This document shows positions 1 to 38,498 of a DNA stretch of 38,498 nucleotides, in pieces. Within the stretch, counting starts at the first letter, position 1. Every line of letters begins with the position of its first letter. The position numbers and the translations under genes were made by a program. The notes under the pieces are model-generated. The model was given only the letters and a program-made list of their open reading frames with translations, searched no databases and was not told the DNA's origin. The DNA is from Alphaproteobacteria bacterium (GTDB lineage Bacteria > Pseudomonadota > Alphaproteobacteria > Sphingomonadales > Sphingomonadaceae). The DNA lies in NCBI GenBank assembly GCA_018823905.1, contig JAHJHL010000178.1, positions 1 to 38,498 on the forward strand, given 5' to 3'.

Positions 1-596
1 ATGCCACGCGCCGAGGTTTCGTTCGAGGGCGACGAGTTAACGGCACCACAGGCCCCACTTACGATAACTTAAGCGGTGCAGCAGTGCCATTCTGATCCGG
101 CTGCGCCGCTGACGGCATCCAAGCCCACTCTTTGGAAATTACCCAAATATAACCGTCAGATAGAGCGCCGACTCAGTACGAGATTTGTTGAAAAGGGCGG
201 AACGAGAGGGTGGTCGCACCTGTATCGAAAGCCTTCAAGTGCCTGATGTCCCACTATGAAACAAGAACGCGCTTTAAGCGACTTCAGCGCACGGGAGCAT
301 TCGTGATGCACGAGCCAACGCTTTGATATTTCTTATAATTATACCGCGGGCGGTCAGGGGTGGCGATTTACCAAGCAACTGAATCTAAAGCGCAGTGTTA
401 TCGCCCTAACAGCACGTTGACATTCCTTAACGAATCATCAATAGCTGCCACTCGCAAGTAGGCAACAGACCTGCTGCGGGTTTCGCTCACAGGGTCGGAT
501 ATTGTGACGGGCACTCATCTCGATGGGAGTCCGAATGCAAGGCGTTTTGACCCTGCGCGGCGTACTTCCGCTCAAGCTGGGATCGGGTTTCGTCCG
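1..596. other. Gene-poor left edge
   Basis: No open frame in this stretch looks like a protein. It has AT-rich patches, for example around 325-345, and a few short chance frames. It lies upstream of a decayed PEP-CTERM gene tail and may contain the decayed body of that gene, but I cannot align it with any intact gene here. I see no RNA gene or repeat. Confidence 0.4.
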
Positions 597-697
597 CACG
601 TCGCGGCTGAAGTCGGCATTTGCTTTTGCTGCTTGGCTTCGCGGCCGTTGGTTTCTCGATGCGTCGGCACGCTAACCGCCATGTTAATTTTGCCTGA
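597..697 (+). pseudogene. Decayed C-terminus of a PEP-CTERM protein gene
   Basis: Codons from 614 to the TGA at 695-697 read LLLLLGFAAVGFSMRRHAN and end in VNFA. This matches the hydrophobic segment and basic tail of the intact PEP-CTERM gene that follows (LGLGAVGFSMRRRQ, ending FQFA). The two share a 17-base identical stretch, GGTTTCTCGATGCGTCG. Just upstream, in another frame, HVAAEVGI lines up with the VPEPGTW box, which implies a small frame-shifting deletion. No intact signal peptide or body is joined to it. It ends about 30 bases before the start of the intact gene, so it looks like the relic of a tandem duplicate. Its upstream limit is a guess. Confidence 0.6.
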
Positions 698-727
698 GTT
701 CAGATTTTTAAGATGGGGATAGACTTC

Positions 728-1393
728 ATGAAGAATGCATTGATGTTAGCTCTTTCGCTTGCAGCGGTAACGCTGCCGGCGACCGCCGCAACGGCTGCGA
801 CCACGGTCAGCGTCAACACCGGCGTTACCAACAATTGGTCATTCAGCCCGACTTTGGTCGGCGGCTATATGACGGCGTTCATTCCGACCACGGTTCATAC
901 GAACTGGGTTGGCAACGACAACAACTCTGGCGCTGCTGGCGCTAAGTGGATCACGCAAGTCACGCCCGGCCAGACCAACGTCGCGCCCGGTGAAACTTTC
1001 TATCAGACGGTTTTCCAGATTAGCAATCTGGCCCAGCTCTCGCAGCTTGCCCTGTCGGGAACCTTCTGGGCCGATAACTCGGTGGCTCAGATCTTCCTTA
1101 ACGGCAATTTGATCAACGGCTCGGGCGGCACGTTCAGCGGCAACGGCACCGCGTTTGGTACCACGACGGCATCTTACTTCGTCAATGGCGCCAATACGCT
1201 GACCTTCCGCGTCCTCAATGACGGCCCCGCTGGCACTCAAGCTGGCAGCAACCCCGCCGGCCTTCTCGTCTCGGGCGTCTTCTCGGCCGTTCCTGAACCG
1301 GGCACGTGGATGCTGATGATGCTTGGTCTTGGCGCCGTCGGTTTCTCGATGCGTCGTCGCCAGAAGACCCAGGTCCGCTTTCAGTTCGCCTGA
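728..1393 (+). CDS. PEP-CTERM sorting domain protein
   Basis: Exported protein of 221 residues with unknown specific function. It starts with a signal peptide (MKNALMLALSLAAVTLPATA, cleavage near residue 20-24). The middle is rich in Asn, Gly and Thr. The C-terminus has the PEP-CTERM signal VPEPGTWMLMMLG, a hydrophobic helix and a basic RRR tail, which is recognised by an exosortase; no exosortase is in this window. Proteins of this class are usually linked to exopolysaccharide and the outer surface. The start at 728 is preferred over the in-frame GTG or ATG upstream because GGGGA at 714-718 is well spaced from it and it begins the signal peptide directly. A good terminator follows, so it is probably a single-gene unit. 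Confidence 0.88.
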   Translation: MKNALMLALSLAAVTLPATAATAATTVSVNTGVTNNWSFSPTLVGGYMTAFIPTTVHTNWVGNDNNSGAAGAKWITQVTPGQTNVAPGETFYQTVFQISNLAQLSQLALSGTFWADNSVAQIFLNGNLINGSGGTFSGNGTAFGTTTASYFVNGANTLTFRVLNDGPAGTQAGSNPAGLLVSGVFSAVPEPGTWMLMMLGLGAVGFSMRRRQKTQVRFQFA

Positions 1394-1423
1394 ACTCGAC
1401 TGCGGCCACTTCGAAACTAGCAG

Positions 1424-1453
1424 AAGGGTCGGCCGGCATGGTCGGCCCTTTTT
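1424..1453 (+). terminator. Rho-independent terminator after the first PEP-CTERM gene
   Basis: An 11-bp stem (1424-1434 with 1440-1450, including two G-T pairs) encloses a five-base loop. It is followed by Ts and a second T-rich stretch to 1458. It sits 31 bases after the stop codon. Confidence 0.8.
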
Positions 1454-1477
1454 GCTTTTCTTAGGTGCGATCCAGTA

Positions 1478-2521
1478 ATGCACGGCGTTATGTCTCGAAT
1501 CGGCAAATCATGGGGAGCGGCTGCCCTGCTGGCAGCTTGCGGCCTTGCCATGCTCGCCGCGGTCGCGGCGATTTATGCGTCCACCTCGCCGTCCGCGAAC
1601 CTGTGGCACGTGCCGAGCAATTCGCGCGAAATTGCGATGCGCACGCCGGTCGAACCGGAAGCTTTCAAGTTTCGCGAGGGCATCGCGCCCTTGCAAGCAG
1701 CTGAGATCAATGCCGCGGTGCCCGAATCCGACGAACCGATCCTGCCGGCCAAATCCTTTGCTATCTTGTCACCAGCGACCGCTGGCGCCACCCAGCTTTC
1801 GGCGGTCGATTGCCTGACGGCAGCAATCTATTATGAGGCGGCGTCCGAGTCCGCGACGGGTCAGCGGGCAGTAGCGCAGGTCATCCTCAACCGCATGCGC
1901 CACCCGGCCTATCCCAACTCGGTATGCGGTGTCGTTTTCCAGGGATCGCAGCGCACGACTGGCTGCCAGTTCACCTTCACCTGCGACGGATCGCTCCGCC
2001 GTCGACCCTCGGCAAGCGGCTGGCTCCGCGCACGATCGGTCGCGACTGCCGCCCTGTCCGGTTATGTCGAGCCGGCGGTGGGCTATGCGACCCATTACCA
2101 TACAACCTATGTGGTGCCCTATTGGAGCAGCAGCCTGACCAAGCTGCGGACCGTCGGGTCGCACATTTTCTATCGCTGGAGCGGCAATAACGGCACCCCG
2201 CGCGCGTTCGTCAATCGCTATGCCAATGCGGAGCTCATTCCCGCCGGTGCCGCGGCCAGTCTTTCCGGCTATTTGCTCGGCTCGTCAGCCGTTCCGGGCG
2301 CCTTGGATCTGGCCAGTATCCCGCTTGCTGTCGAACCCCTCGATTCGGCGGCCCCGCCCCCGTCGTCCGGGCTGAAGGCGCCCTTACGCGGCGAGCTCAG
2401 CTCGGCGCCAAGCGGCGTGATCGCCGCGAACGGCGGCGGCATTGTGCTGCCCAGTCACAAGCTCAAAGGTGACGTCGCGGAACCCCGGCTCGTTGATGAT
2501 CGTCCGCGCTTGATCGACTGA
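1478..2521 (+). CDS. SleB/CwlJ-type cell wall hydrolase
   Basis: Protein of 347 residues. A hydrophobic segment near residues 13-33 looks like a signal anchor. Residues about 110-235 form a Hydrolase_2 (SleB-like) domain: DCLTAAIYYEAASES with the likely catalytic Glu at 120, then AVAQVILNRMRHPAYPNSVCGVVFQG and GCQFTFTCDG. The family cleaves peptidoglycan glycan strands. In non-sporing alphaproteobacteria it is thought to act in cell-wall remodelling; this role is from the family, not seen here. The tail after residue 235 is Ala/Pro/Ser-rich and low complexity. An alternative start at 1490 (MSRIGKSW) would also keep the membrane segment. It lies 24 bases after the terminator of the PEP-CTERM gene. 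Confidence 0.88.
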   Translation: MHGVMSRIGKSWGAAALLAACGLAMLAAVAAIYASTSPSANLWHVPSNSREIAMRTPVEPEAFKFREGIAPLQAAEINAAVPESDEPILPAKSFAILSPATAGATQLSAVDCLTAAIYYEAASESATGQRAVAQVILNRMRHPAYPNSVCGVVFQGSQRTTGCQFTFTCDGSLRRRPSASGWLRARSVATAALSGYVEPAVGYATHYHTTYVVPYWSSSLTKLRTVGSHIFYRWSGNNGTPRAFVNRYANAELIPAGAAASLSGYLLGSSAVPGALDLASIPLAVEPLDSAAPPPSSGLKAPLRGELSSAPSGVIAANGGGIVLPSHKLKGDVAEPRLVDDRPRLID

Positions 2522-2632
2522 GCAGTCCGTAGAATGTACGGTTTGGCATGCGTTGCGGGCCAGACTTGCAGGTCACCTGCCGTCGAACAAAAACTCTTCG
2601 CTCGACACGATTTCTGCCACGGGAGCTAATAA

Positions 2633-4264
<1,632 letters not shown>

Positions 4265-4430
4265 TGTCCCGCTAATTCGTAATTGCCGCTCGGAGCGCAA
4301 GGCAGGCTGCCATGAGGTCCCAGGCTGCCGCCATGTAGCCGTCAGGTCTTTTGAGCTTCCGCCGAAGCACCCCGTACATTTACGGAAGTTCATTGCAGGC
4401 CAAAGCGGGGTAGTTTCTGCCGGTGCGCTA

Positions 4431-4450
4431 ACACGGTTTTAACACCGTGT
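4431..4450. promoter_or_regulatory. Perfect inverted repeat before the PilZ-HTH gene
   Basis: Arms ACACGGT (4431-4437) and ACCGTGT (4444-4450) are separated by six bases. The repeat ends 16 bases before the ATG at 4467, where a repressor would block transcription or initiation. There is no T run, so it is not a typical terminator for pgm. Autoregulation by the HTH protein is an inference. Confidence 0.5.
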
Positions 4451-4466
4451 GGCTGATAATGGGGCC

Positions 4467-5147
4467 ATGGCTATTTCTGCATATTTCGAATCCTCGCCAA
4501 AGGCATCGACGCGCGCAAAGCGCCGCAAACTCATGCTCGAAGTGCGCGGCACACACGCCTCCGTCGCCGACGTTCCGGTTATGGTGCACAATATCTCGGA
4601 GACGGGACTGCTGATCGAATGCGAGGCATCGCTTTCGATCGACGACCGGATCGATATCGACCTGCCTCACGCGGGGATCGTCTCGGCAACTTTGGTCTGG
4701 GTCAGCGGTCAAATGTTCGGCTGCCAGTTCGACACGAAGCTCTCGCCCGCTGCGCTGAGCGCAGCGCAATTGCAGAGCGCCATCGACGTCGAGACCGCCT
4801 CTGCCACGAACGCCGCCGAAAATGATCCGATTCCCGTCGGAGGCCACGCCTCGAACTTCGCAGCGAATCTGAAGCGACTGCGCATGGCCAAAGGCTTGAG
4901 CCAGGCCAGCATGGCCGAACATCTCGGCGTGAGCGGTCCTTCGATTTCGGGCTGGGAAAAGGGCCGCGCCCGTCCGAAGGAGGATCGATTGGCTGATCTT
5001 GCCAATTTGCTCGGGGTGCCGGTTTCGCAGCTACTCGTCGATCCGCAGCCTGACATGATCCACGACCTGATCGATTCGAGTCGCGAGCAAATTGCGCGCG
5101 CCACCGGCGTGGCTCCCGAGAGAGTTCGGATTATTGTCGAGTTTTAA
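4467..5147 (+). CDS. PilZ domain fused to XRE-type HTH regulator
   Basis: Protein of 226 residues with two domains. Residues about 16-90 form a PilZ domain with both parts of the cyclic-di-GMP signature: RxxxR at 16-20 and NxSxxG (NISETG) at 42-47. Residues about 131-190 form an XRE/HTH_3 domain (LKRLRMAKGLSQASMAEHLG, then SISGWEKGRARP). The design suggests a transcription factor that responds to cyclic di-GMP; this is inference, but the binding residues are visible. ATG at 4467 is preferred over GTG at 4449, which lies inside the inverted repeat. Neighbouring wall, sugar-phosphate and PEP-CTERM genes make surface-matrix control plausible. Confidence 0.88.
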   Translation: MAISAYFESSPKASTRAKRRKLMLEVRGTHASVADVPVMVHNISETGLLIECEASLSIDDRIDIDLPHAGIVSATLVWVSGQMFGCQFDTKLSPAALSAAQLQSAIDVETASATNAAENDPIPVGGHASNFAANLKRLRMAKGLSQASMAEHLGVSGPSISGWEKGRARPKEDRLADLANLLGVPVSQLLVDPQPDMIHDLIDSSREQIARATGVAPERVRIIVEF

Positions 5148-5646
5148 CCGCGCGGCGATTGCGAGAGAATCTCGGCAGCTTGCTATGCTTCACCTCGGTG
5201 CAGCGCTTCTCAGATTTTCTAAAGAGTAGCCCGACTTTCAGCGGAGGGACGAAAGCCGGGCTGAGCGTCCAATGGTCGCAGCGGCCAAAGGCTCCTTTAT
5301 CTTCAATGCCGAGGCCAAATGAGCGCGGCCTCAATTGAGCGCGCACTGGCGGCGGCAGACGCCGCCAGAGGTCGCGTGTTTTTACGGTTGGCCGCGCAGC
5401 GCGCTTGTCTCGCTTCTTGGCGCCGCGGGCGCGCGGACCTTGCGGCGGGTAAACAGCGCGTGGCGCTGCTCCGGGCGTGGCGGGGCCACTCCCGACCCGC
5501 CACCGGTCCGCGCACGCCGCGGTGCCTGCGCCTGCGACAAGGGCGCGTTTGTTTTCCGATGTTGACGCCGCGCCGATAGCGCGGCGGCGCTGTGCTTGGG
5601 CCGGCCACGGACAGCGTGGCAGTCGGCGCACGGCTATGGGACCGCT
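5148..5646. other. Palindrome-rich segment entering the mobile module
   Basis: No credible protein is encoded. The segment has several hairpins. One is at 5228-5262: AGCCCG pairs with CGGGCT and CTTTC with GAAAG around one mismatch. CTGGCGGCG/CGCCGCCAG is at 5346-5368. A 7-bp pair (GCCGCGC with GCGCGGC) lies around 5567-5585. GC content rises sharply from about 5300, which probably marks passage from chromosome to mobile DNA, but I could not define an end or direct repeat. Confidence 0.45.
5346..5368. repeat. 9-bp perfect hairpin
   Basis: CTGGCGGCG at 5346-5354 pairs with CGCCGCCAG at 5360-5368 around a five-base loop. A short T run follows about ten bases later (5379-5383), so it could act as a weak plus-strand terminator at the entry to the module. 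Confidence 0.5.
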
Positions 5647-5709
5647 CGGCCGGTGCGCAAGCCGGGTCTTCGCCCCGGCTCCTCCACTGCGTTGCGGCCC
5701 TGCGGGTGC
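5647..5709 (+). promoter_or_regulatory. Shared leader element, copy 1 (before the ParB-like gene)
   Basis: A hairpin (GCCGGG 5661-5666 with CCCGGC 5674-5679) directly abuts TCCTCC at 5680. TCCTCC is followed by CTGCGTTGCGGCCCTGCGGG. Related sequence stands before the DUF736 and ArdC genes, again just after a hairpin. This copy begins its TCCTCC 120 bases before the ATG. The flank CGGCCGGT..GCAA also matches copy 3. Function is unknown; it is a candidate promoter or leader RNA. Confidence 0.55.
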
Positions 5710-5799
5710 GTCCCGTCCTTTGGCGTGGTCCCGTCGCCTTTCCTCGCCGCCCGCCCCGCCGTCCGGGGCCGGGTGTGGTTGAAGGAAAGGAAGAAGATC

Positions 5800-7590
5800 A
5801 TGAAGCTCGATTTTATCCCAATGGACAAATTGTCGATTGCAGCGACCAATATGCGCGGGAAGGGCAAAGATCCCGATGTGTCGGACCTGCTCCCCAGCAT
5901 TCGGGCACGGGGGGTGATTGTTCCTCTGCTCGTGCGTCCGAATTGTGCCCAAGGGCATTTCGAGATCGTCGCGGGCCGTCGGCGCTTTACCGCCGTCAAT
6001 GCCGTGGCGCGCGAGGGCGGGGCGGTGAAACCCATCCCCTGTGCGATCCTCGACGAGGGCGATGATGCCGATGCGCTCGAAGCGTCGATGCTGGAAAACC
6101 TTGCCCGAGTGCAGCCCGACGAGGTCCGTCAGTGGGAAGCGTTCGTGGCGCTGGTGAAATCGGGGCGCAGCGTGGAAGAGGTGGCCGACACGTTCGGGTT
6201 CGAGCCATCGGCAGTGAAGCGCATCCTCGCGCTCGGCAATCTTTTGCCGCGCGTTCGCACCCTCTATCGCGGCGGCCAGATCGACGTGAACACGGTGCGC
6301 CATCTGACCCTCGCCTCGAAAAGCCAGCAGAAGGCGTGGCTGGCGCTGTTCGACGATGAAGCGGCCTATTGCCCGACCGGCCACCAGCTTAAAGCGTGGC
6401 TGTTTAGCGGCACGGCCATCGCGGTGACCCATGCGCTGTTCGATGTCGGCGAAGTCAAGTTGGCTATCGTGTCCGACCTGTTCGGCGAGGACAGCTTCTT
6501 TGCTGACAGCGATGCATTCTGGTCGGCGCAGATGGACGCCATTGAGGCGCGCAAGTCGGCGTATCTCGAAGCGGGATGGTCCGATGTCGTCGTCATGCCG
6601 CGCGGTGACTGGTTCCGCTCGTGGGATCATGTTCACGCGGGCAAGCGCAAGGGCGGTCGCATCTATGTCGAGGTCCGCGATAGCGGCGAAGTCAGCTTCC
6701 ACGAAGGCTATGTGACCACCAAGGAAGCAAAGCGGCTTTCGGGCGGTGGCGGCAGTGAGGGGGGCGCTGCCCCCGCGAAGCCTAGCCGTCCAGAAGTGTC
6801 GGGTCCGCTCAATGCCTATATCGACTTGCACCGCCATGCAGCAGTGCGCGCCGATCTGGTGGGCCATGCCGGGGTCGCACTTCGCGCCATGCTCGCGCAT
6901 GTCATCGCGGGTTCAGCCCTGTGGCGGGTCGATATCGAGGCGCAGCGCGCGCCGAAGGAAGATATCGCCGAGAGCGTCGAGACTTGCCCTGCCGAAACGG
7001 CCTTCGACGAGAAGCGCCGCGCGGTGCTTGCCGTGCTCGGCTTCGACGACGATGCGCCGACCGTTACGCGTGAGGGTCTTCACCGACCCCCTTTTGCGCC
7101 GCTGCTCGCGCGGCTGCTCGAATTGCCCGATTCGGTAGTCATGGAGATCATCGCGATCGTCATGGGCGAGACCTTGCAAGCGGGCAGCGCGGCGGTAGAA
7201 ATGATCGGCGTTCACCTCGGCACCGACATGCGCCAGCACTGGCAAGCCGACGCGGCGTTCTTCGACCAGCTGCGCGACCGCGAAGTGCTGCTCGCCATTA
7301 CCGGCGAGGTCGCTGGCGCGGAGGTCGCGGCGGCGAACGCCGGTGAAAAGGCGAAGGCGCTGAAATCGATCATCGCCGATTGCCTTGCGGGCGCGAACGG
7401 AAGGGCCAAAGCCGAGCCGTGGGTTCCCCGGTGGATGACCTTCCCGCCGACCGCCTACACGGCCCGCGGCGGGGTCGGCAGCGTGACGGCGGCGGCGCGA
7501 GTGCGCCATGCGCTGGCCGCAGAGGCGGCTGCCGATCCTACGGGAAATCATGATACCGCCGATAGCGAAGAGCAGCGGCTGGCGGCGTAA
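5800..7590 (+). CDS. ParB-like DNA-binding protein of a mobile element
   Basis: Protein of 596 residues. The N-terminal ParB/Srx domain (about 1-105) has EIVAGRRRFTAV, equivalent to the ParB box with the CTP-binding arginine patch, and ENLARVQPDEVRQWEAF. A KorB-like HTH follows (SVEEVADTFGFEPSAVKRILAL, about 125-150). The long C-terminus has a Gly/Ala-rich linker near 310-325 and no domain I can name. No ParA ATPase is adjacent, so a classical partition role is not supported. Such stand-alone ParB-like proteins are common next to antirestriction genes on conjugative DNA. The start at 5800 follows AAGGAAAGGAAG; upstream in-frame starts would run through the structured leader. A terminator follows the stop. 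Confidence 0.88.
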   Translation: MKLDFIPMDKLSIAATNMRGKGKDPDVSDLLPSIRARGVIVPLLVRPNCAQGHFEIVAGRRRFTAVNAVAREGGAVKPIPCAILDEGDDADALEASMLENLARVQPDEVRQWEAFVALVKSGRSVEEVADTFGFEPSAVKRILALGNLLPRVRTLYRGGQIDVNTVRHLTLASKSQQKAWLALFDDEAAYCPTGHQLKAWLFSGTAIAVTHALFDVGEVKLAIVSDLFGEDSFFADSDAFWSAQMDAIEARKSAYLEAGWSDVVVMPRGDWFRSWDHVHAGKRKGGRIYVEVRDSGEVSFHEGYVTTKEAKRLSGGGGSEGGAAPAKPSRPEVSGPLNAYIDLHRHAAVRADLVGHAGVALRAMLAHVIAGSALWRVDIEAQRAPKEDIAESVETCPAETAFDEKRRAVLAVLGFDDDAPTVTREGLHRPPFAPLLARLLELPDSVVMEIIAIVMGETLQAGSAAVEMIGVHLGTDMRQHWQADAAFFDQLRDREVLLAITGEVAGAEVAAANAGEKAKALKSIIADCLAGANGRAKAEPWVPRWMTFPPTAYTARGGVGSVTAAARVRHALAAEAAADPTGNHDTADSEEQRLAA

Positions 7591-7598
7591 CCAATCGG

Positions 7599-7628
7599 GC
7601 GGGCGGCTATGGTCGCCCGCTCATTTTT
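7599..7628 (+). terminator. Terminator after the ParB-like gene
   Basis: GCGGGCG at 7599-7605 pairs with CGCCCGC at 7614-7620 around an eight-base loop. TCATTTTT follows. It starts nine bases after the stop codon. Confidence 0.7.
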
Positions 7629-7645
7629 CGCCCGCGGGATGATGA

Positions 7646-7670
7646 CGCGCCGACCTTGCAGGTCGGCGCG
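7646..7670. repeat. 10-bp perfect hairpin
   Basis: CGCGCCGACC (7646-7655) pairs perfectly with GGTCGGCGCG (7661-7670) around TTGCA. It is the first of three consecutive strong hairpins after the ParB-like gene and has no T run. Confidence 0.65.
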
Positions 7671-7680
7671 GCGTTGTCGA

Positions 7681-7729
7681 TTTTGGCGCGCCGCTGCCGC
7701 AAGCGGCACCGGCGCGCGAAGAGCCAAAA
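7681..7729. repeat. Nested inverted repeat
   Basis: GCGCGCCG (7686-7693) pairs with CGGCGCGC (7710-7717). Inside them TGCCGC pairs with GCGGCA. An overlapping outer pair, TTTTGGC (7681-7687) with GCCAAAA (7723-7729), offers an alternative fold. It has no protein-coding character. Confidence 0.6.
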
Positions 7730-7734
7730 GAAGA

Positions 7735-7765
7735 GGGCGGCACGAAGACCAGCTTCGTGCCGCCC
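7735..7765. repeat. 13-bp perfect hairpin
   Basis: GGGCGGCACGAAG (7735-7747) pairs perfectly with CTTCGTGCCGCCC (7753-7765) around a five-base loop. No T run follows on the plus strand, so it is not a standard terminator. Confidence 0.65.
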
Positions 7766-8172
7766 TACAACGATGAACGCTTTCGCACATCATCGCCCCT
7801 GCCGCCGGTCGGTCACCGGGGTCGCTACCATCACCGTCCGGCAGAAGAACTTGTTGCCCATCCCATTCGCAAGGCTGGGTTAAAGTTATTGTACAAATCC
7901 GCCAAATCGACGCGCAGTGACGTAATATTCCTCCAATTTTCTGCCGTCTGCGTTTCAGATTCGACACTCGCCTCTCAGCCTTCTGGGAATCTCGGTAGAG
8001 AAGGCCGACGCGGCAGAGGCGGATGATCGCCGATGAGCGGGACCGAATTGCGTCCGCTGTCGGTGAACCCTTTCCGCGCCGTTCGTCTCCGCAGCCCGCC
8101 GTCTCCACATCGGCACGTCAGACCATCCCCGGCGACGGGCGATTGACCTGGTCCGGCGCGGCGCTCCGCGAA
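7766..8172. other. Intergenic stretch between hairpin arrays
   Basis: The open frames here lack any recognisable family and have shadow-like composition. The part near 7875-7945 is AT-richer than its surroundings (GGTTAAAGTTATTGTACAAA) and could hold a promoter, but I cannot assign -35 and -10 boxes with confidence. Confidence 0.3.
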
Positions 8173-8254
8173 AGTGCGGCGGCGCGATTATTTCCCCGCC
8201 GGCTGCGCCGGCTCCTCGCGGTCGTTTCGCTCCAAATAATCGCGCCGCCGCACT
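8173..8254. repeat. Long perfect inverted repeat before DUF736
   Basis: Arms 8173-8193 and 8234-8254 are perfectly complementary over 21 bp, separated by 40 bases that contain a smaller palindrome (GCCGG/CCGGC). As single-stranded DNA or RNA this gives a very stable stem. The right arm runs straight into the TCCTCC leader element. It is non-coding and lacks insertion-sequence features. Confidence 0.75.
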
Positions 8255-8283
8255 CCTCCGCTGCGCTGCGGCCCTGACGGGTT
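8254..8283 (+). promoter_or_regulatory. Shared leader element, copy 2 (before DUF736)
   Basis: TCCTCC then GCTGCGCTGCGGCCCTG follows the long inverted repeat and matches copy 1 closely. It begins 109 bases before the ATG at 8363. Its position after a hairpin and its distance from the start match the other two copies. Confidence 0.55.
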
Positions 8284-8362
8284 CGCGGAGCACCTCATGC
8301 GCCGGTTTCTGGTCCGCCCATGTCGCAGGGATGGTCCCGCGGCAGTTTTAAGGAGACGACCA

Positions 8363-8686
8363 ATGGCAGCTATCGGCTTTGTGAACGGCACCATCGAAAA
8401 AGGCTTCGTGGGCCAGCTCAAAACCCTCTCGATCCGCGCGGCGATCGAGATCCGCCCCAACCCCTCGAAGAACGGCGACGTCCAGCCCGACTACCGGGTT
8501 TATTCCGAAGGCGTCGAGATCGGGGCCGGCTGGGTCCGCATCGGCGAAACATCGGGCAAGCCCTTCGTGTCGCTGACCCTCGCTGCCCCCGAGTTCGGGC
8601 CGCGGCGCATTTACGCCAACCTCGGTCGCGCCGCCGGTCAGGACAGCGAAGACGCCTATGCGATCATCTGGAACCCCGAGCATTGA
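8363..8686 (+). CDS. DUF736 family protein
   Basis: Protein of 107 residues. It begins MAAIGFVNGTIEKGFVGQL and contains PDYRVY and GAGWVR, typical of DUF736 proteins found on alphaproteobacterial plasmids and integrative elements. Biochemical function is unknown. The start at 8363 is set by AGGAG at 8351-8355; upstream in-frame starts lie in the leader. It is flanked by the long inverted repeat and leader upstream and by a terminator downstream. It stands with a ParB-like gene and ArdC, as is usual for this family. Confidence 0.93.
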   Translation: MAAIGFVNGTIEKGFVGQLKTLSIRAAIEIRPNPSKNGDVQPDYRVYSEGVEIGAGWVRIGETSGKPFVSLTLAAPEFGPRRIYANLGRAAGQDSEDAYAIIWNPEH

Positions 8687-8698
8687 AGTCGGGCTCCA

Positions 8699-8727
8699 CC
8701 CCGCGCCGCCTTGGCGGCGCGGGGCTT
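8699..8727. terminator. Terminator between DUF736 and the AlpA-like gene
   Basis: CCCCGCGCCGCC (8699-8710) and GGCGGCGCGGGG (8713-8724) make a very stable stem with a tiny loop, followed by CTTTG. It lies between the convergent DUF736 and AlpA-like genes and may serve both, though the T tract is weak. Confidence 0.6.
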
Positions 8728-8743
8728 TGCCGTGCCTAGCCGT

Positions 8744-8965
8744 TCAGGCGGCTTCGCGCTTGAGGTCGGCGATGGTGAACGCGTGCGGGTTACGCAGCCA
8801 CATTTCGACCTCGCCGGCGCGCCAGCCGCAGCAGCGCTCGGCGAGTTTGTGCTGGGTTGGGAAGGTCCCGGCGGCGATCTTGCGATAGAGGGTGGCTCGG
8901 CTGAGGCCGGTCAGGTCGAGCACCTCATTGAGACGCATGAGGCGGAGGGGAGATTGGAATGCCAT
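8744..8965 (-). CDS. AlpA-family HTH regulator / excisionase-like protein
   Basis: Protein of 73 residues with an AlpA/MerR-like winged helix: RLNEVLDLTGLSRATLYRKI, then AGTFPTQHKLAERCCGWRAGEVEMWLR. This family acts as excision or regulatory factors of prophages and integrative elements, often switching integrase genes. No integrase is adjacent; the nearest recombinases are 25 kb away. It is the only minus-strand gene between the ParB-like and MNT-HEPN genes. A start ten residues later (MRLNEV) is possible. GGAG lies about ten bases upstream of the chosen ATG. Confidence 0.85.
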   Translation of the reverse strand: MAFQSPLRLMRLNEVLDLTGLSRATLYRKIAAGTFPTQHKLAERCCGWRAGEVEMWLRNPHAFTIADLKREAA

Positions 8966-9362
8966 GCTGTTCTACTCCATCTGTTGAACGAATTTGCGTC
9001 GACACGAGATAAAGAGAACATGAGAGGCGCCGTCGTCAACACCTTAGAAAACCGACATTTTCGGCGTAGTCTTCTGGCGTAGGGCCACCGGTATCCATCG
9101 GCGTCCATGGAGGTCTGCGGGCGGCCTTGGCGTATCCGCATTCATTTTTCTCACAGCGTCCCACCGATGTCGCGGCGGAGAGCGAATGAGGCCGTCGATG
9201 ACGGCCGCGCCCGCCAATGACGCGCCGTAACCGGCGCGGCGTCTGCCCGATTCGCTATGGGGAAGGGCGCCGCTGGCGCGCATTCGGTCGCCGCTTCGCG
9301 GCGGCGTTGGTCTGTCCCGGCACGGCGGGGGCAGGGTGGGCGTCACTCGCCTTAGCCCCGCC
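8966..9362. other. Intergenic region between AlpA-like gene and ArdC leader
   Basis: No credible gene. It has many short hairpins: GCCGTC/GACGGC near 9195-9215, CGCGCCG/CGGCGCG near 9220-9240 and CGCCGC/GCGGCG near 9289-9305. The left part should hold the promoter of the AlpA-like gene on the minus strand. The right part is GC-rich and resembles the region ahead of the ParB-like gene. Confidence 0.35.
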
Positions 9363-9421
9363 CGGCCGGTCCGCAACCCGCGTGCCGCGGGTCCTCCTCT
9401 TCGTTTCGGTCCTTCGGATGC
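9363..9421 (+). promoter_or_regulatory. Shared leader element, copy 3 (before ArdC)
   Basis: CGGCCGGT..GCAA is followed by a hairpin (ACCCGCG 9376-9382 with CGCGGGT 9386-9392) and then TCCTCC at 9392-9397 with TCTTCGTTTCGGTCCTTCGG. This aligns with copies 1 and 2 with a few substitutions. It begins 122 bases before the ATG. After it, the CCGCCCACCCCGCC stretch and the CCGGGTG..GG..GGAAGGA sequence also match the ParB-like leader. Confidence 0.55.
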
Positions 9422-9513
9422 AGCCCGCCCGATGATGCGGGTCTGCCGGCTCCTTCCTGCCGCCCACCCCGCCCCCTTCCGGGCCGGGTGCGGTGGCTGG
9501 AAGGAGAAAGAAT

Positions 9514-10407
9514 ATGCGTGCCGAAAGGATCGAACGGGCGAGCCACTATTCGGAGGTCACGAACCGGATCATCGCGGAGCTTGAAGAAGGACGTCTGCCA
9601 TGGGTGCAGCCGTGGGACAGCGCGGCGTGCGGATGCACGATGCCGCAGAATGCAGGCACGGGCCGCAAATATAGCGGGATCAATGTGCTGATCCTGTGGG
9701 CCGAGGTCGTCGCTAAGGGTTACGCCTCGCAGCGCTGGCTGACCTACCGGCAGGCCGAGACGGCGGGCGGTAACGTCCGGCGCGGCGAGAAGGGCACGGT
9801 AATTTGCTATGCCGACCGCTTTACACCTAAGGCCGAAGCTGAGGCCGCGCGCGGCGAGGACCGCGAAGCGCGGCAGGTGGCTTTCCTGAAACGCTTTGTC
9901 GTCTTCAACATCGTCCAGTGCGAGGGATTACCCGAAGATTATATCGCCCCGATGGTCAGCCCCGATCCGGTACTTGCGATTGCCGAGGCTGATGCGCTGA
10001 TCGCCGCGACCGGCGCGCGGATCAAGATCGGCGGCGGCGAGGCCTTTTACAGCCCGGGCCATGATTTCGTGCAGGTGCCGCCGCAGGCGGCGTTTCATGA
10101 ACCGATCAATTGGTATCGCACCGCGCTCCACGAGCTTGGTCACTGGACCGGTCACGCGAGTCGGTTGGACCGCGACCAAAAGGGCGGGTTCGGATCGGGA
10201 GCTTATGCCAAGGAGGAACTTGTCGCCGAAATGGCGGCGGCATTTACCTGCGCGTCGCTTGGCATCGCGCCGACCGTGCGCCATTCGGATTATATCGCGT
10301 CGTGGCTGTCGGTACTGCGCGATGATGACAAGGCGATCTTTCGCGCTGCCAGTCAGGCGAGCAAGGCGAGCGATTTCCTGCTCGCCTTTGCTGGAGGCGA
10401 CCAATGA
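9514..10407 (+). CDS. ardC: ArdC-like antirestriction protein
   Basis: Protein of 297 residues. The N-terminal ArdC ssDNA-binding domain (about 8-135) has VTNRIIAELEEGRLPWVQPW and GRKYSGINVLIL. The C-terminal zincin domain has HELGHWTGH at 206-214 and a downstream EELVAEMAAAF that can supply the third metal ligand. ArdC proteins enter recipients during conjugation and protect incoming DNA from restriction. The ATG at 9514 follows GGAAGGAGAAAG; the GTG seven codons upstream would put the start before the ribosome site. Its last bases overlap the next gene (ATGA), so the two are translationally coupled. Confidence 0.92.
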   Translation: MRAERIERASHYSEVTNRIIAELEEGRLPWVQPWDSAACGCTMPQNAGTGRKYSGINVLILWAEVVAKGYASQRWLTYRQAETAGGNVRRGEKGTVICYADRFTPKAEAEAARGEDREARQVAFLKRFVVFNIVQCEGLPEDYIAPMVSPDPVLAIAEADALIAATGARIKIGGGEAFYSPGHDFVQVPPQAAFHEPINWYRTALHELGHWTGHASRLDRDQKGGFGSGAYAKEELVAEMAAAFTCASLGIAPTVRHSDYIASWLSVLRDDDKAIFRAASQASKASDFLLAFAGGDQ

Positions 10408-10652
10408 CCGCCCGCAAGTTACGCGAAGAGCGGCTGCGCCTTTGGCGCGCCGAGCGCGTCGTGGACCAGATGCACGGCATGGACCGCAAAGTGTTTCTCG
10501 CAATCCGCGTTGATGAGATGACCTATCCGCAGATTGCCGAGCGGTTCGACATCAGCGTCGGCGATGTCGAAGCGCATTTCGCGGCGAGCCTGCGCATCAT
10601 GATGCAAGCCATGGACGAGAAAGATCCATGGTGGTGGAAATTCTGGCCGTGA
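10404..10652 (+). CDS. Small sigma-70 region 4-like HTH protein
   Basis: Protein of 82 residues. DRKVFLAIRVDEMTYPQIAE followed by RFDISVGDVEAHFAASL resembles the helix-turn-helix of sigma factor region 4. No region 2 is present, so it cannot be a complete sigma factor. It ends in the unusual WWWKFWP. It overlaps the ArdC stop by four bases and is probably co-transcribed with it. It may modulate promoter choice of the element, but that is inference. Confidence 0.7.
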   Translation: MTARKLREERLRLWRAERVVDQMHGMDRKVFLAIRVDEMTYPQIAERFDISVGDVEAHFAASLRIMMQAMDEKDPWWWKFWP

Positions 10653-10660
10653 TCGCGGAC

Positions 10661-10694
10661 CATCGACCGGATGACGCTTGCCATCCGGTCGATG
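10661..10694. repeat. 13-bp perfect hairpin before MNT-HEPN
   Basis: CATCGACCGGATG (10661-10673) pairs perfectly with CATCCGGTCGATG (10682-10694) around eight bases. It sits nine bases after the sigma-like gene and 19 before the next ATG. There is no T run, so attenuation, mRNA processing or a single-strand structure is more likely than termination. Confidence 0.65.
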
Positions 10695-10713
10695 CAATTA
10701 CAGGGTGAAGACA

Positions 10714-11643
10714 ATGCGCACCGACCTCGATCATCTTCCCGCCAACAAGCAGCGCGAGCTTGAGCGCGTGAAGCAGATTATCTTCGAAGAATTTGCCGAC
10801 AGCGTCGCACTGGCGACGATGAACTGGAAGAAGAAGGGCCGGATCGACAAGATCATCCTTTACGGCAGCTATGCGCGCGGCGGCTGGGTCGATGAGCCGC
10901 ACACCGCCAAGGGCTATCGATCCGACTTCGATCTGCTGATCATTGTCAGCGACAAGCGCCTCACCGACAAGGTCGATTACTGGCTCAAGGTCGAGGATCG
11001 CCTCAACCGCGAGCTTGCGATCGACAAGACACTACACACGCCGGTCAATTTCATCGTCCACACCATGCAGGAAGTGAACGACGGCCTCGCACACGGGCGC
11101 TATTTCTTCATGGATGTCGCGAAAGACGGCATCGCCCTCTACGAGTTTGACGACAAGGAATTGCACAAGCCGAAGCCCAAGACACCGCAGCAGGCGCTCG
11201 CCATGGCGCAGGAGTATTTTGAAGAGTGGATTCCCCTCGCTGCAAGTGCGCAGAAAGGGTTTCATTTCTTCATATCGCAAAACGAACTTCGGGACGCAGC
11301 GTTCATTCTACATCAGGCCACTGAACGCCTTTACCACTGCGTGTTATTGGTTTGCACCTTCTACACCCCGCACGTCCACAATCTCGGATTTCTGCGCACG
11401 CAAGCAGAGCGTATCGACATGCGGCTCGTGGATGCCTGGCCGCGCGAACTGAAAGCGGATCGCAAGCACTTCGAGAAGCTCAAGGAAGCTTATGTGAAGG
11501 CGCGCTATTCAAAACATTATCGGATCAGTGAAGAGGAATTGCGCTGGCTTGGCGAGCGCGTCGAAGAACTCGGCCGCGCCGTGCACGCAATCTGTTCGGA
11601 GCGGATCGCCCAGCTGGAATCTGCTGCGCAGCCTAGCCGCTGA
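10714..11643 (+). CDS. Single-chain MNT nucleotidyltransferase-HEPN protein
   Basis: Protein of 309 residues. The N-terminal minimal nucleotidyltransferase domain has GSYARGG at 51-57 and SDFDLLI at 70-76, the two strands of the active site. The C-terminal HEPN domain (about 165-300) ends with ARYSKHY at 263-269, as in HEPN domains fused to nucleotidyltransferases; the canonical RX4HXY of HepT toxins is not exact here. Separate MNT and HEPN proteins form toxin-antitoxin pairs in which MNT adenylylates HEPN. In one chain, either a self-controlled toxin or a nucleotidyl-transfer enzyme is possible. The start follows AGGGTGAAG; the ATG 12 codons upstream lies inside a hairpin. Confidence 0.85.
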   Translation: MRTDLDHLPANKQRELERVKQIIFEEFADSVALATMNWKKKGRIDKIILYGSYARGGWVDEPHTAKGYRSDFDLLIIVSDKRLTDKVDYWLKVEDRLNRELAIDKTLHTPVNFIVHTMQEVNDGLAHGRYFFMDVAKDGIALYEFDDKELHKPKPKTPQQALAMAQEYFEEWIPLAASAQKGFHFFISQNELRDAAFILHQATERLYHCVLLVCTFYTPHVHNLGFLRTQAERIDMRLVDAWPRELKADRKHFEKLKEAYVKARYSKHYRISEEELRWLGERVEELGRAVHAICSERIAQLESAAQPSR

Positions 11644-11646
11644 TCC

Positions 11647-11766
11647 ATGCCCCGGCGCATGACCATCGCCGGTCAAATCGAGGCGCTGATTCAGCGCCTC
11701 GAAGGCGTGGCGATCTGTGACGATTGTGTCACCGACCGCCTCAATTCGACGTCGCATCAGCGCTAA
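11647..11766 (+). CDS. Short protein, probably a truncated family member
   Basis: Thirty-nine residues: starts MPRRMTIAGQIEALIQRLEG, then VAICDDCVTDRLN and ends STSHQR. It starts four bases after the MNT-HEPN stop. From memory, it resembles the N-terminal half of small plasmid-borne alphaproteobacterial proteins with a CDDC motif, a short HTH-like segment and a C-terminal CxxC half; that last half is missing. Its last 26 bases overlap the end of the convergent traD, which may explain the truncation. It may be a remnant. Confidence 0.4.
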   Translation: MPRRMTIAGQIEALIQRLEGVAICDDCVTDRLNSTSHQR

Positions 11767-12028
11767 GGCTGCTGCCAAACGCGCGCCGCCCCCGGCGGCG
11801 CCATAACGTCAGTTGCTGCTCGCGGCCTTCGCCGCGCAGCGTCGCGGCGGCTTCGACCAGCAGGCCGAGAATGACCGCGCGATCATCGCCGGTCAGCTCG
11901 ATCAGATCGGCCTTGGCTATCAGCCCACCCAGCTCGATCAGCTGGCGCGTCCGCTCGCGGCGCTTCACCTGCCACGCCCGCGTGTCATGCCGCGCCCGTT
12001 TCGCCTGAAGGCGATTGCGGGCCTGCAC
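11741..12028 (-). CDS. traD: Conjugal transfer protein TraD (Ti-type, small)
   Basis: The conserved part, WQVKRRERTRQLIELGG then LIAKADLIELTGDDRAVILG, matches the small TraD proteins found with TraC beside MOBQ TraA genes in Ti-like systems. They are accessory to DNA processing at oriT; this is not the VirD4-type coupling protein. The start is unclear. GTG at 12028 (95 residues) covers the whole conserved part but overlaps traC; GTG at 11968 (75 residues) would lose WQ; a much longer frame opens at 12139. It follows traC in the same operon. Confidence 0.7.
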   Translation of the reverse strand: MQARNRLQAKRARHDTRAWQVKRRERTRQLIELGGLIAKADLIELTGDDRAVILGLLVEAAATLRGEGREQQLTLWRRRGRRAFGSSLSADATSN

Positions 12029-12308
12029 CGACCGTCGATGTGCCGCCCGCGTTGCGGCGAGCGCTTTGGCGAGTACCGGTGCTGCTCCCGCGAAAGAACG
12101 CAGCGCCGCTTTTGCGCCACGCCTCCTTTCGCACCGCATCGCCGCCGACTGCTTCGATCAATGCGCCCGCAAGCTGCTCGATTGACAGCGCATCGGCGCC
12201 CGTCGCGGTGACCAGCTCGCCGAGCTGACTTTGCTTCTTCGTCTTGAGCGCCTTTGCCTTGTCGGTGAGCGCCTGGAGTTCGGCGTCAAAATCGCGGGGT
12301 TTACGCAT
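11985..12308 (-). CDS. traC: Conjugal transfer protein TraC (Ti-type)
   Basis: Protein of 107 residues, charged and helical: MRKPRDFDAELQALTDKAKA, then KKQSQLGELVTATGADALSIEQLAGALIEA. This matches TraC of MOBQ conjugation modules, an oriT accessory or relaxosome protein. The ATG at 12308 has GGAAGG eight bases upstream on the minus strand. It is divergent from traA, with oriT in between, the same arrangement as on Ti plasmids. It overlaps traD downstream. Confidence 0.85.
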   Translation of the reverse strand: MRKPRDFDAELQALTDKAKALKTKKQSQLGELVTATGADALSIEQLAGALIEAVGGDAVRKEAWRKSGAAFFRGSSTGTRQSARRNAGGTSTVGAGPQSPSGETGAA

Positions 12309-12420
12309 CGTCTGTCCTTCCGTTTGATGGGGTAGGACGAACCAGCTATGCCGAGTCTCATCGCCGTTCAAGCAGCTGAAATCTCTTGCGACTTTGTGAT
12401 CCCGAGCGCGATGAAATCGT

Positions 12421-12451
12421 GTGAGGGCGCGCTTATACGTCGTGCCGACGT
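12421..12451 (-). other. oriT: Origin of transfer (nic region) of MOBQ type
   Basis: Read on the minus strand, an inverted repeat ACGTCG-GCA-CGACGT (12451-12437) is followed directly by ATAAGCGCGCCCTCAC. This matches the RSF1010 layout, where an inverted repeat is followed by TAA-nn-GCG and CCCTC, and the Ti oriT core, which on the other strand reads GGGCGC..TTATACGTCG. By analogy the nick would fall between complement positions 12428 and 12427. It lies in the traC-traA intergenic region, as expected. The exact nick is inferred. Confidence 0.78.
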
Positions 12452-12480
12452 GCTCGTTTTGCTGTAAATGGTACGCCCTC

Positions 12481-15399
12481 ATGGCGATCTACCATTTCTC
12501 CGCAAAAGTGATTTCGCGCGCGGTCGGCAGCAGCGCGGTGGCTGCTGCGGCCTATCGTTCGGCCGACCGCCTGCACGATGAGCGGCTCGGTCGCAGCCAT
12601 GATTTCTCGAACAAGGCGGGTGTCGTCCACAGCGAAGTGCTGCTCCCCGATGGCGCGCCGGATGAATGGCGCGACCGCGAACAGCTCTGGAATGACGTCG
12701 AAGCTGCGGAGATCCGCAAGGACGCCCAGCTCGCCCGCGAGATCGAGTTCGCGATCCCGCGCGAGATGACCCAGGAACAGGGCATCGAGCTGGCCCGTGA
12801 TTTCGTCCGAACTGAGTTTGTCGAGCGTGGCATGGTCGCTGATTTGAACGTGCATTGGGATATCGGTGCCGACGGCCTCGCGCGCCCGCATGCCCATGTC
12901 ATGCTGACAATGCGCGAGATCAGGATTGGCGAAGACGGATCCGCCGAGTTCGGCGCGAAAGTGCGCGACTGGAACCGCACCGAGCTGCTGACCCATTGGC
13001 GCGAAGCCTGGGCCGATCATGTGAACGAGCGCCTCGCGTCGCTGGATATCGAGGCGCGCATCGATCATCGCAGTCTTGCAGCGCAGGGCATCGATCTCGA
13101 ACCGCAGCACAAGATCGGCCCGGCGGCATCGCGAATGGTCGAGCAGGGGCTCGAAGTCGATCGCGCCGAGGAGCATCTCGATATCGCGCGGCGGAACGGC
13201 GAGAAAATCCTCGCCAACCCGTCGATCGCTCTCGACACCATCACCCATAACCAGGCCACCTTCACCAACCGCGACCTCGCGATGTTCGTGCACCGGCATA
13301 GTGCCGACACCATCCAGTTCGATGCAGTGATGGGCGCCGTGAAGGCGTCGCCCGATCTGATCACGCTTCGTAAGGATGGGCGCGGCGAGGATCGGTTCAC
13401 GTCGCGCGCTATGATCGAGACCGAGCAGCGGCTCGAACGCGCGACTGCGACACTCGACGCGCGCCGCAATCATGGCGTTGCCGATCGTCATCGCGAGCTT
13501 GCCTTGGAGCGTGCTAGCGGCCGCGGTCTCGACTTATCGACCGAGCAGCGCGGCGCTCTCGAGCATGTCATATCGGCGCGCGGTGTCAGCAATGTCATCG
13601 GTTACGCTGGAACGGGTAAAAGCGCGATGCTCGGCGTGGCGCGCGAGGCTTGGGAGGCGGCGGGCTATCAGGTGCAGGGCGCCGCGCTGTCGGGGATTGC
13701 CGCCGAGGGCTTGGAACATGGGTCCGGCATCGGCTCGCGGACCTTGGCGAGCCTCGAACATCAATGGGCAAATGACCGCGAACTCCTTTCGGATAAACAC
13801 ATCCTCGTTATCGACGAGGCGGGGATGATCGGGACGCGTCAGCTTGAGCGCGTTGTGACCGAGGCGGAGAAGCAGGGCGCCAAGGTTGTGCTGGTCGGCG
13901 ATCCCGAGCAGTTGCAGGCGATCGAGGCCGGCGCCGCGTTCCGCGCCGCCGCCGAACGCCACGGCGCCGTCGAGATCAGCGCGATCCGCCGCCAGCATGA
14001 GGAATGGCAGCGCGATGCGACGTGCGAGCTCGCCACGGGACGGACCGGGGAGGCAATCGGTCGTTATGCCGATGCTGGGCATGCGCACGCCGCCGATACC
14101 CGCGAGGCTGCGCGCACCGAACTTGTCGATGCGTGGGATCGCGATCGGCAACGTCATCCCGATGCGAGCCGGATCATTCTTACCCACACCAATGACGAAG
14201 TGCGCCAGCTCAATGAGGATGCCCGTGACCGGCTGCGCGCGGGCGGGACTCTTGGCGAGGATGTCGCGATAAAGGTCGAGCGTGGGGATCGCAGCTTCGC
14301 GGACGGCGATCGTGTCATGTTCCTCAGGAACGAGCGCGACATGGGCGTGAAGAACGGCTCGCTCGGCACCGTCCAGAATGTCGATCGAACGCGCATGGCG
14401 GTTATGCTCGATGATGGGCGCAGCGTTGCCTTCGACCTCAAGGATTACGCCCATATCGATCATGGCTATGCCGCGACGATCCACAAGGCCCAGGGCATGA
14501 CGGTGGACCGGGTGCAGGTGCTCGCTACGCCGGGTATGGACCGCCACGGAGCCTATGTTGCGATGACGCGCCACCGTGAGTCCGTCGATCTCCATTATGG
14601 CCGCGATGATTTTCGCGACCAGTCCAAACTGGTTCGCACGCTCAGCCGCGAGCGCGGTAAGGATATGGCGAGCGATTACCGCGTGCGTGCGCTGGAACCG
14701 GCAAAAGCCGCCGAGCCGAAGCGCAGCATGTTCGCGGGCCTGAAGCTCAGACCTACTGTTTCTGCCGCATCCCTCGGCAAAGCGGCTCCCCAGAAGCAGC
14801 AGCCCGAACGCACCCGCAATATCCGCGTCAGTGCGCGCGCGCTGAGTCCGGCGGCCGATCGCAGCGCACTCGACAAGGCGGTCGAGCGCTATGCCCGCGC
14901 GCAACGCGAGATCGACGGCATGCACGCCAAGGGGCTGTCGCCGGTCATCCACCAGCAGAAAAGTCTCAATGCCGCGGCGCGCGACATCGATGCTCTCCGT
15001 AGCGATGGCGCAAAGGATTTTGCCACGGCGCTGCGCAATGATCCGTCGCTCACCGCTGAGGCGGCGAGCGGCCGCACGCAGCGTGCTATGGAAGCGATGC
15101 GCACCGAAACCAAACTGCGCATCGACGCACCGGCCCGGGCTGATCGCTTCGTTGCCGAGTGGCAGGCGAGTGCGAAGCAGCTTAGGGAGCATAAGGCCAA
15201 CTATGATGATGCCGGCGCCAAGCGGGTCGGAGCCCACCTTAACGACATGGCAAAGAGCCTGCACCGCGACCCGCAACTCGAGTCGCTGCTCCGCAACCGT
15301 ACCCACGAGCTAGGCCTGAAATCGCTTGAGAAACATTCGGTGTCTCAGGCGCTCCAGGATTATCTCCGCCCCTCGCGATCCCTCGGAATGGGGCTTTAG
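12481..15399 (+). CDS. traA: TraA relaxase-helicase (MOBQ)
   Basis: Protein of 972 residues that nicks oriT and unwinds the transferred strand. The N-terminal MobA/MobL domain starts MAIYHFSAK, with the likely catalytic Tyr25 in AAYRSA, the same position as in RSF1010 MobA, and metal-binding histidines in NVHWD and RPHAHVML (124-142). The helicase part has Walker A GYAGTGKS (374-381), Walker B VIDEAGM (443-449), GDPEQLQ (473-479), ATIHKAQGMTVDR and YVAMTRHRE. The tail after about 730 is Arg/Ala-rich and helical. The start at 12481 matches the conserved family N-terminus. It faces traC across oriT and is followed ten bases later by a DUF6118 gene. Confidence 0.95.
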   Translation: MAIYHFSAKVISRAVGSSAVAAAAYRSADRLHDERLGRSHDFSNKAGVVHSEVLLPDGAPDEWRDREQLWNDVEAAEIRKDAQLAREIEFAIPREMTQEQGIELARDFVRTEFVERGMVADLNVHWDIGADGLARPHAHVMLTMREIRIGEDGSAEFGAKVRDWNRTELLTHWREAWADHVNERLASLDIEARIDHRSLAAQGIDLEPQHKIGPAASRMVEQGLEVDRAEEHLDIARRNGEKILANPSIALDTITHNQATFTNRDLAMFVHRHSADTIQFDAVMGAVKASPDLITLRKDGRGEDRFTSRAMIETEQRLERATATLDARRNHGVADRHRELALERASGRGLDLSTEQRGALEHVISARGVSNVIGYAGTGKSAMLGVAREAWEAAGYQVQGAALSGIAAEGLEHGSGIGSRTLASLEHQWANDRELLSDKHILVIDEAGMIGTRQLERVVTEAEKQGAKVVLVGDPEQLQAIEAGAAFRAAAERHGAVEISAIRRQHEEWQRDATCELATGRTGEAIGRYADAGHAHAADTREAARTELVDAWDRDRQRHPDASRIILTHTNDEVRQLNEDARDRLRAGGTLGEDVAIKVERGDRSFADGDRVMFLRNERDMGVKNGSLGTVQNVDRTRMAVMLDDGRSVAFDLKDYAHIDHGYAATIHKAQGMTVDRVQVLATPGMDRHGAYVAMTRHRESVDLHYGRDDFRDQSKLVRTLSRERGKDMASDYRVRALEPAKAAEPKRSMFAGLKLRPTVSAASLGKAAPQKQQPERTRNIRVSARALSPAADRSALDKAVERYARAQREIDGMHAKGLSPVIHQQKSLNAAARDIDALRSDGAKDFATALRNDPSLTAEAASGRTQRAMEAMRTETKLRIDAPARADRFVAEWQASAKQLREHKANYDDAGAKRVGAHLNDMAKSLHRDPQLESLLRNRTHELGLKSLEKHSVSQALQDYLRPSRSLGMGL

Positions 15400-15408
15400 G
15401 ATGCGGCG

Positions 15409-16137
15409 ATGCAGAACATAGACCCCGAGAATATTGGCCCCGACGAAATCGCCGCCGAAGATATCGCCCTCGACCAGGCCTTTGATCGCATGTCCGGCAA
15501 AATGTTGACGCTTGCCGCTGCTGTCGATCAGTTCGGCTTGCGTCTGAACGATCTGGCCGGGCGGGATTACAGCGACGATCTCGCGAAGATCGATCAGAAC
15601 TGGGAGAAGGCGCGGGATGCCTTCAAGCGGTTGGCCGAACGCCCTGCGCTGGCGCTCACGCCAGAGGTCATGGGCGAGCAGATGAGGCTGGCGGGCGCGC
15701 GCGCCCGCGAGACCGAGCAGCAAGCCTTGCGCGACGCGCGTTCGCGTCTCGATGAGGCAGTGAAATCGATCACGCTCGTCGTCGCTTCGGCACGGACGCA
15801 GGAGCAGCAGAACTTCTGGATCGCGGTCACCGCAGGCGTTGCCGCAATCCTCGCATTCATGGCCGGCTGCACTGTCCCGTCCGCAGTCGATCGGGCCGTG
15901 CCCGCAGACTGGCATTGGCCGGAGAAGCGCGCGTCCAGTCTGCTATCGCAAGATATGTGGGGCGCCGGTGTTCGGTTGATGCAGTCAGCCGATCTCGACC
16001 GCTGGAACGAGCTTGTTCGCGCTTCACGCGTGTACAGCAAGAACGCGAAGGCGATCGCCGCGTGCCAGGCAAAGGCACCGCGCCGCAAGAAGACGATGAG
16101 GTGCACGATCGAAATCCCTGCATCGACAGGAAGCTAG
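15409..16137 (+). CDS. DUF6118 family membrane protein
   Basis: Protein of 242 residues with an acidic N-terminus, a helical middle likely to form coiled coil (about 60-140), and one membrane segment (FWIAVTAGVAAILAFMAGC, about 145-163). After it, WGAGVRLMQSADLDRWNEL and a basic C-terminus follow. This layout matches DUF6118 proteins encoded directly after TraA in sphingomonad mobile elements. Function is unknown. It starts nine bases after the traA stop and is probably co-transcribed. It is the last recognisable gene of the mobile module. Confidence 0.8.
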   Translation: MQNIDPENIGPDEIAAEDIALDQAFDRMSGKMLTLAAAVDQFGLRLNDLAGRDYSDDLAKIDQNWEKARDAFKRLAERPALALTPEVMGEQMRLAGARARETEQQALRDARSRLDEAVKSITLVVASARTQEQQNFWIAVTAGVAAILAFMAGCTVPSAVDRAVPADWHWPEKRASSLLSQDMWGAGVRLMQSADLDRWNELVRASRVYSKNAKAIAACQAKAPRRKKTMRCTIEIPASTGS

Positions 16138-16623
16138 GGGATGGCCCTTTTCGCCCAAACCCGCTCATGGCGCGTTGTTCGGGAACGACTTGAAGGCGGC
16201 GTCTGACAGCATGAAATGGCAGCGCTCGGACGACTTCCGTCGTCGACGCGGAACATCTCGTTCACGCCGAGAGGGTCGGCGGTCGAACGATTGTCGTATC
16301 GGCGTAGCAGACTTCCGGTCGGCGCCGGTCAAATGACTTGTGCCAAAAAGTGAGGGTCTAAGGTTAGCCCCGCTGCGCGAGGTCGCGAGCGCAGCGGAGC
16401 TGCGTTTTCGTAAGCTCTATGCGTGGATAATTGGTAAAAACGCTATGCCCGGCACTGAGATATTTGAGTGGGCTCCCTGCCTGGCAAACCGGACCCTGAG
16501 GGCAGGAGATGGTTTTTTTGTGCGCCCCGTTCGATACGCTTTGCGCTCACGCAAAGGACCACAAGGGCATGCGGATGGAGCCGCTTTAGGTTTTTAGTGA
16601 GGTAACCATGATAGTCGAGGCGG
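16138..16623. other. Non-coding stretch at the right edge of the mobile module
   Basis: No convincing gene. It contains a short hairpin GACGAC/GTCGTC near 16237-16252, an 8-bp palindrome CGCTGCGC/GCGCAGCG near 16370-16396, and a terminator-like structure at 16473-16519. Two copies of GCGGATGGAGCCG lie at 16571-16583 and 16620-16632. The right end of the element is probably here or soon after, but no attachment repeat is visible. Confidence 0.4.
16473..16519 (+). terminator. Terminator-like hairpin with seven Ts
   Basis: CTCC/TGCC (16473-16481, one bulged base) pairs with GGCAGGAG (16501-16508). A run of seven Ts follows at 16513-16519. It has no obvious gene immediately upstream. Confidence 0.4.
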
Positions 16624-16848
16624 ATGGAGCCGATCCGCGATGCCATATATTATCAGCAGCTGGCCCGTGTCGCGCGCGCGAAAGCGAGCCGCTGCGGCGA
16701 TCCGTATCTGGCCCTTCGTCTGCGGGAAGCCGCCATACGCCATGATCGCATGGCACGGACGCTTCGCCGCGCCGAACAAGACCAGAATCCCGACCGCCGA
16801 CGCCTTCGCTTGCTCGATAGGGTCGCAGCTTGGCTGAGTGGCAATTGA
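16624..16848 (+). CDS. Small hypothetical protein
   Basis: Seventy-four residues, charged and helical: MEPIRDAIYYQQLARVARAK, then LALRLREAAIRHDRMARTLRRAEQ. Its amphipathic helical pattern looks more protein-like than its alternative frames. GAGGCGG just before the ATG could serve as ribosome site, and that sequence is also part of a repeated 13-mer. I do not recognise a family. It could be a chance frame. Confidence 0.4.
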   Translation: MEPIRDAIYYQQLARVARAKASRCGDPYLALRLREAAIRHDRMARTLRRAEQDQNPDRRRLRLLDRVAAWLSGN

Positions 16849-17470
16849 AGGTGATGCGCTAGGCGATTGCGACGATACTAACGGTGCCAAGCGGCTGCGA
16901 TCGCGGGTGGTGTTGGCAATACCGGCGCCGCACGCGCTACCGTTCATTGAACTGCAGCGAACTAGCCAACACCGGGGCCTTTAGGAGGTATCCTACAATA
17001 TCACCTGATTAAAAAGCTCGTCGTGAAACTGCCGACCACGCCGACTACAGACGAAGCCGCTGCGATTTTGTGGTTGCCGTGGCGATTCGGTTGTTGCGAC
17101 GTTGACCGCGGTTGGGGGTCCCTCGTCGCTACCCAATCCAGTTTGCCTTGCGCCATCGCATCGCTGCGAGGTTGCTTGTCACCGCTTGCCCGCTAGTTTT
17201 GCAGTTCCGGCACCTTCATACTACCCCGAAGCGGCCGGAGGGTCAGTCTCTAGACGGCGTAAATTCTGGCTTGAGACCGGAAAGGCCCTGCCAATAGTGG
17301 CGGGGTCTTTCTTGTCTGGGCGCGACGATTCGCGTCGCTCCCTGCACATTCTTCGCTTCGAAGCGCCGTGCACGGCGTCGATGTCGAGTGCAGAATCGCC
17401 CCATATTAATTCGGGTTGCGGCACGATGTGAAATGTGCGGACAAGATGGGCTGGGGGCGGGTGATCCAAG
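16849..17470. other. Intergenic region before the response regulator
   Basis: No credible gene. The notable content is a repeat with terminator at 17242-17316, also found at 31.5 kb. The remaining sequence up to 17470 should hold the promoter of the response regulator; I cannot place boxes with confidence. Confidence 0.35.
17242..17316 (+). repeat. Dispersed intergenic repeat with terminator, copy A
   Basis: Shares GTCAGTCT..G.CGGCG.AA, then CCGGAAAGGCCCTGCC and a closing hairpin and T-rich tail with 31478-31550. The hairpin AAAGGCCCTGCC (17281-17292) pairs with GGCGGGGTCTTT (17299-17310) through 12 pairs including G-T. It may be a small RNA gene ending in its own terminator, or a mobile terminator repeat. 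Confidence 0.55.
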
Positions 17471-18088
17471 ATGATGACGAAGCACAATATTCTGATCGTG
17501 GACGATCACCGGATCACCCAGAGCGGGTTGCGCTATCTGTTCGCCTCTTCGGACCGCTACGCAGTCGTCGGCACCCTCGATCGCGGCGCGACCGTGAATG
17601 CCTTTGTCCAGTCGCAACCGGTCGATCTCGTCATCCTCGACCTTAACTTGCCCGACGTGCGCGGGGTCAATGTGCTCGCGGAGATCGTCGGTTCGCGCGA
17701 CATGACGGTGATCGTGCTGACCGGTGAAACCCATGTTGCGGAAATTCATTCGGCGCTGAAACTTGGCGCGCGGGCGGTTGTGAGCAAAGGCGATCCGCTC
17801 GATCATATTGTCGCGGCGTGCGATGCGGCCCTGGCGGGGGAAATCTACATATCGCCGCACATCAGCGAGGCTTTGGGCAAGTTCGACCAACCCCCGGTTG
17901 CCTTGTCGTCCCGCCAGATGGCGATCCTTCATTATCTGGCTCAGGGCGAGACCAACAAGGAAATTGCGTATCGCCTGTCGATCGCCCCGCCGACCGTCTC
18001 CTTTCATATCGCCGAATTGCGCCGCAAGCTCGACGTCAGCCATAATCGAAAGATCGTGGAACGGGCGAACGAGCTAAAGCTGCTCTGA
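17471..18088 (+). CDS. NarL/FixJ-type response regulator
   Basis: Protein of 205 residues. The receiver domain (about 5-125) has acidic D11-D12, phospho-acceptor D57 in VILDLNLPD, T84 and K106. A LuxR-type HTH follows at about 145-205 (LSSRQMAILHYLAQGETNKE, then IAYRLSIAPPTVSFHI). It regulates transcription after phosphorylation. It converges on and overlaps by 15 bases a sensor kinase gene, which is the obvious candidate partner despite the opposite strand. A start one codon later is equally possible. Confidence 0.93.
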   Translation: MMTKHNILIVDDHRITQSGLRYLFASSDRYAVVGTLDRGATVNAFVQSQPVDLVILDLNLPDVRGVNVLAEIVGSRDMTVIVLTGETHVAEIHSALKLGARAVVSKGDPLDHIVAACDAALAGEIYISPHISEALGKFDQPPVALSSRQMAILHYLAQGETNKEIAYRLSIAPPTVSFHIAELRRKLDVSHNRKIVERANELKLL

Positions 18089-20326
18089 CCTTGCCACCAG
18101 CAAAGGGTGCTGCGGCAGTTCATGGCACGTCGGCTTGATGGCCATCATCTCCACCAGCTCGCTCAAACGGCCGCGGGTGACCGTGGTGTCATCATAGGTC
18201 AACGCGATGATCGGTTTTGCCCCGTTCTGATGCGCGCTTAGTCCCGCCTCGAAAGCGGGGCGCTGATCGAAATCGAGCACAGTCCAGGCTGAGAGGTTGT
18301 CCTCCAGCTCATCGGCAGACATCGGCGTGACCTTTGCAAAAGCTGCTGGCAGCATGATGCGAACCTCGGTTCCGGATGCGCTCGAGGACAGAATCTCGAG
18401 CGACCCGCACAGCGTTTCGATGATCTTTTTTGCCGCGCCGAAGCCGGAGCCGGTTCCTTGCATCGTTTCGCTCGCGCGCAGCCGGGTCGCAGTGCCGTCG
18501 TTGAGTGCGGTAACGACCTCGCCAGGCATGCCGCAGCCGCTGTCGCGAAGGGTGATCAGCGCACAGCCCTCGGCGACCGCGAGATGGATACTGGCACCGC
18601 CGGTTGCGGTGTATTTGAAACTATTGCCAAGCAGATTGGCGAGCGCGCGCATCAAAAGGGGCTTGTCCGAAATGATCACGACTTCGCCCTCGACCTCTAC
18701 CTCGAGCGCGAGCTTCTTGTTCGCGAACAGGGTCTTGAACATCATCGATAGCGGTTCGACCAGTGCCTGGGCGCGGAAGCTGCTCAGCGCGACAAAATCG
18801 GAATTGCTCGCGGCGATATTGGCACCTGAAATGGTCGTCGAGACAATCTCGCTCAAATAATCGGCCGAGCTTTGCAGCATGTCGACCAACTCGCCGTCGG
18901 CTTCCTCCAATCGATCGGTGCGCTTGAGCACCGCAACGGCGCTGTTGAGCGCGAGAATGACCTGGCGGCTGTCATGGCCCGATGCATGGAGCAGCGCATT
19001 CTGGCTGTGGACCGTCTCGAGGGCCAGCGCTTTGTCTTCGGCGAGGCGCTTGGCTTGCTGGCTCGTTGCAAGCTCGTTGGCGAGCGAGCGGGCGACATTG
19101 GCGTCGGCAGTCACCTTGTCCGACTGAATTTTCTTGAGGTGCAGCCCCAGCGCCAGCGTGACCATTACCGATTCAAAAAGGCCGACCGGACCCGCCAGAT
19201 GCCAGTTGATCGGGAGCCAGGAGAAAATTCCCATTGAGGCAATCGCTGCATAGACGATGAAGACCGCGAGGCTCGCCCAACCGACAAATAGCGGCCACAA
19301 CTGAAAGCCAAGCTGTCGCATCGCGGCGAAGCCGACAAAGGGCAGAAACAAGGCGACGGCTATGGCAACGAGCCACGCCGCTGCATGTAGAAAAAACCGC
19401 ACTTCCGGGGGATATAAGGCCAATCCTGGCTGGAGCAGCATCACCGCGAGGGCGCTGATGATCAAGGCCTTCAAGGCGACATCGCGTTTGGGGAAAAAGC
19501 TCGCGGTCTTGACGAAGCTTCGCCCGAACTGGGCCATGGCGGCGGCAAAGCCGCATTTGAAAAAATCTTCGACAGCCACCCCGGCAAGCGGTTTGTCGTA
19601 GAGAAAGAAGATGGTGATATAGCCTTCCGAGTGGATCGTGTTGAGCGCGAAGAACAGTTCGGCGACGGCCAGCCACAGAAATTCCTTGAAGCCGGTAATC
19701 GAGAAGAACAGGAAATTGAGGAGGAGCAGCGTCAGCGCGCCGACCACGACGCCCGAGACCATCGAGATATTCGCGCGGCGATCCTTGAAGAAGCTGCCAT
19801 AGGTTTCGACCCGAAGCGGCATATAGGTCGAATTCTCCGACAGGAATTCGATCAGGATCAGCTTTTCCTGTGCGGGGTCGAGCACAAGTTCGGTGCTGAA
19901 TGCCTGATACGCGCCGAGATTTTGGCGCGCGTTCTGGGCATTCGTGCCATCGACCAGCATGTCGAGGCGATCGCGCCCGGTTTCGAACATCCGAAACTGC
20001 CTGAGCGAACCACGGCCGGTGGTGAGGATCCAGCTGCCCTGTTCGGTGCCGACGTTACGCAGCCGCAGCAGGACGACCGTCTTGGTCCCGGGCGCCCCGA
20101 AATGGATTGTCGAGCCTTGAATGCGTTCCAGTGGGCCATCGAGCAACGGCACGAGTCCCGGCAGCTCAGACCCGCCAGGCAGCTTTGCGAACCGGATAAA
20201 GGGGGCCACATCTGGCCCGTCTTCGCCTGCGCTCAATTCGATCACAGGCAGAACGGCAGCCGTCGCATGACGCGTGCCGCCCCACGTCGCCAAGGCGAGG
20301 ATCAGTAACGCTAGCAAATTTCTCAT
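18074..20326 (-). CDS. 7TMR-DISM sensor histidine kinase
   Basis: Protein of 750 residues. It has a signal peptide (about 1-24), a periplasmic DISM sensing domain (about 25-175) and a seven-helix membrane block (about 185-398). A coiled linker leads to a phospho-acceptor region with H451 in LLHASGHDSRQ, then an ATPase domain with N box NLLGNSFKYT (564-573), DSGCGMPG (595-602) and GTGSGFG (624-630). About 80 residues after the ATPase domain (670-750) recall part of a receiver fold but lack a phospho-Asp. DISM domains are thought to bind small ligands such as carbohydrates; the ligand here is unknown. GAAGG precedes the ATG. Confidence 0.92.
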   Translation of the reverse strand: MRNLLALLILALATWGGTRHATAAVLPVIELSAGEDGPDVAPFIRFAKLPGGSELPGLVPLLDGPLERIQGSTIHFGAPGTKTVVLLRLRNVGTEQGSWILTTGRGSLRQFRMFETGRDRLDMLVDGTNAQNARQNLGAYQAFSTELVLDPAQEKLILIEFLSENSTYMPLRVETYGSFFKDRRANISMVSGVVVGALTLLLLNFLFFSITGFKEFLWLAVAELFFALNTIHSEGYITIFFLYDKPLAGVAVEDFFKCGFAAAMAQFGRSFVKTASFFPKRDVALKALIISALAVMLLQPGLALYPPEVRFFLHAAAWLVAIAVALFLPFVGFAAMRQLGFQLWPLFVGWASLAVFIVYAAIASMGIFSWLPINWHLAGPVGLFESVMVTLALGLHLKKIQSDKVTADANVARSLANELATSQQAKRLAEDKALALETVHSQNALLHASGHDSRQVILALNSAVAVLKRTDRLEEADGELVDMLQSSADYLSEIVSTTISGANIAASNSDFVALSSFRAQALVEPLSMMFKTLFANKKLALEVEVEGEVVIISDKPLLMRALANLLGNSFKYTATGGASIHLAVAEGCALITLRDSGCGMPGEVVTALNDGTATRLRASETMQGTGSGFGAAKKIIETLCGSLEILSSSASGTEVRIMLPAAFAKVTPMSADELEDNLSAWTVLDFDQRPAFEAGLSAHQNGAKPIIALTYDDTTVTRGRLSELVEMMAIKPTCHELPQHPLLVARSEQL

Positions 20327-20669
20327 CGGCGGCCTTCGTCATCCGATGAGGGACCGCCATTATCACCGAGCGATGCGCGTGGATGAACCATTGCGCGCCC
20401 GAATTTATGATCAACCAGCCCCCCGGTGATTTGCTTGTCGTACCGCTGCAAACTCAACCTGCGCAAGGGCCAGGCCAAAATTTACCCAAAAAAACATTGG
20501 GTAGACGGTCGAGCCTATCGCCCCCTAGGCACGGCGCACGAAGCTGAAGATGGTGTTCGTCCATCCGGCTAGGGGACGCAAAAATTGGTGAGGCGAGTGA
20601 TCCGGTGTGCCGCGTGGTGCACCGGCAAACGCCTTCATTTTGCCGGTAACGCCTTTGGGAGTAGCATTC
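20327..20669. other. Divergent promoter region, kinase / autotransporter
   Basis: These 343 bases separate the minus-strand kinase from the plus-strand autotransporter, so both promoters should lie here. The part at 20470-20510 is AT-rich (a run of six As, then TTGGGTAGACGG). I see no clear operator dyad. Confidence 0.4.
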
Positions 20670-23600
20670 ATGTCGCGCATTTCGAGATCACGACTCTTGG
20701 CCACCAGCGCCGTTGTCGGCCTGTCGATCGCCAATCTGGCATCGCCCGCAAATGCGCAGCAGGTGTTTGGCATTCACAATGATACGCCTGAGTTGCTTGA
20801 GATTGACGTGGCGGCGGGCGAAACGGTCACAGGCGACGACATCGGGATTTACGCCGACAACGGCCCCGTGGTCGTCGACAACGCTGGAATCATTCGCGGC
20901 AACGGCCTGAGTTATGGCAGCATCGACGATCGGCCCAGCGGCGGGATCGTGATCGCCCAGCCGGGCTCGGTGGTGACGAACAGCGGTCAGATCACCGGCG
21001 CCGCCAATGGCGTGACAACATCCTATTTCTTCAGCGAAGACGAAGAAGGAGATAACCTGCCCCCTGAGGCGCTCGCGGCGAATACGACGGTCACCAATTC
21101 GGGTCTGATCCGCGGCGAGGCCGGAAGCGGCGTCGCGTTGATCGGCGGCGGCGACGTCATCAACAGCGGCCTGATCCAGGGCTTTAACGGCAATGTCGGG
21201 AACGGCGCGCAAGGGATCGGGGTCGTCATCGCCGAATATCCCGAAGCCGTTGCGGAAGGCGTCATCGGGGTCGGATCGCTGACCAACAGCCTGACCGGCA
21301 TGGTCGAGGGGCAGCTGTTCGGCGTGCTGCTCTCGGGCGGCGGCACCATCGACAATGCGGGAACGATTCGCAGTACCGGAAACTTCAATCCCGCGACGCC
21401 GAACGTCTCGCCGTTCGGGGTCATTCTTACCGCCAATGCCAGTCAGCCCGATCGCGCCGCGACAGTCAATAACAGCGGTACGATCTCGGGCGTCCTGTTC
21501 GGAATGCTCGCGAACCAGCACCTGGCGACCGCGACGATCAACAATAGTGGGGTCATCACCGGGCAGCAGACCGCGATCATCGGGCTCAACAGCGGCGACC
21601 TGGTCATCAACAATGAAGTCGGGGGGCAGATTACCGCCAATGGACCCGCCATCACGTCGAATGCGGGCACGCTCAGCGTCGACAACAATGGTCTGATCCG
21701 TAGCAATGGCCAGGCCGCGATCAATATCACCACCGCCAACGCCCAAATCGTCAACAATGGGGTAATTCAGGGCGGGGCCTTTGGCGTCACCACCAATTCG
21801 TTTCAGGTTAGCCCCGGCGTTGTCGAGGATCGCTCGTTCAACACGACGGTGATTAACAGCGGTTCGATCACGGGGGTCAACAATGATGGCGTCCGCCTTC
21901 AGGGCGGCGGCACGGTAACCAACAGCGGGCTGATCCAGGGCGTCAATCCCAACCCCGCGGGCACCGACGGCGTTTCGATTTTTGCCGCACCGACGCAGAG
22001 CCTGGAAGGATTTGTTGCGAGCGTCGAGAATCTCGATGGCGGACAGATCATCGGCAACCGCTTCGGCGTTGTCCTGTCAATGGGCGGCGATGTCGACAAC
22101 GCGGGCACGATCAGCGGCAATAACGGCGGCGTGGTAATCCAGAATGGCACGGCCGCCACCGGAATCGACGGCACCTTGATCAACAGTGGTCTGATCGTCG
22201 GCAATGCCGGAAACGGCGTTGCTTTGAACGGGCTGACCGCCGCCACGCTCGCTAACAGCGGCACCATTGCCGGTAATGGCGGCGACGGCGTTTTCGCGTC
22301 GGCACCGGGTGATGCGTTGACCATCTTCACCAATAGCGCCGGCGGCTCGATCACGGGGTCGCAATCGGGCCTGCATGTAGAGCGGGGCGGGCTCGAACTC
22401 GACAATGCCGGGACGATCCGCGGCAACGGCAGCGATCCCGGCGCCAATGCCGCACCGGATGCGGGCGTCACCATCTCGGGTGCCGGCAACTCGATCACAA
22501 ACAGCGGCACGATTTCGGGCACCCGCCTCGGGATCACCACTGCCAGCGTCTTCAATGCGGCGACCGGTCAGCTCGAAGGTTTGGCCATCGATACGTCGGT
22601 CGTTAATTCGGGCACGATCATCGGCGAGAACGACGACGGTGTCCGCCTGATCGGGGGCGGGAGCGTCGAGAACAGCGGCGAAATCCGCGGTCTGGCGGGC
22701 GACTTTACCGACGGCATCTCGATGTTTGCTTACACGGCGCAGCCGAAAGAAGATTATCGCGCCTCGGTCGCCAACGCCGAGGGCGGTGAAATCAGTGGCA
22801 CTCGCTTCGGGACCGTCCTTTCGGGCGGCGGCGAGGTTGTTAATGATGGTGAGATCACGGGGGTGGTCGGCGGCATCTTCATTCAGGGAACCGCGCTCAA
22901 CACCGACCCCGGCGAGGACCGCAGCGGTCTGACCGCCAGCGTCGTCAATACAGGTACGATCACCGGGACCGGCCCGCAGCAGTCGCTCGGCCAGAGCGGC
23001 AACGGCTATGGCCTTGGTTTTGGCAGCGATATGTCGACCGCCACCTTGGATAACAACGGCACGATTGCCAGCGAGCAGTCGGTCGGCGTTTTGCACGGAT
23101 CTTTGGCTGACCTGACGATCACGAACCGCGAAGACGGCGTGATCACCGGCGCCACCTCGGGCATCTACGGCTCGGCGGGTGGCACTCTGGTCGTCAACAA
23201 CGCCGGCACCATTCGCGGTGAGGGCACCTATGACGGATTTGACGCGGTACCAGACGCGGGCGTCACGATCGGGACCGCCGATTCGAGCGTCACCAACAGC
23301 GGCACGATCAGCGGCGCGGGTGCGGGCATTACGACGGTCTATTTGTTCGACAACACGACGAACCAGCTCGTCTTCCTCGCCGACAGCACCGCGGTCACCA
23401 ACAGCGGCACGATCGCGGGTGAAAGCAACGACGGCGTCCGGCTGATCGGCGGCGGCAGCGTAAACAACAGCGGCTCGATTTCGGGCAGCGGTGCGCTGGG
23501 CGCCGATGGCGTATCGATGTTCCGTGCCGATGGGCAGGCGGCGGAGGGTTATGCCGCGACCGTTACAAACGCTGATGGCGGCACGATTGCCGGTGACCGG

Positions 23601-26543
23601 TTCGGCGTCATTCTGTCGGGCGGCGGCGCAATCGAAAACGCCGGGTCGATCTCGGGCGATCTTGGCGGCGTGGTGATCCAGAGCCAGTTCAACGGCGAAG
23701 TTGCCGGGCTGACCGGTGCGCTGGTCAACAGCGGGACCATCACGAGCGCCAATGGCGTCGGCGCGCAGTTCAATGCCGGACTCGCAACGGTCGTCGTCGA
23801 CAACAGCGGTACGATCAGCGGCGCGACCGTGGGTCTGGGGCATGGCACCGATGGTGCAATGACGCTGACCAACAGCGGCAGCATCAGCGGCGGTCAGACC
23901 GGCGTGGCGAGCATTGCCGGCAGCGCCGTGACGCTGGTCAACACCGGCAGCATTGTCGGTACCACCGGCGCGGCCTTCACCTCGCTCACCCAGACCAGCC
24001 TCGACAATGCCGGTGTGCTCACCGGCGGGTCGGGCGTGGCGGTGACGCTCAGCAGCTTTGACGACAGCGTGACGTTGCGGACCGGCAGCGCGATCACGGG
24101 ATCGGTCGATGCAGGTGACGGCGATGACGACCTGACGCTCGACGGCGACATTCTCGTACTTACCGAAGCGCAGCAGCTCACCACTGCCAACGGGTTCGAA
24201 ACCCTCGACGTGGCCGCGGGCTATTGGTCGACCTCGGGCGTCGTCGGCGCCTTCGATAGCGTTACGCTCGCCGAAGGCAGCACGCTGCAAGTCAATGAGG
24301 TCGATCTGGGCGAAGCAGGTGGCACCTCACCGATCGAAACGTCGGTGGTGCGGACCAACGGGTTGCTCGTCCTGAACTTCGGAACGGATGATGTCGTGTC
24401 CGACCTTGACGAGCTGACAATCGAAGGGACGGGCCGCCTGCAGTTGATTGGCGACGCGGTGTTCACAGTCGATACCGCCAATATCGCACACACCGGCGGG
24501 ACGATCATCTCGAATGGCGGCCTGAAACTCACGGGTCTGCTCCAAGGTGACGTGCGGACCGAGGGCGATGGTTTCTTCGAGCTTGGCGCCGGAGGCACCG
24601 AGGGCAGCTTTGCGGGCAACATCGTCAACGATGGCCGCTTCATCTTCAACCGCTCGGACAATTATGATTTCCTCGGCGGCTTCTCGGGCAGCGGTATTCT
24701 CGACAAGCGGGGCGACGGGACGCTGACCTTCATGGGCGATTATGCCTTTCAAGGTGTCACCAACATCATGGGCGGCGCCGTGCGCATCGGCGGCACCATC
24801 GACCCCGAAACCGAATTCGATCTCGGCGAAGGCGGGACGCTCGATATCACCGGCAACGACCAGACGATCGCGGGGCTTGAAGGCGACGAAGGATCGACGG
24901 TTGTCATTGGCGACAGCGAACTGACCGTCAATCAGGAAGGCGACAGCGCGTTCGGCGGCGACATCACCGGCAACGGCAGTCTCGTCAAGGGAGGCGACGG
25001 TACGCTCAACCTGACCGGCGACAGCAGCTACACCGGCCCGACGTCGGTCAATGGCGGCACGCTAGCCATCAACGGCTCGATCGCCTCGCCGGTCACTGTC
25101 AATGAAGGCGGCACGCTGGGCGGCAACGGCAGCGTCGGTTCGACGACCGTCGGCGGCGGCGGTGTGATCGCACCGGGCAACTCGATCGGCCAGCTGACGG
25201 TGAACGGCGATCTCGCCTTCGCGGCGGGCGCGATCTACGAAGTCGAAGTCAATGCGGCCGGTGCTGCCGACCGCATCGATGCCACCGGCACGGTGACGAT
25301 CGCCAACACCGCCCGCGTCGCGGTGCTGGCCGAGAATGGCAATTATAACCCGCGCACCGACTATGTGATCCTGACCGGTGCGACCGGCGTCAGCGGCACC
25401 TTCGGATCGGTGACCACCGACCTTGCCTTCCTCAATCCGTTGCTCCGCTACAGCGCCAATGCGGTCACGCTGTCGCTGTACCGCAACGACATTGATTTTG
25501 CCGATGTCGCGATTGGTTTCAATCAGGCCAGTGTCGCGGGCGCGGTCCAGGCGCTGGGCATCAACAATCCGCTGTTCGAAGCGGTGCTGGTGCAAAACGC
25601 CGCCACGGCGCAGGCCAGCTTTACCGATCTGTCGGGCGAAATCCTCGCCAGCTCGATCAGCGGTCTGACCGACGACAGCCGCCATCTGCGCAATGCGTTG
25701 ATGGGCATGACGGCTCCGCAGGACGGCGGCGCCTTTGTCTGGGGCTCGGCCTTTGGTGGATGGGGTGATTTCGACGCCAACCGCGGCAGCGCGGCGATGA
25801 ACACCGATCACAAGGGTCTGGTCGCGGGCGTCGGAATCGGCGGCAACGGTTTCGCCGCTGCCCTCTCGGCGGGTATCGGTGGTTCGGACTTCGACCTCGA
25901 TGGTCGCAGCGACCGCGCCAAAGTCGACAGCAAATATCTTGCAGCACATGCGACCTACGGGGCCGAAACCGGTCTGCGCGGGTCCGTTGGGATCAGCTAC
26001 GCGTGGCACGACATCGACACCTCGCGCGCTATCACCGTAGCGCCGCTGGGCCAGACGCTGACGTCGAATCGCGACGCCGATACGCTGCAAATCTTTGGTG
26101 AGCTCGGCTATGCAATTGTCACCGGCAACGCCGCGGTCACGCCCTTTGCCCGTTTGGCGCATGTCGATACGGGAAGCGATGCCTTTGCCGAAACGGGCGG
26201 CACCGCGGCGCTGGCAGTCGGCAAAGCCAATCAGAAAACGACCTTCCTCAGCCTTGGCGGACGGGTGCAGTTCAATCTCGGCAAACCGGGCTTCCAGCCT
26301 TATGCCTCGGTCGCCTGGAACCGCGCTTTCGATGACCGCAGCGCGGTGATCGCCTCGCGCTTCGTCTCCGGAACCAACGGGTTCGCGGTGCTGGGTACGG
26401 CGCTGCCGAAAAATTCTGCCGAGCTCGAAGCCGGCTTTGAATTTACCACGGGATCGGTTCGTCTTGGTGCGGCTTATAGCGGCACCCTGGCATCGGATCG
26501 CAACACCCATGGTGCACGCGTGACTGCACGAATCGCCTTCTGA
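20670..26543 (+). CDS. Large type V autotransporter with repeated passenger
   Basis: Protein of 1957 residues. The signal peptide starts MSRISRSRLLATSAVVG and cleaves near SPANAQQ (about residue 30). The passenger (about 35-1680) is built from short NSGTI.G and NAGTI.G rungs, expected to form a beta-helix. Four longer repeats (DGVRLIGGGSV..SG.I.G, then DGVSMF..., then FGV.LSGGG.I.NAG) begin near 20969, 21747, 22491 and 23287. A passenger-associated transport repeat (GTLNLTGDSSYTGPTSVNGG) lies near residue 1450. The beta-barrel (about 1690-1957) ends in ARIAF with terminal Phe. Such proteins act as adhesins or surface structures. ATG at 20670 has GGGAG upstream and begins the signal peptide; an earlier frame start would not. 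Confidence 0.93.
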   Translation: MSRISRSRLLATSAVVGLSIANLASPANAQQVFGIHNDTPELLEIDVAAGETVTGDDIGIYADNGPVVVDNAGIIRGNGLSYGSIDDRPSGGIVIAQPGSVVTNSGQITGAANGVTTSYFFSEDEEGDNLPPEALAANTTVTNSGLIRGEAGSGVALIGGGDVINSGLIQGFNGNVGNGAQGIGVVIAEYPEAVAEGVIGVGSLTNSLTGMVEGQLFGVLLSGGGTIDNAGTIRSTGNFNPATPNVSPFGVILTANASQPDRAATVNNSGTISGVLFGMLANQHLATATINNSGVITGQQTAIIGLNSGDLVINNEVGGQITANGPAITSNAGTLSVDNNGLIRSNGQAAINITTANAQIVNNGVIQGGAFGVTTNSFQVSPGVVEDRSFNTTVINSGSITGVNNDGVRLQGGGTVTNSGLIQGVNPNPAGTDGVSIFAAPTQSLEGFVASVENLDGGQIIGNRFGVVLSMGGDVDNAGTISGNNGGVVIQNGTAATGIDGTLINSGLIVGNAGNGVALNGLTAATLANSGTIAGNGGDGVFASAPGDALTIFTNSAGGSITGSQSGLHVERGGLELDNAGTIRGNGSDPGANAAPDAGVTISGAGNSITNSGTISGTRLGITTASVFNAATGQLEGLAIDTSVVNSGTIIGENDDGVRLIGGGSVENSGEIRGLAGDFTDGISMFAYTAQPKEDYRASVANAEGGEISGTRFGTVLSGGGEVVNDGEITGVVGGIFIQGTALNTDPGEDRSGLTASVVNTGTITGTGPQQSLGQSGNGYGLGFGSDMSTATLDNNGTIASEQSVGVLHGSLADLTITNREDGVITGATSGIYGSAGGTLVVNNAGTIRGEGTYDGFDAVPDAGVTIGTADSSVTNSGTISGAGAGITTVYLFDNTTNQLVFLADSTAVTNSGTIAGESNDGVRLIGGGSVNNSGSISGSGALGADGVSMFRADGQAAEGYAATVTNADGGTIAGDRFGVILSGGGAIENAGSISGDLGGVVIQSQFNGEVAGLTGALVNSGTITSANGVGAQFNAGLATVVVDNSGTISGATVGLGHGTDGAMTLTNSGSISGGQTGVASIAGSAVTLVNTGSIVGTTGAAFTSLTQTSLDNAGVLTGGSGVAVTLSSFDDSVTLRTGSAITGSVDAGDGDDDLTLDGDILVLTEAQQLTTANGFETLDVAAGYWSTSGVVGAFDSVTLAEGSTLQVNEVDLGEAGGTSPIETSVVRTNGLLVLNFGTDDVVSDLDELTIEGTGRLQLIGDAVFTVDTANIAHTGGTIISNGGLKLTGLLQGDVRTEGDGFFELGAGGTEGSFAGNIVNDGRFIFNRSDNYDFLGGFSGSGILDKRGDGTLTFMGDYAFQGVTNIMGGAVRIGGTIDPETEFDLGEGGTLDITGNDQTIAGLEGDEGSTVVIGDSELTVNQEGDSAFGGDITGNGSLVKGGDGTLNLTGDSSYTGPTSVNGGTLAINGSIASPVTVNEGGTLGGNGSVGSTTVGGGGVIAPGNSIGQLTVNGDLAFAAGAIYEVEVNAAGAADRIDATGTVTIANTARVAVLAENGNYNPRTDYVILTGATGVSGTFGSVTTDLAFLNPLLRYSANAVTLSLYRNDIDFADVAIGFNQASVAGAVQALGINNPLFEAVLVQNAATAQASFTDLSGEILASSISGLTDDSRHLRNALMGMTAPQDGGAFVWGSAFGGWGDFDANRGSAAMNTDHKGLVAGVGIGGNGFAAALSAGIGGSDFDLDGRSDRAKVDSKYLAAHATYGAETGLRGSVGISYAWHDIDTSRAITVAPLGQTLTSNRDADTLQIFGELGYAIVTGNAAVTPFARLAHVDTGSDAFAETGGTAALAVGKANQKTTFLSLGGRVQFNLGKPGFQPYASVAWNRAFDDRSAVIASRFVSGTNGFAVLGTALPKNSAELEAGFEFTTGSVRLGAAYSGTLASDRNTHGARVTARIAF

Positions 26544-26579
26544 TCACGCGACCCGATCAGAAGCGGTAGATGCAGCAGG

Positions 26580-26615
26580 GGCCGGGGCGACGTTTGTTGC
26601 TCCGGCCTCATTTTT
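26580..26615 (+). terminator. Terminator after the autotransporter
   Basis: GGCCGGGGCGAC (26580-26591) pairs with GTTGCTCCGGCC (26596-26607) over 12 pairs including G-T, with a four-base loop. TCATTTTT follows. It starts 36 bases after the stop. Confidence 0.8.
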
Positions 26616-27142
26616 GCGGTCATATATTCCGGCATATAGGCCGTTCGCCGTAAGGTGGTGGCGCCCGTATTCCATATTTCTCACGTGTCGTCGGACTGGC
26701 AGAAATCGGCCACACCGAGCCCGATAGTCGTCCGACTGCAACGCGCCCGATCTCCTACGTAACCGGGCACTTGGGGCGTGTCTGAAAGCGGACGTTTTGA
26801 CGCCGCGGGGGAAGGGCTTCCGCTTCGCGCCTCATCCCGGCCATTCGCGCGGCCGCTGAAGGCGCGGCGCTGATTGAGGCCAATTCGCGAGCCGATATCC
26901 AAGGCTTTTCGGAAGCCCCCTAATTTAGACGGATTTTGGCGATGCTTCGATCAGGGCTATGAAGGCGATACAACGCCATTCTAGGAACTCTCACTGTCAA
27001 AGATTCCTATCTTTCTTAACATACACCGCGGTCTCATAACGGCACGGCGCCATGTAATGTCTAGTTTTTGTTAGGAAATTGGCTAGGTTTCTGCCATTGT
27101 GACGCCGGGTCGATTGTTAAATTAACCTAACAGGGGTTGTTC
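26616..27142. other. Intergenic region before the second PEP-CTERM gene
   Basis: No credible gene. The part at 26770-26920 is GC-rich and the rest AT-rich, suggesting a patchwork origin. The final 150 bases include TGTTAGGAAAT at 27069-27079, which recurs before the third PEP-CTERM gene, and its partial inverse CCTAAC near 27126. Confidence 0.4.
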
Positions 27143-27805
27143 ATGAAGAAGCTGGGTTTGGCTATCGCGATAGGTGCGCTTGCGGCGATGCCTGCAACAA
27201 GTATGGCTGCTGTCGTTGTGGATGGATCACCAACTGAACCGTTGCGTGACGGTTTCTGGACAAATAATTCAAGCGGTCAGAATTTTCTGGTGATGATCGA
27301 GTTGGCGTCCGCGACAAACATCACCGGATTTGAGATTTTTTCGGGTGCAGGTTACGCCGAGGTTGGCGACTCTATTCGCGTCAAAATCCGAGCCGACGTC
27401 GCGGGGTCTCCTGCCGCATCTAATCTATTCAGCTTTACAAATCCAATCGCCGGGGTTTCGCCAGTGAGCGGTTACAACGGCATTGTGAAAGTGACGTCTA
27501 ACTTTAGCGCGGTCTCTTTGGCCGCAGGGACTTACTGGTTTGGCATGTCTGGTGACAACGAGAATCAAACCTGGGCGTCGTTTGGGAGCGGCGGTTTTTT
27601 ACCTTCCCAGCGGCAGTTGTCAGGTGACAGGGTAGGAAACATTCCCGGCATTGGGAGGCTTGCATTCAATGTGCTCGATGATACCAGCGTTGCAGGGGCC
27701 GTTCCTGAACCGTCAACATGGATGCTACTTCTTCTTGGCTTCGGCGGCATCGGTTGGTCGATGCGTTCGCGTGGTTGGCAAACCACGCGCGCGCGATACA
27801 GGTAG
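27143..27805 (+). CDS. PEP-CTERM sorting domain protein
   Basis: Exported protein of 220 residues, function unknown. The signal peptide MKKLGLAIAIGALAAMPATS ends near residue 25. The middle reads like a beta-sandwich (FWTNNSSGQNFLVMIELASA, then ITGFEIFSGAGYAEVGDSI). The C-terminal signal is VPEPSTWMLLLLGFGGIGWS followed by a basic tail. ATG at 27143 is preferred over TTG at 27137 because AGGGG at 27132-27136 fits only it. Lower GC than the mobile module. No good terminator is seen after it. Confidence 0.88.
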   Translation: MKKLGLAIAIGALAAMPATSMAAVVVDGSPTEPLRDGFWTNNSSGQNFLVMIELASATNITGFEIFSGAGYAEVGDSIRVKIRADVAGSPAASNLFSFTNPIAGVSPVSGYNGIVKVTSNFSAVSLAAGTYWFGMSGDNENQTWASFGSGGFLPSQRQLSGDRVGNIPGIGRLAFNVLDDTSVAGAVPEPSTWMLLLLGFGGIGWSMRSRGWQTTRARYR

Positions 27806-28704
27806 GAGCATCGGGGTTCCGTAGGGTAAAAGCGGTCGGACGCCAGATGGAAAATCTTTAGAGCCTGCTGCTTCCAACAAGCTAACGGCCGGATTGATCA
27901 CCGCTGCTGACCGCTTCCAAAAGTTACTGCAAGAAGCGGCCGGCTACGTTCGACCGATTGTTCGCGTGCAACTCGGCCCACTCCCCGGAGATATAAAAAT
28001 ATCGACGTCACAGGAACCTGGATCAGGGTCGTTGCGTATTCTCGCCGAGCTTCAAAAGGCTATCGATTGAATGCTTCTACCGGGCCGCGCGTCGCGCGGT
28101 CCGGACTATCCGCACGATCCCTTTGTGCGTTGCAGCCGGTCTTGGCAGGGGGGGGCACTCTCGTCGGCCGGGTCGGCGAGTTAATCGATCGCGGCAGCTG
28201 TGAGAGATCAGACACCTGCGAATTCGCATTAACCGATCAGCGTTTTTGGACGGAATGATTGACCCTGCGTCGGGCTGGTCGAGCGCGTCGGCTGAAAATC
28301 GGCGGATCGACATGCGATCCGCCCCAAGCCGCGACGGGCGCAATCGGGGTCGTGCTGCACACACCGTCGAGTTGCTAATGGCCAGCGCGTTGCTGCTCTG
28401 CTGACTATTTGAGCTGAGCCTTGGTCCCCAAGTAGTCCCGATCCGGCAAAGCTGGAGGCAGGACGTCTGCACGACCCCGCGGCCAGTTTGACGCAGCTCC
28501 TGGGCATGGCCAATCACCTTGCCGCGCGCATCGGTCTGACCGGCATTCCCAGCTCGACCGCGAACATCCCCGCGCCGGCAGATCTGAAAAGAAGCCGTCA
28601 CTACGGACTGCCCAGAGTCTGCCAACGCGCGGTCCGTCTGATTGAGATTTCGGCCGCACTTAGAGTTGGATCGCCGAGCGTGGCTCCGTCCAAGGAACGA
28701 AGGA
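27806..28704. other. Long gene-free stretch
   Basis: Frames of 60 to 217 codons exist on both strands here, but none shows a domain, signal peptide or coherent composition. On the minus strand near 28405-28659 one frame ends RDYLGTKAQLK in a way that could be the tail of a decayed gene. I see no insertion-sequence ends, RNA gene or clear repeats. It may hold several degraded fragments. Confidence 0.35.
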
Positions 28705-29076
28705 CTAATCTGTACCGGCTGCGCGGACATTTCGCGAATTCATCATCCACATTATCACGCGGATCATCACTATCGTTAGCGCCGCGGCGGCGACATCGGC
28801 ATACCAGTCGGCAAGATCGCTCGAACGGTTCAGAACCGGAATGCCCTGAGCGATCTCGATCGCTCCCCCTATCAGGGCCAACGATCCTAATACCCAGAAC
28901 CATTTTGCTTTAGGATAAGCCCAACAAAACAGCGCGGTCAGAGTGGCGAACGCCAAGATATGCTGGGACTTGTCATTCGCAACGAGCACCGGTGGTGCCG
29001 GGCTCAGTGCGAAGTAAAGGGTCACGATGAGAGCCGCCCAAAAGGCAATTTTCGGAATTTGATTGATCATCGCCAT
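28705..29076 (-). CDS. VanZ-like membrane protein
   Basis: Protein of 123 residues with four predicted membrane segments: IAFWAALIVTLYFALSPAPP, ILAFATLTALFCWAYP, FWVLGSLALIGGAIEIAQG and a last one near ADVAAAALTIVMIRVI. VANDKSQHILAF and EIAQGIPVLNRSSDLADWYAD match the conserved pattern of VanZ-family proteins. The founding member gives low-level teicoplanin resistance, but most relatives have no known role and are often near exopolysaccharide loci. An alternative start is two codons downstream. It is isolated between PEP-CTERM genes. Confidence 0.85.
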   Translation of the reverse strand: MAMINQIPKIAFWAALIVTLYFALSPAPPVLVANDKSQHILAFATLTALFCWAYPKAKWFWVLGSLALIGGAIEIAQGIPVLNRSSDLADWYADVAAAALTIVMIRVIMWMMNSRNVRAAGTD

Positions 29077-29690
29077 TCATGGCTCCGCTATCGGTAATGT
29101 GGCCACCGCATAAGCCTCGCGAGCGGCAGCACGGTAGTTGTAACAGGTCCATGTTGCGCAAACTTCGGCATCCAAACGAGGCGTCCTTTGCGGCATGAAA
29201 AATTCGCATTCGCGGGTCGCGCGCTCTTTTGCGAAACCAGTGGCTCCCGTCAATCAGCATCACGGCGGCAAGCTTCTTAATCATGCCAGTCTGAGCCTAG
29301 CGTCCGCACGGTTTGGCTGGCGACCTGGAAACGACCCTCCGATGCTGGGCCTCTGATTCTGCTCGAAGCTGCGGCGATCGTCGTTGAAGGATGCTCGAAG
29401 TAAACAGGGGAGCCTTGCTGTCGCGTTCGACATCGCTTGTCGCCAAACGCAGTCGAAAGGGGCCTATTCCAGACGAGCTGGCACAACCCATATTATGATC
29501 TCGCGTTGCTTCCATGAGGCTTTGGTCGGGAAATTGCGCTCTCGCGTCGGTGTCGGTCGGTATCGAGCGAGCCCCTAACGAGCCGCTGCGCAATCGTTTC
29601 AAAACGAAACAACTATCAAATCCCCGTGGGCAGGGCATGGACTCTCGCCGAGAAATTTTACAGATGTTAGGAAATGTTATCGGGGGTGTT
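29077..29690. other. Intergenic region before the third PEP-CTERM gene
   Basis: No convincing gene; several overlapping frames have shadow-like or random composition. TGTTAGGAAAT occurs at 29665-29675, 15 bases before the next ATG. It must contain the promoters of the VanZ-like gene and of the third PEP-CTERM gene. Confidence 0.35.
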
Positions 29691-30242
29691 ATGAAAAGAC
29701 TTTGGCTCGCTTGTTCGTTCGCAGCATTGCTTGTGGCTTCGCCCGCGCAAGCGGCGTCGCTGATTGGTGACACCGTGACCTGCGAACAGGTCGGGGCGGG
29801 ATCCTCCTATTCTTGTTTCACCAACTCGGCCGTTGTCGGTGGCGGCCGGGAGTTTGTGGTAGGTGCCGCGCCCAATCCCGCCATTGGACTTAATTTCAAT
29901 GGCGGCGGGCTCCGGATCACGAACATCTCTGGGGGTTTTTTGGGTCTTACGCAGACCATTGTGTCGCTTTCGGATCTGTCGAAGGCGTTCACGAGCGCAA
30001 ACCTCAATAACTCGTCGATCATCGGCTTCACTGGAGCGGACGTGTCGATCCAAAGCGGGGTGCTGCAGCTCAATTTTGCCAATACGTTGTGGCTACCGAA
30101 TGCTACGGCCTTTGTTGCGCTGGATACAGCGTCAGCCGTACCCGAGCCCGGAACATGGGCGATGATGCTGTTGGGACTCGGTGCCATGGGCGCGGCCATG
30201 CGGTCGCGCCGTCGGCAGAAGGTCAGCGTCCGCTACGCTTGA
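29691..30242 (+). CDS. PEP-CTERM sorting domain protein
   Basis: Exported protein of 183 residues. The signal peptide MKRLWLACSFAALLVASPAQ cleaves near AASLIG. The mature part is short, with two cysteines (TCEQVGAGSSYSCFT) and a beta-rich body. The C-terminal signal is VPEPGTWAMMLLGLGAMGAA followed by RSRRRQK. Function is unknown; export and exosortase processing are inferred from the signal. The start at 29691 follows GGGGG at 29682-29686 and begins the signal peptide. A perfect terminator follows, so it is a single-gene unit. Confidence 0.87.
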   Translation: MKRLWLACSFAALLVASPAQAASLIGDTVTCEQVGAGSSYSCFTNSAVVGGGREFVVGAAPNPAIGLNFNGGGLRITNISGGFLGLTQTIVSLSDLSKAFTSANLNNSSIIGFTGADVSIQSGVLQLNFANTLWLPNATAFVALDTASAVPEPGTWAMMLLGLGAMGAAMRSRRRQKVSVRYA

Positions 30243-30270
30243 TTGGCTTGCGCATTTTGGGCAAAATCTG

Positions 30271-30300
30271 GGGCTCGGGTGTTAAACCCGAGCCCTTATT
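30271..30300 (+). terminator. Terminator after the third PEP-CTERM gene
   Basis: GGGCTCGGGT (30271-30280) pairs perfectly with ACCCGAGCCC (30286-30295) around GTTAA, and TTATT follows. It lies 28 bases after the stop. Confidence 0.8.
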
Positions 30301-30666
30301 GCGTCTCGCACTGACGAGCGTGGAGGTGAGGAGGCGTTCGCTCCGGCAGACGGCAACCCAAATCTGGAAAGGGCCCGACCCTAGGAGTGGGGAAGGGTCG
30401 GGCCAGTTTCTGGCGCGCGCCGCTGAAGGCGTGGCCAAATCATAACCCCGCCGTGCGGGTCGGAGCGCGGCGAGGTCAATGTGAACTTATACGGAAACCT
30501 ATGAAAGACCGGTGAATTACCGGGTCGAGCGTCCTAGCGGGAGGCAGAAGACCGAATGTCTCAGGAGTATAGAGCGCACACGCGTTGAGACAGCATCAGC
30601 CGCGGCGTTTGCAGACCGACGCGTTGCAGCGCGCAACGCCTTCAAAATGCGAAGCGCGTCGTCAGC
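30301..30666. other. Gene-free stretch with a hairpin
   Basis: No recognisable gene. An 11-bp perfect stem is at 30372-30404. The remaining frames are short and unremarkable. Confidence 0.35.
30372..30404. repeat. 11-bp perfect hairpin
   Basis: GGCCCGACCCT (30372-30382) pairs perfectly with AGGGTCGGGCC (30394-30404) around 11 bases. AGTTTC follows. It could be a second terminator for the upstream gene or the end of a small transcript. Confidence 0.55.
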
Positions 30667-30816
30667 ATGTCCAACCCTCGAAGAGCGACCAGCGCCCGCA
30701 GGGTCCTGGCAAATCGACGAAAGCACAGGCGGCCCGATCATGCGGCCAATGCCATGTCCCGAAATGACCCGCACTATCCGTCAGTTGGATTGACGATGAT
30801 GATGTTTAGGATATGA
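30667..30816 (+). CDS. Possible 49-residue protein
   Basis: A short frame reads MSNPRRATSARRVLANRRKH, then RRPDHAANAMSRNDPHYPSV and ends MMMFRI. It is basic, then has an ordered-looking Asp/His/Asn stretch, and a terminator follows 66 bases later. There is no clear ribosome site and I do not know a family. It may equally be a fragment of a decayed gene or chance. Confidence 0.2.
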   Translation: MSNPRRATSARRVLANRRKHRRPDHAANAMSRNDPHYPSVGLTMMMFRI

Positions 30817-30881
30817 TTTTTGCAACTTTGGCGACTCCAACGACCCGGAGAGTGGCTAAGGGGCTGCATTGGATATGCCGG

Positions 30882-30912
30882 AAAGGCCGCGTTCCACTGG
30901 CGCGGTCTTTTT
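30882..30912 (+). terminator. Terminator with TGCCGGAAAGGCC entry
   Basis: AAAGGCCGCG (30882-30891) pairs with CGCGGTCTTT (30901-30910), and five Ts cover the end. The entry sequence GCCGGAAAGGCC is shared with the repeat near 31.5 kb, so the two may be related. Confidence 0.6.
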
Positions 30913-31477
30913 GCCGTCCTCAAGATTGCCGGTGTGACAGTCCCGTCGATCCAACGCGACCCAAGTTGACAGGTTACGCTGAATCGGCTGACGACGAACT
31001 GTTCACGGCCATCGTTTCCGGATCGATGGTGTTATACCTCTCGCCTCCCTCTCGGAAAGAATGGGCGTCTTCACCGTCAAATGCCGCGACCGAATATCGA
31101 AGGTTTTTGTATCTTCCGCATTGATGCCGGAGAGAAATGGCAGAACATGCCGCAACAGATCTGATGCGAGATCAAGTGCTGGCGATCCCGGGGGTCAGAG
31201 GTGAGGCAACTTTCGTTGCGTCTCTGCGGCATCGCCAGCAACGTCGTTCATAGGGTCGGCGCGCTCGTCGCGCCATCCTGAAAATCTGTGCCCAAATTCC
31301 TGGTCCTGCCCTTCGAAGGTGAATTAACGTTCAAGGCCCGAACCCGTGCCGCGGCTGCGGTCACCGCCTAACTCCCCCCAGCCTGCTCTGCTGCCATCGC
31401 CATATTTGCCTATTTCGGGCGGACACCTAAGGGTGGGCTTTCCTCTTGCTCACCCACCCCCGGGGGGCAGCAGGAAA
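30913..31477. other. Gene-free stretch with a nested hairpin
   Basis: No credible gene. A short frame ending near 31124 has no family features. The main item is the nested hairpin at 31177-31240. A second dispersed repeat begins at 31478. Confidence 0.35.
31177..31240. ncRNA. Nested hairpin, possible structured RNA
   Basis: Outer stem TGCTGGCGAT (31177-31186) with ATCGCCAGCA (31231-31240) is perfect over 10 bp. Inside it CAGAG pairs with CTCTG, and GCAAC with GTTGC around a TTTC tetraloop. Three coaxial stems within 64 bases suggest a folded RNA or a cruciform target. No T run follows and no promoter can be assigned. Confidence 0.35.
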
Positions 31478-31550
31478 GTCAGTCTGCGGGCGGCGGAAAC
31501 GCGGCCTGCAGGCCGGAAAGGCCCTGCCGATTGCGGTGGGGCCTTTCTTG
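31478..31550 (+). repeat. Dispersed intergenic repeat with terminator, copy B
   Basis: Matches 17242-17316: GTCAGTCT, then G.CGGCG.AA, GGC.TG and CCGGAAAGGCCCTGCC. AAAGGCCCTGCC (31517-31528) pairs with GGTGGGGCCTTT (31535-31546), and TTTCTTG forms the tail. The match continues weakly upstream into a C-rich stretch. Compensating changes in the hairpin keep it paired in both copies. Confidence 0.55.
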
Positions 31551-31700
31551 TCGTTGGCGCCGATACCCAGTCAGCTGTTTGGCACCCGTGCTCGCAAAGG
31601 GGGAATGGGGCCAAATAAAGGGCGAATTCACGCCAATAATCCTGGTCGGCGACGGCAGAAACGCGCGAAGGCGTTGCATCATGATCGTCCGGTCTGGCGA

Positions 31701-32504
31701 TCAGTCGGCCCACGCCAGCAGCGCGCGTGCGCCAGGCTCGGGTATCAGGGGAGTCTCGCGGCTGACGATCACGCACTCGCCCGGCATCGCGGTAGAGTCT
31801 GCGACCTGGATTGTTCCTTTGAGAGGGATCACCATGATGTCATGCGGCGCATTGATATCGATGGGCCGACGATCATCAGTGATCTGTGCAACCGTGAAAT
31901 GTTTGGCACTTAGCAGGATCGCGGATCGCTCGGGCTCCACGTGCTTCTGTCGTTCGAACGGAAAAGGCCGAGCATCGGCAACGTCGCTGCCGTCCGCCAG
32001 ATGGAGTTCGCGCGGCCGTCCATAATCGTAAAGCCGAAACGTAATGTCGTTGTTCTGCTGAACTTCCAGCAGCGTGATCCCGGCCCCGATCGCGTGGATC
32101 GTGCCGGGGGGAATATGAAAGAGCATGCCTGGCTCGACCGGATGCCATTGGAGCAGTTTCTCGATCTCACCCGTGCGCGCAGCCGCTTGAAGCTCTTCAG
32201 CGTCGAGCGGGCGTATGGTGCCGATGCCTAAGGACGCTCCCGGTTTTGCATCGAGAATATACCAGCATTCTTCTTTTCCCGCGAGCAAACCGCGGGCGCG
32301 CGCCTGTTCATCATTGGGGTGAACCTGGATGGACAGAGCCTGCGAGGTGAAGAGATATTTGACGAGCAGCGAAAGTGGGGGTTCTTGCTCCGCTCTCTGA
32401 AACCAGATTTCTCCGATGTGCTTGCGCACGGGTATCTCAAAGGGGTGGGGAAGCCGTGTCACGCCCCAGGGCTTTTCTACCAGAACAGGGTGCAACTTGA
32501 TCAT
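31701..32504 (-). CDS. manA: Class I mannose-6-phosphate isomerase
   Basis: Interconverts mannose 6-phosphate and fructose 6-phosphate, supplying GDP-mannose for polysaccharides. The protein has 267 residues, the short form of the type I family. Zinc ligands are Q60 and H62 in QVHPNDEQA, E79 in GKEECWYIL and H137 in PPGTIHAIG. NNDITFRLYDYGR is the usual substrate-side motif. All key residues are present. It is divergent from a PEP-CTERM gene, and a 25-bp dyad sits between them. Together with pgm it fits an exopolysaccharide setting, although these two genes are 28 kb apart. Confidence 0.92.
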   Translation of the reverse strand: MIKLHPVLVEKPWGVTRLPHPFEIPVRKHIGEIWFQRAEQEPPLSLLVKYLFTSQALSIQVHPNDEQARARGLLAGKEECWYILDAKPGASLGIGTIRPLDAEELQAAARTGEIEKLLQWHPVEPGMLFHIPPGTIHAIGAGITLLEVQQNNDITFRLYDYGRPRELHLADGSDVADARPFPFERQKHVEPERSAILLSAKHFTVAQITDDRRPIDINAPHDIMVIPLKGTIQVADSTAMPGECVIVSRETPLIPEPGARALLAWAD

Positions 32505-32667
32505 GGCAGGTTGTTTTATCCGCAGGCGACGAACGAATTGGGTGAGACCGGAGTTCGTGGCTATCCTCTTGAAGGGGCCGCAATACCAGCGGATATGTTA
32601 AGATGTGGTCGATGATGGCACCTTCACAACGTGACCCAAGACCGGGATCGCAATCTTTCGGATTACA

Positions 32668-32692
32668 AATATGTGCCAAACTGGCACATATT
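32668..32692. promoter_or_regulatory. Perfect 25-bp dyad between manA and PEP-CTERM gene
   Basis: AATATGTGCCA (32668-32678) and TGGCACATATT (32682-32692) are perfect inverted arms around AAC. It lies 163 bases upstream of the manA start and 119 bases before the PEP-CTERM start, a position that can control both. It looks like a dimeric repressor or activator site. There is no T-run-based terminator context. Confidence 0.6.
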
Positions 32693-32811
32693 ATTCCATT
32701 CGCTGTTAAGTTTGCGTTGTGGAATTCTAACACTCTGATAGCGCGAACTTAATTCCGTGAAACAATTTTGCGTGTCCGGCGATTTTGGCGGCATTTGAAA
32801 AGGTAAATAAC

Positions 32812-33519
32812 ATGAAATCTGCCGCAAAAATCGTGCTTGCACTACTCATGACGTCGTCTGCCACCGGCGCTTCTGCAGCCACGACGGTAAGTTCGGATAA
32901 TGGCTGGTATGACAGCGCTGGGCTCCACACGCCCTCGAATGTCAACACCTATACCGGCGAAAATGGCAATCGCTTGTTGAATTCCTTTTATGCCTTCGAT
33001 TTGACCGGAATGGCTTCAGCGTCCGCGATCACGATTACATTCTTTGCCAACGGAATCTTTCAGACCGAGACCGGCTCGGAAACGGTTGGTCTTTACGATT
33101 ACGCGGGATCGATGAATTCGCTGCTGAACGGCACGGGCGGCACCGCTGCTTTCGCCGATCTTGGTTCGGGCAAATTGCTCGGGCAGCATACGATTACGGG
33201 CGTATCGTCCTCATCGATGCCTCTGTTCACGGTATCGCTGAGCTCGGATTTCGTGGCACAGTATAATGCGGCACTGGCGTCTGCCGACAAGCGCATCGCT
33301 TTGGGCGCCAAATTGCAGACGGTCACCCTTGGCGGTGCAGAGGACGCGATGTGGAGTTTTTCCGGCTTGCGCCCCGCCGCGCAGCTCAACATCACGGAAG
33401 GCGTTCCCGCCGTTCCCGAGCCGGCGACCTGGGCCATGATGCTTTTCGGCATCGGCATGATCGGCGCCGCGATGCGTAAAAAGAAGCCTTTGGGCCAAGG
33501 CAGCAGCCTGCTCGCATAA
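32812..33519 (+). CDS. PEP-CTERM sorting domain protein
   Basis: Exported protein of 235 residues, function unknown. The signal peptide MKSAAKIVLALLMTSSATGA ends near ASAATT. The body is beta-rich (LLNSFYAFDLTGMASASAIT, then TVGLYDYAGSMNSLLNGTGG). The C-terminal signal is VPEPATWAMMLFGIGMIGAA followed by RKKK. Its start at 32812 follows AAAAGGTAAATAAC; a start 27 bases upstream would precede the ribosome site. It is the fourth intact PEP-CTERM gene here. A strong terminator follows. Confidence 0.88.
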   Translation: MKSAAKIVLALLMTSSATGASAATTVSSDNGWYDSAGLHTPSNVNTYTGENGNRLLNSFYAFDLTGMASASAITITFFANGIFQTETGSETVGLYDYAGSMNSLLNGTGGTAAFADLGSGKLLGQHTITGVSSSSMPLFTVSLSSDFVAQYNAALASADKRIALGAKLQTVTLGGAEDAMWSFSGLRPAAQLNITEGVPAVPEPATWAMMLFGIGMIGAAMRKKKPLGQGSSLLA

Positions 33520-33541
33520 GATTTCGACGCGGTAATTAATG

Positions 33542-33573
33542 AAAGCCCGCCAGTTGTTGCTGGCGGGCTTTTC
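33542..33573. terminator. Terminator between PEP-CTERM gene and exported protein gene
   Basis: AAAGCCCGCCAG (33542-33553) pairs perfectly with CTGGCGGGCTTT (33560-33571) around TTGTTG, and TTTTC ends the plus-strand copy. The genes are convergent, so it may stop transcription from both sides. Confidence 0.8.
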
Positions 33574-33611
33574 TCTGAGCATTGAGTCGATTGGCGCCGC
33601 GCAGAAATCGC

Positions 33612-34118
33612 TTACCGGTATTTGGTCGCCATGATCGGTTCGGCAGTGAAGACGTTGACGATCTGACCCGGTGTCATCGTCGCCGATTTTCCCGTGATGA
33701 TCGCTGCGCCGAGCAGGGCGCCAGCCGTGTTACCGCGGCCTTCCTGCCGATGCATGCCGCGCAGCTTATAGCTGGCTTGGTGGACCCGCACCCAATCGAA
33801 CGACAGTTCGAATTTAGCTGACTTGCCAACGATACCTTTGCCGGTGCGCCATGTCACCTGCGCTTCGACGGGCGAGCCGCGCGGGATGAGAACGACGCCT
33901 TGGTATTCGACATCGTTTACGACCAGGAATTCGCGGGTCGTGCCTTCCTTCATTTCCTTCGAAGTGATTTCATTCGCCGGCGTCACCTGCACGAGCGCGT
34001 TGATCGGCAGCGTGATCGTTTGCGGTGCCGATAGTGCGGCGGGCGTCGATACGTCCTGCGCGAGGGCGGGCGCGGTGGCGACAGCGATGACCGCGCCAAG
34101 AACGACGATAAGCTTCAT
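33612..34118 (-). CDS. Small exported protein of unknown function
   Basis: Protein of 168 residues. The signal peptide MKLIVVLGAVIAVATAPALA ends before QDVS. The mature part contains ITSKEMKEGTTREFLVVNDV, VLIPRGSPVEAQVTWRTGKG and GNTAGALLGAAIITGKSATM. This beta-rich, Gly-ended layout recalls periplasmic proteins whose C-terminus resembles a glycine-zipper segment, but I do not know the family. The ATG at 34118 has GGGGAGAA upstream on the minus strand; a longer frame to 34187 would not start a signal peptide. It is monocistronic between a convergent PEP-CTERM gene and a recombinase. Confidence 0.8.
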   Translation of the reverse strand: MKLIVVLGAVIAVATAPALAQDVSTPAALSAPQTITLPINALVQVTPANEITSKEMKEGTTREFLVVNDVEYQGVVLIPRGSPVEAQVTWRTGKGIVGKSAKFELSFDWVRVHQASYKLRGMHRQEGRGNTAGALLGAAIITGKSATMTPGQIVNVFTAEPIMATKYR

Positions 34119-34220
34119 GATATTCTCCCCGAGTCGCTGAATGCGACCCCTCTGAAGGGGGGGATAGGCGGAAGTTCTTAGCGTCACGTCAACTGCATGA
34201 CGGCCCTTGAGCCGTGAGCG

Positions 34221-35387
34221 TCACAGGTCCAGCGTCGCAAGCGCCTGCGCTGCTGCGCCCCGGTTGAGGTGGCCATAGTGACGTTCGATCATTTCAGTGC
34301 TGGTGCCGCTGATCTGCGCGACGGCTAGTAGGGGCAAACCTTCGTTTATAAGATCGGTGATCGTGCTGTGCCGCAGGGTATAGGCGGTGGTTCCCTTTGG
34401 CAGCTTCGCATCCTCCACTGCTGCCCTCATCGGCCCGCGCCAGCTGTAATTGTCCCAACGCTTTCCGTTGGCCCGCGAGATCAACGGCTGGTGCTGTTCT
34501 TTCCCAGCAGATTGCTTGGCAAAAAGTTCGATTACCGCGGGAGGGATCAGAATCCGGCGACCTTTGCCGGCCTTGTCCCTGCCGATCGTCAATTCTCCGG
34601 TCCGCTCCTCAAAGTCTTCGACAACCAATTGGGCAGCCGCACCCGGACGCAGCGGAAGCAAGCAAAGTGTCCGAAAAAACGGCTCCGCCTCTTCGTCCAT
34701 GACAGCCAACAACGCTTTACGCTGATCCTTGTCCAAATAGAGGGTCCGCTGCCTGCTCGCATTTCGCACCGATTTCAGGGCTTCTTGCCACGCGGCTTCG
34801 GAGCCCGGCGCGCCAGGCGCCAGAACTTGATTCAGCGCCGCCCGCATCATCGCGATATCACGATTGACGGACGCGGGCGCGCGCGGCCGCGTGACTAGCG
34901 GCTTCTTCTTGCTTCGACTGACGAGCGACGGGATTTCCTCCAGTCGGGTTCGCCAGGCAACGAGGTGATGACGGCGCAGCCGGTGAAGCTTTATCTGTCC
35001 GATGGGATCGCCATACACATAGCGCCGAAAGCGGCCTTCGGCTTCCGGATTGGTCAAAGCATACCGACGACAGGCGTCCTCCACCGTGGTGGGCCGGTTC
35101 TCGAGATATCCGCCGGTGTCGACGAGCTGAGCAAAACGCTCCGCTTCCTGTTTGGCAAATACAAATCTCTCTCGCGCTGGCTCGTCTACGAACTCGCCGA
35201 GCGCCAGATAGCGATAGCGCCTGGCGTCTTCGTCATAGGCTCGGCTAATCCATGTGCCGGCGCCTTCGCGACGCGATGGCCGATAACCGAGATAGCACCC
35301 CGGACGCAGGCGCTGCCAATGGGGTTCGCGCTTCACCGGCAATGATTCGCGTTCGCGCACTCTGCTCAAATCCAGAGCCACAATCAC
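34221..35387 (-). CDS. Tyrosine recombinase / phage-type integrase
   Basis: Protein of 388 residues. The N-terminal part (about 1-110) carries arm- or core-binding segments, and the catalytic domain follows from about 200. Catalytic Arg is in LLPLRPGAAAQLV, the second Arg in YTLRHSTITDL, and the nucleophile is Tyr in MIERHYGHL. The HxxR histidine is replaced by Tyr (YTLR), as I recall for some relatives. It starts with GTG. No cargo, excisionase or attachment site is recognisable next to it. It may be a leftover of an older insertion. Confidence 0.88.
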   Translation of the reverse strand: MIVALDLSRVRERESLPVKREPHWQRLRPGCYLGYRPSRREGAGTWISRAYDEDARRYRYLALGEFVDEPARERFVFAKQEAERFAQLVDTGGYLENRPTTVEDACRRYALTNPEAEGRFRRYVYGDPIGQIKLHRLRRHHLVAWRTRLEEIPSLVSRSKKKPLVTRPRAPASVNRDIAMMRAALNQVLAPGAPGSEAAWQEALKSVRNASRQRTLYLDKDQRKALLAVMDEEAEPFFRTLCLLPLRPGAAAQLVVEDFEERTGELTIGRDKAGKGRRILIPPAVIELFAKQSAGKEQHQPLISRANGKRWDNYSWRGPMRAAVEDAKLPKGTTAYTLRHSTITDLINEGLPLLAVAQISGTSTEMIERHYGHLNRGAAAQALATLDL

Positions 35388-35860
35388 CGTCCTCCGCCTG
35401 TTGCACCCAACATCTTGTACCGAATAAGGGCATCGCGATCAGGCGTGTCAACTACGTTGAACTATTTATGGTCTCGCAACGCTTCATCAAGTCGCTCTTA
35501 TCTTTACTTTGTCAGATGAGTAGCCAGTCCTGTGTTGAAGTTGATCATGACGCCCTCTGATCTCGGTATGGGATGGGGCGTCGATAACTAGATAGACCAT
35601 TTGCGATCGCTTATTCCTCGGACCAATTGTTCGGCGCGCGCTCAAGTCTGTCCGCTCGGTCGGATCAATGAGAAATATTGTTCGGCGATGACGTGTTGAT
35701 GAGCCCGATCTACCGGGCGACTTAGATAACGGTTCCACAAAAAGTGCGGCTCGGCGACGATCGGCGGATGCAATGGACTTTCGACATTATGACCGTCGCT
35801 AGCAGGTGGGGTGCGGATGGAGCCGGCGAACTTGCTCACATCGAGAACCGAGGTTTCCAG
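35388..35860. other. Intergenic region between two recombinases
   Basis: There is no recognised gene. A 65-codon minus-strand frame at 35642-35839 starts MSKFAGSIRTPPAS and includes EPHFLWNRYLSRPVDRAHQH. It begins 22 bases after the stop of the second recombinase and could be real, but has no known family. GCGGATGGAGCCG occurs at 35813-35825, also found twice near 16.6 kb. Confidence 0.35.
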
Positions 35861-37084
35861 CTAGAGACCCTGAGCGAAACTGCCCTGTACCACTTTCGCC
35901 CCGTCCCTGAGAAAGTCGAGATGGTCCGACCAATGCTGCATCATGCGCACCCGCTCCTCCCAATACTCGCCGCGCGTGTAGGCTCGGCGCACCGCGTTGT
36001 TGTCGCAATGTGCTAACTGCCGCTCAATCGCATCGGGATGCCAGAGCCCCATCTCGTTGAGCAGGGTCGCCGCCATCGCGCGGAATCCATGTCCGGTCAT
36101 TTCGTCCTGGGCAAACCCCATCCGCCTGAGCGCCGCATTGATCGTGTTTTCCGACATCGGCCGCTCGAGCGAACGAAGCGAGGGGAACAGAAACTTGCTG
36201 TAGTCTGCATCATGCTCAATCGAACCAATGATATCGATTGCCTGATGCGACAACGGGATCGCGTGCGGCCGCCGCATCTTCGTCTTATGGGGCGGGACAA
36301 CCCACAACGCCTTGTCTAAGTCGAAGTCATCCCATTCAGCGTGTCTAAGCTCGCCTGGGCGCACAAAGACATGCGGGAGGAGGCGGAGGGACACTTTGGT
36401 GTTCGGATGCCCCTCAAAGGCCTCTATGGCCCTCAGGAGGCTCCCAACGCCAGCTGGGTTGGTGATTGCGGGTCGATGGACAGGCTGGGGGGCGATTAGG
36501 GCGCCACGTAAATCCGCCGCCACGTCGCGTTCGGCTCGTGCGGTGGCGATCGCGTAGCGAAAGATTTGCGAACAGGTGCTGCGAAGTCGCTTGGCCGTCT
36601 CGTATCGACCCTTGCCCTCCATCTTGCGCAGCATCACCAGAAGCTCTTGCGCTGTCACTGCGGCAATCGGCCTCTTCCCAATCGAAGCATTGATGAACTC
36701 CGTTAGCCAGCGCAATTTTTTCATCGTTACCGCCGAACGGTTCTCGCGCTCCATCTTCGAAAGCCATTCATCGGTCACGGCCTGAAAGCTGTTAGCGGCG
36801 GCCACCGTCGCGGCAATTCGATCGAGCTTGACCCGTTCGCCGGGATCTTCCCCGCGCGCCAGGAGCTTCCGCGCATCATCCCGCTGCTTGCGAGCCTCGG
36901 CAAGGCCGGTCTCCGGCCAGACGCCAAAGGACAACGTCTTCTGCTTGCCAAGGTAACGATAATTCATGCGCCAATAGCGCGATCCATTGGGCATAATTGT
37001 GAGGTACAGTCCGTCCCCATCGGTAAGCTTATAAGGCTTGTCCCGCCCCTTGGCGGCTTTGATTCCAACGGCTGTGAGCGCCAT
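35861..37084 (-). CDS. P4-type tyrosine integrase (DUF4102 N-terminus)
   Basis: Protein of 407 residues. The N-terminal DUF4102 segment has LTDGDGLYLTIMPNGSRYWR and LSFGVWPETGLAEARKQRDD. The catalytic domain has Arg in RPGELRHAEW, HGFR in GHGFRAMAATLL, then LAHCDNNAVRRAY with the catalytic Tyr. This family inserts elements into the 3' ends of tRNA genes, and tRNA-Glu lies 163 bases upstream with its 3' end facing the gene, the usual arrangement. An inverted repeat overlaps its ribosome site. The element that it served is not obvious: no second copy of the tRNA end is in the window. Confidence 0.93.
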   Translation of the reverse strand: MALTAVGIKAAKGRDKPYKLTDGDGLYLTIMPNGSRYWRMNYRYLGKQKTLSFGVWPETGLAEARKQRDDARKLLARGEDPGERVKLDRIAATVAAANSFQAVTDEWLSKMERENRSAVTMKKLRWLTEFINASIGKRPIAAVTAQELLVMLRKMEGKGRYETAKRLRSTCSQIFRYAIATARAERDVAADLRGALIAPQPVHRPAITNPAGVGSLLRAIEAFEGHPNTKVSLRLLPHVFVRPGELRHAEWDDFDLDKALWVVPPHKTKMRRPHAIPLSHQAIDIIGSIEHDADYSKFLFPSLRSLERPMSENTINAALRRMGFAQDEMTGHGFRAMAATLLNEMGLWHPDAIERQLAHCDNNAVRRAYTRGEYWEERVRMMQHWSDHLDFLRDGAKVVQGSFAQGL

Positions 37085-37092
37085 GATGGTAT

Positions 37093-37107
37093 CTCCCGAA
37101 TCGGGAG
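37093..37107. promoter_or_regulatory. Palindrome over the integrase ribosome site
   Basis: CTCCCGA and TCGGGAG are perfect arms around one base. The minus-strand CGGGAG, the ribosome site eight bases before the integrase ATG, is part of the palindrome. It may bind a repressor or mask translation. Confidence 0.4.
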
Positions 37108-37247
37108 CGGCGCCATGCCATCAGATCTACCATCGAATTGTTGGTATGAAGTGATATCCAGCCGCTCCAATTGAGACAGCTATATCATAAAAAAGCGCAG
37201 AAAACAGCCAGTTTTGAGCCGTTTTGGAACCCTCTGAGAGAGAGAAT

Positions 37248-37323
37248 TGGTGACCCCTACGGGACTCGAACCCGTGTTTTCGCCGTGAAAGGGCGACGTC
37301 CTAGACCGCTAGACGAAGGGGCC
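37248..37323 (-). tRNA. tRNA-Glu (anticodon TTC)
   Basis: The minus strand has a full cloverleaf of 76 bases. The acceptor GGCCCCT pairs with AGGGGTC, the anticodon arm TCGCC-CTTTCAC-GGCGA has TTC in the loop, the T arm is ACGGG-TTCGAGT-CCCGT, and the gene encodes CCA. Its 3' end points toward the P4-type integrase, so it is the likely attachment gene. Confidence 0.95.
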
Positions 37324-37415
37324 GTCATTCGGTGAAGCGGCGCATTAGACTCGCATATCCATACGGTCAAGCGCGCTGGCGCCGTGCTTGCGCAAAAATA
37401 TTGCGCGGCGCGGGT

Positions 37416-38498
37416 TCAATCGGCCCAGGCGGCGTCCTCGAGGTGGAGTTCGGCGGCGGGGCGGCTGCCCCAATCGTCGCGTTTGGCGCGCCCGGCGAGC
37501 CATAATTTGCGCCCCCCGCGCGCGTGGAGCAAGGTCTGGCCGAGTTCGGTTTCGGCGCTGCGGAACGCCACCGCCTTGAACCGCCCGCCATCGTCGCCTG
37601 CCACAATCAGGCGGACATGATCGGTGCCGACGATGCTTGCCTCGAGGATCCGCACCGGCCCGGTCGCGACGCGAGGGGCGGGCCAGCCGGCACCATAGGG
37701 ACCGGCGCTTTCGATCGCGTCGCACCACAAGGGCGAGATCCCGCGCGGCGCCAGCACCGCGTCGATGAGCAGCGCCTTGTCGCCGCTCGCACGCTCGACA
37801 TCGGCGGCGAGGCGGTCGTTGAGAAAGGCGCCGAGCGCATCGACCTTGTCGGCCGCCACGGTCAGCCCCGCCGCCATCGCATGGCCGCCGCCCGCGACGA
37901 GCAGCCCGCTTTCCTTGGCCGCGAGGATCGCGGCGCCCAGGTCGACACCGCTGATCGAGCGACCGGAGCCCTTGCCGATGCCCGCGTCATCGAGCGCGAT
38001 GACGATCGCGGGGCGGTGCAGCCGTTCCTTCAGCCGCCCGGCGACGATGCCAATCACCCCGGGGTGCCAGCCCTGTCCGGCGACGATCGCGACCGGCGCG
38101 TTGCCGCAACCGGTGCTCGCGGTCATCGCTTCGTCGAGCACCCCCGCCTCGATCGCGCGGCGTTCTTCGTTCAGCCGGTTGAGTTCCTGCGAAATGTCGG
38201 CGGCCTCCTGCGGGTCCGACGTCGTCAGCAAGCGCACGCCAAGGTCGGATTTGCCGACCCGCCCGCCGGCGTTGATCCGCGGCCCCAGCGCAAAGCCCAT
38301 GTCGCTCGCGGTCGGCGGCTTGGTCAGCCGCGCCGCGTCCATCAGCGCCGCCAGCCCGGTGTTGCCGCGCCGCGCCATCACCTTCAGCCCCTGCGTCACC
38401 AGCGCGCGGTTGAACCCGGTCAGCCGCGCGACGTCGGCGACGGTGCCGAGCGCGACGAGGTCGAGCAGGTCGATCAGCGCGGGTTCGTCGCGGGTCGC
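37416..38498 (-). CDS. recJ: Single-stranded-DNA exonuclease RecJ, C-terminal part
   Basis: RecJ degrades single-stranded DNA 5' to 3' in recombination and repair. Only the C-terminal 360 residues are here; the frame stays open to the right edge, so the gene continues beyond it. VALGTVADVARLTGFNRALV, then MGFALGPRINAGGRVG and the DHHA1 motif GGGHAMAAG are visible. The DHH catalytic motifs lie outside. The tail ends LHLEDAAWAD. It is a conserved chromosomal gene and marks the right side as chromosome. Confidence 0.95.
   Translation of the reverse strand, partial: ATRDEPALIDLLDLVALGTVADVARLTGFNRALVTQGLKVMARRGNTGLAALMDAARLTKPPTASDMGFALGPRINAGGRVGKSDLGVRLLTTSDPQEAADISQELNRLNEERRAIEAGVLDEAMTASTGCGNAPVAIVAGQGWHPGVIGIVAGRLKERLHRPAIVIALDDAGIGKGSGRSISGVDLGAAILAAKESGLLVAGGGHAMAAGLTVAADKVDALGAFLNDRLAADVERASGDKALLIDAVLAPRGISPLWCDAIESAGPYGAGWPAPRVATGPVRILEASIVGTDHVRLIVAGDDGGRFKAVAFRSAETELGQTLLHARGGRKLWLAGRAKRDDWGSRPAAELHLEDAAWAD

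Follow-up and report, generated by a model that had tools for sequence, protein, structure and literature searches.

Cloverleaf-like elements before leading-region genes of an alphaproteobacterial mobile element, predicted to fold on the transferred strand and drive early transcription

Three gene leaders in a stretch of 38,498 nucleotides from an Alphaproteobacteria bacterium (contig JAHJHL010000178.1; the whole stretch is the window) are best read, with a probability of roughly 0.55, as cloverleaf-like DNA elements that fold on the transferred strand and are predicted to drive early transcription. There is good support for their nature as single-strand elements of the leading region; that the folded strand acts as a promoter is probable, judging by its position and by the precedents of Frpo and N4. 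The mobile element would enter the recipient as single-stranded DNA, the cloverleaf would form on the transferred (minus) strand and, as position and precedent suggest, recruit RNA polymerase, and the minus strand would be read at once as template for the ParB-like, DUF736, SLOG-type and ArdC genes, before second-strand synthesis; once the DNA became double-stranded, the fold would be lost and expression would cease. The broader proposition is put forward more tentatively, at slightly under even odds: that widespread ssDNA cloverleaf promoters, unrelated to Frpo and with N4-like template-strand GNA mini-hairpins, transcribe antirestriction and establishment genes from the entering strand in alpha-, beta- and gammaproteobacterial elements that are conjugative or mobilisable.

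Architecture and covariation of the element

Exact copies of the 22-base box TCCTCCNCTKCGYTKCGGYCCT lie at 5680, 8254 and 9392 of the + strand, 120, 109 and 122 bases before the ATG codons at 5800, 8363 and 9514, with no further match in the window at up to three mismatches and none in 100 dinucleotide shuffles. These boxes and distances are as a preliminary description had given them, the hairpin it placed next to each box is borne out by the sequence and by DNA folds, and its gene identities (ParB-like, DUF736 and ArdC) agree with Pfam (Table 1). No tandem repeats were found at 5000–10000.

The box is the core of a larger cloverleaf-like element, in which the two sides of a closing helix (P0) enclose, in order, arm 1, TCCTCC, a mini-hairpin of two pairs, TKCGG and a third hairpin (P3). 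Arm 1 is a hairpin, which in the DUF736 form is long and has an inner hairpin, and the sequence of P1 is free apart from TT/AA beside CCCC. On the + strand the mini-hairpin reads R-C-TNC-G-Y (R-Y pair: GC 110, AT 54; inner pair: CG 163, TA 5), with a TNC loop in 93 of the 112 boxes at up to three mismatches among 179 elements. The covariance model R2 matches the DUF736 leader with 91.6 bits (E 3.8e-16), a leader that belongs to the model's own building set, and the window's ArdC and ParB elements are weak model matches (E 0.0057 to 2.8e-5), which counts against the best reading.

Table 1. Elements, genes and oriT of the window
Feature	Position	Strand	Evidence or detail
ParB-like element	5653–5714	− (strand predicted to fold)	R1 (5656–5718, 25.6 bits, E 0.0057), R2 (5656–5710, 34.5 bits, E 6.3e-5), sequence, DNA fold
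ParB-like element, P0			GTGCGCA / TGCGTCC, about 4 good pairs
ParB-like element, arm 1 hairpin	5661–5679		GCCGGG..CCCGGC, adjoining box
ParB-like element, box	5680–5697		mini-hairpin A-C-TGC-G-T
ParB-like element, P3	5698–5706		CCC-TGC-GGG
ParB-like gene	5800–7590	+	ParB_N E 1.4e-11 (Pfam); 3' of first element
DUF736 element	8155–8300	− (strand predicted to fold)	R2, pair counts, DNA fold
DUF736 element, P0	8164–8172/8282–8290		
DUF736 element, P1	8173–8193/8234–8254		21-bp stem adjoining box (sequence, DNA fold)
DUF736 element, CCCC	8194–8197		
DUF736 element, P2	8198–8203/8207–8212		
DUF736 element, TCCTCGCG	8213–8220		
DUF736 element, box	8254–8271		mini-hairpin G-C-TGC-G-C
DUF736 element, P3	8272–8274/8279–8281		
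DUF736 gene	8363–8686	+	PF05284 E 3.1e-24
ArdC element	9358–9437	− (strand predicted to fold)	R1 (9369–9430, 25.9 bits, E 0.0051), R2 (36.3 bits, E 2.8e-5)
ArdC element, P0	around 9373–9375/9419–9421		GCA / TGC
ArdC element, arm 1	9377–9391		CCCGCG TGC CGCGGG, adjoining box (sequence, DNA fold)
ArdC element, box	9392–9409		
ArdC element, P3	9410–9418		TCC-TTC-GGA
ArdC antirestriction gene	9514–10407	+	ArdcN and zincin-like metallopeptidase, Pfam E 2.3e-41, 3.5e-53
TraD-like relaxosome gene flanking oriT	11985–12314	−	PF06412 E 1.5e-11
oriT core AGGGCGCGCTTATACGTCG and short inverted repeat	12420–12455	.	core itself at 12424–12442
MobA/MobL (MOBQ, TraA-type) relaxase-helicase	12481–15399	+	PF03389 E 3e-72

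The preliminary description had made its proposal depend on conservation of the stems in homologues, and covariation there proved strong. Among 26 leaders, 127 two-sided changed cells were counted against 54.1 in shuffles (0 of 500 shuffles reached 127), with at most 42 in slid structures; for 54 leaders with P0 added, the count was 242 against 81.7 (0 of 500 reached 242), with at most 67 in slid structures. Every helix (P0, P1/P1b, P2, mini-hairpin and P3) is supported by compensatory changes. One-sided cells in the 54 leaders number 25 versus the 242 two-sided, the G-U route being nearly absent, and P1 position 3 is TA in 78 and CG in 65 cases, with neither G.T nor A.C where 34 and 37 were expected.

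A leader peptide was rejected as an account of the box, which in one of its frames would encode PPLR(C/F)GP, most changes falling at third positions. That frame has no ATG, GTG or TTG between the previous stop and 8297, which lies past the DUF736 box; the three leaders do not agree in their frame with respect to the gene, and the box holds a covarying mini-hairpin. The element was not found described in the literature searched. Rfam has no family at the elements of the window (4000–13500), of pTi1D1487 or of a Citrobacter plasmid, its best score in the window stretch being 33.6 bits of the 50 needed, at 7644–7718, away from the boxes.

Strand asymmetry of the fold

Strand asymmetry suggests that the minus (entering) strand is the one that folds, as DNA, with some counts running the opposite way (P2 position 2 and P3). 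At P1 positions 8–12 of 124 thinned elements there are 74 A.C mismatches (80.7 in column permutations), 13 G.T (43.1) and 83 others (262.8); as A.C on the + strand is G.T on the minus strand, the tolerance of A.C and depletion of G.T in the outer P1 point to folding of the minus strand. The permutations, which replaced a first wobble count confounded by C-rich right arms, ignore kinship, relatedness being lowered only by thinning to <80% identity. Triloops of 3-bp stems on the + strand are TNC in 104 and GNA in 4 cases (367 and 318 in control windows), and are consequently GNA on the minus strand. The GNA triloop d(GCGAAGC) is stable as DNA. Its stability is the subject of a title cited in PMC10527192. 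A set of 26 model matches, part of them new, shows the two trends again (A.C 24, G.T 9; TNC 25, GNA 2).

The inner seven P1 pairs tolerate neither G.T nor A.C and, being strictly Watson-Crick, are uninformative on the folding strand. Against the trend, P2 position 2, in a helix that aligns poorly, has 19 G.T (18.8 expected) and no A.C (3.0 expected), P3 leans to G.T (9 versus 3 over its four positions), and G.T exceeds A.C at the outer positions of P1b. Corrected against shuffles, the minus strand folds with a slight energy advantage (DNA, −0.8 kcal/mol, p 4e-4).

Such counts bear directly on the strongest alternative, itself unlikely, that the leaders are structured mRNA leaders whose + strand RNA cloverleaf would regulate the downstream gene in established cells, at translation or at termination. 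This would account for the preferred distance to the ATG, for the G.T lean of P2 position 2 and P3, and for the separate hairpins by which the window's ParB and ArdC leaders cover their Shine-Dalgarno; across 60 leaders, the best hairpin of the final 85 nt upstream of the ATG shows 9 G.T versus 4 A.C, so that an RNA role for part of the stretch is possible. It fits poorly with the upstream helices, where G-U is scarce (25 one-sided versus 242 two-sided cells), with an outer P1 that tolerates A.C and not G.T, with loops that are TNC on the + and GNA on the minus strand, and with the absence of an Rfam match at the elements. The cis-regulatory RNA leaders in Rfam share the gene-leader position and nested covarying helices, while the strand asymmetry of the outer P1 and loops here is opposite to mRNA expectation.

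Distribution and orientation

The covariance models, by which such elements are findable without close sequence similarity, were run on genome samples: from the window's order 76 of 296 genomes have a match, from its phylum 51 of 398. They also find the element on Agrobacterium pTi, Sinorhizobium pSymA, and Polaromonas and Citrobacter plasmids. The genes behind it are DUF736, SLOG-type, ArdC and ParB-like (two clusters, of 7 and 3 members, look like DUF736 in the wrong frame and were kept unchanged). As a point against the best reading, the element is missing from about half of the DUF736 genes that were examined. Its usual place is about 105–130 bases upstream of a leading-region gene's ATG, and a few kb may hold several copies.

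The genes behind the elements point towards the relaxase and, where an oriT core was recognised, the elements lie on its side. Of 123 element-relaxase pairs, 121 have the relaxase downstream on the same strand. When the count is limited to the 24 loci without a lopsided cut, 42 of 44 pairs have this orientation, both exceptions being R1 matches (E 0.81 and 0.97). The polarity of the oriT core AGGGCGCGCTTATACGTCG in the window puts the minus-strand 5' end on the side of the three elements. This core was found in five of nine MOBQ loci, with a single polarity in all five (pTi1D1487, Blastomonas pBSY18_4 and the loci L211 and L223 share core and polarity with the window), which points to the minus strand as the transferred strand, with a nick position and direction in the window that we take from related oriTs (RSF1010/pTi). 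The earlier proposal that the minus strand enters with the element side first is upheld as far as polarity goes, the nick itself being assumed. Most of the set consists of RlxS-type elements, whose transfer polarity is presumed: no nic motif could be identified in them, and a MOBP nic motif near rlxS occurred in 2 forward and 6 reverse cases in 74 loci and was taken as chance.

If the elements act as predicted, early expression from entering DNA would be general to conjugative elements across the Pseudomonadota, including Ti and symbiosis plasmids. Where the oriT is unrecognised, they would also serve as markers of the leading region and of transfer polarity, and antirestriction genes, DUF736 and the SLOG-type family would be indicated as establishment factors.

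Strand and place are equally as expected for single-strand initiation (ssi) sites, where the fold on the entering strand would be a primer site for second-strand synthesis and expression a side effect or absent. Priming needs no tie to a gene start, whereas each of these elements goes with a gene, usually about 105–130 nt ahead of its start, and several copies occur within a few kb; this alternative is given a somewhat lower likelihood than an mRNA leader. Less likely again are inverted repeats that act as duplex, with a dimeric regulator or a recombinase binding them, or repeats that are mobile and spread between leading-region genes: the inner P1, strictly Watson-Crick, is palindrome-like, and set against this are several separate covarying nested helices of free sequence, one closing over about 100 nt or more, and the strand asymmetry of loops and wobbles. 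An antisense RNA, or minus-strand DNA exposed in an R-loop, taking the same fold in established cells is very improbable. Pairing evidence alone cannot separate minus-strand RNA from minus-strand DNA; GNA triloops favour DNA, and Rfam has no match at the elements.

Comparison with known single-strand promoters

Single-strand promoters are known experimentally from F, where Frpo1 and Frpo2 are needed for early leading-gene expression, and homologous sequences are reported in ColIb-P9 (PMC9849209). A 2024 leading-region survey looked for such promoters with BLAST against five known sequences and with a −35/−10/UP consensus in selected islands (PMC11541004). Like the Frpo/ssi sequences of F and ColIb-P9, the cloverleaf-like elements stand before leading-region genes pointing towards oriT, occur in more than one copy per mobile element and are predicted to fold on the entering strand. 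That they sit in the leading region and have the transferred strand as their template is indicated by the 121 of 123 pairs and by the oriT polarity in five of nine MOBQ loci, and the conserved fold is assigned to the transferred strand indirectly, from wobbles and loops. F also carries two 90%-identical repeats (10082–10622 and 15470–16012 of the F locus, before ssb and before a hypothetical gene; taken by position as Frpo2 and Frpo1), in which an AT-rich inner stem lies within a long GC-rich hairpin, as in P1 here.

The differences lie in form and sequence. Frpo is one long imperfect hairpin, whereas the present fold is a cloverleaf with a TCCTCC box and a GNA mini-hairpin, and no conserved −35/−10 was found in the elements, nor were such boxes seen to be rebuilt in the stem, P1 not being conserved as such a pair would be. 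A TTGACA/TATAAT pair was found 0 times at 5150–9560 (shuffle mean 0.5), a search with the E. coli consensus on contiguous duplex, from which an alphaproteobacterial or folded variant may differ. In F (48000–68000) R1 had no match and R2 reached 11.2 bits at best (E 0.28), and the elements appear unrelated in sequence to Frpo. The preliminary description's proposal of single-strand promoters in a MOBQ element therefore stands in part: covarying stems, position, orientation and strand asymmetry speak for it, while no sigma-70 pair and no significant model match in the F leading region were found.

In N4 promoters a hairpin with a 3-base loop forms on the template strand, and SSB favours this template-strand hairpin (PMC4496689). 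The mini-hairpin here has the same small size and 3-base loop, GNA on the predicted template strand. It differs in consisting of two pairs inside a larger fold, and N4 has its own T7-like virion RNA polymerase.

The box and the cloverleaf around it

A pattern scan of the window found the box, TCCTCCNCTKCGYTKCGGYCCT, as exact matches at three sites (see table), with no further copies in the window at up to three mismatches and none in 100 shuffles, and the three boxes reported in the preliminary description therefore stand, as do their distances from the ATG. In the window's assembly, ten places were within two mismatches of a slightly relaxed box pattern (reversed control, 0), three of them on contig C15, again upstream of ParB-like, DUF736, and ArdC gene types. 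The exact 18-base pattern was present in 15 of 385 genomes of the class (reversed control, 0 among the matches listed), and four of the nine exact matches inspected, all + strand loci, look like chance or coding occurrences judged from their surroundings (L014, L016, L018, and L023).

The box belongs to a larger cloverleaf (hereafter, the element) with a closing helix (P0), a first arm (P1) and its extension (P1b), an inner hairpin (P2), a mini-hairpin in the box, and a third hairpin (P3). In an alignment of 26 leaders drawn from DUF736 upstream regions, 83.2% of the cells in P1, P2, the mini-hairpin, and P3 pair and 127 cells are changed on both sides, compared to 54.1 in shuffles (127 reached by 0 of 500). 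A column-pair scan of 62 leaders revealed P0, pairing upstream GCCGCA with downstream TGCGGC, and P1b, which reaches the first T of TCCTCC. P0 covaries in 54 leaders (e.g., the second pair is C-G in 43 and A-T in nine), and the whole structure including P0 has 242 two-sided changed cells in these leaders versus 81.7 in shuffles (0 of 500) and no more than 67 in slid structures, where alignment rows were chosen by the analyst from motif or model matches and the shuffles ignore relatedness. Covariation in the stems of homologues, which had been named beforehand as a test, is thus present, and the element is almost certainly a conserved structure. The original observation of three related leaders holds, and the element proves larger and more widespread than could then be seen. 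Across 17 ArdC leaders and the ParB leader of the window, the first arm is in most cases a plain hairpin, with P0, the box, and P3 readable in the same order; in the window, the covariance model R2 scores 36.3 bits (ArdC) and 34.5 bits (ParB).

By eye, a long inverted repeat surrounds the whole cloverleaf in L252 and L253, loci from genomes outside the class, with GCGTCCTTG..CAAGGACGC flanking it in L252 as a possible outermost helix.

Boxes and other features of the window
Positions	Feature	Remarks
5680	Box, exact	120 nt to ATG of ParB-like gene
5737-5790	Hairpin covering Shine-Dalgarno of ParB-like gene	CCTTTCC with GGAAAGG; by eye, not kept in locus L012
7597-7766	GC-rich hairpins behind ParB-like gene	Terminator-like; scan total 5 versus 4.2 in shuffles, hardly above chance
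8254	Box, exact	109 nt to ATG of DUF736 gene
about 8743-8966, minus strand	Short reading frame, helix-turn-helix-like, lying between the DUF736 and ArdC genes	Opposite to leading-region genes; AlpA-like label solely from an annotated AlpA-family gene before ArdC in Blastomonas
9392	Box, exact	122 nt to ATG of ArdC gene
9450-9506	Hairpin covering Shine-Dalgarno of ArdC	CTCCTTCC with GGAAGGAG
10404-10652	Small protein with sigma-70 region 4, immediately following ArdC	Also in Blastomonas pBSY18_4; could bear on early transcription
10714-11643	Nucleotidyltransferase-HEPN protein	In leading region
34221-37323	Two reading frames, tyrosine integrase-like by reading	Adjoining tRNA-Glu; possible end of integrated element
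37248-37323	tRNA-Glu	

Distribution and downstream genes

A first covariance model, R1, had 75 matches in 61 sources (E up to 1; model-building leaders included). Among the 296 genomes sampled from the order, 76 had an R1 match at E up to 0.01, counting the window's own genome, and 80 stretches taken from the surroundings of listed matches gave 104 matches (E up to 0.05). At E up to 0.001, R2 had matches in 51 of the 398 genomes sampled across the phylum, and six of the 51 belong to other classes. Replicons with R2 matches include pTi1D1487 (120.3, 117.3, and 40.8 bits), a Sphingomonas paeninsulae plasmid (71.1 and 35.0 bits), Methylobacterium pMRAD01 (53.9 bits), and Blastomonas pBSY18_4 (25.1 bits, E 0.0045), and scores were also obtained for Bradyrhizobium pBel61 (94.7 bits), Polaromonas pPNAP01 (79.5 bits), a Citrobacter plasmid (65.1 bits), and Sinorhizobium pSymA (46.0 bits, E 1.6e-7).

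A script assigned a downstream ORF to all but one of the 179 matches, and the 178 ORFs fell into clusters of DUF736 (102), a second family (28), ArdC (17), and ParB-like (8), followed by clusters of seven and three, which look like DUF736 in the wrong frame, one of two, and singles including one DUF2958. The second family is PF10686, of SLOG type, in the single member tested, and goes by the name DUF2493. Among matches with a box at up to three mismatches, the median box-to-start distance was 108 for DUF736 (61 of 102), 110 for the second family (15 of 28), 122 for ArdC (10 of 17), and 118 for ParB-like genes (8 of 8); the 10th percentiles of 73 (DUF736) and 67 (second family) stem, we think, partly from wrong start choice by the script.

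DUF736 genes were also collected, whatever their leaders, from plasmids, the window's assembly, and 289 genomes belonging to the class, of which 34 had a match. A box with up to three mismatches was present in 27 of 71 upstream regions, 25 of these at 106-121 nt before the start, and the stem [arm]CCCC[hairpin]TCCTCGC..[arm] in 35 of 71, so about half of the DUF736 genes examined lack the element, in a sample where some plasmid and assembly sequences had been fetched for the motif itself and one place in locus L116 was counted twice. For many genes without the stem, the upstream stretch looks coding. PMC8627217 reports DUF736 genes, often duplicated, for every Mesorhizobium ICE and plasmid of the RlxS conjugation type.

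No earlier description of the element was found in the literature searched, which took in few subscription papers; within it, 'DUF736' and 'leader' did not occur together and 'ssDNA promoter' with conjugation and Agrobacterium returned only the F paper. A survey of leading regions relied on BLAST comparison with five known Frpo/ssi sequences and on scanning for consensus boxes, and 'alphaproteobacteria' is absent from its main text (PMC11541004).

The folding strand

A fold of + strand RNA would tolerate G.T, while a fold of the minus strand, the putative transferred strand, would tolerate A.C as read on the + strand. Among 124 elements, thinned from 179 to <80% identity, the outer five pairs of P1 had 74 A.C (permuted mean, 80.7), 13 G.T (43.1), and 83 other mismatches (262.8), a difference between A.C and G.T reached in 0 of 2000 permutations. 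The inner seven pairs tolerate neither (A.C 2, G.T 1). Opposite to outer P1, P2 position 2 had 19 G.T and 0 A.C, P3 leans the same way (G.T 9 versus A.C 3), and P1b is mixed, with A.C leading at inner positions and G.T at outer ones.

Triloops of perfect 3-bp stems in these elements were TNC in 104 and GNA in four of 246, compared to 367 TNC and 318 GNA among the 5303 found in 2480 windows drawn at random from these loci, and TNC on the + strand implies GNA loops on the minus strand. Of 112 boxes, 93 have TNC as the mini-hairpin loop, and its central position takes all four bases. A further 26 R2 matches, some from genomes used before, had 24 A.C versus 9 G.T across all helices and 25 TNC versus 2 GNA. 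With DNA parameters, 100 of the 102 elements have the more favourable folding energy on the minus strand, mostly through composition, the advantage beyond shuffles being 0.8 kcal/mol. The transferred strand is probably the one that folds. DUF736-type elements each have two TCCTC (TTCCTCGCG and TCCTCC), each outside helices or at a helix edge, and their complement GAGGA might serve for recognition of the transferred strand.

Position relative to the relaxase and a possible promoter role

A relaxase was on the same stretch for 123 elements (tblastn, three relaxase queries), and was downstream on the same strand for 121. Loci L148-L227 had been cut to include 6 kb on the upstream side and 14 kb on the other, which biases the count towards 'downstream' there but not towards 'same strand'. 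In the remaining 24 loci this held for 42 of 44 pairs, both exceptions being R1 matches with E of 0.81 and 0.97. An oriT core was present in five of nine MOBQ loci, in a single polarity (reversed, 0), which, going by RSF1010 and pTi, we take to put the 5' end into the elements' side. No nic motif was recognised in the RlxS loci; in ICEMlSymR7A, the rdfS-traF operon is upstream of oriT and rlxS (PMC11963761).

The first-entering strand would thus fold upstream of genes read from that strand, resembling a single-strand promoter. F provides an in vivo precedent, as deletion of Frpo1 or Frpo2 abolishes early expression of the genes behind (PMC9849209), and template-strand hairpins whose loops have three bases find theirs in N4, where SSB stabilises them (PMC4496689). 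The F leading region has a like gene set (antirestriction, SSB, ParB-like, PsiB, and DUF932), all on one strand, and no significant model match to the element. No sigma-70 hexamers were found at 5150-9560 of the window. We give a promoter function a probability of roughly 0.55; the element may instead serve to prime second-strand synthesis or have a mixed role. Downstream of the element, in the 85 nt that precede the ATG, the best hairpin had 9 G.T and 4 A.C over 60 leaders, a small hint that this stretch acts as RNA.
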